Source: Ostrinia nubilalis
Taxonomy: Eukaryota; Arthropoda; Insecta; Lepidoptera; Crambidae
Length of the DNA stretch: 64,000 nucleotides
Assembly (NCBI RefSeq): GCF_963855985.1
Contig: NC_087091.1
Location: forward strand, 18,482,154-18,546,153
Direction: 5' to 3'
Shown here piece after piece: positions 1 through 64,000 of this stretch (position 1 is its first letter; the number at the start of each line of letters is the position of its first letter). The position numbers and the translations under genes were made by a program. Below the pieces are notes generated by a model. The model made no database searches and was not told the origin of the DNA. It was given only the letters and a program-made list of their open reading frames with translations.

Positions 1-3000
1 ATTCATCTCGCGTAGCCAAGTCTGCTACATTTAAATTCGACGGGATGTATCTCCACTCGTCCTGTTTTGTAAGTTCGTCAATTTCCCCTAAACGATTTGC
101 TTCGAAGACTTTATACGAGCGAGTATCATTTCTGATCCAGTGCAAAACTGTAGTGGAATCGCACCAGAAAAATTGACGAACAGGTTTTAATTTATGTTCT
201 TGGACTATAGTATTCGCGAGTCTGGCTGCTAGCAACGCCGCTTGTAGCTCTGCGCGCGGTATTGTCAGCGGTTTCACAGGCATGACACGGCACCTACTAG
301 CTACAAATGCAACATGAATTACGCCATTATCGTCCCAACGCCAATACGCTACGGCACACATTCCCTTGGAAGACGCGTCACTAAATACGTGTAGTTCCAA
401 CTGTTGATATCTATTTTTAGACCTCGTAGCAGGTGCTACGGCAACAGAAGTTTCGTAGCTCGTCGTAGCACTATGCGTAGACGCATCATAATTAGTTCCG
501 TCCGTAGGCGTTGAGCGGTGAAGAGGAGGGACTGCAGTTTGATCGTTTGTCTCCCTCGCACCCGTGGCTCGCAGATAGCACCTAGGAATGCGTATGTTTT
601 TTATTACCTTAAGTAGGTCAAGCCATTTGCACCATGCGTTATAAACAGTATCTGGAATACAATCGTCCCAACCAATATTTAAGCGCCAGGTATCCTGTAA
701 AATTATACGACCCTGAATTGTGAAAGGCGATAAAAATCCAAAAATATCAAATATTGACATTATAACCTGTAACATAAGACGTTTTGTAGGCCTCTCTTTC
801 CCCTGAATAACAGTTTCCGGGATTCGTTTCAGGGTCAGATCGAATCCTAACTTGTCTTCCTTAGGAAACCATATTAAACCAAGAGTGCGTTCGCCATTGT
901 ACTGCTCTTGGTCCAAGTTATAATGAACAGCAGTTTGATTTACAGTTTCGTTTGGCAAATTTCCTAAAACATTCAAGTTGTTACATGTAAAATTACGAAT
1001 TTCAAAACCACCTTCTTTGTGAATTTTTATAATATTGTTAACCATCTCGATTGCAGACGACTCATCATCAAAACTAGCAATATAGTCGTCCATATAATGT
1101 GAGTTACATACCGCGTCTACGGCGTCGGGCAGCGATGAACTATAGCGCTCGGCATTCTTGTTTTTAATAAATTGTGCAATAAAAGGTGAGCAGTTAGCAC
1201 CAAATACAAGAGATGTCATCACATATATTTTTATAGGTTCCGCAGGGCTGTTTCTCCACAAGAAACGTAAGGCGTGCTGCTCTTCGGGGTGAATTTTTAT
1301 TCTTAAAAACATGTCCTTTATATCTCCTGTTACTGCAATATTGTACTCCCTAAAGCGCAGCATAATTCCAAATAGAGAAGATAACAAGTCGGGACCAGTT
1401 AGTAAATAATCGTTCAAACACAAACCGTTTGCCTTACTAGCTGCGTCGAACACCAACCTCAACTTTTTCTTGTTGGGGTTGTCAACTCCAAAATGTGGTA
1501 AATACCAGGCTTTCGAAGAGTCCTGGACATCCGTTAACTCCTGAGCAAAGTCATTGACCAACAAATGCTCAATACGCTCTTTATATCGCTGAGCGAAACC
1601 TTCACAACGTGACATTTTCCTTTCAATACCTAAAAATCTTTTATAGGCATTAGTGTAAGAATCAATCAACTTACAATTTGGGTCCTTCCAGGGTAAACCC
1701 ACATACCAGCGGCCATCAATCAGCTCCGATGTTTTCTCCAGGTGGGCGATGGCACGAACGTGATCTGCATTCTGTCTTACCGTACTAGAAATACCTACAG
1801 AGTCAACGGAAAAATAATGCTTTACCTGCTCCTGAAGGTCCCGTAGTATGAGCTCGTCTTCGGTGGGCACACTTGCGGGGGCTGAGAAGCACAGGTTGAC
1901 GTGTCCAAAATTTGACCTGGTCTGCGGCACACGCCCAACCCCGTGAATACACCAACCTAAAGGCGTGAGTGTAGCGAACGGCTCATTTTTATCCCCAGAT
2001 ACAATTTCTAATGGGAACATTAAATTATAATTATCCTGACCAATTAATATTTCAGGTTTATTGTCTAAACTATATAACTTATCTTTAATATTACACAAGT
2101 TTTTAGATTTCAAGTTAACAGTACTAAGTTTTTGTAAAGGTAAGTTAAGCTCATTTACACTGCGCGCTCTTATCGTATACAACTTATTGTCCATACCTGA
2201 TAAACGAACATTAGTCACGGTCGCGTCACAAACCAGTTCGTTACTACTCCAGGCGCCGCTGACTCGCATCGTCTCGCGCCGGCCGCGCAAGCCCGCGCGC
2301 TCAGCCAGCTCATTGCTGATCAGTGAGACGGTGGAGCCGTCGTCGAGCAAGGCCGATGCACTAATTATACCGTTAGGTCCGTGTATACGCACGGGCACTA
2401 CTTTTAGCAACACTTGACACTCACTAGCGTTGATATGAGTTACAGTTTCCACAGATTGTTGTTGTGATTCACTAGCGTTAATGTTATTTCGTTCACTACG
2501 ACTGTTGTTATCAAAGTGCAGCAACCGGTGATGCGCTGCTCCGCAGTTGTCCTTGTCGCACGCGGGCGCCGGGCAGGTGTCTCGAGTGTGACGGGATATT
2601 AGGCATTTATAGCAAATTCCTTTGCGTTTTACGTATTGCCATCTCGTTTTTCTAAGCGCCTTCTTGAATTGTTTACAATCCGTTAGCTTGTGTCGATGAG
2701 TAGAATTGCAAAACTCGCACTTGTTATCATCTGCAGATGGTTCACATTGTGTTAACACTGTTTGCGGTTTATTTTCGATGCGTTTATGATTATCGTAGTT
2801 GTGATAACTCTTATCAGTGCGTATGTTGCTGTAATACACATTCGATGATGACGTAGCTGACACTTTTACGGCTTCATTATGCAGGAATTCAGATAAAATA
2901 CTCAATCGAGATTCCTTATTTTCAGTAATTATTGGATAACTGTAGTCTATCCACTTAGACAGCAACACAGTTGGCAGCTTCGATAGGATGATCGAAACGA

Positions 3001-4081
3001 TGCTCATTCCTTGAAGGTATTCTTCAGTGTTCAGCGCACGTACTGCTTCGATGAAGTTTCGTATTTTGCATGAAAACATGACGATATCTTTCTGGTAGTC
3101 GTGTGGCACTGGTGGCAATCGTTTGATGTCATAAAGTATGCGGTTTATGATGACATCTGGGTTTCCAAAACGTAGTTGTAGTGTAGATATAATTACATCA
3201 GGTGACGTCGCACTAATGAGCATAGCTGACACGGTGTCTTTAGCAGCACCTCTGAGACACTTACGCAACCGCCATAGGTTCTCTTTTGCACTGAAACCGC
3301 AAACTTCAGTCGACTCGTCGTATGCTTGTTTGAATTGTAGCCACTCGATGGGATCACCGCTGAACTCAGGCAGATTTTGTGGTGTACTTAAGCGGCTGAG
3401 CAGGTTGGCGTGATTTTCCTTAGCACACACAGCGGCTGCCAGATCTTTTATAGTACCAGTTAGCATTTGCAGTGTTGCATCAGTACTCCCTTCTCGAGCC
3501 TGCGGCGGCGGCGCCGGCGCAGCGCACTCGGCGGTTGGCCGGCTGCTTGCGGCCGGGAGCGGCCCGGCGGCGGCCGTTTGTTTGCTGGCAGGAGCGGGAG
3601 GCACAGGTGATGGTGCTCTCGGGTGTTCGATGCTATCTTTTTCTTGCGATTTGTAGCTCGATTCTAACCATTTCTCAACGATGAAGTCATCAGGTTTTTC
3701 CGTGTCTAAGTTGTATTCTTCATCTTCGAGTTCTGCGATATCCACCTCGAGCTGTTTGTCTATCAATTCCATGCGAATTTTAGCCTTTTGTAACGCAGCT
3801 TGCATCTCCAACCGTTTTTTTCTCGTTTGTATGGAGGTGACGGATGACTTGCCAGATTTCAAACTTGTGGGAGCGGGTGGCGGTGGTTCCGATTTGACAC
3901 TGTTCGCAGGCTCGATGACGTTATTTTTTACCGTTAGTACGTCGATCGATGCGCTTTTTCCAACACCATATGCAGCACAAAGTTCAGTTCTATCATGCTG
4001 AGGAGGATTGTCCGGAACACATTTATGACTGCCGCCATTTTGTTCCCGTTCGAGTCGCGTAGTACTCCGCGTTCGCACCAT
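1..4081 (-). CDS. BEL/Pao retrotransposon Gag-Pol polyprotein, incomplete at window edge
   Basis: A single minus-strand frame stays open from an ATG at 4081 to the left edge, 1,360 codons with no stop; I checked every codon for in-frame stops. In order it shows a DUF1759-type Gag region (L-P-E-F-S-G-D at about residue 237), a CX2CX4HX4C zinc knuckle (residues 490-503), an aspartic protease with D-D-G-S at 580-583, a reverse transcriptase with Y-M-D-D-Y at 996-1000, and the start of the Pao-type RNase H region (S-D-A-S around D1235). Integrase and the 3' LTR should lie left of the window. This set and order match BEL/Pao elements, which make one polyprotein. A second in-frame ATG lies seven codons upstream at 4102, after an in-frame stop at 4103-4105, so either could start translation. 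The intact frame argues for a fairly recent insertion, but an hAT element now interrupts its 5' LTR region. Confidence 0.9.
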   Translation of the reverse strand, partial: MVRTRSTTRLEREQNGGSHKCVPDNPPQHDRTELCAAYGVGKSASIDVLTVKNNVIEPANSVKSEPPPPAPTSLKSGKSSVTSIQTRKKRLEMQAALQKAKIRMELIDKQLEVDIAELEDEEYNLDTEKPDDFIVEKWLESSYKSQEKDSIEHPRAPSPVPPAPASKQTAAAGPLPAASSRPTAECAAPAPPPQAREGSTDATLQMLTGTIKDLAAAVCAKENHANLLSRLSTPQNLPEFSGDPIEWLQFKQAYDESTEVCGFSAKENLWRLRKCLRGAAKDTVSAMLISATSPDVIISTLQLRFGNPDVIINRILYDIKRLPPVPHDYQKDIVMFSCKIRNFIEAVRALNTEEYLQGMSIVSIILSKLPTVLLSKWIDYSYPIITENKESRLSILSEFLHNEAVKVSATSSSNVYYSNIRTDKSYHNYDNHKRIENKPQTVLTQCEPSADDNKCEFCNSTHRHKLTDCKQFKKALRKTRWQYVKRKGICYKCLISRHTRDTCPAPACDKDNCGAAHHRLLHFDNNSRSERNNINASESQQQSVETVTHINASECQVLLKVVPVRIHGPNGIISASALLDDGSTVSLISNELAERAGLRGRRETMRVSGAWSSNELVCDATVTNVRLSGMDNKLYTIRARSVNELNLPLQKLSTVNLKSKNLCNIKDKLYSLDNKPEILIGQDNYNLMFPLEIVSGDKNEPFATLTPLGWCIHGVGRVPQTRSNFGHVNLCFSAPASVPTEDELILRDLQEQVKHYFSVDSVGISSTVRQNADHVRAIAHLEKTSELIDGRWYVGLPWKDPNCKLIDSYTNAYKRFLGIERKMSRCEGFAQRYKERIEHLLVNDFAQELTDVQDSSKAWYLPHFGVDNPNKKKLRLVFDAASKANGLCLNDYLLTGPDLLSSLFGIMLRFREYNIAVTGDIKDMFLRIKIHPEEQHALRFLWRNSPAEPIKIYVMTSLVFGANCSPFIAQFIKNKNAERYSSSLPDAVDAVCNSHYMDDYIASFDDESSAIEMVNNIIKIHKEGGFEIRNFTCNNLNVLGNLPNETVNQTAVHYNLDQEQYNGERTLGLIWFPKEDKLGFDLTLKRIPETVIQGKERPTKRLMLQVIMSIFDIFGFLSPFTIQGRIILQDTWRLNIGWDDCIPDTVYNAWCKWLDLLKVIKNIRIPRCYLRATGARETNDQTAVPPLHRSTPTDGTNYDASTHSATTSYETSVAVAPATRSKNRYQQLELHVFSDASSKGMCAVAYWRWDDNGVIHVAFVASRCRVMPVKPLTIPRAELQAALLAARLANTIVQEHKLKPVRQFFWCDSTTVLHWIRNDTRSYKVFEANRLGEIDELTKQDEWRYIPSNLNVADLATRDE

Positions 4082-4438
4082 TTTTACCGGTGTGTGGATC
4101 ATTTAATCCGCTGATGATCCGGCTCGAAGTTTTGTTGGCGATCGTAGGTGCGAATCGGAGAAAAACGAACGTTTGTATGAAATCGCGTTTATTCCAAGTA
4201 TTACAACTGTGGCGGCGTGCGGTGCCGCTCGTGGATCGGTTTGAACTGACGGTTCATTCTCAACTGTCGCTTATGACAGGCAGAAATATGGCCACAAAAT
4301 ACCCTCCAATATTTAATAAAAACAAACTTATAACTACCGCAGTTTTACATACATTTGCGTGATATGGATTTAAGCAATGAATACACTGAGAAACAATACA
4401 AATTAACACTTAAAAATAATATTATGAACGCGTCGCTA
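4082..4438 (-). repeat. BEL/Pao 5' leader and inner part of 5' LTR
   Basis: This stretch lies immediately 5' of the BEL/Pao start codon and has no competing gene. A C-G-A-G-C-C-G-G-A-T-C motif on the minus strand around 4117-4129 sits where a primer-binding/leader region is expected. The exact LTR end cannot be fixed because the partner LTR is outside the window. The same LTR or flank should continue to the right of the hAT insertion, from 12276. Confidence 0.5.
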
Positions 4439-5152
4439 ACACTGAGTAGGGTGTCCCTTATTTTTCAAAGTTTTAAATTTGTAAAGCATAGGTCTTCATT
4501 TTGTTTGTTTACCTCTAAAACACTCGGAAATAAATTTTTACCTTATTTGGAGTACGATAACCCGTGCCGACTTGCATCGAAACATGTTGCGCGGCAGTAG
4601 CGGTGCGTATTCGTGGTGTTTGTCATTTGTTCTCAATTAATCTCGCGATTAACACCTATTGTTTGACATTTAGAAGATGGCTGTGGATTTAAGAAGCAAT
4701 AAAAAAAGTATTTTCTTAGTCGGGGACGTAAATTTATCAAATAACAGGCACAAAGTTACTGTCTAATCGTCAAATTTTTGCAGTATTTTTAACATGTTTT
4801 GCGAAGTTAATTAACTGTTATTGAAAGCACTAATCTCATCATTCGGGAGTGTATTATATTTTGGAAAAAAGCTATAAATCCTACCAGAGCCTAACTGTGT
4901 AAAAAATCTTGTGTATCTTCACCATACTTGGAGGGAGTTGCAAAAAAAAAATATTTAAAAAAATCAAGATTTATAAAAGCCGCGGTGAGGAGGATTTAAA
5001 AACAAATATATTTTTACACAAACCAAAAAAACCTAGGCGTCCAGGGTGTTAAGGTATAAACCAAAAGTTAGTCAAGAAAGAAAAAAGTGCAAGACAAAGA
5101 AAATTAATTAAATAAATAAAAAATAGATAGAGCACATTTGTTTCGGAGGTTT

Positions 5153-5870
5153 ATCGTCATCTCTTACTACGCAAGATTCTATACAAACGCAAGGACATCA
5201 CGACCAACTTACCAGCTCTGATGAAAGCCTTAAGGAACTCTTGAAATCCACTTTCCATAAGGTATATGAGAGTGTTGACAAATTGATTTCCAAAGCAGCC
5301 CTGAGCAAGTTTAGTCAACATCTTTGGTACTTCATGTCAGAAGAAATTGCCGTTTTATCACTCTTTGATGATGAAGGTAATGAACAAACACCGTCAATAT
5401 TGTAGTAAAAGTACAAAGAGAGAGTATGTATGATTCTGGGAGAGATACATTCCATCTGAAGAAGGTATGATTATTTCTATGGTAAATAGGACTAGTACTA
5501 ATTTTTTTGTCATGTTTTTAATGAATTGATAATAATACTGCCTTATTTATTGTTGCTGGAAACCCATTGAGTGATTTAGTGTCTGTCAAGACTATACATT
5601 TATTTTTTCCATTGAAAATTGATAAGAATTTTCCCCTGAGAGCCATTTCTAAATGAGATGAAGATTTTGCCTATTTAAAGGCAAAAAAGTGCTTTCTTTA
5701 AGGGTAGTTAATGATACAGCTGAGGGAGCTTTAAAGCTTTTGCAAGATTTTCATTGTTTGATCATTGCAAAGGAAGAGCAAAAGCTATTTTTGCTACCCA
5801 CAGTGTAGCAAAAATCAGGCCAATATTCAGGAGCATGGAAATCTGTATCCAGAATGTAAAAAAGGGACCC
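5153..5870 (+). pseudogene. Degenerate transposon-derived coding remnant inside the hAT element
   Basis: Two stretches read as protein once stops and indels are ignored. One, about 5153-5390, contains H-L-W-Y-(F-M)-S-E-E and F-D-D. The other, about 5700-5820, contains V-V-N-D-T-A-E followed by an E-E-Q-K motif. They resemble a family of arthropod transposon-associated proteins that I cannot name with certainty. In-frame stops at about 5404, and more near 5660-5700 and 5806, show it is dead. The gypsy element inserted just after its end. Confidence 0.4.
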
Positions 5871-5886
5871 ACAAAAGTAAAATATA

Positions 5887-6209
5887 TGTAAAGAAAACCT
5901 ATTTTGAGGTTGTCTTTGGTTTATTTTTTCTTTAAGAGTAAAATGTCATGTCACACGAGCATGTCATGTGTCATGGAGATGTATTTTATAAATTACCGAT
6001 AAAATGTTAATATTGTTTTAAATCGGTTAATGAAACGGAATAAGAGCTTTGAATGTTAATTCTGTTATTTATTTTCAGGTGAGCTAACATTTTATTTAAT
6101 AGAAAATTGAATTTTGTTTTGAAAACTGTAAAGTTAGGTTTTGAGCAATAAAACTGTTATTTATTTTCAGAAACGCATAAATGCTTTTATTTCGAACAAT
6201 ATCATTATA
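5887..6209 (+). repeat. gypsy 5' LTR
   Basis: Starts TGTAAAGAAAACC and matches 10586-10908 with no difference that I could see over 323 bp. The true end may be 6205, with the last TATA a target-site match. The sequence is AT-rich and contains an AATAAA (GAGCAATAAAACTG) near its 3' part, a plausible polyadenylation signal. Confidence 0.9.
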
Positions 6210-6241
6210 AATTAACATTCGCTGCAATTATTTCAAGAAAA

Positions 6242-7372
6242 ATGGAGAAGTTGAGATTTGACTTTATGGTGAAGCCATCGGCAGATGGAAAGTCAAACAC
6301 CATTTGCATTACCTCAATAGGTACACCTGAAGGAAAGGTTTTTGAAATGCCCCAAGAGTACCAACCTGTAAACCTACACCAAGTAATCTGCAATACGTCT
6401 AACTATGTCAAGGTAAAAAAAACATTGATCAAAAGACATCAAATAAGGAGAATTTGGATAACCTTGACGAAAGATATCTCAGATGTATATTTGGATGAGG
6501 AACAGAATTTACAGTTTAATGATTTTTACTTAGAAGAAATTTCTGAGGAAAGGAATAACACTGAACCTATGCCCAGCGGTTCGAATAAAACATTAGAGGA
6601 ATTATTGGAAAGATTGCTTGAGAGTAAACAAACTAAATCTGAAACTCAGAATTTAGGGAAAATTGCAAGAGACTTTACCATTGAAAAGTTCACTGGCAGA
6701 AACTTAAATCCCTACCAGTGGATTAAGAATTTTAATAAAGAATGTGAACGGTTTCAAATAAAAGAGGATAGGAAAAAGATTGAAATATTGAAGAATTTTA
6801 TGGAAAATTCCAGCATAGATTGGTATAGCTGCATGATTATGAAATTTACAGTGGAATCAGAATGGGAACAATGGGAGAGAAATTTTTGTGAAACTTTTGC
6901 AAACAAAGGATGGTCACCCATTAGATATGCTTTCGCGTTTAAGTATCAAGCAGGTTCATTGCTTGATTATGCCTTGAAAAAAGAAAAACTGATACTGGAA
7001 GTAAGGAAAACTATTGATACTGGAACACTTATAGATCTTATAGCATTTGGTTTACCCAGTTATGTGGCGGACAAAATTGATAGAGGAACTTTAGTAAGTA
7101 CGGAGGATCTTTACAATAATATTGGACAGTTGGAACATCTTGTCGGGAGAAATAAATACGACAAAAAAAATACTACACAATATTCTGACACAAAACAAAA
7201 AAAAACTGAAGAGAAAAAACCATGCTCAATTTGTGTGAAAGAAAAGAAAGGGAAACGTTATCACTCTGAGGAAAATTGTTGGTTTAAGAATAAAAACCAA
7301 ACATCAGTTGTGAAGACTGTAAATAACTCTGAATTAGAAGTTGAACTGAACGAGGAGAATCAAAAAAACTAG
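6242..7372 (+). CDS. gag: gypsy Gag, 376 aa
   Basis: Starts at the first ATG after the 5' LTR and ends at TAG 7370-7372. The central part (about residues 145-230) has the F-T-G-R-N-L-N-P-Y-Q-W-I style of retrotransposon Gag proteins. An unusual C-terminal zinc-knuckle-like motif C328-X2-C331-X9-H341-X4-C346 has nine residues between the second Cys and His instead of the usual four, within a lysine-rich basic tail. Gag should form the particle and bind element RNA. Its last codons overlap a slippery heptamer for switching into pol. Confidence 0.85.
   Translation: MEKLRFDFMVKPSADGKSNTICITSIGTPEGKVFEMPQEYQPVNLHQVICNTSNYVKVKKTLIKRHQIRRIWITLTKDISDVYLDEEQNLQFNDFYLEEISEERNNTEPMPSGSNKTLEELLERLLESKQTKSETQNLGKIARDFTIEKFTGRNLNPYQWIKNFNKECERFQIKEDRKKIEILKNFMENSSIDWYSCMIMKFTVESEWEQWERNFCETFANKGWSPIRYAFAFKYQAGSLLDYALKKEKLILEVRKTIDTGTLIDLIAFGLPSYVADKIDRGTLVSTEDLYNNIGQLEHLVGRNKYDKKNTTQYSDTKQKKTEEKKPCSICVKEKKGKRYHSEENCWFKNKNQTSVVKTVNNSELEVELNEENQKN
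7363..7369 (+). promoter_or_regulatory. -1 ribosomal frameshift slippery heptamer A-AAA-AAC
   Basis: In the gag frame the last codons read CAA AAA AAC TAG. The heptamer A AAA AAC fits X XXY YYZ and sits directly against the gag stop. Pol lies exactly in the -1 frame, which is open across this point. Pol has no ATG near its beginning: the first usable triplet after the gag stop is GTG. A Gag-Pol fusion by -1 slippage is therefore the simplest model. Confidence 0.8.
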
Positions 7373-7374
7373 AG

Positions 7375-10300
7375 GTGCCACCATTAATAAAAGTAAAGTT
7401 ACTATTAAATGACACTTTAAATGTTTCTGGAATCTATGACTCGGGTTCAAATGTGTCATTAATTAATGCGAAGTTATTAAATATACAACCAAGGAAGGAC
7501 AAAAAGGATATACAAATAGTAAACTTGAAGACTATTAATGGTGAGAAAAAAACAAAAGGTATGGTGAAACTTAAAATAAAAATATATAATATTGAGAGAA
7601 TTATGGATATTTTTGTAATAGATAATGACAATTTTAACTACGATTTTCTGATTGGTTTGGATTGTATCAAAAATTTCAAACTAATGCAAGATGAGGAATT
7701 AAACATCATACAGGGTAACAATCGAAAACAAAGAGATGTAACTTGTATTGAAGAGGACTTAAGTAACAAAGACTACCAGCATAATGTTTGTTTAAATTCA
7801 CAAAATGTCAAGATTCCTGATGTACTAGGTGACAAAAATGAAGAAAATTTTGGTTTACAAACTGAAGTATTAAAACCAGAAAACAGTTATATAAATAAAT
7901 GTGAAATAAATTTTAATGAACACATTGATGCTGAAAGATTTGAGATATTTGTAAATCATCTTGACTTATACCAACAATCAGAAATTGATAGGTTGATAGA
8001 GAAATACAAGCAAGTTTTTGCAAAGGATAAATATGATATCGGTACTGTACGAGATTATGAAGCTCATATTGACTTAATGGTAGATAAATACTGCTGCAAA
8101 CGTCCATACAGATGCACGGCTGAAGATAGAACAGAAATTGAAGGTCAGATAGCAAAACTATTAAAGAACAATTTAATCGAGGAATCTTATAGCCCATTTG
8201 CTGCTCCAGTAACTTTAGCATATAAAAAGGAAGATGGAAGAAGAACGAGATTATGTATAGACTTTAGAGAATTAAATAAAATTGTCGTTCCCCAATCTCA
8301 ACCTTTTCCGTTAATAGAGGATTTAATGATTAAAACTGTGAATTGTGAGTATTTTTCTACTTTTGACATAAATTCAGCATTTTGGTCAATTCCTTTGAAA
8401 AAACAAGATAAATACAAAACTGCATTCGTCACACAAGAAGGCCACTATCAATGGACGTGTCTCCCATTTGGATTAAAGACGGCACCTGCCATTTTTCAAA
8501 GAATATTGGGAAACATCATAAGAAAACACGAACTCTCTGGTTTTGCAGTAAATTTTATTGATGACATTTTGATTTTTTCTAAAACATTTGAAGATCACAT
8601 ACAGCATATATCAAGACTACTCGAGGCAATACTGAAGGAAGGCTTTAGATTGAAATTTTCTAAATGTACTTTTGCAAAAACATACGCAAAATATTTGGGT
8701 CACATAGTGGAAAACAATTCGGTCAGACCATTGAAAGATTATTTATCAGCTGTTAAGGACTTTCCAGTTCCTAAAACAAGGAAAAATGTACGTCAGTTCC
8801 TGGGAAAAGTAAATTTTCATCATAAATTCATACCGCGCAGTGCTATCATCTTGGACCCGTTACACAATTTGCTACGAAAAGATGTAAAATTCATATGGAC
8901 GGCAGAATGCCAGAAATCATTTGATAAAATAAAAGAAATGCTATGTTCAAAACCAGTTCTAAATATCTTTGACCCTGAACTACCGATAAATATTTACACG
9001 GATGCTAGTATCGAGGGCGTAGGAGCGGTGTTGAAACAGAAGGATAAAAACGGGGATATGAAGCCAGTAGCTTATTTTTCAAAAAAATTAACAGAGTCCC
9101 AAAAAAGGAAGAAGGCAATATACCTGGAGTGTCTGGCAATAAAAGAAGCCCTAAAATACTGGCAGCACTGGCTTATGGGAAAAGAATTTATAGTATACTC
9201 AGATCATAAACCACTAGAAAATATGAATATCAAAGCAAGGACTGATGAAGAACTAGGGGATTTGATGTACTATTTATCCCAATATGATTTCAAAATAAAA
9301 TATAATCCAGGGAAATCGAATCAGGAGGCAGACTGCTTGAGCAGACACCCAGTTCTAGAACCTTTTGAGAACACTGATGATTGTTTAAAAATAGTGAATT
9401 TAATAAATTTACAAGATATAAAAGATGATCAACACAGAAATCAAGAATTACAAAAAGGAGAAGTTATTAAAGAAAAAGGAATTTACTACAAAAAGACTAG
9501 AAAATGGAAAAAGATTATACTGTCGGAGGAACTAAGTAAAAATTTAATAAGGGATGTTCATGACTCTTATTGTCACATTGACAGAACTCAGATGATAAAT
9601 AAAATAACTAAATTTTACACAGCAAAGAATATTATCATCACAAATATAAAACGAATTTGTGATGAATGTGAGATATGTATTAAGAATAAATCAAGGAGAA
9701 AACCAAAATACGGTTTAATGTCTCATTTAGGTCCCGCAACACGACCATTTGAAATTGTATCTATTGATACTATTGGAGGCTTTGGAGGATCACGGTCAAC
9801 AAAAAAATATCTACATCTTCTAGTAGATCACTATACAAGATATGCTTATATTTCTACATCAAAGAGTCAAAGCTCCGGTGATTTTATTAAGCTAATGAAG
9901 AAGGTAACACAAAGTTACAACATACATATGGTATTAACGGATCAATACCCTGGTATAAATTCCAAAGAATTTAAGGAATTTCTTAAGAAGGAAAATATAA
10001 AACTGATTTTCACGGCTGTGGACACACCATTTTCAAATGGACTCAATGAACGACTTAATCAAACTTTAGTCAATAAAATAAGATGTAAAATAAATGAAGG
10101 TGAGAAAATAGCATGGAGTACTATTGCACAAAAATGTGTGGACAAATACAATGAGACAGAACATACTGTCACAAGATTTGCTCCAAAATACCTTTTGGAA
10201 GGGGATAATGTGAACATTTTGCCTATGGAATTGAAATCGAAGTGTACTAAAGAAGACCTGGAAAGAGATAGGAAGATAGCTCTGGAAAACACAATAAAAT

Positions 10301-10545
10301 CTCACAATTATAATAAGAAGATATTCGACCAGCGTAGAGAAGACTATAAATTGGAAGAGGGAGATAGAGTCTACGTAGAGAACGGAAATCGATTGAATAG
10401 GAAGAAGATGGATGAATTGAGAATTGGTCCATACAAAATTTTGAAGAAGATATCAAATACAATCTATGAAGTAGATACCGGCCACCAGAAATCGGAATCA
10501 AATTTCTATCACATTACAAAACTATACCCAATGCATAATGAATGA
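7375..10545 (+). CDS. pol: gypsy Pol (protease, RT, RNase H, integrase), about 1,056 aa
   Basis: Numbered from the GTG at 7375; real translation probably enters by frameshifting. The aspartic protease has D-S-G at 22-24. The reverse transcriptase has F-I-D-D at 394-397. RNase H has Y-T-D-A-S with D543. An HHCC-like zinc finger (H-D-S-Y-C-H and C-D-E-C-E-I-C) precedes the integrase core with D798, D856 and E892. The last two acidic residues are separated by 35 residues, as expected for DD35E. This domain order is Ty3/gypsy. No stop or frameshift interrupts it, and it ends 29 bp before the polypurine tract. Confidence 0.92.
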   Translation: MPPLIKVKLLLNDTLNVSGIYDSGSNVSLINAKLLNIQPRKDKKDIQIVNLKTINGEKKTKGMVKLKIKIYNIERIMDIFVIDNDNFNYDFLIGLDCIKNFKLMQDEELNIIQGNNRKQRDVTCIEEDLSNKDYQHNVCLNSQNVKIPDVLGDKNEENFGLQTEVLKPENSYINKCEINFNEHIDAERFEIFVNHLDLYQQSEIDRLIEKYKQVFAKDKYDIGTVRDYEAHIDLMVDKYCCKRPYRCTAEDRTEIEGQIAKLLKNNLIEESYSPFAAPVTLAYKKEDGRRTRLCIDFRELNKIVVPQSQPFPLIEDLMIKTVNCEYFSTFDINSAFWSIPLKKQDKYKTAFVTQEGHYQWTCLPFGLKTAPAIFQRILGNIIRKHELSGFAVNFIDDILIFSKTFEDHIQHISRLLEAILKEGFRLKFSKCTFAKTYAKYLGHIVENNSVRPLKDYLSAVKDFPVPKTRKNVRQFLGKVNFHHKFIPRSAIILDPLHNLLRKDVKFIWTAECQKSFDKIKEMLCSKPVLNIFDPELPINIYTDASIEGVGAVLKQKDKNGDMKPVAYFSKKLTESQKRKKAIYLECLAIKEALKYWQHWLMGKEFIVYSDHKPLENMNIKARTDEELGDLMYYLSQYDFKIKYNPGKSNQEADCLSRHPVLEPFENTDDCLKIVNLINLQDIKDDQHRNQELQKGEVIKEKGIYYKKTRKWKKIILSEELSKNLIRDVHDSYCHIDRTQMINKITKFYTAKNIIITNIKRICDECEICIKNKSRRKPKYGLMSHLGPATRPFEIVSIDTIGGFGGSRSTKKYLHLLVDHYTRYAYISTSKSQSSGDFIKLMKKVTQSYNIHMVLTDQYPGINSKEFKEFLKKENIKLIFTAVDTPFSNGLNERLNQTLVNKIRCKINEGEKIAWSTIAQKCVDKYNETEHTVTRFAPKYLLEGDNVNILPMELKSKCTKEDLERDRKIALENTIKSHNYNKKIFDQRREDYKLEEGDRVYVENGNRLNRKKMDELRIGPYKILKKISNTIYEVDTGHQKSESNFYHITKLYPMHNE

Positions 10546-10574
10546 ACAATTACTTAAAATAATTGTTCTCTCCT

Positions 10575-10585
10575 AGGGGGGGAGA
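10575..10585 (+). promoter_or_regulatory. Polypurine tract of the gypsy element
   Basis: AGGGGGGGAGA lies directly against the TG that begins the 3' LTR. This is the expected plus-strand primer and fixes the LTR start. Confidence 0.85.
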
Positions 10586-10908
10586 TGTAAAGAAAACCTA
10601 TTTTGAGGTTGTCTTTGGTTTATTTTTTCTTTAAGAGTAAAATGTCATGTCACACGAGCATGTCATGTGTCATGGAGATGTATTTTATAAATTACCGATA
10701 AAATGTTAATATTGTTTTAAATCGGTTAATGAAACGGAATAAGAGCTTTGAATGTTAATTCTGTTATTTATTTTCAGGTGAGCTAACATTTTATTTAATA
10801 GAAAATTGAATTTTGTTTTGAAAACTGTAAAGTTAGGTTTTGAGCAATAAAACTGTTATTTATTTTCAGAAACGCATAAATGCTTTTATTTCGAACAATA
10901 TCATTATA
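10586..10908 (+). repeat. gypsy 3' LTR
   Basis: Same length and sequence by eye as the 5' LTR. The last four bases, TATA, are probably the target duplication, which would put the LTR end at 10904. Confidence 0.9.
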
Positions 10909-12012
10909 CAGTGTGAGTCACGTTAAAGTGTACATATGAAAATAGATGAAACTAGACCTAATTTTATCGACAAAAAACTGGTCAAAATTTTTTTGAGATT
11001 TTTTTTTAATTTTTTATGGATTTTTTTTTCTTTCAAGTACTTATTGTAAATAAAACGTAATAACTTTTAAACTAAGAGGTATATCCTGATAAAATAAAAA
11101 CAGTAATAATGCTAAATAATAGACGATACTAAAAAAATACATAAAATACTCAGAAAATGCCAACAAATAATAAAAAATGATACTTTTTGAAAAAAAACTG
11201 CTTAAAAATTCGTGTTTTTTTGGTTATTTGATAAATTTCTCCAAAAAATGCCCCTATAAAAGGTGGTTTTTATTACTTTGAATTATTCTCTATCGTATTA
11301 CCTTTGTAAAACCAAAAATCGCATGTCTCTATCCCTATCACAACATTTGCTATGTTCGTTTGAACTAAGCCTCTCCGGGCGCGCCATTCAACGCTTCGTT
11401 AACAACGAAACTGAAAATGGCTCTAGATTTGTAATTTTGATAAAGACAAGTTAGATTTCAAGTAAAAACAAAAGATTTCGAAGAAAAATAAGCATTTTAG
11501 TTAAAATTAAAATTGTCCCTACCTGTAGAGGAGAATAATGTTGTGGTATGCCTTTGTTCAAACTATCATAGCAAATGTTGTGATAGGGATAGAGACATGC
11601 AATTTTTGGTTTTACAAAGGTAATACGATAGAGAATAATACAAAACAATAAAAACCACCGGTTATAGGGGCATTTTTTGGAGAAATTTATCAAATAAACA
11701 AAAAAACACGAATTTTTAAGCAGATTTTTTTCAAAAAGTATCATTTTTTATTATTTGTTGGCATTTTTTGTGTATTTTATGTATTTTTTTAGTATTGCCT
11801 GTTATTTAGCATTATTACTGTTTTTATTTTATCAGGATATACCGCTTAGTTTAAAAATTATTACGTTTTCTTTACAATAAGTAATTGGAAGAAAAAAAAT
11901 TCTATAAAAAATTTAAAAAAAATCTCAAAAATTTTTTGACCTCTTTTTTGTCGATAAAAATAGGTCTAGTTTCATCTATTTTCATATGTACACTTTAACG
12001 TGACTCACACTG
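10909..12012. mobile_element. 1.1-kb palindromic (foldback) element
   Basis: Begins CAGTGTGAGTCACG and ends with its inverse complement. The arms stay inverted and nearly identical for about 450-500 bp each, meeting around 11,380-11,550. TA flanks both sides (10907-10908 and 12013-12014), so a Tc1/mariner-type target is likely. It abuts the gypsy 3' end with no spacer. Neither arm shows a transposase. Confidence 0.8.
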
Positions 12013-12275
12013 TATATATTGTCTGATCTGTAATGTTATCTTCCTTTTATAAATATTTTATAAAATTTAAATATTTTAATTGATTTAGCTACATAACCAA
12101 AGGGGTAATTTTTTAAAATCTTCAGAGCTTAGTCGGCACGGGTTAATGTTGACGTAGGAAGATGAAATTTTGTATTTAAGTATGTCTGAGTAGTACGAAA
12201 AGAAATAGAGGGTATGCATTTCAATATCTAAAAAAAATTTTTTTTCGGCCATATAAGGGACACCCTAACACTGAG

Positions 12276-13836
12276 CTCTTTGCAACTTGCATTTCGCGTC
12301 CTAATTTAGTTTTATTCACTGGGACGTCTCGTCACGCGAGCATGTTGTCTATAGCTCGTACAAGTTGTAAAATACTGGTAATCTCTCATTTAATTTATTA
12401 GTACTGTTGATTCACATATTACTTAAAAATACGACAATGGAGTTGTTGCAACTTAACAGCGATCACGCGACATTATTAAGATCGCATTACTTCAATGAGT
12501 AATCTTAGGTCATCTGTTACCTTTTATATGCAACCTATACTGTGAAAAATTGCGCTTTAAAATTAGGTACTTAATCCATGAAATAGTATTCTAAACCGTG
12601 ACTCTTGGAGTAAAGTATATGGCCCATAAATTGAAGAATAAGACCGGGCGGGGCCGGGTCGCCGCGACTCGAGATCGCTGCGTCATTTGGTTAGCAGTTA
12701 ACTGAAACTCTGCGACTCGCGGCTGATTTAACGCGTAGTTAGCTATTTTAATGTCATTCTTAAGTTGTGAGTAAACAAACACTATAAAATAGTAATATAA
12801 TATTAATTTTTTTGTTTGCTTTTAATGCCTGGCATTATAGTTGGTGCGTGAAGAAATGACGACTATATTACATGTATTTTTTATTTTATACTGGCTTCAG
12901 CGGTTGGGCTTACATAGAGTTTGGTCTTGACTATGTCAGGCTACTACTAAGAAAGTTGTATTCAAGTTTGTAAGCCAAGCATCGATTTTGAGAATGAAGT
13001 TAAAGAATCTCCCATTCGCTTCTATGATCACGCCCCTCCGTCTTCCTCCGCCTGCACGCGTCCTTAGCTCGCGCCAACTAACGCCACCGCAGAGTCGCCT
13101 TCTCCGGCAATAACACTAACTCCACGGTTATCCTGCGAACTGCTGCGGTCGCGCTCGCTCGTAATGACGTGCCTCGCTTAATATAGGCGCCGATTAATTA
13201 AAGTCGCCTGTGTTCATCCACACAATATTTTAATTACGGCGTTCGACGGATCTAAATATGCCAAATTCAATTTACGAAATTAATTAGATTTTATAACAAG
13301 TTTAATAACCTCATATATTTTGAATGGAGTTTAACTAAATATAACTCTCTGCTCATTAAGAACTCTTTAGGAGAATGTGGGGACAGCCCATGGGGATGTC
13401 GTCGTTCATAAATGCCCTTCAATCCATGACAATCATTTTATTATTAGCTCAAGTACCTATATCTATAATTGAGTATTATCATTTTAATATTGTAAAACAA
13501 TCATCCTCTTGGCTTCCAATTTATTAGAATTGTTAACTATATTAGACGCCTACAACACGCTCATTACCGATGTGTGAGTTAGACTGATCCTCGGATCATC
13601 GCCACGTAAGCAAAAGTCTATCTAAATTCAACGCTGACGCTTCATTCTTTAATATTCATGGATCAAATTGCATTGTGAGATCTTGCCACACGCAGAAACG
13701 CGGATTAAGCAAGCTGGTTAACAAACGCTGCAATCAAAAATGTAATGCATATTAATGAAAAATTACGTGTATTCTAAGCTCGCTCACACGAACGTTTAGA
13801 GACAGTGTTTTACTTTTATGAAATGAAATTACATTA
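12276..13836. other. Probable outer BEL/Pao LTR part, then intergenic DNA
   Basis: The sequence right of the hAT target duplication should continue the BEL LTR or flank, but its outer end cannot be placed. Beyond about 12.5 kb I see AT-rich DNA with two short GC-rich patches (about 12630-12730 and 13030-13200) and no gene. Confidence 0.4.
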
Positions 13837-14815
13837 GGGTAATTCCAGGATACATGCCCCAGTGGGATAGGTGCCGCAATTTTAAGTACACTATGTTACA
13901 AGCAACTTAGCCTAAAGTTATAGTACGTATAATAGAAAGGGACCTCCCCGTACCACTTTTCGCCTCGCAAACCATCAAAGAGTGCGTTTGTTTAGCCAGT
14001 GAGAGCAAAAATCTTCCGCGGCCAGACCTTAGCGAGCGTCGAAATAATATTGGTAAGTATTTTTTAATGGATAATTTTTTTGTCAGCTGTAAAATGAAGC
14101 AGATTTTTATATAATTTGATAGACTATCTTATACATTATACGGGATAGATATGTTTAATTCGATTTTTAGTGTTATTATATTTTTTATTAAAAACGGCAC
14201 CTATCCTATGCTAAAAGGTTAGTTGCCTAATTTTTTTTGGGTATAGATGCCCTTAGGGCCATGTCCCATGCACCTAGGGGCATCTATCCTAACCTGCTCT
14301 TTTTGTCACAGGTAGCAAGTAAGAAGAAAAAAAGAATGTAGTACGGCTAACCTTAGGAAAGTAATAAATGGGCACCCGAATTACCTTTTTACCCGACTGC
14401 GCTAGAAGTAGTAGTATTATTTTTAATAAAAAATATTAAATTTCATTTTTAATTCATTTAATAACAAACAATCTTAATTAATAATACTTGGCTTGTTTGA
14501 TTTCAAAATGCATTTGATCCTTAGAATTCATAAACTGTATTAACGAGTCATCTATCCCTGCATCAGGCATCTATCCTTTGAAGCAATCATACTGTGAGTC
14601 TTCTATCCCCCACATTAGGCGTCTATCCCACTTTTTAGAGGTCAATTAAAATGGTATTTACTCAGAATCGGTATAAATTAAACTAAAATAATTATAGTAA
14701 TATCATAGATGAAAGACCAAAGTTTACAGATACTAAGGTCAAATTGTTGATAAAAACTTACTGACTGAGTTACAGAGCTGTTTCAAAAAGTGGGGCATCT
14801 ATCCTGGACTTACCC
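13837..14815. mobile_element. TA-flanked 979-bp inverted-terminal element
   Basis: The left end GGGTAATTCCAGGATACATG pairs with the inverse complement of the right end (GGGTAAGTCCAGGATAGATG), and TA flanks both. The interior repeats CATCTATCC/GATAGGTGCC-like words several times in both orientations. No coding frame of note. Probably a non-autonomous DNA transposon. Confidence 0.6.
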
Positions 14816-16812
14816 TACATACATTACTTACTAAGCTTTAAACTTTATTCATACTAAAATGTTAAAATGAACAGGCACTTAACTAAATAAAAATAAATCC
14901 ACAAGTAAACAAAACTCCTGTTTATTTGCCCACCTAGCAAAATATTCTACAGATACGCGTGTGTGCCCGACGCGACTTAAGGACCCCAGGGCGGGCGGGG
15001 TGGCGGAGGGCAGCATTAATTAAAGTATTAACACGGGGCGGATAATCCGCGACGCACAATGCCGCCGATAATGATACATGTATGTTAACATCGCTCTTAT
15101 TTTATGCAGCGACAAGGCGTAAGCGGTAGCGGTTACAATACGCGCTTAATCAGCTTCAGCCATTGTGAATGCTGGAAATATGACTGGATAGTATAGTTGA
15201 CAGTATTAAGCGCTGTTCTAGCTCAAAATAACATTGATGAGTTTTTTCTGGTAAATTATTCTGTTACTTACTTAATTACACTGTTTGCCAACTTGCCTCT
15301 GACATCTTTTTGTTACTGAATAAGAATCACCTGAATCCTATCTTAGGTGTTATTCAACCACATGTGGCGAAAGGTCGGCTGGAACTTCCAAGGCTTTGAA
15401 GGCTATAATAAATAAATTGGAATCGCTTGATTCTTTGCCTTGGGCCGTAGTCAGGGCTGTGACCCGCGCGGGCGCCCTCTCACCACAATGACGGCCGCTC
15501 CGCGATTGTCCGCCGACTCGCTCGACGCGCCTCCTCACTTGTCAGACTTTCAGGGGGTTTAGCACTCGTAATTATCACCGTGGTTGATGCATTTCGCAGG
15601 CAATGCATTTATCACAATAAATACAAGACAATTGGAATAATAATACAAGAAAATTGTAATGATAACACTACGAACAAACATGCGGGTTGAGTAGGAATTT
15701 GTCATCTAACATGGGCGTTTGGGCAATATGGCTTATGTAACGGTCACTCCGTATAACAGACAGTTACAGAAGACCACAAGTGTACAAGAGACATAAGGAT
15801 CATTTATTAGGCATTTACTTAATACTTCATAGTTATCATATTTATAGACTTGCCGAAATTCGATTTTCAAACCAAATTCACTGATTTTTCGTCGGCAATT
15901 CGGCGCCCATAATTCTGCACTCCATATTATTAAGCGTCCGCGAGGTGTAAGGCCACTCCACGCAATTTGTAACAATTAAAATGGTAATAAATAAATTAAT
16001 TACGTAATAAATAAGGCGGATAATTCTTTCGGGTCACGAGCGATACCGTTTATTTGTTTAATCTAAATGCTAATAGGCCGCCAGGAGCGAGGGACGGAAA
16101 GGATAGTGCAATATTTCAGACTTCAGAGGAATTGAGATGGATTCATGTATGTAGCTAGATAGACATAGTGAATGGCAATAAACTCTCCAGACAATTCATA
16201 GAAGGTCATATGGTCCACTTCTTCTTTGTTCTGTTTATAAAATACGATTTATTTTGTGCCTTTTTAAGTAATCAATTAAATTATTTCAATGAGATTACTG
16301 TGCAATACCGCCTGAATTTTGCGGTTCTAATAAACATATTATTGTAGATATTTCAATTAACTGCTTAATAGGTATATAAGTGTGGGCAGTGTACGTGAGC
16401 ATGCATAAGTTTTGATAGCTGTTTTTTAAGTCAATAAGTAGTGGTTGTTATTAAGTTTCAACATAATCTTCACTTCAGAAATTATCTAAGAGATCCTCTT
16501 CAGCCACTTTTTCAAAACCAGTAAGACATAATTGGATGATTTGACGAAGACAGCACTATTGACGAACGCCGCGGAGTCGGCGTAATGAACGCCCTGTAAC
16601 CGCCGCGATAAGGCCTCGCCGCCGCGCCGCTCTCCGCCCACTAAGTGGCGGCGCCTGTAATTTGCCCCAACTCAGCTTTTGTCTTCGTCCTTGAATTTCA
16701 AACGCTTACACTGGTGTTTTAAGTGCTTAACTATCTAGCGAAACGGAATTACCCAGTTCATATTATTGAATGTTAAATACTACATGTAAGGCTAAGTATA
16801 CTTCACATTGTA
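14816..16812. other. Intergenic, no gene seen
   Basis: AT-rich sequence with GC-rich patches near 14,980-15,130, 15,460-15,540 and 16,560-16,670. The longest frames are short and look random. Confidence 0.6.
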
Positions 16813-17741
16813 AGGGAGAGTCCGGTAATTTGGACCAGTTTTTTTCAATCCCATTTTACACATAGTTTTCTTTTGTTTTTGCTAATGTTCATGGTATATA
16901 CTAAAAGATAAATTATTCAACTTACTATTTCATAGGTATTAATCAACATGATTGTTGTATATTTAGCACAAATCAACAAAATGCGAGTTCAGAGCATCGG
17001 TCCAATTTAGCCAACCGGTTCGATAATTTGTACCACAGGGTTACTAAATTAGATTTCAATAAATTTCAAGCCTATAAAAAACTATGGCAAAATATTATAC
17101 GATACATTCTTCACAAATTAGGTAACGAAAATGAACAGTAGTTAATAACATACACAATCGATATTGTTTTACACGTTATCACGATTTTGAGTAAAAGTTT
17201 TGTAATTCCAATTATCGTAACGCACACTTGTATCTAATCTACTTTGCCAGTTTTTTGCTTTCATTTATTGTTAGTCAAATATAACTACGCTATTATAACT
17301 TTAAAATATGATTAACTAAAAAAAATTCAAAATCCTTTGGTAAAGTTCCATACAACTTAACGTGGTACAATTTAGCCGACTAGGTGCTTTTAAAAAATCG
17401 GTAAAAAATATAGCTTATAAATACCGAAAAATGTTTCAAATAATTGTAATCCACACTAATTCACGCTTCTAAATAATATGTATATTAGAAACACCCTGTG
17501 ATTAAATTTAACAAAATTACAAACTAAACATGCATTGTCAAAAGTTACTTGAAAACAATGAAAAAATACTTTTCAAAATCAAACACACGTGTTAGTTGTC
17601 ACGGCAAAAATCACATGGCCGATATTAATTGAATTTAGTTGTGTATCGCTGATTGTTGCAATTACAGACATTCAATAAATACTTTACGAAATATGAGGGT
17701 GGTACAATTTACCCGGCGGTACAATATACCAAACTCTCCCC
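16813..17741. mobile_element. TA-flanked 929-bp inverted-terminal element
   Basis: The ends read AGGGAGAGTCCGGTAATTTG and, inverted, GGGGAGAGTTTGGTATATTG, with TA outside both. The phrase GGTACAATTTA(G/C)CC and relatives recur inside (about 17,000-17,040, 17,360-17,380 and 17,700-17,720). No transposase was recognised. Built like the element at 13837 but with different end sequence. Confidence 0.6.
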
Positions 17742-19034
17742 TATTATTTTTATTCTCCTAAATGTGTTTTTTATTTTACTCGTAGATTAGTTACGCAAAC
17801 ATAATTATAATAATCATTCATTAGGTACTCTTTAAAAGTAGAACACATATATTTTTTCAGTCCCAAAATAGACACCCACTCATTATTAGGACAGCACATA
17901 AAATATGTCTCGACACTGTTTTTAGCCGGCGCCTTTCAATGCTTTTTTATTCAGTACCTATTAACTATCCCATAAACGAAAATCTGTGAACATTATTCTA
18001 TTTACAGCAGCCAATTGCTGCAAGTGAAATCTTAGCGTCAATCAACAAAGTTAAATTAGTTCGCATAAAGGTCATCCACGTTATAATAAAGTTATGAGAT
18101 AACTGAAGCCCATCTTTTGCGCAATTAAACATACAATTCGAATACAATGAAGGGTGCTCGCGAAGTGCGGATGAGTTACAAGTTATAACCGAAACGAGTG
18201 TTATGAGAGGTAATACTCGTAACTCCGCCCGTGGTTCAGTTGTAAGTTTTAAGTGCATTAGTTTAAGTCACTCAAATTAACTAAGTACATTGTGGGGATA
18301 GTCGTCTGTGAAATATTACAGTATCATATTTAGAAGAACGTGTTATATTTGGATCAGTTTTTTGCGATCTCCACGATAACTAAAACATTTTTAATACCGT
18401 TGTTGCGTATCGTAGCTATTTTAAAAGGTCTTGTTTAGACATAGTCACAAAGTTGCCACACAAACTATGGAAAATATGATTGTGGAAAATGTTTGATATT
18501 CCGTGAAGCTTTTTCACAAATACACCACGTATTGGCCCTATCAGCCTCTATTTTGCTGTAACTGCAAAATAGTATTTGTCTGCTAACTCGACCTAGTGAT
18601 TCGCATCAGATCTGCGTACGTTCAAAGACATTTAAAGGGGTGAAAACGACGCAAGCTGTCTACGTACAACGATAGGTAGGTATAACAGTAAGGCGAAAGT
18701 TCCTAGAGAAATTACTCTAAATTCGGGCAATGAAACGTAGTGGGCGTACGCAGGGGGATATTTACGTATAAATATAGGGTCTATGAATTTATTTGTAATG
18801 TCAAAATAAATCTATAGTGTGTTTGGGATAGGACTAGCGATAATTTAAGGCGATGTTATTATGTCAATTTTATCAACAAAAATGTCCCCATATGTGGGCC
18901 TATCCCCTTCTTCTTGGAATGGGGGGGGGGCTTAATTTTTTAAATCTATTTTTATATGACTCTACACAAAAATTATATCTATTTCTTATGTGCTTAATCC
19001 TACGAGTATAGGATTTTTCTGTGCTCACATAATA
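17742..19034. other. Intergenic, no gene seen
   Basis: AT-rich sequence. A G10 run lies near 18,920. No feature was supported. Confidence 0.6.
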
Positions 19035-20732
19035 CAGGGTGTTTGGCGCATCGTGTGCCAAAATGATTTGGCGGATAGAATGGGTCATTTCCTATATTTT
19101 CAGCCCCCATAACACGTTCCATGCCAGGCGGCTACTTTTAAATTAATTTTTTTAGTAATTTCACCCAAATTCCCAAATCGCATCATTTAATTTCGATTTA
19201 AAAAAAAACTACTAGGCGTAGCCTCAAAGTAAATATTTTGTTTTGACGTGCATTGATGTAGGGTTACACCATATCTAAATTTACTGGCAAATATCATCTA
19301 GTTTTTTTTTAATTCAGCTTTGAAGTTTTCCGAAGAGTTAAAAATGGACTGAACATTTAAGTTTTCATGGCTATAAATTTTTTTTTAAAAGAGATAGCGA
19401 TCTTCGGATTTTATCAAAACTTCTCTAGTCTATCCCCATTCAAACGGTATACTAATCTTGTTTAAATAATAACAACAACTTCACAAATTCCTTAAATTAG
19501 TGCATTGACTCTACTCGGACTGGTTTGCGAAATTTGTGTTTATAGCCCCTTTTTGTGTGGATAGCACGTTAAATACCTACAGGTAAAAATTATTTATCTT
19601 ATGCAATGTAAAAACCTTTTCCCTATCGTTTTTCAATGTGGATTTCTTGAAATTAAAGACGAAAATAATTATTTTGATCGTTTATTAATTATTACATATT
19701 TTGTTCAAAATGACCGCCTCGGCAACGTATACACTCACGACATCTTCTTCTAATTTCGACTGTTGTCGTATGCAGACACATTTTTCTTTTTATTACTACA
19801 AAGGCGTTTTCTACTCGTGGATTGGAAGAGATGGCCCTACACTGTGGCCTGCACGTTCCCCAGATCTAACTCCGTTAGATTTTTACGTCTGGGGACAAGC
19901 TAAAGAATTGGTGTACGTAACGGATTCAAACAATAGAAGAACTACAACAACGAATAGAAAACGCCTTTGTAGTAATAAAAAGAGAAATGTGTCTGCATAC
20001 GACAACAGTACAAATTAGAAGTAAATGTCGTGAGTGTATACGTTGCCGAGGCGGACATTTTGAAAAAAAATTGTAATAATTAATAAACTATTAAAATAAT
20101 TATTATCGTCTTTAATTTCAAGAAATCCACATTGAAAAACGATAGGGAAAAGGTTTTTACATTGCATAAGATAAATAATTTTTACCTGTAGGTATTTAAC
20201 GTGCTATCCACACAAAAAGGGGCTATAAACACAAATTTCGCAAATCAGTCCGAGTAGAGTCAATGCACTAATTTAAGGAATTTGTGAAGTTGTTGTTATT
20301 ATTTAAACAAGATTAGTATACCGTTTGAATGGGGATAGACTAGAGAAGTTTTGATAAAATCCGAAGATCGATATCTCTTTTAAAAAAAAATTATAGCCAT
20401 GTAAACTTAAATGTTCAGTCCATTTCTAACTTTTCGGAAAACTTCAAAGCTGAATTAAAAAAAAACTAGATGATATTTGCCAGTAAATTTAGATTTGGTA
20501 TAACCCTACATCAATGCACGTCAAAACAAAATATTTACTTTGAGGCTACGCCTAGTAGTTTTTTTTTAAATCGAAATTAAATGATGCAATTTGGGTATTT
20601 TGGTGAAATTACTAAAAATAATAATTTAAAAGTAGCCGCCTGGCATGGAACGTGTTATGGGGGCTGAAAATATAGGAAATGACCCATTCTATCCGCCAAA
20701 TCATTTTGGCACACGATGCGCCAAACAGCCTG
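19035..20732. mobile_element. 1.7-kb foldback element with transposase remnant in the loop
   Basis: The left end CAGGGTGTTTGGCGCATCG and the inverted right end (one mismatch) have TA-containing flanks. Arms of roughly 750 bp are near-perfect inverse complements. Only about 150 bp in the middle is single-copy, and it carries transposase C-terminal coding sequence. This suggests an inverted duplication of the 3' half of a mariner/Tc1-like transposon. Confidence 0.75.
19818..20076 (+). pseudogene. Mariner/Tc1-like transposase C-terminal fragment, frameshifted
   Basis: The first part contains W-P-A-R-S-P-D-L-T-P-L-D-F, the motif around the third catalytic Asp of DDxD transposases, and then W-G. 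After about 19,925 the similarity to the usual transposase tail moves to another frame (I-E-E-L-Q-Q-R-I-E) and runs to TAA at 20,074-20,076. Only the C-terminal part is present. Confidence 0.8.
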
Positions 20733-22648
20733 TATATTACAAACCTGACCCTTAATAAACACAATAACATTTGAATACGAAGTGCTGTGGACAATAATTA
20801 CAAATGACCCTGCGGAATTTCGCTTGCCCTGAGTCCGGCCCCGCGCGCTTTACAGTAATTCAGTTTGCAATTGATGAACCCGGAGAAGTTGGGAGCTTAG
20901 CGAAGTTGTTTCAGGTAGCCGGGCCATCCAGCCGCTCATTTTTGTCGTTTAAATTAAATCGTTTGAGTTTTCCTGTTTGATTGATTAATTGGTTTATTCT
21001 AATTGAAATTATCTAAGATTGATACAGAATGATAAAGTGGTAGGTATTAGGGGAGCATTCATTTTATGCTGTTTGACTGAAGATGTGCTGTCGACAGCTA
21101 GACCATCTATTATTTAACTTAATCTGCCCTTACCTATTAAATTATAAAATCATGGATTTGTTTAAAAAAAATAGCTTATGATGTCAAACACTACAAATTA
21201 CAGAAGGCAAAGTACGATAATGTCAATTCTATACTGTGGACCTGTGGTTTTACTCGTCCGCGGAAAACTTATCGCGATCGAACCACCCATTTACCTTGCG
21301 ATAATAATTTTTCGTCCGAGAAGTCTTCCTATATTTTAACCCGGGCGTTATTGGCTGTCACAATATAATCTCGTTAAGATGCAATGGATAAGAAAACAAT
21401 TTAGCCGCGTTTAGAGGCCCGCGCGAGTATCGACGCCGCGGGCAGCGCCACGCGCGCGGCATGTCAAGCGGCGCATAGGTTGTCGGCGGTTACACCGACA
21501 CAAGATTTATTCATATTAGAAAAATGGTTAAGCGATCAAGCTTTGCAAAATATTGTAAATATCTTATTAAGTATTACTTAGTTAATTATATTATTATTAT
21601 TTCATGGACTCTATCAAGTTCTTAGTGACTTTTCGTTTCATAATCTCTATTCATAAATTATGCAATCACAAAACCAAGCTAAGTATTATATTTCATTAAT
21701 AAATAGTTCTGTACCTAAGTAGTTCATATATCAAATAAGTTTAATATTTGCATAAAGTTTAAAAAAAACATTCGGTGTGATTGTAAACCACGCGGCCGCC
21801 GGCTGCGGCCCACGATCCGTCCCTTTATTCAATTCGCCGTTTTGCATAAACTGTTTACACGCGACGCCCGCGGTGCGCGCGCCCCGGAGCCCGCGCCGGC
21901 CCTGCTCCGGCCCTGCTCGGGAAGAAAGAATTAAGTCCCGACTTCTCTCGCCGACGCATTAAAAGAAAAATCACACATACTTTTACCAGTAAAGAGCGAG
22001 GAAATTGAGTGCTGTCGCCGTTTAAAGGGAATTAACCATCCTAGACTGCATCTCACTTAACACCAGGTGCGATTGCGGTCAAATATCTACCTTGTCTTAC
22101 ATAAAAAAAACTTAATGCCCCGTCAATAGACAGTAAGAGTATTTTTATAAAGCTTTTCATTACTTTATTAGTAAATTAACAATAACAATCCATTTCCACT
22201 GAATGACTCCTAGAATATCCACAACAATAAATAAATAAAAATATACTGAAACATTTGAATAACACAGTTTTTTAACAGTTTACAGATTGGTATTAGGTAC
22301 GAATACGAGCTTTTTGGAAATAATATCCACGTTACTGAATCATAGCTAAAGACCCAAGCCTTCCAATATTGAAATGTGTCCCATCTGGGAATCAGAGGCA
22401 AATAAATAAAGCTCTATTCAAATCCCAACTCTGGCAAACATTATAACTGATCAGAAACAGTATCCCGGCGCCTAATCGGATGATTGTGCAACAAAACAAG
22501 CGCCGCCGCCGCGGGCCCGGAACAAACCGAGCCGGGCTAAGTAGTTAATTTGAACCTCTCCAAATAACAATAACGTATTGTTTATACGTAGGTACAGTCA
22601 CTCCTATATTAATATACATGTCACCGGAAAATAATTGATATTATTATA
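20733..22648. other. Intergenic, no gene seen
   Basis: AT-rich DNA with compact GC-rich patches at about 21,290-21,480, 21,785-21,960 and 22,490-22,550. No convincing coding frame. Confidence 0.6.
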
Positions 22649-22800
22649 CAGTGTCTGGTCACCGGTGTCCGACCCGTTAGGGTGCACTAATATGATCAAT
22701 TTTATCGACGAATCCGCTGGAATAAAACTTTGGATTTGTCGATAAAATTGATCATATTACTGCACCTTAACGGGTCGGACACCAGTGATCAGACACACTG
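22649..22800. mobile_element. 152-bp palindromic MITE
   Basis: Starts CAGTGTCTGGTCACCGGTGT and ends with the near-perfect inverse. The arms are about 65 bp and TA flanks both sides. Too short to encode protein. Confidence 0.85.
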
Positions 22801-23494
22801 TACCTATTAGTTTTTCATAACCTCAAACACAACATATTGCGATTGCGAGTGGCGAGCGCCTGACATTAGCTGCGGGGTCCACGCCGCACACGTGCGACTA
22901 GCTCTACATCAAGAAGCATACCTAAACTCATGTCAGCATGTCACAACGTAGTTTCTAATTTAAAATGTCGCTTGAGGAACCTGCTGTACACAGTAAATCA
23001 ATATAAGTGATGTTTTGCAAAACATTATAAATCATGAAAAAATACACATGTGGTAACCTACACGATGCTATAAACTCTAGTTAATACGTGGATAAAATAA
23101 AGTCTTAAATCACAGCGATTAAAATAGGTATATTTACCTTGTAGGGCATACTTCATTTGAAATATAATACTTCATTGATTTACTGAACTGCACCACTCCT
23201 TAAAGATTTCAGCAACAAAAAACTAAGAGAACAAGGACTTTTCATGAAACAAAAAGTTAAACTAAATTAAATATGGAAATGTGATGCTTTTAAGTTACGC
23301 AATTCAATTAGAGTTTGAAATAGAATCATTAAATTAGCCACGGCATCTTGGTATTGTATTTAAAATACGTAATGGAGTTACATTCATTAAACTGTACTTA
23401 TTACCTACTATTAGAGGCCGGTAGACGGTAGAGATCTACCGAGTACCGAGTGTTTTTCATCACTTAGCACAAAAGCGCGTGAAGAAAGTTCGTT
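22801..23494. other. Intergenic, no gene seen
   Basis: AT-rich sequence with one GC-rich patch at about 22,840-22,910. Confidence 0.6.
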
Positions 23495-23770
23495 CGTTCA
23501 TTCGCTTCAGCCGAAAGACGTCCACTGCTGAACAAAGGCCTCCCCAAGGATTTCCACAAAGACCGGTCCTGCGCCGCTCGCATCCAGCCACCTCCCCCGA
23601 CCTTCACCAGATCGTCGCTCCACCTAGTGGGAGGCTTGCCCACGCTACGTCTTCCAGCTCGTGGTCGCCACTCAACAACTTTCCTGCCCCAGCGGCCATC
23701 AGCTCTACGAGCTATGTGCCCCGTCCACTGCCACTTGATTTTAGCGATTCTGCGGGCTATGAAGAAAGTC
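23495..23770 (-). pseudogene. 3' fragment of a LINE reverse transcriptase
   Basis: The minus strand reads G-H-I-A-R-R-A-D-G-R-W-G-R-K-V, then P-P-T-R-W-S-D-D-L-V-K and W-M-R-A-A-Q-D-R-S. This is the C-terminal tail common in lepidopteran endonuclease/RT LINE proteins. A frame change breaks the last part. The rest of the LINE is absent, as expected for 5' truncation. Confidence 0.75.
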
Positions 23771-24346
23771 TAAAGACAATTTCAATAGATAATTGCATGG
23801 TCTAAAATATTGTCCTACATATTTTTATGATATAACTTACCGTTTGGCTGAAAATCTCAAAAACCCGTATTTTTTCACTTTAACCTTGAATTTTTTATAA
23901 TTGTGCTAAAACCGAACATTCGTACCAATTTTCAGCTGTATGCGAATTATTGCAGGGTTCATGTCTAATTTGACCGGACTATAATAGGCAATCGTAACTT
24001 TAAATGTCATATTAGTAGCCAAATTCAAAAAATTTAAAATTAGTCACAGTCGTAACGCAAGTGTGCGGCAGTGCTGGGCTGTTTACCGGGCATATTTGTC
24101 ATAAGATTAAATACGTAATTGTTCTCTACACACACTTGTCCCGGGAGAGGGCTCGCGGGACGCAGCCGGCGCGCGCGCAAACACATACACTGCGCTTAGC
24201 TTCCACTGCGCGGTGTTTGGTCGGAGCGGGTAATGACCAGGATTAGCTGCTCAAAATAACGATCATGGCGAGTATTACTCTTAGCTGAAAGTGTGTGATC
24301 ATTGAAAGTGTTAAAAGCAGCTTACAGCGAAACAGAGGATATAATA
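23771..24346. other. Intergenic, no gene seen
   Basis: AT-rich sequence, then a moderately GC-rich stretch at about 24,060-24,240. No feature was supported. Confidence 0.55.
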
Positions 24347-24732
24347 CAGGGTGTGGTTTTGTAAAACAACGCCATTCTCAGGGGTGGTAGTATACACGAC
24401 ACTGATGCCGAAAAAATATAAAAAAAATATTTTAAATGTTCATGGAAAAATCCATGAAATTAGGAAAATGGTATTATTACGCGGGCGAACTATCGGACAG
24501 TCCCCTCGCTCTCTCGGGGCGGTGCGTGGCCGCATGTGCTCGGTGGTGTAGCGGGGTACGCGGGGGTGGTACGGGCGGTAACAAGCGCCGTCTCGAAAGT
24601 TTTAGGAGACTTTTGAAAAAGGTTTTTTAGTATTAAAGTAATAGTTAAAATTTTATTTATATTTTTCTTGTAATTACTTTCATGTGTATTACCACTCCTG
24701 AAATGGGCGTTGTTTTACAAAACCACACCCTG
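24347..24732. mobile_element. 386-bp MITE with 40-bp-class terminal inverted repeats
   Basis: CAGGGTGTGGTTTTGTAAAA at the left matches the inverse complement at the right, and similarity continues about 40 bp with few differences. TA flanks both ends. The centre holds an unrelated GC-rich segment (about 24,480-24,600). Confidence 0.85.
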
Positions 24733-26878
24733 TATGGATTAAATGGAACCAAATTCAAAACCTTAACGCATCAACACACGAACTGTTCTAAATTGAAATG
24801 GGAATTAATTTATAACTACAAATTTACATTAGCCTTAACGTCCGCAGAACAAAAATTAATGGACACTCAGTCATAATATCATCATTCATCAATCCTACTT
24901 CGCAAACTGAACAATCAGTCTTGTGTGAGCTCGTGTGTTGATGTCATAACGAGTTGCCAAAGTGAGTTGCGAGTTGCGCGCGCGACTCGTGGCCGCCCCG
25001 CGCCGCGTGTTCAACCCTCCGCGTACCTGATGGTGCAAATATGATACCTGACAAGTACACATAGAGAAAGTAACTACTTACTTTTAGGATAGATATTAAT
25101 ATTGACAGTTTCAGCAAACGGTATTTTCAATTAACAGAAAAAATAGTTGAAAATTATTATAAGTTTCTTACTTTCCTATTACATAAATCATATTTAAAAA
25201 ATAGTTACTCCACTGCGACGAACGCAAATAGGATTTTTATTCATCATACAGTATCTACCTACTTTATTTCATCCACAACTTTTCTCGGATTTGGTATTTT
25301 TAACTCTTTGCATTATATTCGGCTTTAAAAATATGAAAGGAGTTGAGGGTTAATATGGAGATGTTTGCTTCAGGGAGGGGAGGGAGGCGCGGTTAACAAA
25401 TTATACGAAAAGGGTAACGATGAAACGCCGCGGGCCGACAACTTTTTGGAATATTTGGAGATGCTTTTTGAACTTGCCGGGACCTTGATATGTTAGCAAT
25501 TATTAACGTAATTTGTGAAATTCCGAGACGCAAAATTGCCTATGACAGAGGGTTTCTAGAACGCACGGTAGAAAGCTAATTTACTTTGTACTTATATTTT
25601 ATAATGTCCAAAGAGAGCAATAAAATGAACGCGAATTAAATATGATTTATTTATATTGCCTTTTTCATTATTATGAATGCTACGAATAGGTATTTTAAGT
25701 TAGATCTTAAAAAGACTGAATTATTATTTTGAGAGGTAAATCATCTGTTAAACAATGAGTACATACTAAATGTAATGTAATAGCATTGTCAGTACCTATC
25801 TCCGTGTATATAACTCACTTATTTAAAGTAAGCCTAAATTAGCTTTGACCATGTGAATTACACCTGTTTTCACTTGGCGAAGAAATTAAAGTCGCCCTGT
25901 ATAGTTTAGTTTAGTCCAAATGCGTCGCAAATAAACAAACATCCCATAGGCACGGCGCGTCCCGCGGGAGTCCGCGAACGAGACAAGTTTTTCTATTTCC
26001 CGCCCGCCCTAAGCGCTCTCCGCCCTCGCCTCAATTCCACCTCGCTTGTAAACAATATGATATTCGAGACATTTTTAAACTAGCCTCGACACCAATTTTG
26101 TGGAAGTCGAATAGTTTACGTACGTTTTGAATACCTACATTTCTATTTTTCTGTTATTTTAATTATACTCAACTTGTTCATTGTATCAGTTCATCAACAT
26201 AATTTATTATCTTCACATATCTTGTTTAAACATTAACATATATCTAAAACATGGTACAAATGATCTTGTAATAAATAGCAAGATGATAATACTTAGATTA
26301 GATTGTTCTTCAATCTTCTGACCTCCATGAGATCGGATATTCCGTAGGTATGAATGTTACAGCACTACGTACCTAGGTACTTACCTTTCCTTAACAATTC
26401 TCCCAGAGTAGAAGCTGGTTGATAAATAATATGTGTACATTGATACAGTTTCCTTACGCAATACTAGCGTGCAACAAGATCGCCTGTTAGTAAATGCCTG
26501 ACGATAAGCCTATACACATCCTCCTGCAGAGCACAGGCCTCACCTTTAGTTAATCGGTAGAATGAACTGACCGATGTGAAATTTATATGAAATTAAAGAA
26601 CAATAAGAGCTTTCATAAGAAAGCAATCTACCTACAAATAAAGTAATTTTAACGAAATATTGTTACGCCTATCCCTTGCTGGACGTCCAATTAGCAGTAA
26701 CTAAGACAACAGCGACGCCGCGACTTGCGGCGACGATGCCGGCAGTAATTGGCAGGCGGCCCCCGGCGGCTGCCGGCTGCGCCCAAGACAATCAAGTTGG
26801 GGAAAAGCGGCTTTTAAATACACCTTCATTTCAATAAAAAATACTCGGCAGCTAATTATTCTTCGGTAAACTGTTAAC
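24733..26878. other. Intergenic, no gene seen
   Basis: AT-rich DNA with GC-rich patches at about 24,950-25,020, 25,945-26,045 and 26,705-26,790. No gene was recognised. Confidence 0.6.
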
Positions 26879-26973
26879 GTTCGGCCAAACCAACGCGATC
26901 ACACGCGATCAGCCTGCGTGCAGCGATGGCAACCAGACTTAAATCTCTTGTGATTGTGTTGGTTTGGCCGAAC
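26879..26973. mobile_element. 95-bp palindromic MITE
   Basis: GTTCGGCCAAACCAACGCGA at the left pairs with the inverse at the right (one or two differences). Compact hairpin. Confidence 0.65.
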
Positions 26974-27782
26974 CTTTACAACGCCGATGTCAATCGAAAC
27001 TTGGGCAGTGGGCGACCGTCATGATGAGACCACCTCGATAACTGTGGATTGCTTAGTATTTTAGACTACCTATACCTACAATACCAAATAAATTATACAA
27101 ACCTAAAATACGAAGCCTTATCAGTGCCGCCAACCGTCGGCCCGTAGTGCCGCGACTGATCGCGTCCCTGCGATGTTTACGCAGCCGGCAGAGCTCGCAC
27201 AAAGGAGCTCGTACACTGCAACAAACCACACAACGTGCCCACAACCTTAGCCAAATGATACGGACGGCGCGGCGGGGCTCGAATTAGCTTCGGAGATTCA
27301 ATGTTTAGCCTTTCCGTAGTCCAACAAATATACCTACATGATACCATCCAATTTTATTCACCTCATTAGTGCTTACTATGTATTAGCAATTTATACAAAC
27401 ATAGGTACGATTGCGCTTTTAACTAAATGCAACTGACGGATTCTGTCTGACGCATAGCTCGTTACAGATTGAATACTGTGTAGATATTGTTTAGCGATCT
27501 TCAGCCAGCCCAGGCGGCCAGGCTGTGCACTCTCTGAACGAGTAGTTAGCAAACACGAGTTGAGTGTACTAGCTCGGACAGGCTCGGCACCGTCGCTCCT
27601 GAAGCCACAGCCGAAGTATGAACTGCAAAGGACACAAATAACAACGGCACGAGTCGGCACGACCCCATGTTTCCGCAGAATCAGTATTGTATGTAATATA
27701 ATAAAACATACCTCGCTATTATTTTGCATGGAAAACAGGAAAATATCCTCATTTGACTAATGTTTATGATGATGACGATGAT
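26974..27782. other. Intergenic, no gene seen
   Basis: Contains a GC-rich patch at 27,120-27,280. No gene was supported. Confidence 0.55.
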
Positions 27783-27983
27783 AAACCGGCAGACAGTGGT
27801 GACTGAGTTTGTTGCGGCGCTTCTTCTCAGCACTTGCCAAATGTTTGTCTCGAAGCGCTGGTAGGGCAAAAAAAGAATAAGACATGTATAGGCTCCTTAA
27901 AAGCATTTGACGATTTGTAAGTAACAAATTTAATTAGTCTATACAAATAAAGATAATTTTGATTTGATTTTGACTTTGACGAG
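27783..27983 (+). repeat. Retro-element 3' tail, copy 1
   Basis: Nearly the same sequence occurs at 58755-58908 plus 59263-59294, where a MITE interrupts it. The tail ends in an AATAAAGATAATTTTGATTT-like run, typical of a non-LTR element 3' end. No coding sequence. Confidence 0.7.
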
Positions 27984-28370
27984 TTTATACCCAGTTTCTT
28001 TTAGTGAAAACTGATTTGTATTCTACCTTTACATTATGTGCACTATATTTGCTAGTCTACAGTTAGTTTATCTGAGACAATTAATTTTCTAGCAGCAAAT
28101 GCACGTACCTACCTACGTTTGTGACTTAAGTATGTATAGTGTACTGTACACAGAAATAACACCGTAGATGCAGTCCGTTGCAAGCCGAGCGAGCGGCCGG
28201 GAGCAAACACACGCTCGAGTCGGCACACAATCTTCCTTAGAGCGTGCGCGGCCGGTGGGAGAGGAACATGACGTGCTGGGAGACGCATTTGATGGTTATT
28301 CTGACTTCGTAGTTCTCGTGATTGGCAAAAAACGAATAGTCTAGGTGACGTCTATCATCATCATCATCGT

Positions 28371-28505
28371 CATCATCATTTCAGCCATAGGACGTTCACT
28401 GCTGAACATATTCCTCCACCAATGATTTCCACAATGGCCGGTTGGTGGCGGCCTGCATCCAGCGCCTTCCCGCTACCCTTATGATGTCGTCGGTCCTCCT
28501 TGTAT
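28371..28505 (-). pseudogene. LINE 3' fragment, short
   Basis: Shares the 'GACGTTCACTGCTGAACA' type 3' end and following RT-tail homology with 23495-23770, but is more diverged and shorter. (ATC)n precedes it on the plus strand. Confidence 0.6.
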
Positions 28506-29927
28506 CACGTCCATGTACTTAGTGCAATCATTTATGTTTTCTTTGCGTCTCTCGCCCTTTTGTCCGTGACATGACTTCTTTTAGCGTATTTTCGTACCTT
28601 CCACTTCTACTAAAGCTAATTGTGTACTTTAATAACGTTACACATCATTCACATTCCTCTATAGAGGAAGGTTAAGGTTAGTTACCTTATACCCAAGTCA
28701 TAGTACATGAGTATTCAAATAGAACCAAATCCTATATAACATGCTTATTTTAGTCTGAGTACAGTACCTAACATCGAAGTCAAGAAATAATATTTGGATC
28801 CTTCCTCTAGACATGCCTCAAAAGCCATCTATCGTTTTACCCCAAATAATATAGTCATTACTGAAACACGGCGTGGCAACTGGCTGGCTCCGGCCGGCCC
28901 GGGCGCTCCGGGCGCTCCCAAATCACGCTAATTCCGTGTCCGATACATAAAACGGTCCTCATTTGAATAGTGTCCGTTGTTCGATGCTAATGCCAGTGCG
29001 TAGGCATCGACACAGCCCGGACCAGTGGCAGCCTGCTCAAAGGTCACGTCACAAACAGTACGATTCCATGAAATTCAATGTAAGGGCTATCTCTACATTG
29101 CCTACTTACTTATTTACCTACATTAAGTACGTGTCAAAGTAACGCAAGATTGCATTAGGCGTTTAACGGGTAGTTAGTACGTAATATCAGTAAGTACCTA
29201 AGTACCTAACATTGCTGTTCTCGCCGAGTAGAATAGAACCACTCTTCCGTAGATGTCGACTAATTGGGAAAAAGCGACTAAGGAATAAAATTAAAAATTC
29301 GAACATCAAACTTACCAACTCATCTGGCCAGCATAGGGAGTGTAAGTCAAATCCTCCATTTGGCTCTGCTATCACAGAGATCGTGCTCCTGTAGTTGAGT
29401 GACACTACGACGTCAATACCTAAATAACCGTTTGGGGTATACTTATCTGTTATCTTGCAAGTCTCAACACATGAGCCAAATTTTAAGTGTTAATGCACAG
29501 TAGTTTTTGATTCCCTCTACACCGTCGTCGTCGTCAAAACATTCATTGACTGGACTAAAGGCATTTATTCATATTTAGTCATTACTTATAGTTACTCGTA
29601 CTAATTGCAATCTCGAACGCGTCCTACTTGTATTAATTCAATTACCTATTTTCTACTGGCGGATTTCTTTGGACTTTCGCACAGACACCCAATTATCCTC
29701 CGTGAATAATATAATAAGGCGCAGTAAGCGACTAGACATGACCTGGACTGGAATAAAAAAGGCCAAGGGCCAAGCCGGATCACTACTCGGGATTTGTGGA
29801 TTCTGTAGATCTACATAATTTTTATTTTGATTCTGTTCGCGCAGCAACTAACCCGTTACAAGTGTTACCATGCCATGATTTTTATATGAATTACGGGCGA
29901 CGTAGGTAATTTTTGTAATTTATTATT
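28506..29927. other. Intergenic, no gene seen
   Basis: AT-rich sequence with a GC-rich patch at about 28,880-28,920. No feature was supported. Confidence 0.55.
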
Positions 29928-30240
29928 CCTGAGATGAATGATATTGACATGGCAGAGCTATGGTTTCAACAAAATGGTGTTACCATCCAACCAGCACGCG
30001 ACACATTCAATTTATTGCGGAAAATATTCGATGAGCGCATAATTTCACGTAATGGACCTTTGAATTTGCCTCCACAATCGTGTGATCTCACACTTGTGGA
30101 TTATTTTCTCTGGGGATATGTGAAGTCCACTACTGCACAGATAAACTACTGACTTCAATACCAACATTCGTCGCGTTATTGCCGATGTATGGCCCCAGTT
30201 GCTCGAAAAAGAAATTGAAAATTAGACATCCCGATTAGGT
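29928..30240 (+). pseudogene. Mariner/IS630-like transposase C-terminal remnant
   Basis: Reads W-F-Q-Q-N-G where active relatives have Q-Q-D-G, so a catalytic Asp appears replaced by Asn. Later come C-D-L-T-L-V-D-Y-F-L-W-G-Y-V-K. A stop at about 30,150 interrupts the tail, and similarity continues in another frame. Clearly inactive. Confidence 0.75.
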
Positions 30241-30365
30241 ACGCTACATTTGAGCCAACCGTGGAACCCTTAGGCAAAAATTATTTTGAAGCATATATGC
30301 CACAAGAATACCTTTTAAACAATACCAATACAAATAATACAATGTCAATAAAATATATTTTGACG

Positions 30366-30455
30366 TTCGTTTTCAGCCAAATGACGTCCACTGCTGGACA
30401 AAGGCCTCCCCCAAGGTTTTCCACAATGAACGGTCCTGCGCTGCCCGTATTTTGA
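30366..30455 (-). repeat. LINE 3' end fragment
   Basis: Carries the AAATGACGTCCACTGCTGGA / AAAGGCCTCCCCCAAGG signature of the same LINE family as 23495-23770; about 90 bp remain. Confidence 0.65.
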
Positions 30456-31047
30456 CGTATTTTATTTCATTTTAAAGTTGTATATCTACCTCTAAAAAAA
30501 CACCCTATACATACATTATACATAAATAACAATTTATTAAGCTGTAACGTTTCGAAAATTAAAACCCTGTTAATGTAATATTGCGAATGACTTGCTATTG
30601 GTGTACTTACCTTTATAAATAGGTAAATAAATACAAAAGACTACTAGCTACCAGCTACTGTTTTAAACTTATGTAGTAAAAACATTTACACCTACAACTA
30701 TTCTTCTAATTCAAATTATTTCTATTTATATGTATCTATTCTAGAATCGATCTATTATATTATTAGAGGCTAAGACTTAGTCCTATTATTTCAGATGGAT
30801 TTCTCCCCAGTGGTCCAAACGGAACCCTGCCCGCTCGCTAGCTAATCTAATAATGAATTAAACGACTGCGACGCTGCCGTTTCTTTGTCACTCTCGCCTT
30901 GAATTAATTTGAACTTTCCGTCTGCAACTGGTTTCAGCATCCGCGTTGGACTCTACTACTAGGTTATAAACTATGATTAGGTACGTATTTGCGGTCTCCA
31001 ACAAGGCTCTCGGATGTTTCCTATTGTTACATAGGTTTAATATTGTA
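30456..31047. other. Intergenic, no gene seen
   Basis: AT-rich sequence with a modest GC-rich patch near 30,820-30,960. Confidence 0.55.
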
Positions 31048-31494
31048 CAGTCACGGAATGAAAAGGTTCGTCAGTTTTCAAATTGATTCCTTCAACGAAT
31101 CGCGAGCACATATTACCTTTTGAAACTATGTTACAGAATAATCTCGAGTTAGAGAAAATAATCTTTAACTGTTCGTCAGTAAAGTTCAAAATTATTCAGA
31201 TCAAAGTTGTTTGACGATTTATCTTGTCAAGAAGATTATAATGATTGAGAAACTAAAACCTTCTTGTTGGTTCAACCTGCCATTATTATTTCAATTGGTC
31301 AATGTCATCATTGCATTGCACTGATGGGATAGAAAAATAAACAAGCAAAACCTTATTTGTTAGCAAACGTCATATTTATTTAAATGTTAGCAGCACTGTT
31401 TCTTGCACTGTTATGTTGGCAGGTTTGACTCTTACAGTACCTAGTGCAAGCGAAAACCGACACTAAGGTGACGAACCTTTTCATTCTGCGACTG
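31048..31494. mobile_element. 447-bp TA-flanked MITE
   Basis: CAGTCACGGAATGAAAAGGT at the left and its inverse (two differences) at the right, with TA outside both. Confidence 0.85.
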
Positions 31495-31502
31495 TACATT
31501 AA

Positions 31503-31620
31503 GCCTAGGCGCAGACTACAGACTTTTATTCGGCCGATAGTTGGGCCCGATTCTAATTTGTATAAAGACAGACTTTTAGTCGGCCGATAGTTGGGCCCGA
31601 TTCTAATTTATATAAAGAAT
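31503..31620. repeat. Truncated MITE with internal direct duplication
   Basis: Matches the left end of the complete MITE at 43201-43497 (GCCTAGG...GGCCGATAGTTGGGCCCGAT). The core of about 50 bp is present twice in tandem, and the right terminus is missing. Confidence 0.75.
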
Positions 31621-31819
31621 CAAACTTTGTATTTATTATTGTTTAGGTATACATAAAAGTTATTAAAATTTATTATTTTATTTTTTTCTTTGTTAAGGAA
31701 ACAAACAGCATGATTGAGTTGATACATGTGAACTTAAAAAATAAAAAAGTACAGTAGCCTAATCAGTTGGTTTAGAGTCGCTTCTCAAACTAAATTCGAT
31801 TTAATAAATTAACTAAATA

Positions 31820-32338
31820 CACTCAACATCAAATAAACCGCACCTTCCGCGACGCGAACTTTAAAGATTTTTTTCTGACACAATCATGGTACCCCAACAA
31901 TATTGGTGTTATTTGAAAGCCCAATAAATATCCTTAAAGAAAAATACATTTCATTTCTAAATAAATGATTAACATTTACCATAAATGTGACTTGAAAATA
32001 GACCTCACTTTGGGCTCACCTCTGGGATCAATTAGACCAATTTTTATGGTTATAAAACCAAATAAAGATCTCACGTATCCTCTTTAACAGGTGGATAGCG
32101 ATTAATCCCAACTTAACAGTTTTATAGTCATAAAAAATGGCTATAGCGTAACTACCAATTTTTTGAAGAAGTGACTCTGGATCCTTGTAAAGACACATTT
32201 TTGGGGTAAAAACCTTTCCTTTAATGAAATGAAGTTTAGAACTAGGCTTTCAAATGGTACCAATGTTGGTGTGAAGTGGGAATGCATACGTTTGATAAGT
32301 GCTTGTCGCGGGAGGTGCGATTTATTTGATGCCGAGTG
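31820..32338. mobile_element. 519-bp TA-flanked MITE
   Basis: CACTCAACATCAAATAAACC at the left pairs with the inverse of the right end (GGTGCGATTTATTTGATGCC...GAGTG). TA flanks both ends. A second inner inverted pair surrounds an ACC(A)A-TATTGG motif (about 31,890-31,930 and 32,250-32,280). Confidence 0.8.
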
Positions 32339-33319
32339 TAATTCGATTCCTGTCTTAGGCAGTTCTATTTTTTCAAGTTATTTATAATGTCGGGTATAAT
32401 TCAGTTGGCATTATAAGTTTGGCAATTGGTCAAATTACAACAGTAAGTGTCAAGTAAGACAATATTATTTGTTTGGTAAACTCACGTAAAACTTTTTTCC
32501 CTTGTTCATTGACTGCAATGAAATGAGAACGGGCATAATTAATAAAAAATACAGGATATGTTTGTTATAAAATTTATTTTATCGTCGAATATAATGTAAT
32601 AATGGAAGTCCATGCTTTGCATGCATGATAATACAATATTATATTTTAGAATAATATCCTTAGTAGCCTAATAGGACAGTTATGTAATACAAACGCAATA
32701 AAATGTCGGAACATAGGTAATATACTAATATAAATATCAAAAAATATTTAACATAAATACCGAAGGATGTTAAAAGATTATAATTATTTTGCTTACAGAT
32801 TTAACATAATATGAGTAATAAACTGAAGAGTTTAAAACACCAGTTTTGTCAAAAAATAATATGTTGTATGTAAACAGGAAAACACATAACGGAAAAGGGC
32901 AACAACTTTTAAATGTATTTAGGATTATTTTATAGCCTCTATTGCTAGGTAACTGGCACCCTCAACTTTAACTGGAAACTTTTAAATATTAAACTCGTTT
33001 AAATAATTGAAATTACCGGACACTACAATATGAGTAACTTAGTTATAAACGCATATAAATTAAGATTTTTATTTCGTATACCTACGGGTGAATTTTTCTA
33101 GGTGTTTCGGGTGAAAAATTTGTAAAGCATCTTTATAAATTGTACAACTTGTCACAGTTTTAAACGGTTGCAATTTAAAACTTAACTTTTGAGAATGTTT
33201 ATTAGCTAACACGTCTGCGAAAATACGTCTAAGAACGTTTCGCTATTTCATAAGTTTCGGGTCTTGTCAACCATATTATGTCCACTTGAAAAATTCACCT
33301 TTTTATGTCTAAAATCATA
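32339..33319. other. Intergenic, no gene seen
   Basis: AT-rich DNA with no coding or repeat signal that I could support. Confidence 0.55.
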
Positions 33320-33692
33320 CAGGGTGGAATTTTGTAATGCCACTTGAAGGGAAAATACTCCTAATACTGTAGATAGAAAATTTAACTCAAAGGCAACATT
33401 CCTTTATTTATGAAAAGAAAGAAAACGGCATTCAAAGATTTCAACACCATACCATACCAAAACATTTTTATAACTATTGAAAATGATTTATGACATCGTG
33501 GTTTTCCTTTCATTTGATTTATCAACTTTGTTAGAGAGATTCCATCCTTATAATTAACCATCGATGCACAGGGTGTAATTTTATTAGATTTTAGTCGGTT
33601 CTATTTCCGGGTGTGGCAAACGAATTTTTGCCACACCCGCCAGTATTAAAAGAGCACTTTCCCAAGAGGTGTCATTACAAAATTCCACCGTG
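33320..33692. mobile_element. 373-bp TA-flanked MITE
   Basis: CAGGGTGGAATTTTGTAATG and its inverse at the right end, with TA outside both. Internal sequence is shared with a partial copy at 46497-46620. Confidence 0.85.
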
Positions 33693-36600
33693 TACTTATA
33701 GATTCGTCTTATAACGTTTTATTGGTGAGCATAATAAACCTATTTCAGAACTAAAATCTGCTTAATTTACAGAAATATTATATTTTCTTTGATTCAAAAT
33801 TAAGAATATGTTATTTTCGCTTGTTCCCATCCAGTCACACTGGAACTGATTACAAACATATACCTTTATTTATTGTTAAAGATAGCTTTCATTATAAAGA
33901 ATCAATGTGCGAAATACATAAAAAATAATAATTAGGTAATATAAGCTTACAGTAAGAAAATACAGGTTAACGAGTAAGGGTGTGACTGGGTGGGATTTTT
34001 TCCCCAACGAGTAACAGTTTCTCGTTTTAGTGTGACTCGTTAGGAATAAGCGAAAATATATCATAGTAATTTATTATAAAAATAATCCACATAACAACAT
34101 ATCAGTATATGTGTGCTTACCATGAGTTTATGTTAGGTGTGGTCGCTAGCGAGGTCGTCAAAAAAATCTATGAGGACTTTAGTTTTTGAAAGTGCCGCTA
34201 GGGGCGCTGTGCAATCTGTCATACTATCATTTTTTACGCAGTCGCTACGCTTACGCACGCCTGACCTAAACTCAAGCAAATCTGTAATTTGGAGTTTATA
34301 GAAAGAATACGATAGTATGCACCATGATTTTCTTCCCGAGTCCAAATATTTCCCCCGATAGTCTACTGAGCTGTGTGCTTACACTAACGAATCAAAGTTG
34401 TATTTATTTGATTACATAATATTATGTTAGCAACCAATTTTGAGCCTGAAAAGCATTTTTTACTTATGTAACAAACAAAATGCCTAATTGTAAAATCGTA
34501 TTCGGTCTTGTTGCAAAAAAAATAGACTGTCTTATTTATTTTATCTCATTTTAAACCGATATTATCAAACTGCTCGGCGTTAACAGAGCGACCAACTTAT
34601 TTATCATACAAATTCAATACTAACGAGTATTGATTTTCACTGCTTTAGATTTATTATGCATATATACATATTTTTGTAATAAGTCTATCGCATTTACAAC
34701 GTTTAGACACAATATTTTTATTGATGAGTCACTAAAGTATAAAAATACATATTCTAACACTATAACGAGTAAAGTAACATTACTTGGCAATCATATTGTG
34801 TTAGAGGAATCATGTTAAAACTATTGAGCACAATATACACAATATAAAAACGATTCTTCATTTAAAAATATAAATGTTATATCGTTCATAACTCGTTAAA
34901 ACATATTATTTAGCATTTTTTCATTATCTATACAGACAGTTGACAGTCTATCTCAAATTTGTCGAAAACTTAATATGACAATAATATAAGTGTGACATTT
35001 TAAAAGATGAAAAAAGGGCCGCGATCTTCCCTGTATTTTACCAACCTGTAAATATTTACGGTTGTTAAACTGAAGCACAAAAACTTAATTTAATTGTCAC
35101 AATAATAAACTAAATTAAAACGCTATAATAGTGGCGAGTGTGCCATCTCTGTTTCAAATATTACTTATGGCCCCGCCTGCCACGAGTCTGCGTCCAGTAT
35201 AGGTAGGATTGGTGTAAATGGGTCCGAAGTTAAGTTACAGTCAAAACACATAATCGGTCCTTGGTCAATATCACTTTTGACTAGTTTTAAAATTTCTTTA
35301 TTGACATAAATACGTAACAAACAAGTGAATAACAAAGATAAAGTACATTGTTACAACTATAACATTCGCTAAACTTTAATCTTACCAGGCTACTAGCGCC
35401 TCCAAAGATTTTACACACCAATGTTCATACTGATAAAACGTATTGTAAGTGTTAAATTAATCAATAAACTAGATGCAACATTTTTGTGATAAACATTGCT
35501 TATTGCTATCTATTTTAATAAGTAAGGCGGTAGATGTGCGCCAAAAAACTTATTAGGTAAAAAAAAACGATTGACCAAACCGGAGCTAGCAACCAGTGGC
35601 GCGGGCCGCGATAGGAGCTACCCTGCCTCCCACCGTTATACTTTTGACTGATTTTTCCAGTCAAGCGGTTTTGACCAAGGACGTCAGTCAAAGTCACGCG
35701 CATCCGTGACAGGCCACTACTTCAAATAACACGTTCAACGCGTAGTGCATTGATAAAATTATTATTATTATTTAGAACTCGACGCTCCGTCGTCACTAAA
35801 GCATTTATTGCTTTAGCTAATTTTACATTCTAGTACAATTTGGTGTCACGATAGTTTTTTTTATTATAATAATACACGGAATATGCATGAAAATAATAAA
35901 ACAAACGCAGAAATAGAACTTTATCAAAAAAAGAATAGTTGCCTTCAGTTTCTTTTTAGAAGAAAAAACGGAATGTTAATACCTAGTAAGTAAAAATAAC
36001 ATTATTTTAGCGTAGCATCTTCACTCAAACGTCTCTGAAGGTCATAGTTGGTAAATAATAATTTATTTCTTGTAAATTGATAACAAAGATAATTTCATGC
36101 ATATGACCAATTATAATAATCGCAACATTGAAATCTAGTACGTCTATGTCGCACACGTATCTAAAGCATTCGATCTATCAAATATCTAAAATAGGACACA
36201 GTCAGCACCACAGTTAATAAGTAAGCCTCAACTCTTACAGCTTTTTATTCATTTCTTTTCACCTACAAATCTACCTATTTAAGTTTTACAACATTATTTT
36301 GTGGCTAGTTAGTTATACATAACTATAATGTACAGTGGTATATCGTAGTTTGTGCTTCGTACTGAGCAACTATATTGGAGCGAGCGTTTCAACTACGCTT
36401 ATAATCACAAAGTTTAAAACCGAATTACACACAAATCATTTGCGACACTTCGACAGATATAAGAGTATTTTTTTCTAATGTAATAAAATATAATTTCAAC
36501 ATTGTAATCGTTTTAAATGTTCTTTACTAAAACAACCTTGTAAAAATACTCCCTAAACAATTCAATTATCGCATAATTTCAAACCACAATTTGTTTCTAT

Positions 36601-36733
36601 CTACTTTAATTTCTACACAAACGATTGCTCACTCACAACCATGTATAAATCGTTTGTCTGAAATAAAAAAAATATATATAGACAGGTCAGAATAACCTAT
36701 TCTATGAGTGAAACCTGTAACGGGTTTAACACT
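33693..36733. other. Intergenic, no gene seen
   Basis: Long AT-rich stretch of over 3 kb. Only short frames occur, none with recognisable motifs. Confidence 0.6.
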
Positions 36734-36998
36734 GAACGTCCCATCCAAATTTCATCATGAATCAAAAAACGGTCCCATTCACATTCGATCCCATTAGCAT
36801 TTGGTCCCATTCACTTTTTTTTATTCGCAAAATGGTTACACTCAGATATTATACATTATATTTTTGAAACAATAGTTAAACTTAAAAACAATAGGTTGAA
36901 ACAAATGTGACCATTTTGCGAATGGGGCTGAATGCCAATGGGACCGAATGCGAATGTGACCGTTTTTTGATTCGTGATGCAATGCGAATGGGACGTTC
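36734..36998. mobile_element. 265-bp foldback MITE
   Basis: GAACGTCCCAT at the left and ATGGGACGTTC at the right. Inside, the word GGTCCCATTC(A) recurs and is mirrored as GAATGGGACC-like words on the other side. Confidence 0.7.
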
Positions 36999-37132
36999 TA
37001 CCTCAAATCCTATGAACTTGTTACTGTTCACTCTGCGCGCAACATTTGAATAAGCGACTGAAAGTAAAGCACACATTTACTCGTACTTAGATAATCGTGG
37101 TAGCCATTATGTGACCCCACATTTATTCTCAA

Positions 37133-37366
37133 CTAGCTTTCCGCCCGCGGCTTCGCCCGCGTGGAATTTTGTCTGTCACAGAAAAACTTTATCGCGCGCG
37201 TCCCTGTTTCAAAAACCGGGATAAAAACTATCCTATGTTCTTTCCCGGGACTCAAACTATCTCTATGCCAAATTTCATCAAAATCGGTTGCGAGGTTTAA
37301 GCGGGAAAGCGTAACAGACAGACAGACAGACAGAGTTACTTTCGCATTTATAATATTAGTTGGGAT
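37133..37366 (+). repeat. (CAGA)n-tailed retro-element 3' end, copy 1
   Basis: Matches 63210-63464 essentially base for base except for the number of CAGA units (about four here). CTAGCTTTCCGCCCGCGGCT begins both copies. The motif ending in CGCATTTATAATATTAGT is very common in Lepidoptera as the 3' end of a short non-LTR element. Confidence 0.8.
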
Positions 37367-37603
37367 TAGCTGGTCGTAGCCAAATTTTACTTTTTCAGAT
37401 CTATTCACCAAGTTGTTAGGGCAGTGTGTGTAATCTAAATATTTACATCAGTCACTCTTTCTTACACTCAATAGTTCATAAGATCATTCGTTAAATTGAA
37501 CATTTACAAAACTATAAAGCCCATTTATCATAGATCATGTCGAAGATATGTCAAGATCATAACGTAATAACCAACATTTCACCGGGGGACCGGTCGCCCA
37601 TTT

Positions 37604-37881
37604 TTTAATAGAAATCGTAAAATCGTTTCTCGTGTGGATCGTTATCTGTATCATTTCGAACTTCGTGCTCGGTTAAGTTTCGAAAATAAATTAATAAAAC
37701 GCTCCGCGGAGCGGGAGGAGAGCGAGCGGACGAATCATCCCACTCCGTCACCGACGAAGTCCTCGTCAACGGACGACCCACGGGAGGGCATTCGCGGACC
37801 GAAGTTCCCTCGTGCTGTCGTTTCACGTCGGATATGGAACGGAGCGTGGCTCTGGTCACTGACCTGGTCGTCGGCGCGGCG
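37604..37881 (-). other. cnk: Probable 3' UTR of the CNK-like gene
   Basis: Follows the TAG at 37884-37882. A GTCAGTGA donor-like site occurs about 20 nt after the stop, so a 3' UTR intron is possible. ATTAAA on the minus strand at 37604-37609 and AATAAA at about 37122-37127 are candidate poly(A) signals. The end was not fixed. Confidence 0.4.
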
Positions 37882-38064
37882 CTAGCTGTCGCGGGGCGCG
37901 GGCGGGTCGCGCGGGGCGGGGGCGGGGGCGGGCGGGGGCGGGGCGAGGCGCGCGAGCGAGTAGCTCTCGGGCTGGAAGGTGGGCGGGCACTGCAGGTGCG
38001 GGTACACGCCCCACGCGCCCGCGCCGGCCCGCGCCGCCGGCTCCGCGCGGCTCGTCGGCGGCGA
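37882..38064 (-). CDS. cnk: CNK exon o, last coding exon
   Basis: Acceptor ACCGTTCCCCAG; 60 codons, then TAG at 37884-37882. Contains W-G-V-Y-P-H-L-Q-C-P-P-T-F-Q-P-E-S-Y-S, then a Pro/Ala-rich C-terminus. Confidence 0.8.
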   Translation of the reverse strand, partial: SPPTSRAEPAARAGAGAWGVYPHLQCPPTFQPESYSLARLAPPPPAPAPAPRDPPAPRDS

Positions 38065-41000
38065 CTGGGGAACGGTACCGGTTCGATGTCGAATTCGTCG
38101 TCTCCGTTTCGAGCTCGTCCGGGTGACGCGTTTGACGTTCGGAACGTTTTCCGGCGTTCGTTCGCGTGATCTTCGGCACGGATCGAAACGAATCTAAAGT
38201 CTTGATCACACGTACCGAGCAAACGGGCGAGACAGTGCTCTCGGCCGAGTACTCGGTGTGTATGAACATTACGCCGAGTACTCGGCCGAGCGCTCAAGTA
38301 TGTGACTCGCTCACCCAACTGTCTCGACCAACATTTTACTGTCTCGCCCGTTTACTCGATACGTGTGATCAAGGCTTTAGCGTCGTAAGAAACGTGCGCG
38401 GAATCGCGCTACGGACCGTCGCGACGGTCTGTGGGAAATGATACACGAAGAGATCTCCGGGACCGATTGGCGCCGGGCGCTTTGCCCCGTCACCGGGGAA
38501 CCCTAAAATAATAAGACACGGGTCTTAACGCGACGTCTGCTTATGACCACGACTGCAGCATCGCAGCCACACATAATGTAACTCGTTAATAAACGTCGCG
38601 TTAAGACCCGTGTCTTACTATTTTAGTTGAAATGGAACGCGAACGTTTAAAACCGGGGAACCCTGTCAAAGCGATCGTCCCGTTTCGGGCGAAGCCCGAT
38701 GGGCCGAGTCGAACGCGTCACCTAGACGAGCGAGTGCGGCGGTGGCTCACCTGACGCGCGTGTCGGAGCACCAGACGCAGACGCGAACCCTCCGCGCCGC
38801 CGCCGCCGCTGCCGCTGCCGCTCCAACTGTAATATCATATTCGTCACGTTTCATTTTGATGCCGCAAATTAATTAAGATTATGATACCGGTTATCAAAAA
38901 ATACCTTAAAACTTATGAAAAGTGACTATAGTAACATTCGTCAACTAAAACAAAAAAAAAGGAGTATTGTGGATCACCTGTCGGCCGGCAGCGGCGAGGC
39001 GTGCACGAGCGGCGCGGCGCCGGCCCGCCGCGGAGCCGAGTGCACCTGCGCAAGGAAAGCGGCATGAGGCAGCGGCCAGTAAACCTAGGATACGCGCCAC
39101 GATATACTTTAACAAAGGCATTTCATCGATTTAACGTAACATGATAAGCCCATACACTCTCTTGTAGTCATCTTAAATCATCGATAAGTTTTGATCGAGG
39201 CGCGCATCCCCACCCAAGAAAAAATAAATACTCGTAATGGCATAGTCTAAAGCCCGGTCTGTGAGCACGTAGAATTTTGTCCAATGACCCCAAGCTACCC
39301 ATCCTTATCGCACGCGCGTAATTATTTTACTATCGCGACTGTGCGACGGGCGCCCGCAGTGAGTGTGCGAGCGCGACAGCAACATAATCACGCGCGAGCG
39401 ATAGGGATGGGTAGCTTGGGGTCATTGGACGGGATTCTACGTGCTCACGGACCAGGCTTTAGTTGAAAGTGGCGCGGCCCCACGCGGGTACCTTGTCGTT
39501 GCGGCGCAGCGAGTCGCGCCAGCGCTCGGGCGGCGCGGGCTCGTCGATGCTCTCGTAGCCCAGCGCCGCCGCTTCCGACGGGTACACCAGCTTCTCGTAC
39601 CTGCGGGAACTCATGACTCAGGGAACAGCACGTTGCGAACGGACGGCATGTGACCAGAAAACAACGCGACCATGAACGTCAAGATGACGGGATCACTCCG
39701 TGCAATGAGCTACCGCATTAGCGCCCCCAGTCGCCGCACGGTGATCAATAATGAGATATTAGGTGGATAATATTCAAATTTGACATTGTGAGGGTAGTCA
39801 AAACAAATCATTGCGATGTGATTGGGGGTACTTACCTCATATTATTGTTTAATATGAACAGTTGAAGGTAAGTCATTACTGAGATATCAGCTAGTGAAAT
39901 CAGTGTTTTCGCTAATTGTACTGATTTGTTCAATTTACTTCCCGTTTTCGCGCACAGTTATCTGTTTGTTGTGACTTATACAGTGCATTATTACGTATTA
40001 ATAAATATGGTGTACATTAATGAAGGTATGTACTTCATTTTCTATAACACTTCGTAACTGTTAATTGTTATAGTAATTTAGAAAAAATATTCAAAACTTA
40101 GCTTAAAATTTAGCCTATTTTATTTTATTTTAAAGCCCGTATCTTACAAGGAACATATTAGAACATGGACATTTTTGTACTGGTAGATAGCTGGAGGTCT
40201 CTATTATGGTATTCAATAAAAAAATTTACCCCAAACTACCCCTGCCTGAACAAACTTTTCATTTTTGCAGGAAACGGTAGTACAGTAAAAAATTCAGATT
40301 TATTTAATTACCTCAAAAAACACCCTCCAATTAAACCTACAACGAAGCAATCCAAAGATATGTTATTGAACTATGTCTATGAGGTCATTGGAGTATCAGA
40401 TGTGACAATACAAGAGCGAAATGAGTTACGAAATTCAATACATAGCTTTTGTTTGTCAGCTTCTAGAAATTGGATTAAAATCGGCAAAGATGTTTCCAAA
40501 TTTGAAAAAAAATACGAGAATTGGTTGTGTAAATGCATAATAACATCTGGAGATAATATTGAACAGCCTTCAACTTCAGGGTCTGTAGGTAGAGGACGCC
40601 CGAAAAAGGCTTTCATGGATTTGGGTGACAGAACTAAGCGTAGAAGATTAAAAGACGAAGTATCATCCAGAAGTGAAGAAGAGTTGTGCTTAGCAGCCGA
40701 GATGAAACTTCATTCAGTCGGAAAACGTAGGGCTGCTTCAGCACTTCATAACATTTCATCATCTCCTGAATGTACTGTGAAGTCACGAGGCAGTCTACAG
40801 AATGATATTTCATATTCGGAAAAAGAAGCACTAGCACTTTTTACCCAATTGAAGTTAACTCGTCTTCAATATATTGAACTAAGGGCATCAGCTATACGAA
40901 AAAATTTGCCGAATTTGTATCCACCGTACTATAAACTTTTAGAAGAGAAGGCTAAGTGTTATCCACAGAACATACAAATTACAGACATATCGGCAGAAGT

Positions 41001-44000
41001 TCCACTACAAAATTTATTAGACCATACAGTGTCACGTATCGCTGAAAACCAAAAAGAAGTGCTTTTATCTCTTAGCAATCATAGTGACTTAAACCTGGAA
41101 ATTATCTATAAATGGGGCGCGGATGGCAGTGGTAGTCAAAAAAATTATAAGCAGAAGTTTGAAAAAGAGGACTCGGATGATTCGAACGTTTTTATTACTT
41201 CGTTAGTTCCTCTACGCTTACACTACACACAGGAAAACAATGATGTAATCATTTGGCAAAATCCACGTACCAATTCCACAAGGTTTTGTAGGCCAATTAA
41301 GTTGCAATTCGCGAAAGAGACACCAGAAGTAATTAATTCTGAGTTTGCTAATATGGATAGACAAATTGCTGATTTAACACCTACTAAGATAGAATTGTGT
41401 GATCGTACTTTTATTGTCAAACATAATTTGCTGAAAACTATGATTGATGGAAAGATCTGCAATGCTTTATCATCAAATAAGTCAACACAGAGGTGCTACA
41501 TTTGTAAAGCTACTACGTCTGAATTTAATAAAATTCTAGATTTAGAACCAAGATCTTACGATCCTCAAACACTGGACTTTGGTATATCACCATTACACGC
41601 ATCTATTCGATTTTTCGAGTGCCTTTTGCACATATCTTACAAACTGCCTGTGAAGTCGTGGCAAGTTCGGGGTGCTGAAAATAAGCAAATTGTTGCCAAC
41701 AGAAAGAAAAATATACAGAAACAATTTAGGGAGAAACTTGGTTTGCTGGTTGATGTACCGAAACAGGGCTTCGGCAACACCAATGACGGCAACACTGCCA
41801 GGAGGTTTTTTGCCAATCCTGACATTGCACACGAGATCACAGGCATTGATCGTGACTTGATTATAAGATTTGGAATTATTCTGAAAAGTTTAAGCTGTCC
41901 CTATAAAATAAATAGTGCTCTGTTTAATGAATACGCAAGAGATACGGCAAAGCTATATGTTAGTTTGTACGGATGGTACTGCATGCCTCCCACAGTCCAT
42001 AAAGTTTTAATTCATGGCAAAGATATTATTGATCATTTCTTGTTGCCTATTGGACAATTAGGGGAAGACGCACAGGAATGTCGTCATAAAGATGTAAAAT
42101 ATTATAGAGAACACAATACCCGAAAAATGTCACGTAAGCAGACTAATGAAGATTTATTCAAAATTTTATTGGTGTCGTCTGATCCTCAGATATCAATTTT
42201 GCGCCCTTTACCCCAAAAGCAGAAAGGTATTTTTCCTGCAGAAGTCATCAAATTATTAGAACAACCTTATTTTGACACAAACGAGGAAGAATTATAATGT
42301 TCAGTACATATTTTTTTGTTTTTTAGATTATAGTCTCAAATACACAATATTAATAAAGAAATAATTATTTACATATTGATATTTTCAATAACATTATTAG
42401 ATAATTGTAATTTCAGATTAAAATATTTTTGTCATCCTAAATTCTGATTATTGATCACTGTGCGCCGTTATCGAAAGTCGTTTCATCGAATGTCATAACA
42501 TCGAAGCCGTTACATCGAACGGTCATTCGTCATTCGTCTCACTCACACACGACTAACGCGCCGCAAAGTATGCTTCAATATGCGTTTTGACAAAGAACTC
42601 ATTTCCACTCCACCTTGAGGTAGAATGAGTGGCGCGTTTTTTTATCGTGGTGTCCCCTGGAGGCCTATTCCACATCATCATCATAAGTATTAATTTTGTT
42701 CTTCTTCTTCTGATTCTCTTCTACTTCGGCTTCTTCTCTTCTACTCCTCGTCTTGTTCTCATCTTTATCTTCTTCTGAGCTTCATCTTTTTCCGAGCTCC
42801 TTCTTCTCATCTTCTTTTTCTCTTCCTCTTACGAAGAAAAAGAGGAGAAAAAAGAAGTGACGAAAATGAGAAGAAGAAGACGATGTCACGATTAATCTAA
42901 TGCAACAACATTTGATGTTTTGACCATTCGATGTTTCGACCATTCGATGTTTCGTACAATCGATATAATGACCGTTCGATTTAGGACTTCGATGTTATAA
43001 CATTCAATGAAACGATTTTCGATAAAACGTACGGAACCCCAACTGGTGAGCGCTGAAGCGACAGGACTATCGCATTCGAAAGCACCAGGTTGGCACCACG
43101 CTCGTGAAAGGACAGTCGTATAAGTATCAGTGGCGCCAACTGGCGAAGGCAAATATAGACCCTCATTGATTTAGGAAAACTTAAGCTTTAGCCCTCTTTA
43201 GCCTAGGTGCAGACCAATGACTTTTAGTCGGCCGATAGTTGGGCCCGATTCTAATTTGTATAAAGAATTGGCCGATACCAAATCGGTGTAATGGCGTGTC
43301 CACACATGCCGCTGGCTTTCAAAATGCCTTGCCAGTGTGCCGTCCTGGCCGCCGGGTCGGCCGCCGGGTTGGCTGCCGGCCATGCCGCCCGGCATGTGTG
43401 GATGCGCCATAATGTGCGCACTTTCATACATGTCCATACTGATCAACAGCCCGACCCAACTATAGGCCAACTAAAAATCGGTGGTCTGCACCTAGGCTGC
43501 AAGATATTTTTTTCTGAATGAAACCAGTAGTAACCCACAAAGTAAATAAACCTGACCTAAAGATATCCAGTAGTTATAGATTTATCTTATTTGATTATAT
43601 TGAATGTAACGTACCCGTCTTTCCCTTTGACAGAGATCGGCTTGACGGCGTCGCGCGGCTGCCTGGTGGCCTCGGCGCCGCCACCCGCCGGCGCGCGCGG
43701 CAGGCTGCGGCCCTGCGGAACAAACACCGATCAAATGCCGACAGATTCATGAATTGCAAAAATAAATATCTACCTATTTCAATTATTTTTTATTTCATTT
43801 CTTTTAATGTTTAAAATCCCACCAAAAACATTTTCATGTCAAAAGTTACCAAGACGAACCGCACGCACTGTAAAAAGTTATATCTAGAGTCGCATGTAGT
43901 TTGGCACTTCCATGTTTAGATTAACGCCCGTTGCCCATAATAATTCAATCCCTGTCCAAATCCGGATTACAACTGTCAAATTGAATTCAGTTTTAGATTA

Positions 44001-47000
44001 AAATATTTAAAATATTCGATGCATTTACACTTTAATATTCTTTAAATAGTCTAAAAAAACAATATGAAAATGTAAAAACATTAAAAACCACAGATATTTT
44101 GACCAAAAACATAATGAAATTTGACAGTTGGTTGACGGACGGATTTGGATTAGGATTGAATATACATAGATAAAATCATAAATCTTCTCACCACCTGAAC
44201 GGTGTCACTGTTGGGAACAAAACTCAGGGAGACGCTATTGATATTGTATTGCCCACACGCAGTAGATATGTGGTAAAGTCAGCGTCAAGTAGTTCGTGAC
44301 ACCCAAAGTAACCAATAAGTTCGCAACACGTCTGTTTTGGAATTGGAATTGTCAACTTTTTGGCCACATTGAGTGTCAAGAACTATTTGACACTAAGGCC
44401 CAGAACACACGGTGAAACGCAACTTTGAAACTGGTCAAACTGGTCGCGTCATGTGTGGTCTCTCAATGGAATCTATGGCAGAAACTTAGATACAACTCAA
44501 AAGTAACTAGAAGTTGCAGTTTCGTTGCAGTTGCGTTTCACCGCGTGTTCTGGGCCTAACTGTACAGTGAAAAACTTCGGCCCGGTTTCCACCAAAGCGG
44601 AACTGTGCGGAGACGTAAGTATTTATTATATTTGCAGTGTAAGTATTATTTAAATAGACTATACAAAATAAAGATATTTTGTCTGAGAGGAGAAATTGGA
44701 AGGCTATTTCCACCAAAGCGGAGCGGAGAAGAGCAGAGCGGTTCGGAGACAAGAGGTGTGTGAGCTGTGCATAGCTGTCAGCCTATTGTTATCCATGAAA
44801 CACCGCATCGCTCCGCCCTTCTCCGCTTTCCTCCGCATCACACCGCGCCGCCGCACTGTCAATTCTACAGAAAAACAATTGCGCGCGACAATTCTCCGCT
44901 CGATCCATTTCCACCAAAGCAGAGCAGAATGGAGAGGTGCAAATAATGGAATCTAATTGATTATTCTTACAAATCTTTTATGCTTCGCTCCACACCGCTC
45001 CGCCTTGGTGGAAATCGGGCCTTACAGTGGCGGACCGAATCGATAATATTTTATTTATTGCATGTATTTTTCATCTTTGGTTAAATAGTGTCTTAAATCC
45101 TCTTGAGGTTTGTCCAGGGACTATTGTTCTCTATGCAAATAAAATAAACGTTTTAGTATAAGCATCCACAACTAAATATAAGCAAACAAAACATTATTTT
45201 AGCGAGAATGCACTACATACGTATAATATTCAGCACGCGTAGATATATCGCCATCTATAGTTTAATGTATGAACTAGCTCGTCTCGAGGTATAAGAAGTT
45301 CGAAGACGAAGCATAAGAGTCATAGATGGCGCCTTACAAATAGTTACTGAGTATTTGAACAGATGGCGCTAAAGTCTGTTCGCCGAGAGTTGATAAATAT
45401 TATGAAATGTCTTGCAATAGCGACTGTCGCTTAATTATCGCATTCTGTATGGCGGGCGTCGTTTGTCACAACGCGCACTGAGTACCATGGTACGAGCCAC
45501 GCAGCTGTCGTCAAGCGCCCCGGCCGGCGGGCCGCAATGTGTGAAACGCAATGTGTGAAACGGAATAGATTTATTTTACATAAGACCGAAATGAATGGTA
45601 TGACAGTGGGTAGGGTAGGGTTGCCCAGCATTGGGATACACTATAAGCCACTTGATAATAATGAAATACTTTTTATCCAACACATGGACGCCACGTGTTT
45701 GATACGTATCCCCACGTATGCCCTAACCGGAATAATTCCCGTAAATTTAAAAGAGATAATAATGAAAATCTACCAACTTTTTCATTATATCGACAAAAAT
45801 AATTAGCGGGCCGCAATTTATAATGAGTTTAGAACCTCTGATATTTTTTTTTATCAACTCTCGGCGAACAGACTTTAAATAGTATATTGCGTACCTGCAT
45901 GTGCGCGCAGGCGCGCAGCTCGCCGTAGATGACGTCGGGCACGATGCGGTCCAGCCGCAGCTGCAGGTCGGCCGGCCGGTCGCGCTCCACGCCCAGCAGC
46001 ACGCGGTTCGTGTACACCTGCGGACGTGCACATTTCATCGTATTATGTTTGGGCCTTGAGATAAATAACAGGGGTCGAAAATACCCGATATTTATTATTT
46101 ATTATTTTATTTATATCAAAATATCGGATATAAGGTCTATTCAAACCTAAGCGATATTCGCTGCCGCTGTGGGTAGAGGTACATACCGCGCGGGTTTCGC
46201 TCAGGTATTTAGTATCAGTATCGCGGCTAGAGCGACCTGAGCGATATTCGCTGCCGCTGTGGGTAGAGGTACATACCACGCGGGTTTCGCTCAGGTATTT
46301 AGTATCAAGTACCGCGGCTAGAGCGGTTTTCTCTGCCGCAGACGGTAGCGAATACCGCTTAAGTCTGAATAGGCCTTTTATCAACTTTGATATACAGGGT
46401 GTCCCATAAAGAGCGTATCAAACTTAAGGAGATGATAGACTAATAGACGATGTTTATCTATACAACAAAAAAAAACTAATAAAAGCATCATCATTTCAAT
46501 GGAATTTTGTAATGCTACCTGGAGGGAAACTACTCTTAATACTGTAGATAGCAAATTTTACTCAAAGAAAAAATTAATTTATTTTTGAAAAGAAATAGAA
46601 CTGCATTCAAAGATTTTCCAAATATTATCGACGCAGGGATAGTACAAAAAAGTTTTAACAATAAAAGTTGCTATAATACCTAGATTAATTTCAAAAAGTA
46701 TATGTATATCTATCAAATATCAAAAATATCATTTTGGCATTCAACGCCAGTTCAGAACAGTAGTAATTGTAATTCCAAAGCGACGCACCTGCTTCCGCTC
46801 CTCGGCCTGCTTGTTCAGCATGAACTCCTCGAGCGTGACCAGCCCCATCGGGCTCGGCTCGGGCTTGGCGCGCGGCCGCGGGACCCGCAGCGTCGGCTTC
46901 GTGACGAAGTCGCTCTTCTCGAAGTCCAGGAGGTTCGGGTTGGACGCGTGGATGTAGTTGATGGGCTTGGGGATCTTGGCGGCGGCCGGGGCCCCTGCGG

Positions 47001-50000
47001 CGGGCGGGGCCCCGGCGGCGGGCCCCACAGCAGGCGGGGCCCCGGCGGCCAGCGAGCGCCCCGCCGCCTCCACGCGCCGGTAGCTGCGGTAGTGCTCGGT
47101 CGGGACGGGCACACCGGAATGCTTGCTCTGGGGGTCGATCGAAGAAAAGTAGTTTTGATCACATTCAATAACAGTACTAAAGCCTGGTCCGTGAGCACGT
47201 AGAATCCCGTCCAATGACCCCAAGCTACCCATCCTTATCACTGTAATTATATTGCTGTCGCGACTGTGCGACTGGCACTCGGAGTGAGTGTGCGAGCGCG
47301 ATAGCAACATAATTACGCGCGAGCGATAAGGATGGGTAGCTTGGGGTCATTGGACAAAATTCTACGTGCTCGCAGACTGGGCTTTAGCCGAATGAACGAT
47401 TTCGTCGACCCTAAAATAAAGTAGGTTTTAAAAATATTTCGTCACAATGTTTTCAGTCAACCAAAGCGTGCGACTCGCCGCGGCGAGTGCGGCTCACCTT
47501 GCCGTTCTTACTGTCGTCCTTGCTCTTGTTGCGCGAGAAGAAGCGCAGGTACTTCCTGTCCAGGCTGGTGGAGGCGTGGCCGACGCTCTCGTGCGAGTCG
47601 CTGCGGCGGCCGGCCAGCTTGCGCAGCGAGCCGAACTTGGACTTGTCCTTGTCCTCGCGCCGCTCGCGCTCGCGCCGCTCCGGCCCGTCCGTGTCCGACT
47701 CCGTGTCCGAGTAGTCCGTCTCGGAGAACTGCTTCGATATGTCGCTCTGAAAATCAGGGTTCGAAATTATCAAGATAATTACGCTCCATGATAATTATCA
47801 GATAATTATCGGATAATTATCAACAGTATAAGATACATTTGTCATATCGTTTTAAGGGAAATGTTACTTTGTTTTTTGTAACTGAATGTTGTCAAGTTCT
47901 ACCGTTTGTCGCATAACGCTTGGAAAATAGATAAATAAATATTTTGACGCTAGTTAAATAGTGATCATTCTCGAGCTAAATAATTAAGTTTTATAACTAT
48001 CTATGTTGATTAGCGCCCACCACTAGACGCAAGTGCGGAAATACACGTTCGAAAACTTCGAATACAGTTCACTTTCACAAGTGCATTTTTTGTTATTATC
48101 AACTGATAATTATCCATCTGTTATTATCAAGATAATTATCATGATAATTATCGTGATAATTATCATTGATAATTATCCTTTCGAACGCTGCTGAAAATTC
48201 AAGCAAACGTTCGGTCAGTCCTCCGCCGGACGCGGACGGGCACGCACCTGCGGCGGGCCGGAGTTGAGCGTGGCGCGGTGGATGAGGTGGATCCAGGCCA
48301 GCATGCTGTCGCGGCTGTCGCAGGCGAAGTAGAAGGCGGTGCCGGTGTGGTACACCTTGAAGGCGTGCTCGCGCGACTTCACCTCGCCCGCCGCGCACAC
48401 CGTGAAGCCCTCCAGGTGGATCATGCAGTCCGCCTTATTGCACTGCCGACAGGAGCAGAATTTGAAACGATTACGCTCGATTCTATCGACAACTAAAGTT
48501 CAAAATTCGTCGTATTTAATACTTTTCAAATCGTATAATAACAGTACCTCAATCGCTCCAGCAAAACTGTTAAATAGTTTCCAGCAGCCAGCGAGACTCT
48601 TTTATATTGTGATGGCCGCTAACGCTTATCAGTGTGTTTTTAAAAAAAACTAAAGCCCGGTCTGGGAGCACGTAGAATTTTGTCCAATGACCCCAAGCTA
48701 CCCATCCTTATCGCTCGCGCGTAATTATAATGCTGTCTGTCGCGACTGTGCGACGGGTGCCCGCAGTGAGTGTGCGAGCGCGACAGCAACATAATTACGC
48801 GCGAGCGATAAGGATGGGTAGCTTGGGGTCATTGGACAAAATTCTACGTGCTCGCAGACCAGACTATACACCCTCCAGATTTAATCTTGGAAAATAATTT
48901 GGGATTTCGCTGGAGCAATCAAGGCGGGTCCTATTGTTTCGCTCATAAGACAACGAATGTAAAACTTCAGTCGGCGATCGCGTCGAGTCTCAGGAGCCAG
49001 GCTGGTGACTGGTGGCTGGTGGCTGGTGGCTAGTGGCTGGCAGTGTTGCCAACTTAGCTACTTTATAGCTAGATTTAGCAAGTTTCTGATGTCAGGCAGC
49101 TACAATTTTTTTTAACTTGTAGCTAAACTTTTTAGCTACTTTTTCTAGCAACCATTGATTATGATATATTTTTACAAAGTTAAGGTAGCGGCATCCCCGA
49201 CAAACAAAATTAGTATTAGCAATATACGATACGACTCACTTAATCGGTGCGGAATAACTTTGGGGATTCCCTCGTTTGACTGGTTTTGGCCTAATATTGT
49301 CTTCTTTTATTTGTTAATTAAGTAGTCACAGTATTAAAGTTAAGTTGATTACAGTTTATAGCTGAATTATTAACTGCAATGTTTTATTTCTTTAGTATTT
49401 TATTTACTTCGGAATTCAGCTAGGTACTTCTAGCTACTTTTTAGGGAGAAAAAAATACTCAATCTAGCAACTTTCTGTTAAATTCCTAGCTACGAGCCTT
49501 TGGTAGCTGTTGGCAACACTGGTGGCTGGTGGCTGGCGGGCGGTGTACTCACGTCGGGCGCGCGGTAGGCGTAGAGCGCGGCGTGCGCCAGCAGCAGGTG
49601 GCGGCGCGCCCAGCGCGGCGTGGGCGCCCCGCGCGGCCGCACGCGCTGCCACGCCGCGCCGCCCGGGCCCCACGCCGCCAGCGCGCGCGCCGGCACCAGC
49701 CGCCGCTCTGTCCCCTGGTGTAGGTACTCACGTCGGGCGCGCGGTAGGCGTAGAGCGCGGCGTGCGCCAGCAGCAGGTGGCGGCGCGCCCAGCGCGGCGT
49801 GGGCGCCCCGCGCGGCCGCACGCGCTGCCACGCCGCGCCGCCCGGGCCCCACGCCGCCAGCGCGCGCGCCGGCACCAGCCGCCGCTCTGTCCCCTGGTGT
49901 AGGTACTCACGTCGGGCGCGCGGTAGGCGTAGAGCGCGGCGTGCGCCAGCAGCAGGTGGCGGCGCGCCCAGCGCGGCGTGGGCGCCCCGCGCGGCCGCAC

Positions 50001-53000
50001 GCGCTGCCACGCCGCGCCGCCCGGGCCCCACGCCGCCAGCGCGCGCGCCGGCACCAGCCGCCGCTCTGTCCCCTGGTGTAGGTACTCACGTCGGGCGCGC
50101 GGTAGGCGTAGAGCGCGGCGTGCGCCAGCAGCAGGTGGCGGCGCGCCCAGCGCGGCGTGGGCGCCCCGCGCGGCCGCACGCGCTGCCACGCCGCGCCGCC
50201 CGGGCCCCACGCCGCCAGCGCGCGCGCCGGCACCAGCCGCCGCTCTGTCCCCTGGTGTAGGTACTCACGTCGGGCGCGCGGTAGGCGTAGAGCGCGGCGT
50301 GCGCCAGCAGCAGGTGGCGGCGCGCCCAGCGCGGCGTGGGCGCCCCGCGCGGCCGCACGCGCTGCCACGCCGCGCCGCCCGGGCCCCACGCCGCCAGCGC
50401 GCGCGCCGGCACCAGCCGCCGCTCTGTCCCCTGGTGTAGGTACTCACGTCGGGCGCGCGGTAGGCGTAGAGCGCGGCGTGCGCCAGCAGCAGGTGGCGGC
50501 GCGCCCAGCGCGGCGTGGGCGCCCCGCGCGGCCGCACGCGCTGCCACGCCGCGCCGCCCGGGCCCCACGCCGCCAGCGCGCGCGCCGGCACCAGCCGCCG
50601 CTCTGTCCCCTGGTGTAGGTACTCACGTCGGGCGCGCGGTAGGCGTAGAGCGCGGCGTGCGCCAGCAGCAGGTGGCGGCGCGCCCAGCGCGGCGTGGGCG
50701 CCCCGCGCGGCCGCACGCGCTGCCACGCCGCGCCGCCCGGGCCCCACGCCGCCAGCGCGCGCGCCGGCACCAGCCGCCGCTCTGGGGACGAAAAGCGACA
50801 GTGGAGTTGCGATCGTTCCGATAGAAACGTTGCGCGTGTCGAATCTGAATGCGAGCGTGCTGAATGTCTGAAACGCTCCCGATTCGTCCTGCCCCCCTAG
50901 ACAAAACGCACTTTTTGATCGAATCGATATTCGAATCCGTCAAAATTCCATACAAAAAAGGGGCTTTTCGACCACTTTTCGACTGATTTGCGATTATAAT
51001 TTGCACTTTGTCTAGAACCACTGAACTACGTGCGGTGACGTTTCGACGCCCGCTCCTTTTGACTGACCGAATACCGAGGTTCCAGACGCGATACGACAGT
51101 GACTGTGTTGCGACCCGATGAGTGCTGAGGCACGCGAAAGGTTGATTCGAAGAAAGCTTTGATTGAGACTTAAGCTACCCGCATCCGGTCGACACTCTCG
51201 CAACGGTGCCTTATACTGAAGTTTAAAAAAGATGTAAAATATATGTGATACTATTTTTAAACTTACATTTATGTAGGGCCGGGGGTTCTCCAAAGAAACT
51301 CAACTTTCAAATTCGTAAAAATTACCGTATTTGTCCAAAATTATTAAATAATAGCGGAGCACATTCGCACGTCATAGCAGTTGGGACGAGAGAGAGCGAG
51401 CCCCGCACCTTTCATTCATTCCTTTCATTCGGTTTATTTTACCGTTTCACTATTTGAACGTTTCAACAAAATTTTAAAAAAGTTTGTTTTCTTTTACATT
51501 CCTACATTTATACCACGCTGAATGAAGAATGTTCACTAATTTTATTTTTTAGCTTTCTGTATTCTCTGTTAAAAATAAAAAATACACGTGAAAGAATTAT
51601 TTCGATACGTCAATTCCAAGATATTTAATTTTAAAGGTGCGGGCGGCGGCCGGCCCGCCATTTTATACGCGTGACGTCATAATATAGTGACTGGCTGAAA
51701 TTTGAATGGGTGGAATCTTGCAAGCTGAATTAAGACCCACTTCCGGACAACCGATGAAGCTGAAATTTCGCATACACATGTAATTTGGATGACCATGCAA
51801 TATTATGATGACATGGAGCTGATCTGATGATGGAGCTGGAAGGTGGCCATAGGAACTCCATAATAAAACGACTTAACTCCATCTAGTTTGGGCTCGTTCG
51901 TTTTGTATTGACGAGTACTTCAATTCTATATAGCAATCAGGGTCTGATGATGGAGCTGGAAGGTACATCGCAATAAAATGACACAATCGCATCAAGTTTG
52001 GGTTTGGTTCAATTTTAATTTCTGTGATGGGTCTGGGTGTTAATAATATGTATAATATGTATGTATTTACAAAAAAAAATGTATTTAAGTATGTTTATAT
52101 CCGTTGTCTAGTGAGCGGACACTGTGAATGTACGTCACGCAGGGTCACGTGACCATCGGCGGGACTCGATATTTAAGCGAACTTTGAATGCCTATAAAAT
52201 CATAACTGCTTGGTATTTTTGAATGAAATAAAAACAAATGTATTTGTATATGTAAAAGATTAACTGTAACAAAGGTTTCAAGCGATTTTACATACCTAGT
52301 AACATTCTTAATTGCAGTACAACGACACAAGCGCGCGCGGCGTGACGTACGCATCACGCCACTCTCGGTGACGTCAAGACCGTCAGTTATTCCCGCTCGC
52401 TCAATGTTAAACTCGTGACAATGTCGGTAGTTACTTCTTAAAACAATATCATAATGTAAAAGCAAACCTCAATTTAACACAAACAAAACACAGATTCACA
52501 GATTTTTATTTTATTTTAAATTCCTTTTCTTCTTTAATATTCTTTGTGAAAACACTATATCCGGGTTCAGGTAGTCATTAAGATAGCGTGAATGGAGCAC
52601 AATTTCTGTTTGTTGGTGTTGGGGTCACATTTTGTTTGGCACGCCTAGAACACACACGGACGGAATATACCTATTTATTGTACAAAAAGGTTAAATAAGA
52701 TTTTTTTTCATCGGTTTTGGACTCTATACATGATACTGAGCTACCAGTTTAAAGGATGAACACTAACACCATGTAAGTATGACTAGCGCATAACTGATTC
52801 AGTGCCTGAGGTGTGGGAGCGGCACGAGTGTTTTTGACACGTCAGAGTAAATACAAATGAGTAGGTCATCTTTACAGAAACGCACCGGGTTTGTATGTGA
52901 GCGCGACAAAATTTAGCGGGGATTAGCGGGGAGCCAGTCGTGGTTGCGCCGAAATTTGTCTGTGTGTGCGTGCGCGCCGCAAACGTATATTGGCGCGCTC

Positions 53001-56000
53001 TGCGTCAATGTCAGACTCCCGTGCCGCTTCCATACTTTAGCGACTGACCGAGTTACGCTTCAACCACACCGACGCGTGCAGATCGCCCTCGCCGGCGCGA
53101 TCATAGGCCAATGACAGGTCCAGTCCAGGAACAATGAAACAGGGGCTACCGTGTCGGTTCAGTCGTTCAGTCGCCCAGTGACCTAACGCTCAAGACGGTT
53201 AAGCTTGTAAAATAATGTTGAGTAATGACAACACTAAACATTTATTTATGGTTTAGAGTTTAAAAAGCTAGCTCAAAGTCGATGGTCACGCTCTGTAGAA
53301 AAATGGCCGACTGAAAAGTTTTGTTTTGATGTGCTCCGTTGTAATTTATATTTTGCATGTGTAAGATTGCAATAAACAAGCAAGTTGAAATAAATAATCA
53401 TGGCGCTTTATTAATTAAACCCCATAACAAAAATAGTTATGGGCCCAGAAGAATTTGTCACAAGAAATTAAGTTCAATCGCATCCACGAGTGGAGGACAT
53501 TGTTGGAAAGGTTTATGGTACCGAAAATTACATCTACGAATATCATCGTCATCATGTCGTGTTCGAAAGACAACAGATATAACATTGCACAATTCAATGG
53601 GGAAGGATTTTCGAATTGGGCTTTTAGAATGAAAAGTATGCTAAATGAGGCAAATTGCCTGGGCGCTGTGATTGACGAAAATTTCTCCAAGAAAGCCGAA
53701 AATAAGAGCCTCGAAGCAAGGGCACAGGCTCTAATAATTAGCGCAGTGGCTGATAGTCATCTTCAATATGTACGCCAAGAAAGTGCATTTAAAATGTACA
53801 AAAACTTAGAGGAAAACTTCAAAGAAAAAAGTACAAGAGGAAAATTGTTTTTGAGAAGACAGCTGAACGAAATAAAGTATCTAGAGAGCAAACCACTGAA
53901 AGAACATTTTACCAAAATTCAAGAAATCTGCACTCAGTTGGAGGAGGCAGAATCAGTTTTGTCAGACGAGGAAAAAATTAACTACATACTTTTATCTATG
54001 CCAAAAAGCTACGAGGGCGTAGTCACCGCATTAGAGACAATGGGAGACCTGAAACTGAGCACAGTCATGGAAAGACTTCTCGCAGAGGAAGAAAAGAAGA
54101 AAAAGTTTAATGAAAACAACAAAGAGACGAGCTCGAGTGCCTTCAATTGTTACAACTGTGGGAAGCCAGGCCATAAGAAATACCAGTGCAGAGGTCGAGG
54201 ACAAGGAAACAATTATTCTACAGGGCGAAATTATACTACTGGATCGGGACAAACATATAGAGGAGGAAATAACAATTCAGGAAGAGGATTCTACAATACA
54301 GGACGAGGATACTATACTGGACAAGGATACAATACAGGACGAGGACAAGGATACAACAATACAGGACGAGGACAAGGATGGAGCCATGGCCGAGGGAGAA
54401 ACTACCAGAGTCAAGAACGGAGAGAGGAGAGTAATTATACGGAAAATAATCCTAGTGCATTTGTGAGTGAAAATAATCAGTGTGAAGAAAGTGTGCAAAA
54501 ATATAAGTGTGCAGAAAAGTATTGCGAACTACAATTTTGTGTGGACTCAGGGTGTTCAGATCATTTAGTTAACACAAGAGAACATTTTGTGGACTATATA
54601 CAATTAACAAAACCACGTCTCATTGCTGCTGCCAAAAATGGTATTAATTTACAAGCAATAGGAATTGGCAACATAGAGGTAATTAGTAAGGTAGGCAACA
54701 GGCAATATAAATGCATAATTAAAAATGTTTACTATGTCCCTGACTTAAGAAAAAATTTATTGTCTGTATCAAAAATGGAAAATGCTGGTTTGACTGTCAG
54801 TTTTTCTCAAGGTAAAGTAAGAGTTTTTGAAAAAGATTACATACTAATGATTGGTAATAATTCTGGAACTTTGTACACAGTGAATGTTTTAGTAACTTCA
54901 GTAAAATCTTGTTATTTAATTAATAAACCTGATGTAAATCTTTATGAATTGTGGCACCGACGTTTTGGTCATTTGGGTTCAAGTAATTTAAATTTATTGG
55001 CGAAAAATTGCATGGTAAAAGGTTTATCGGACTTAAAAAATAAAACGACACAGAGTGATTTATGTGAATCTTGTTTATTGGGTAAAAGTACTAGACAGCC
55101 ATTCAATCATAAAGGCTATAGAGCCAAGAAACCTTTAGAGTTAGTTCATACTGATGTATGTGGTCCAATTTCACCAACCACTTGGGATGACAAAAATTAT
55201 TTTGTCACTTTTATTGATGACTTTACACATTTCACTATGGTATTTTTGATAAAACATAAATCTGAAGTTTTCAAAAAGTTTTTATATTATTATAACATGG
55301 TAACTAAACATTTTAATAGTAACATTTTAAAATTGAGAATGGATAATGGGCGCGAATACTTGTCTAATGAGTTTAGGGATTTTTGTAACAGAAATGGAAT
55401 AGTCATGCAGCATACAGTACCTTATAATCCGGAGATGAATGGTGTGGCGGAGAGAATGAACAGAACCCTCATGGATAAAGCGAGAACAATATTGATAGAT
55501 GCAGGAATGAAAAAAGAATTTTGGGGAGAAGCAGTATTATATTCTACGTACGTTACAAACAGGAGTCCAGTTGCAGGAAGAGATACTACACCTAGTGAAT
55601 TATGGGAAGGAAGAAAACCTGATGTTTCGAATTTGAGAGTATTTGGATCCATTGCTTACAATCACGTTCCTAAAGAATTGAGGAAGAAATTGGATGACAA
55701 AGGCAAGAAAATGATAATGATTGGATATAATGTAGGAGGATACAAATTATTTGATGAAGAAAATAACATGGCAGTGACGGCAAGAAATGTGATATTTGAT
55801 GAAAACCTAAAGAAACCGGAAAAGACAATTTTTATCCCTGACTATACAGAGTGTGAAAATGAAGAACAGAAACCAGACAGAACAGGAGGAGAAACTAGTA
55901 TAGAGAATGAAGAAGAAAAGAACCAAACTTCTGAAAACAATGAAAATGAGCAAGAAAGTGAAGAACTGGAAAAGGAAGAACAAGAAAGACAAAAAAGGAA

Positions 56001-59000
56001 AAGACAGAAACCATTATGGCAGAAGGACTATGTTGCGGATTTTGACGAAGAAAGTGATGAAGCTCTATTTGCATTATTAAGCAGTCAACATGAAGATACA
56101 CCGGTAAGATATGAGGACATTGAAGAGAGAGAGGACAAAAATGATTGGTTAAAAGCTGTAAAAGAGGAACTTATAGTTTTAGAAGAAACGGAGACATTTG
56201 AAATCGTACCAGAACCGAAAGATAAGAAGATATTAGATGGAAAATGGGTATTTACAAAGAAAGAGACAGAAAGAGGTAAATTATGTAAAGCTAGATTAGT
56301 CATTAGAGGTTTCCAACAGGAAGAGAAATTTGAAGACATCTATTCACCGGTATTGAAACTACAAACGTTAAGGACATTGTTATCAGTAGCTGCTAAGAGG
56401 GATTATACTATACACCAAATGGACGTGAAAGGAGCCTTTTTGTATGGGAGGATTGACGAAGATGTATACCTAAAACCACCAAAAGGAATGAATGTTAAAG
56501 AAAATTGTGTACTCAAACTCAAGAGATCGTTATATGGACTGAAGAAATCACCTAAATATTGGTATGAAAAATTCAATGAGACTATTACTTCTTATGGTTT
56601 TAAACGCTCGGATAATGACTATTGTTTATATATTAAAGGGGAAACATACTTACTTTTATACGTAGACGATCTATTAATTCTTGGACAAAATATTAAAGAT
56701 ATCAATTCAGTAAAAGACTTTTTGAAAGCTCAATTTAAAATGAAAGATTTAGGGGATAATAATTTAACTTACTTGGGTATTTCTATAAGAAAGAGTTCTG
56801 AAGGAATTTTTATTGATCAGTCAAAGTATCTTAAAAGAATTTTAAAACTGTTTAATATGTCAGATTGTAAAGGCTGTAACACACCTATGGATCATAACTT
56901 TAAATTTGATGAAAACTTGGAAATTGACTTGTCTTATGAAAAACAATGTAGATCTCTCATAGGTTCTCTCATGTATGCAACTGTAGGATCAAGACCAGAT
57001 TTAGCTACATCTGTCTATTATTTAAGTAGATTTCAATCAAAACCTAATGCCGAACTTTGGCGTGCTTTAAAGAGATTATTGAGATATGTTAAAAAGACAA
57101 TTAACTTTGTATTACTTTATACTAAAAATGACTTAAGTGAACCACTTGTTGGATATGCAGATGCTGATTTTGCTAGAGATAATGATCGAAAGTCAACATC
57201 TGGATATTTATTTAAAGTTTATAACAATACTGTTGTATGGAAATCTAAAAAGCAAAGTAGTGTTGCACTTAGTACAACTGAAGCTGAGTATGTTAGTTTG
57301 TGTGAATCTGTAATGGAAGCTTGTTTCATGATTAAATTACTAAATGACCTAAATATAGATGTTCCAACTGTAACTATTTTTGAAGACAACCAGAGTACAA
57401 TTAAATCGTTGAAAGGTTGTGATATAAAGCGATTAAAGCATATTGATGTAAAATTTAATTTTGTTAAACAAAAGGTTGAAGAAAATTTGATAAATATTGT
57501 TTATGTTAATTCTAAAAATCAGTTAGCTGATATCTTAACTAAGCCTTTAAGTAAAAATGTATTCTATAGTTTAATTGAAGGTTTGGGACTGTATGAATAT
57601 GTAAATAAATGTTTATGTTGAGGAAGAGTGTTGAGTAATGACAACACTAAACATTTATTTATGGTTTAGAGTTTAAAAAGCTAGCTCAAAGTCGATGGTC
57701 ACGCTCTGTAGAAAAATGGCCGACTGAAAAGTTTTGTTTTGATGTGCTCCGTTGTAATTTATATTTTGCATGTGTAAGATTGCAATAAACAAGCAAGTTG
57801 AAATAAATAATCATGGCGCTTTATTAATTAAACCCCATAACAACAATAAATAATATTATATTATTACCTACGATAACTGAAATTCCATAATAAACATTTA
57901 TAAATAAATAAATAAATAAATTTATCGTACGCCGTTCTTCGTTCCTCCTAAAACTATCAAGGTAAACATAACCACTACTCTCCCACCACCACGGTGGCGA
58001 ACACTGTTTAAAATTAAAAAGCATAATTGATAATAAAAAAAACGTACTCGCAAGGATAGAATTCTTTTTCTTCAAGCTCCTCGACTTGGAGGTGGGGAAT
58101 ATGCTTTTGACGGCGGCGGCCGACGGCGACAGCGTCAGGCCGCGCGGCTCGCCCTCCGAGCCGCTGTCCTTGCGCCCGCCCGGCCTGCCGTCGGGCCGCT
58201 CGGGCCTGCCGTCGGGCCGCTCGGGCCTGCCGTCGGGCCGCTCCGGCCTGCCGTCCGCCGCCGGCGCCTCCGCCTCCGCGTTGATGGGCGGCAGCTCCCG
58301 GCGCTCGCTCGGGATCACCTTGATGTCGTGCTTCGTTATGTGACGGAGCGGCAGGGATATCTGCGGATCGGAACGACATTAAAAGCGTTTCAAACGAACA
58401 CTGTTTTTCTTCGACCGCACACAAATTCTACGAGCGACGGCGATTGAGGCGGGTCGTTACATTCCCTATAATATGGTCGAGTGAAGCGATGGCTGGTTCA
58501 CACGTCATGTCTGTGAACAGGCGCTGCCTTAGGGGACTGGTCAAGGAAAGATATACCTGACATAAAATATATATGTATCAAAACGCAACAATTAACCTAG
58601 AAATTAGCACGGCACTAAAGAAATATATTCAAAACTGCCACGCGGTCTCGTGCTAGATGGGAGTCTTAAAGGCCACCTTCTATCAACGGGAGCGCGTGGT
58701 AAGTAAGTAACCTGTTTCTGAATGTATTGTAACTTCCTACTTTTTTATATTTTTAAACCGGCAGACAGAGACTGAGTTCGTTGCGGCGCTTCTTCTCAGC
58801 ACTTGCCAAATGTTTGTCTCGAAGCGCTGGTAGGGCAAAAAAAGAATGAGACATGTATAGGCTCCTTAAGAGCATTTGACGATTTGCAAGTACTAATTTA
58901 ATTAGTCTAAGGGGTCATCCATAAAGTACGTCACACGTAAAGAGGGGGGGGGAGGGGGTTGACAAAGTGTGACATGGTGTGACAAGGGGGTGGGAGGGGT

Positions 59001-62000
59001 CCTAAGTTTCGTGACATCACATTTCAATTGTTTCAAATATTTGATATAATATTGATTTCATAAAAAAAGTACTTAATTTAAATGGAAATAAAACTAATTT
59101 CGGAACTGCTGTTAATTTAATAATTTTTCGATGTGAAATTGCAAAACATGTGACGTCACACTAGGGGGGGGGGGGTTTCAGAAATGTGACCACCTGTGAC
59201 AAGGACGGAGGGGGGGTAAAAAAATCATGAAATTCGTGTGACGTACTTTATGGATGGCCCCTAAACAAATAAAGATAATTTTGATTTTGACGAGATGCGG
59301 GTTCGATTCCCGGCGGGCCGTTCTATCGTACCTGGCCGGCGTGCAGCTTGGCGGGGCGGTGCGGCGCGGGCGGCGCGGCGGGCTCGCGCGCCACGGCCCG
59401 CAGCACGGGGTAGGCCGGGCCGCCCGCCGGCCGCGCAGGCGGCGACGGCGCGCGCTCCAGCCGCGCCCGTCTGAAACGAACGCGCTCGTGATACTTTTAG
59501 CAGGCCTGTTCATCTCCACGAGTTCACATCGAAAACAAAACACGCACGATGGCCCGCCTCCAGGATACTATGAATCGACAAGGCCTCACATACGAGCGAA
59601 CATTGACTCGCGCACGCGTATTCTTGTGTATGATGGAATAAAATAAAGAAAATGGTGTACTAAATACTGTGCAGTATTTAACTGCCTAAATAATAATAAA
59701 AACACAGAATGTACTTTTTTAAGTTGCCTCAAGACACTGAGAGGTAAATAAGTAGTTAATAATATTCATGATAATTCATGCTAAATCATGTGTTTCCTCC
59801 GCCATTTTCCGCAGTTTGGCACCTCACGTCACATCATTTTACCGAAGTCGATCACTGACGTTTGTCAACAAAATGGTGCTTGACTCTTGAGACAGGCTAA
59901 ATTACACCATATTGTTAATGACATGGAGCATACATTTTTTTAAATACCGCCGCGAAGTAAAACTTCTGTACGTAGTACTTATTATTATTCTGTGGTTTTA
60001 GGCCCTTTTCACAAGGTGGCGAAGTGTATGGGCATGCCGGATTAATTACGCCGGTACATGTGAAAGCTACGTACCATGCCCATACACTTCACCACCGGGT
60101 ACCCGGCGCCGGTTAGCCGGCAACCGGGACGTGTGAAAAGGGCCTTAGCGTTGACACGAGCGACCGGTCGCTCCCGCTTCCGCGATCGCAGGGGGGCCGC
60201 GGCACAAAATATAACTGAAGGTAAACTCATGTATGTACCTCGCTTCGCATACCTGCGCTCGGCCGTCGCGCTAGGGTTGTCTTGTCACGTGTTGCGTTTA
60301 TTTCGTTATGATAGAAAAATGAAACTTTTAATACTATGGAAGAAAAACAATAACAGATATCCACATTATCCAAGTATAATTATGTAGTTATGTTTAGTAC
60401 GTTATTATTATAGTAATAGTTTGCAAACAAATACACGAGAAGGAAGTAGTATGACGTAGTACCTATGTAGTTGGGTAGTTGACACTATTATCCAATAATT
60501 CCTAAAACCTCTTTAAAACACTTCGATATTCCTAATAATTGAGTTGGTTATCAATTTGTCAACGTTAAACGAACTATTGAAATACAAATAAATACCTTAC
60601 TTACCTCCCGAAATCAATTGGTAGTTTAAAAAACGAAAATTTAGTTTTTAATGTTGAGTACTTAACAAACATTTGTTAAGTAGATGGTTGCATTTGTATA
60701 ACATTATAATACCCCTTTTTTGTTGTTCACTCATTTTCGCACAAAAAAATAATTTCACAAACGCGTGAGCAGCGTCATTCAAGCGAACGCAGTCGCGCCT
60801 CGCATTCGTCCGAGACAGTCTCGATAACGCGTACGTGAGCGGTGTCTATGTGTGTGTGGCTCGAGCGCGCTTAGAACCGCTGAAAACCAGCGTCGGGGCA
60901 CGCGTGCATGCACGCGTGGCTCGATTAATGCTGAGCGGGCGCCTTTTTGGCACAAAAATATGCGTGTATAGTTTTAAGTCCCTTTGTTCTGTTTTTTATT
61001 TTTTTCCTTTTTTGTGTCAAATAAAGTTTTTCTTATTCTTATTCTTATTCTTAGTATGGAGTTTACCTTCTGTTATATTTTGTGGCCGCGGGGAGCGCGA
61101 GTCTCACCTGGGAGGCGCCCGGCGCTCGTCGCCGCTGGACGGCGGGCTGGGCGCGGCGGGCGCGGTCGGCGCAAGCAGCGAGCGTCGGCGGTGCTCGGGC
61201 GCATCGTGCTCGGGCTCGTCGGCGGCGCGGCGGCTGCGCTGCTGGAGGATCGCCTCCCCGATTTGGGAGCTCGACTTCTTGAAGTCCAATATTTGATCCG
61301 CTTTCTCGGCGGAGTGGACGAATATCGTCGGACTGGAATCGTAAAGCACGCAACGGATGAACGTAAAGCCCTTTTCACACGTCCCGGTTGCCGGCTAACC
61401 GGCGCCGGGTATCCGGTGGTGAAGTGTATGGGCATGGTACGTAGCTTTCACATGTTCCGGCGTAATTAATCCGGCATGCCCATAGACTTCACCACCGGGT
61501 ACCCGGCGCCGGTTAGCCGGCAACCGGGACGTGTGTGTGCCGGTATGCACAATACTTAATCTCTTCATATCTTATCTTGATCACGTTCACAGTGTCAGCA
61601 CATTTATCACGTATAGTGCTGATGCTGTGACGTCATTTACCTTTGATCTATATCGTATAAATAGTCGCGCAGTTCACATAATAAACAGACAAACTGTGTC
61701 TTATTCATACGGTCTTTCAACATGGCACAAATTGGTGACCCCGACGAAGAAGATGATCCCGACGAAGTTGGCACAGTGTGAAAAGGGCCTTACGGAGTCA
61801 TTTTCGACGGTTGTCCGTTTCGGACGTACAAAAAGACATCAATCTGAGTTATAAAAGCGTTGAATATGAATCAGAACCTGTCGCCGGGCGTGGCGGGGGT
61901 GGCGGGGGTGGCGGGGGTGGCGGGGGTGGCGGGGGCGGCGGGCGGCGGCGACTCGGGGATGGGCGCGGCGGGCGGCGCGGGCGCGGCGTCGTCGCAGTCG

Positions 62001-63390
62001 TACGCGGGCGTGGAGTGGCTCTTGTCCAGGCGGCCGCGCGAAGCGCCGCCGGCCGCTGCGGAACCGGAACGAAATTAAAGGCCTATTCAAACCCGAGCGA
62101 TATTCGCTGCCGCTGTGGGTAGAGGTACATACCGCGCGGGTTTCGCTCAGATATTTAGTATCAAGTATCGCGGCTAGAGCGACCTGAGCGATATTCGCTG
62201 CCGCTGTGGGTAGAGGGTACATACCGCGCGGGTTTCGCTCAGGTATTTAGTATGATGTACCGCGGCTAGAGCGTTTTCTCTGCCGCAGACGGTAGCGAAT
62301 ACCGCTTAGGTCTGAACAGTATTATTACCGCATACCCACTGGGTTTTCTCTGCCGCAAACGGTAGCGAATACCGCTTAGGTCTGAATAGGCCTTAAAACT
62401 TTGAAAACGAGACCGTTCCCGGTTCTCGACGTCGGAGCGGCGGGCGACAGAGGAAGATGACGCGGTGACGTTGGAACCGGAGCGATTCGAATGACATTTC
62501 TGTCGATATATGAGGTCGTTACACGCCTATAGTCCGGTCGCATAATTACGCGCAAGCGATAAGGATGGGTATCTTGGGGTCATTGGACGAAATTCTACTT
62601 GCTCGGGCTCAGCGACCGGGCTTTAGAAGAATCATGATTCTTCCATGCCACACTGATCTAAGTTTTTGGTGCTGACGCAACATATTACTATTAAATGTGG
62701 TGACATTATGATCCACCGATCACTCCGGTTCTAACTTCGTCTTACATGAGAAGATTTGTGCACACTGACCTCGAAGACGAACGGGCCTGAGACGCATCAA
62801 ACATGCCTAATTCTGTGTTCTAAGTTTCACGAGTCCACCTTCGGTGTCAGCGTGAAGTGCGTCGGACGGTCAGCGTCGAACGGTTCGTGACGCCCGAAGC
62901 GGCCGACGAGTCGACGACTCAACGTCATTCCCGTCGGAACGGCCGCGTTGCGAACTTTTTGCCTACTTCGGGTGTCACGAACCGTTCGACGCTGACTATA
63001 CGTGAAACAATAATACTAAGCTAAAATAAGTTATACAATAAAATAACAATCTGCGCTCGTAATTATGTTGCTGTCGCGCTCGCACACTCACTGCGGGCGC
63101 CCGTCGCACAGTCGCGACAGCAATATAATTACGCGCGAGCGATAAGGATGGGTAGCTTGGGGTCATTGGACAAAATGCTACGAGCTCACGGACCAGGCTT
63201 TATAATGTACTAGCTTTCCGCCCGCGGCTTCGCCCGCGTGGAATTTTGTCTGTCACAGAAAAACTTTATCGCGCGCGTCCCTGTTTCAAAAACCGGGATA
63301 AAAACTATCCTATGTTCTTTCCCGGGACTCAAACTATCTCTATGCCAAATTTCATCAAAATCGGTTGCGAGGTTTAAGCGGGAAAGCGTA

Positions 63391-63431
<41 letters not shown>

Positions 63432-63610
63432 GTTACTTTCGCATTTATAATATTAGTTGGGATTAGTTGGGATCACTCACGATCGCGCGCGGGCACGGGC
63501 GGGGGCGCGGGGTGGGGCGCGGGGGCGGGTGCGGCGGGCGCGGGGAGGGCGGGCGCGCGCAGCAGGGCGGCACGCGGCGAACGCTCCAGCCCCGCGCTGT
63601 ACGACACCGC
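37882..63610 (-). CDS. cnk: Connector enhancer of KSR (CNK)-like scaffold, 3' 15 exons
   Basis: Fifteen exons with AG/GT boundaries join without a phase break into 2,580 nt: 859 codons plus a TAG. Counting from the first exon here, a PH domain spans about residues 329-445 (exons f and g), with the conserved W-I-H-L-I near its end. It is followed by acidic/Ser-rich and basic segments (S-L-D-R-K-Y-L-R-F-F), P-T-E-H-Y-R-S-Y-R, I-N-Y-I-H-A-S-N-P-N-L, and T-L-E-E-F-M-L with E-E-R-K-Q leading into V-Y-T-N-R-V-L-L-G-V-E-R. This combination is what I recall of insect CNK, a membrane-associated scaffold linking Ras, KSR and Raf. SAM, CRIC and PDZ regions are expected upstream of 64 kb. Exon boundaries rest on splice consensus and phase agreement. 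The identity rests on remembered family features. Exons are very GC-rich, with Pro/Ala repeats. Confidence 0.75.
38196..38379. mobile_element. 184-bp palindromic MITE in a CNK intron
   Basis: Ends with (T)AAAGTCTTGATCACACGTA and its near-inverse; a second palindrome, GCCGAGTACTCGG, lies inside. Between exons n and o. Confidence 0.8.
38503..38625. mobile_element. 123-bp palindromic MITE
   Basis: CTAAAATAATAAGACACGGG pairs with its inverse (one difference); arms about 34 bp. The 12-bp word CCGGGGAACCCT occurs on both sides (about 38,494 and 38,657). Confidence 0.8.
38751..38826 (-). CDS. cnk: CNK exon n
   Basis: Acceptor GATATTACAG has a poor pyrimidine tract; donor GTGAGCCA. 76 nt, ending in phase 0. 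Gly/Ser-rich, then R-L-R-L-V-L-R-H-A-R-Q. The least certain exon, but its phases fit both neighbours. Confidence 0.65.
38978..39045 (-). CDS. cnk: CNK exon m
   Basis: Acceptor CTTTCCTTGCGCAG, donor GTGATCCA; 68 nt, phase 0 in and 2 out. V-H-S-A-P-R-R-A-G-A-A-P-L-V-H-A-S-P-L-P-A-D. Confidence 0.75.
39247..39462. mobile_element. 216-bp foldback MITE, family 'CTAAAGCC', copy 1
   Basis: Starts CTAAAGCCCGGTCTGTGAGC and ends with the inverse. Arms of about 90 bp. Relatives at 47177, 48650, 62531 and 63050, all in CNK introns. Its edge is 29 bp from the exon l donor. Confidence 0.85.
39492..39600 (-). CDS. cnk: CNK exon l
   Basis: Acceptor GTTCCCGCAG, donor GTACCCGC; 109 nt, ending in phase 0. Y-E-K-L-V-Y-P-S-E-A-A-A-L-G-Y-E-S-I-D-E, then W-R-D-S-L-R-R-N-D-K. 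Non-repetitive and protein-like. Confidence 0.85.
39737..42462 (+). mobile_element. Transib DNA transposon, apparently complete
   Basis: The left end CACGGTGATCAATAATGAGA and the inverted right end CACAGTGATCAATAATCAGA form the terminal repeats. A perfect 5-bp GC-rich direct repeat CGCCG flanks the element (39732-39736 and 42463-42467). Five-bp GC-rich duplications and CAC-starting ends related to the V(D)J signal heptamer are Transib hallmarks, and the right end has the exact CACAGTG heptamer. It lies in the CNK intron between exons k and l, in the opposite orientation. Confidence 0.9.
40007..42297 (+). CDS. Transib transposase (RAG1-related), probably one intron
   Basis: Unspliced, an ATG at 40165 gives an open 710-residue frame. 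A better model starts at ATG 40007, uses the donor GTATGT at 40026 and the acceptor TTTTTGCAG at 40270, and gives 681 residues in the same frame. Motifs, in unspliced numbering: K-W-G-A-D320-G-S, S-L-V-P-L-R-L, M-I-D428-G-K-I-C-N-A, zinc-binding-like C-Y-I-C (444-447), G-F-G-N-T-N-D-G-N-T, and L-P-I-G-Q-L-G-E-D-A-Q-E638-C-R. These are Transib family signatures as I recall them. D320, D428 and E638 (or E634) are the likely DDE residues by inference. Transposase should cut the element ends by a hairpin mechanism like RAG1. No stop or frameshift was seen, so it may be functional. Confidence 0.9.
42468..43031. mobile_element. MITE with ATCGA word repeats and a pyrimidine/purine hairpin
   Basis: Both ends are rich in (TT)ATCGAA/TTCGAT words in inverse orientation: TTATCGAAAGTCGTTTCATC at the left, mirrored near 43,000. 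The centre (about 42,695-42,890) is a CTT-rich pyrimidine tract followed by a complementary GAA-rich tract. The Transib inserted at its left edge. Confidence 0.6.
43201..43497. mobile_element. 297-bp foldback MITE
   Basis: GCCTAGGTGCAGACCAATGA at the left, the inverse at the right, then GGCCGATAGTTGGG mirrored (diverged) further in. A truncated relative lies at 31503-31620. The centre is GC-rich, containing GGCCGCCGGGT repeats. Confidence 0.85.
43615..43712 (-). CDS. cnk: CNK exon k
   Basis: Acceptor TTGTTCCGCAG, donor GTACGTTA; 98 nt, phase 0 in and 2 out. G-R-S-L-P-R-A-P ... D-A-V-K-P-I-S-V-K-G-K-D. Confidence 0.8.
43941..44162. mobile_element. 222-bp foldback MITE
   Basis: ATTCAATCC(C)TGTCCAAATCC at the left pairs with the inverse of GGATTTGGATTAGGATTGAA at the right; a second pair around AACTGTCAAATT lies inside. 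TA flanks are likely. Confidence 0.75.
44279..44395. repeat. Diverged foldback related to 62869-62996
   Basis: GTCAGCGTCAAGTAGTTCGT and TGACACCCAAAGT resemble the left arm of the element at 62869. The right arm is only partly inverse. Confidence 0.5.
44397..44556. mobile_element. 160-bp Harbinger-like MITE with TAA duplication
   Basis: GGCCCAGAACACACGGTGAA at the left and the inverse (one difference) at the right. TAA occurs on both sides (44394-44396 and 44557-44559), as expected for a 3-bp PIF/Harbinger target. Confidence 0.8.
44579..45021. mobile_element. 443-bp Harbinger-like MITE with internal copies of its end
   Basis: GGCCCGGTTTCCACCAAAGC at the left, and GCCTTGGTGGAAATCGGGCC at the right. 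TTTCCACCAAAGC also recurs at about 44,706 and 44,909, so this is probably a composite of overlapping copies. TTC/TTA flanks. Confidence 0.65.
45370..45877. repeat. 508-bp segment bounded by a 26-27-bp inverted repeat
   Basis: The arms AAAGTCTGTTCGCCGAGAGT(TGATA) at 45370-45396 and the inverse at 45851-45877 are perfect or nearly so. The inside is unrelated, with the duplicated word AATGTGTGAAACG at about 45,536-45,560. Could be a MITE or a captured segment. Confidence 0.55.
45895..46017 (-). CDS. cnk: CNK exon j
   Basis: Acceptor CGTCCGCAG, donor GTACGCAA; 123 nt, 41 codons, phase 0. V-Y-T-N-R-V-L-L-G-V-E-R-D continues the E-E-R-K-Q helix of exon i and ends R-A-C-A-H-M-Q. One arm of a 27-bp inverted repeat begins about 17 bp after its donor. 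Confidence 0.88.
46133..46378. mobile_element. MITE with ~90-bp internal tandem repeat, copy 1
   Basis: AGGTCTATTCAAACC at the left and GTCTGAATAGGCCTT at the right. A unit running from GCGATATTCGCTGCCGCTGT to CGCGGCTAGAGCG occurs nearly twice. Copy 2 lies at 62077-62395. Confidence 0.75.
46397..46620. repeat. MITE fragments
   Basis: A CAGGGTGTCCCATAAAGAGC end without a partner, then about 120 bp (from 46,497) related to the inside of the MITE at 33320. Confidence 0.5.
46789..47127 (-). CDS. cnk: CNK exon i
   Basis: Acceptor CGACCCCCAG, donor GTGCGTCG; 339 nt, 113 codons, phase 0. P-T-E-H-Y-R-S-Y-R-R, an Ala/Pro/Gly linker, I-N-Y-I-H-A-S-N-P-N-L-L-D-F, then T-L-E-E-F-M-L-N-K-Q-A-E-E-R-K-Q. 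Confidence 0.9.
47177..47387. mobile_element. 211-bp foldback MITE, family 'CTAAAGCC', copy 2
   Basis: Full-length sibling of 39247-39462. Its edge lies 49 bp upstream of the exon i acceptor. Confidence 0.85.
47498..47746 (-). CDS. cnk: CNK exon h
   Basis: Acceptor CTGATTTTCAG, donor GTGAGCCG; 249 nt, 83 codons, phase 0. An acidic/Ser start (S-E-T-D-Y-S-D-T-E-S-D) leads into a Lys/Arg-rich region and S-T-S-L-D-R-K-Y-L-R-F-F-S. Confidence 0.9.
47762..48180. repeat. Clusters of the palindrome GATAATTATC
   Basis: The words (G)ATAATTATC recur about four to five times at 47,762-47,822 and six or more times at 48,097-48,179, in the intron between CNK exons g and h. The two clusters flank about 275 bp of ordinary sequence and are mutual inverses by nature of the palindrome. 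Confidence 0.8.
48248..48442 (-). CDS. cnk: CNK exon g, second half of the PH domain
   Basis: Acceptor CTCCTGTCGGCAG, donor GTGCGTGC; 195 nt, 65 codons, phase 0. Contains M-I-H-L-E-G-F-T-V, S-R-E-H-A-F-K-V-Y-H, F-Y-F-A and the PH-type final helix M-L-A-W-I-H-L-I. Confidence 0.9.
48650..48868. mobile_element. 219-bp foldback MITE, family 'CTAAAGCC', copy 3
   Basis: Full-length sibling of 39247-39462. The right terminal bases have diverged (AGACTATA). Confidence 0.8.
49041..49521. mobile_element. 481-bp hAT MITE
   Basis: The ends CAGTGTTGCCAAC are perfect inverses. The 8-bp direct repeat GTGGCTGG (49033-49040 and 49522-49529) flanks it, as expected for hAT, though the target itself is a GGTGGCT tandem run. 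The right edge is near the donor of the last exon-f copy. Confidence 0.85.
49545..50784 (-). repeat. Seven-copy 179-bp tandem array of a CNK exon
   Basis: Seven copies appear identical, with exon ends at 49553, 49732, 49911, 50090, 50269, 50448 and 50627. Each unit is the CAG acceptor end, 155-nt exon and GTGAGTAC donor, plus a 13-bp filler CTACACCAGGGGA. Only 24 nt separate one donor-exon junction from the next acceptor, too short for an intron. Only the upstream-most copy (right end) has a normal pyrimidine-rich acceptor (GCTTTTCGTCCCCAG). The rest would be intronic if its own donor is used. Confidence 0.95.
50627..50781 (-). CDS. cnk: CNK exon f, first half of the PH domain (copy with full acceptor)
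   Basis: 155 nt, phase 1 in and 0 out. Reads R-R-L-V-P-A-R-A-L-A-A-W, then W-A-R-R-H-L-L-L and A-A-L-Y-A-Y-R-A-P-D, the beta-strand pattern of a PH domain start. It joins exon e as Lys-Arg-Arg and exon g as A-P-D|C-N-K. Six more copies lie downstream of its donor. Confidence 0.85.
50897..51014. mobile_element. 118-bp short inverted-terminal element
   Basis: CTAGACAAAACGCA at the left and TGCACTTTGTCTAG at the right (two differences). Located upstream of the exon f acceptor. Confidence 0.5.
51823..52062. repeat. 120-bp tandem duplication, two diverged units
   Basis: TCTGATGATGGAGCTGGAAG starts at 51,823 and again at 51,943, followed in both by AATAAAA-GAC...ATC-AGTTTGGG. The motif is familiar from lepidopteran dispersed repeats. 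Confidence 0.6.
52063..53215. other. CNK intron sequence, nothing identified
   Basis: No exon-like frame or inverted-repeat element that I could support. Contains GC-rich patches near 52,320-52,400 and 52,900-53,110. Confidence 0.5.
53216..53429 (+). repeat. copia 5' LTR
   Basis: TGTTGAGTAATGAC to CCCCATAACA, 214 bp, matching 57629-57842 without a visible difference. TG...CA termini. Confidence 0.92.
53436..53448 (+). promoter_or_regulatory. Primer-binding site for the initiator tRNA-Met half
   Basis: GTTATGGGCCCAG is the complement of the anticodon stem-loop region of initiator tRNA-Met (CTGGGCCCATAAC), not of a tRNA 3' end. Copia-type elements are known to prime from such an internal tRNA fragment. 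It lies 6 bp after the LTR. Confidence 0.8.
53554..57621 (+). CDS. copia Gag-Pol polyprotein, 1,355 aa
   Basis: Start chosen at ATG 53554, giving M-S-C-S-K with the usual copia Gag motif F-N-G-E-G-F-S-N-W soon after; an in-frame ATG at 53515 is an alternative. Domains: Gag, zinc knuckle CX2CX4HX4C at 199-212, a Gly/Arg/Tyr-rich (RG-repeat) segment about 213-290, protease D-S-G 331-333, integrase with H-H-C-C finger and D534, D597, E633 (35 residues between the last two), reverse transcriptase Y-V-D-D 1036-1039, and RNase H with D1203 and A-D-I-L-T-K-P-L near the end. Integrase before RT is diagnostic of Ty1/copia. No interruption, so probably able to be expressed. The RG-rich region directly after the knuckle is longer than I expect for copia Gag. 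Confidence 0.93.
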   Translation: MSCSKDNRYNIAQFNGEGFSNWAFRMKSMLNEANCLGAVIDENFSKKAENKSLEARAQALIISAVADSHLQYVRQESAFKMYKNLEENFKEKSTRGKLFLRRQLNEIKYLESKPLKEHFTKIQEICTQLEEAESVLSDEEKINYILLSMPKSYEGVVTALETMGDLKLSTVMERLLAEEEKKKKFNENNKETSSSAFNCYNCGKPGHKKYQCRGRGQGNNYSTGRNYTTGSGQTYRGGNNNSGRGFYNTGRGYYTGQGYNTGRGQGYNNTGRGQGWSHGRGRNYQSQERREESNYTENNPSAFVSENNQCEESVQKYKCAEKYCELQFCVDSGCSDHLVNTREHFVDYIQLTKPRLIAAAKNGINLQAIGIGNIEVISKVGNRQYKCIIKNVYYVPDLRKNLLSVSKMENAGLTVSFSQGKVRVFEKDYILMIGNNSGTLYTVNVLVTSVKSCYLINKPDVNLYELWHRRFGHLGSSNLNLLAKNCMVKGLSDLKNKTTQSDLCESCLLGKSTRQPFNHKGYRAKKPLELVHTDVCGPISPTTWDDKNYFVTFIDDFTHFTMVFLIKHKSEVFKKFLYYYNMVTKHFNSNILKLRMDNGREYLSNEFRDFCNRNGIVMQHTVPYNPEMNGVAERMNRTLMDKARTILIDAGMKKEFWGEAVLYSTYVTNRSPVAGRDTTPSELWEGRKPDVSNLRVFGSIAYNHVPKELRKKLDDKGKKMIMIGYNVGGYKLFDEENNMAVTARNVIFDENLKKPEKTIFIPDYTECENEEQKPDRTGGETSIENEEEKNQTSENNENEQESEELEKEEQERQKRKRQKPLWQKDYVADFDEESDEALFALLSSQHEDTPVRYEDIEEREDKNDWLKAVKEELIVLEETETFEIVPEPKDKKILDGKWVFTKKETERGKLCKARLVIRGFQQEEKFEDIYSPVLKLQTLRTLLSVAAKRDYTIHQMDVKGAFLYGRIDEDVYLKPPKGMNVKENCVLKLKRSLYGLKKSPKYWYEKFNETITSYGFKRSDNDYCLYIKGETYLLLYVDDLLILGQNIKDINSVKDFLKAQFKMKDLGDNNLTYLGISIRKSSEGIFIDQSKYLKRILKLFNMSDCKGCNTPMDHNFKFDENLEIDLSYEKQCRSLIGSLMYATVGSRPDLATSVYYLSRFQSKPNAELWRALKRLLRYVKKTINFVLLYTKNDLSEPLVGYADADFARDNDRKSTSGYLFKVYNNTVVWKSKKQSSVALSTTEAEYVSLCESVMEACFMIKLLNDLNIDVPTVTIFEDNQSTIKSLKGCDIKRLKHIDVKFNFVKQKVEENLINIVYVNSKNQLADILTKPLSKNVFYSLIEGLGLYEYVNKCLC
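57629..57842 (+). repeat. copia 3' LTR
   Basis: Second 214-bp LTR, preceded by the polypurine tract at 57620-57628. Confidence 0.92.
58048..58360 (-). CDS. cnk: CNK exon e
   Basis: Acceptor CCGATCCGCAG, donor GTACGTTTT; 313 nt, ending with one base (A). Starts I-S-L-P-L-R-H-I-T-K-H, contains a G-R-P-E-R-P-D repeat (three full units plus a partial one) from a 21-bp DNA repeat, and ends S-R-S-L-K-K-K-N-S-I-L-A. The left-over A plus AG of the next exon gives Lys. Confidence 0.88.
58755..59294 (+). repeat. Retro-element 3' tail, copy 2, split by a MITE
   Basis: Same sequence as 27783-27983, starting AAACCGGCAGACAG. The uninterrupted copy shows where the MITE at about 58909-59262 entered, between GTCTA and ACAAATAAAG. 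Its right end is 37 bp from the exon d donor. Confidence 0.75.
58909..59262. mobile_element. About 354-bp MITE with G-runs
   Basis: AAGGGGTCATCCATAAAGTA at the left pairs with TACTTTATGGATGGCCCCT at the right. The TIR includes GTACGTCAC. The interior holds two G-runs of at least 9 bp (about 58,945 and 59,165). Confidence 0.8.
59332..59470 (-). CDS. cnk: CNK exon d
   Basis: Acceptor TTCGTTTCAG, donor GTACGATA; 139 nt, ending in phase 0. Encodes a Pro/Arg/Ala-rich segment containing P-A-Y-P-V-L-R-A-V-A-R-E. Confidence 0.8.
60001..60144. mobile_element. 144-bp Harbinger-like MITE with TTA duplication
   Basis: GGCCCTTTTCACA at the left and TGTGAAAAGGGCC at the right, with TTA on both sides (59998-60000 and 60145-60147). 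Inside are palindromic CCGGCGCCGG and CATGCCCATACACTTC words. Confidence 0.85.
60190..61092. repeat. Segment bounded by an inverted repeat of about 33 bp
   Basis: CCGCGGCACAAAATATAACT(GAAGGTAAACTC) at about 60,197-60,229 is mirrored at about 61,056-61,090, close to the exon c donor. The interior has no recognisable coding; a (TTATTC)n run lies at about 61,031-61,052. Confidence 0.5.
61108..61332 (-). CDS. cnk: CNK exon c
   Basis: Acceptor CGATTCCAG, donor GTGAGACT; 225 nt. Encodes P-T-I-F-V-H-S-A-E-K-A-D-Q-I-L, then S-S-S-Q-I-G-E-A-I-L-Q-Q-R-S and an Arg/Pro-rich tail. Confidence 0.85.
61366..61786. mobile_element. Harbinger-like MITE, second copy, split by an LTR-derived insert
   Basis: Same end and palindromic core as 60001-60144, but a longer version. 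GGGACGTGTG|AAAAGGGCC is interrupted after GTGTG by 240 bp (61536-61775). Its left edge lies about 33 bp from the exon c acceptor. Confidence 0.8.
61536..61775 (+). mobile_element. 240-bp deletion derivative of an LTR retrotransposon
   Basis: Starts TGTGCC and ends GGCACA, flanked by a perfect 5-bp direct repeat GTGTG (61531-61535 and 61776-61780). Inside, a complete LTR-like block ends with GGCACA at 61729. It is followed by AATTGGTGACCCCGACGAAG, a typical primer-binding/leader sequence, then about 25 bp and a second GGCACA end. The internal coding region is missing, so this looks like 5' LTR, leader and the last bases of the 3' LTR. Confidence 0.75.
61878..62055 (-). CDS. cnk: CNK exon b
   Basis: Acceptor GTTCCGCAG; the donor GTTCTG is weak. 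178 nt, phase 2 in and 2 out. Encodes R-L-D-K-S-H-S-T-P-A-Y-D, then a Pro/Ala stretch ending in five A-T-P repeats from a 9-bp DNA repeat. A MITE begins about 22 bp upstream of its acceptor. Confidence 0.8.
62077..62395. mobile_element. MITE with ~90-bp internal tandem repeat, copy 2
   Basis: Sibling of 46133-46378 with an added duplication of the right end (CTCTGCCGCA(G/A)ACGGTAGCG twice). Ends AAAGGCCTATTCAAACC and TCTGAATAGGCCTT. Lies directly upstream of the exon b acceptor. Confidence 0.8.
62531..62626. repeat. Family 'CTAAAGCC' MITE, truncated copy 4
   Basis: Right half only, ending CCGGGCTTTAG. Confidence 0.75.
62869..62996. mobile_element. 128-bp palindromic MITE
   Basis: GTCAGCGTCGAACGGTTCGT and the inverse at the right; arms about 30 bp with one difference. 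Confidence 0.8.
63050..63203. repeat. Family 'CTAAAGCC' MITE, left-truncated copy 5
   Basis: Contains both inner arms (CGCTCGTAATTATGTTGCTG mirrored) and the right terminus ACCAGGCTTTA, but lacks the left terminus. Confidence 0.8.
63210..63464 (+). repeat. (CAGA)n-tailed retro-element 3' end, copy 2
   Basis: Matches 37133-37366 but with about nine CAGA units. Ends about 16 bp from the exon a donor. Confidence 0.8.
63481..63610 (-). CDS. cnk: CNK exon a (first in window)
   Basis: Acceptor GTGTTGCAG, donor GTGAGTGA; 130 nt, leaving one base (C). Encodes a Ser/Arg start (A-V-S-Y-S-A-G-L-E-R), then a Pro/Ala-rich run. Start phase is assumed to be 0 because it makes all later phases fit. Confidence 0.75.
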
Positions 63611-64000
63611 CTGCAACACCACACGACCTCAATGTCTTGACAACCCTGAATCCCTCGCAACGGATCACGGGCCGCACGAACGAACGCCAGCGATGGCTCC
63701 GAAAACTTGTCGTTCGCACGGATCCGATCCGCTTATTACGATCCGGAAATTGGCGTCTTTTTTTTTTCGCGCGGCCATCGACCAAACTTTGTTTTTTGAT
63801 TACAAAATAGTGTAATAAATCAAACTTACTATGACATGTATATAATACCTCTAAACTCAGTCTGAACTGAGTTACGAGCATTAGAAGTTTGATGTTTTAC
63901 ATACTGTTGCTTTTTACGCGCAAGTTTTGTAAGAAATTGCAACAAAATAGAGACGTCTTTTTTTATTGCGCTGATTCTGCTCCATACTGATGACCGGAGC
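63611..64000. other. CNK intron, upstream side
   Basis: Intron preceding exon a. No further exon was identified before the window ends. Confidence 0.5.

Follow-up and report, generated by a model that had tools for sequence, protein, structure and literature searches.

Within the 64,000-nucleotide stretch analysed here (the window), one coding exon of the gene for connector enhancer of KSR (CNK) stands seven times in a row, each copy carrying its own splice ends. This raises the question of how a whole exon came to be multiplied inside its gene, and of how the gene could still encode an intact protein. We consider it probable that a GC-rich CNK exon underwent a VNTR-like expansion specific to its lineage, and that the gene tolerates the array through use of copy 1.

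Architecture of the exon array

The array consists of head-to-tail copies of a single 155-nt exon, hereafter exon f, on the minus strand (Table 1). TRF returned a period of 179, 6.9 copies, 100% matches, 0% indels and a score of 2480, which rejects a chance repeat as the cause. Six units of 179 bp are followed by a seventh of 166 bp, and every base is the same; a script comparison found the exon copies identical (7/7) and all six internal gaps alike. Each unit is the sum of the last 3 nt of the acceptor (CAG), the 155-nt exon, 8 nt of donor (GTGAGTAC) and a 13-bp filler, and each gap between copies reads GTGAGTAC-CTACACCAGGGGA-CAG, 24 nt in all. An earlier note on this DNA had described seven copies of a 179-bp unit without differences, composed in this manner, and both descriptions agree with the TRF values and the unit lengths. 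At the edges of the array, the sequence switches just before the CAG of copy 1 and just after the GTGAGTAC of copy 7. Elsewhere in the 64-kb window no match to the unit reaches 16 bases, and two places match it over 14; the filler does not recur in the window, its longest shared stretch being 8 bp. With seven head-to-tail units at 100% identity and no indels, the array is VNTR-like or minisatellite-like in its layout.

The GC content of exon f is 86%. High GC by itself does not explain the array, since exons d, a and b of the same gene are equally rich (88, 86 and 85%) and none carries such an array.

Table 1. Features of the CNK locus, in window coordinates
Feature	Position	Strand	Basis or remark
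Exon a	63481-63610	-	Basis limited to splice sites and frame; no homologue seen
Exon b	61878-62055	-	Basis limited to splice sites and frame; no homologue seen
Exon c	61108-61332	-	Basis limited to splice sites and frame; no homologue seen
Exon d	59332-59470	-	Basis limited to splice sites and frame; no homologue seen
Exon e	58048-58360	-	Upstream of array; ends in phase 1 (...SLKKKNSILA+A) and joins copy 1 in frame
Whole array	49545-50784	-	7 copies, 179-bp period; TRF and script
Exon f copy 1	50627-50781	-	First transcribed; pyrimidine-rich acceptor; predicted used copy
Gap between copies 1 and 2	50603-50626	-	24 nt, GT...AG, 13-bp filler included; recurs identically five more times, every 179 bp
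Exon f copy 2	50448-50602	-	
Exon f copy 3	50269-50423	-	
Exon f copy 4	50090-50244	-	
Exon f copy 5	49911-50065	-	
Exon f copy 6	49732-49886	-	
Exon f copy 7	49553-49707	-	Different intron sequence after its donor GTGAGTAC
MITE-like insert	49041-49521	.	481 bp, lying 23 bp from array; target duplication of 8 bp (GTGGCTGG); terminal inverted repeats of 13 bp
Exon g	48248-48442	-	Downstream of array; remainder of PH domain
Exon h	47498-47746	-	
Exon i	46789-47127	-	
Exon j	45895-46017	-	
Exon k	43615-43712	-	
Additional CNK exons	37915-39599	-	Approximate boundaries; tblastn of O. furnacalis P0001

The repeated exon encodes the start of the CNK PH domain

Eleven exons, a to k, were predicted on the minus strand from splice sites and frame. 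With a single copy of exon f, exons a-d and exons d-k each form one open frame, and exons a-d are frame-compatible with exon e. The start of exon g (48442) was set from the Bombyx protein P0002, leaving the frame unaffected.

Exon f codes for the beginning of the PH domain. The joint peptide of exons f and g matched Pfam PH with E=2.9e-08 and exon g alone with 6.6e-07, while exon f alone gave no match; the top PDB match of the joint peptide by sequence was IPCEF1 (5mr1, E=7.9e-07). PH was the only domain found in exons a-k, and the SAM, CRIC and PDZ domains of CNK are expected to lie beyond position 64000. The Zerene relative P0005 is annotated with PF00536, PF07647 and PF10534, which we take to be SAM, SAM and CRIC.

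A protein search returned 35 database relatives, the best being O. furnacalis LOC114354809, which covers 67% of the query at 96% identity; an Operophtera relative bears the name connector enhancer of ksr. When the O. furnacalis model was mapped to the window, eight of nine exon matches were 91.7-100% identical and the ninth (81.8%) overran an exon boundary; model and window differ by a few residues plus a repeat difference. These matches place the window in Ostrinia or a moth very near to it. The Pfam match, the CNK-named moth homologue and the O. furnacalis exon matches support the earlier claim that the exon belongs to the CNK PH domain, and the exon limits proposed at the same time are corroborated by the open exon chain and by P0002, which contains the whole exon. 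The gene resembles the CNK/CNKSR family in its PH domain, homologous to those of its relatives, and in its orthologous moth exons, and differs from the CNK relatives read in its repeated PH exon.

Exon f appears once in the protein models that contain it

Among the ten named lepidopteran models, P0002 is the only one with a whole exon f, and it holds the exon once. The contig protein P0036 (86 aa, from a 1705-bp contig) also has it once, with intron-like ends, and the corresponding PH start was read by eye once each in seven other proteins and in the mayfly protein P0035. No repetition of exon f was seen among the sequences read. Because the Bombyx model and P0036 hold the exon once, this sequence comparison suggests that the array is probably derived rather than ancestral.

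Exon f is missing from eight of the ten lepidopteran models (P0001, P0004, P0005, P0006, P0008, P0010, P0011 and P0013), as scored by eye and, for P0001, P0005 and P0011, also by tblastn. The O. furnacalis model begins downstream of it, and P0003 keeps its second part only. With so many models lacking the exon, the absence of multiple copies in relatives is weak evidence, and one copy in a gene model is not proof of one copy in the genome. The high GC content (86%) likely lies behind these omissions; if the array is real, it serves as a warning that gene models may mishandle the GC-rich exon f.

Splice signals and reading frame

Acceptor strength was measured as pyrimidine content at positions -23 to -4. 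The acceptor of copy 1 scored 80%, the best among the exons examined (45-75% in the other ten), compared with 40% in each of the two later copies scored, 2 and 7; the bases preceding the acceptors of copies 3-6 are the same as for copies 2 and 7. Thus, only the first copy has a pyrimidine-rich acceptor, as the earlier note had stated. The weakness of the internal acceptors is less telling than it seems, since exons a and j also score low, at just 45%. The donors of all seven copies are alike (GTGAGT). The intron upstream of exon f measures 7266 nt, and the downstream one 2184 nt from copy 1 or 1110 nt from copy 7.

Insect introns have a minimum length, and a 24-nt gap has no room for a branch point; tiny introns between the copies were accordingly judged implausible. 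The gaps are also far below the modal Drosophila intron of 60-70 nt given in the available text of PMC5762160, which sustains the claim that they are too short to be introns. The corresponding part of PMC6161759 deals with Arabidopsis introns and offers nothing on insects.

With the start of exon g corrected and one copy of exon f, exons e to i stay open, and omitting exon f altogether breaks the frame. Exon-to-exon joins of 0, 2, 3, 5 or 6 copies stop early, while those of 4 or 7 remain open, because 155 is 2 mod 3; such in-frame joins would require splicing of 24-nt introns. When the gaps are retained, the frame of a message with 3-7 copies ends at the copy 2 donor, whereas exactly two copies lead to a stop 19 nt inside exon g. 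Two earlier claims can be refined. The read-through stop at the copy 2 donor holds for three to seven copies and fails for two. That CNK stays intact with one copy alone is supported, with the qualification that 4 or 7 copies joined exon to exon would preserve the frame too, provided that 24-nt introns could be spliced.

Probable tolerance through use of copy 1

In the explanation that we favour, a single PH-domain exon with 3 nt of its acceptor and 8 nt of its donor would have been amplified to seven copies in an Ostrinia lineage. The array would be tolerated because copy 1 would be recognised by exon definition, its own acceptor pairing with its own donor 155 nt away, and would be spliced onto exon g, such that copies 2-7 would be removed with the downstream intron and the CNK protein would be normal. 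A short exon between long introns is said, in the available part of PMC5762160, to favour exon definition in Drosophila. Use of the copy 1 donor is not assured, because the seven donors are alike and copy 7 is the nearest to the downstream acceptor (1110 nt). Some transcripts may use a later donor, retain copies and gaps, and stop within the PH region, and these would presumably be cleared by nonsense-mediated decay.

If the array is real, a signalling scaffold gene here provides a natural experiment on the choice of splice sites. Seven identical donors lie at regular 179-nt steps behind one good acceptor, and counting their usage would reveal how identical sites rank under exon definition. 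The array would also show how a whole exon can be amplified inside its own gene without breaking the gene.

Does copy number regulate CNK?

The nearest precedent that we found, as far as the available text of PMC5954066 goes, is the human ABCA7 intron-18 VNTR, a 25-bp unit that starts with a splice donor and of which one retained unit causes a frameshift. Both are intragenic tandem arrays whose unit includes a splice donor and whose retained unit leads to a frameshift and a stop; the ABCA7 unit is intronic and lies beside an exon (PMC5954066), whereas the CNK unit, in an insect, spans 179 bp and takes in an entire exon together with its two splice ends.

The precedent bears on a copy-number switch, in which the number of copies would set the use of distal donors, and hence the share of stop-bearing, degraded CNK mRNA, with selection keeping or varying it. 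We regard this as very unlikely. The seven donors are intact, and with gaps kept, any number from 2 to 7 copies brings a stop, either inside the array or directly behind it. By analogy, such a switch might also find support in ABCA7, where VNTR length tracks exon-19 skipping and expression, but in the text available from that study (PMC5954066), unit retention is independent of VNTR length and the authors saw no length effect on decay. In CNK, moreover, the length of the flanking introns favours copy 1. The earlier note had envisaged a dosage or off switch; this is unsupported, as none of the relatives seen has the array, and a regulatory off switch is possible at most. Very unlikely, too, is a polymorphic splice-donor ladder, with copy number setting the share of CNK transcripts that reach a distal donor, meet a stop within the PH domain and are degraded; if true, it would mean that a coding-exon VNTR tunes the dosage of a Ras/MAPK scaffold in corn-borer moths.

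Genuine array or assembly artefact

The seven units could instead have been made in assembly or sequencing, the true genome having one copy or some other number, an explanation that we consider unlikely. It would fit the perfect identity across 1240 bp, the GC content of 86% and the failure to find a protein spanning a copy junction. A search for such a protein in one reading frame (E<=0.001) gave none among the best 7984 candidates by shared words, and in the coding frame the one protein recovered from 1433 candidates was the single-copy P0036. This negative result is weak, because short-read assemblies would break at the array. Assemblers usually collapse, rather than expand, identical repeats, which argues against an artefact, and simple exon stutter would not make a 13-bp filler absent from the rest of the window. 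Furthermore, 1.25 kb would fit well inside HiFi reads like those of the O. nubilalis assembly ilOstNubi1.1, for which the available part of PMC11851004 gives HiFi reads, hifiasm and a QV of 68.8.

Origin of the array

For the tolerated expansion, formation may have begun with one end-joining duplication that included the 13-bp filler, followed by unequal exchange or replication slippage. The duplicated piece amounts to 166 bp plus the filler. In a post hoc calculation, 8 of 320 placements (2.5%) of a 166-bp piece touching exon f hold the exon and both splice dinucleotides, and when all lengths from 50 to 1000 bp are allowed, the fraction that holds the exon with 2-8 nt per side, also calculated post hoc, is 7.6e-05. 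Copying of the filler from the flanks was rejected, the longest match being 6 bp and 715 of 1000 shuffles being as good; an unusual DNA hairpin at exon f was not found, folding being no better than in shuffles (z -0.15). Because the filler matches the flanks only at chance level and the strand folds like shuffles, no formation mechanism is directly supported. Alternatively, the filler may belong to the original intron, with the sequence behind copy 7 replaced at a later stage; this flank consists of a GGCTGGT-type repeat, and a MITE-like insert lies nearby (Table 1).

With a mutation rate of 2.9e-9 per base, the zero differences bound the age of the array at about 8.3e5 generations. Since perfect identity bounds the age only this loosely, a very recent origin is not required.

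We also considered a rolling-circle origin, in which a microDNA-like extrachromosomal circle with the exon would have been copied head to tail and reinserted at its source. MicroDNAs are described, in the available part of PMC5587290, as circles of 100-400 bp with high GC and enrichment for exons. The perfect identity and exonic source suit this description, as do the 179-bp length of the unit and the 86% GC of its exon; a unique genic source would also be expected, and within the 64-kb window the unit is unique. However, ordinary slippage or unequal exchange gives the same array, and the absence of differences limits its age only to the bound above. We regard a rolling circle as extremely unlikely.

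Comparison with other exon arrays

Dscam is the classic case of mutually exclusive tandem exons. The LPA kringle-IV-2 coding VNTR has a unit kilobases long, with full introns, and all of its copies are translated in frame. The CNK array resembles the latter as an exon-containing tandem array of near-identical copies, but differs in that one copy is expected in the message.

Like the tandem exon duplications with mutually exclusive exons treated in the available text of PMC9013439, the array has head-to-tail exon copies inside a gene; unlike them, its copies are identical, its later acceptors are poor and its gaps measure 24 nt. A mutually exclusive cluster was therefore rejected. Choice among variants is impossible where all seven copies are identical and cannot change the protein, the later acceptors are poor (40% pyrimidine, with exons a and j at 45%) and the gaps are not plausible introns. 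Among the literature matches listed, none described a whole-exon minisatellite with both splice ends, seven identical copies and 24-nt gaps, and no paper naming both connector enhancer of KSR and Ostrinia was found.

No RNA family reached its gathering score in the window. In favour of the expansion that we prefer, TRF detected tandem repeats in further exons, namely a 21-bp unit repeated 3.5 times at 58182, a 9-bp unit repeated 6.4 times at 61885 and an 18-bp unit repeated 2.6 times at 46978, the last of which, in exon i, differs by indels from O. furnacalis.

Absence of exon f from lepidopteran gene models

The GC-rich exon f of the predicted CNK gene (50627-50781, minus strand), which encodes the first part of the PH domain, is absent from eight of the ten named lepidopteran gene models (P0001, P0004, P0005, P0006, P0008, P0010, P0011 and P0013), as read by eye and, for P0001, P0005 and P0011, also by tblastn. 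Four of the eight (P0001, P0006, P0008 and P0011) start at the first methionine past this exon. Together, these two observations suggest that exon f is systematically lost from the models, in assembly or in annotation. In the Zerene cesonia model (P0005), residues 257-345 match the plus strand at 58062-58331, the antisense strand of CNK exon e, as if this segment were inverted in the Zerene assembly or mis-modelled. Short GC-rich tandem repeats are also present in CNK exons other than exon f.

Repeated and mobile elements around the CNK exons

The GGCTGGT repeat adjoining the exon f array is the insertion site of a 481-bp MITE-like element, with 13-bp inverted ends (CAGTGTTGCCAAC) and an 8-bp target duplication (GTGGCTGG); because of the size of this duplication, we take it to be hAT-like. 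Several CNK introns hold another element, bearing the motif CCAATGACCCCAAG at both ends, one inverted relative to the other, and a 90-92-bp unit occurs as two tandem copies at each of two intronic sites. Three long open frames resemble retrotransposon polyproteins by eye, and the copia-type-like one sits within the CNK intron between exons e and f.

Repeats and element-like features in the window (open-frame types follow their listed order)
Feature	Position	Strand	Detail
GC-rich exonic tandem repeat	58182-58255		21-bp unit
GC-rich exonic tandem repeat	61885-61942		9-bp unit
GC-rich exonic tandem repeat	46978-47023		18-bp unit
MITE-like element	49041-49521		
CCAATGACCCCAAG-ended element	39281-39428		
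CCAATGACCCCAAG-ended element	47211-47353		
CCAATGACCCCAAG-ended element	48684-48835		
CCAATGACCCCAAG motif	62573 and 63156		single matches
90-92-bp tandem pair	46145-46325		95% matches within pair
90-92-bp tandem pair	62091-62273		93% matches within pair
Pao/BEL-type-like frame	2-4102	-	
Gypsy-type-like frame	6152-10545	+	
Copia-type-like frame	53437-57621	+
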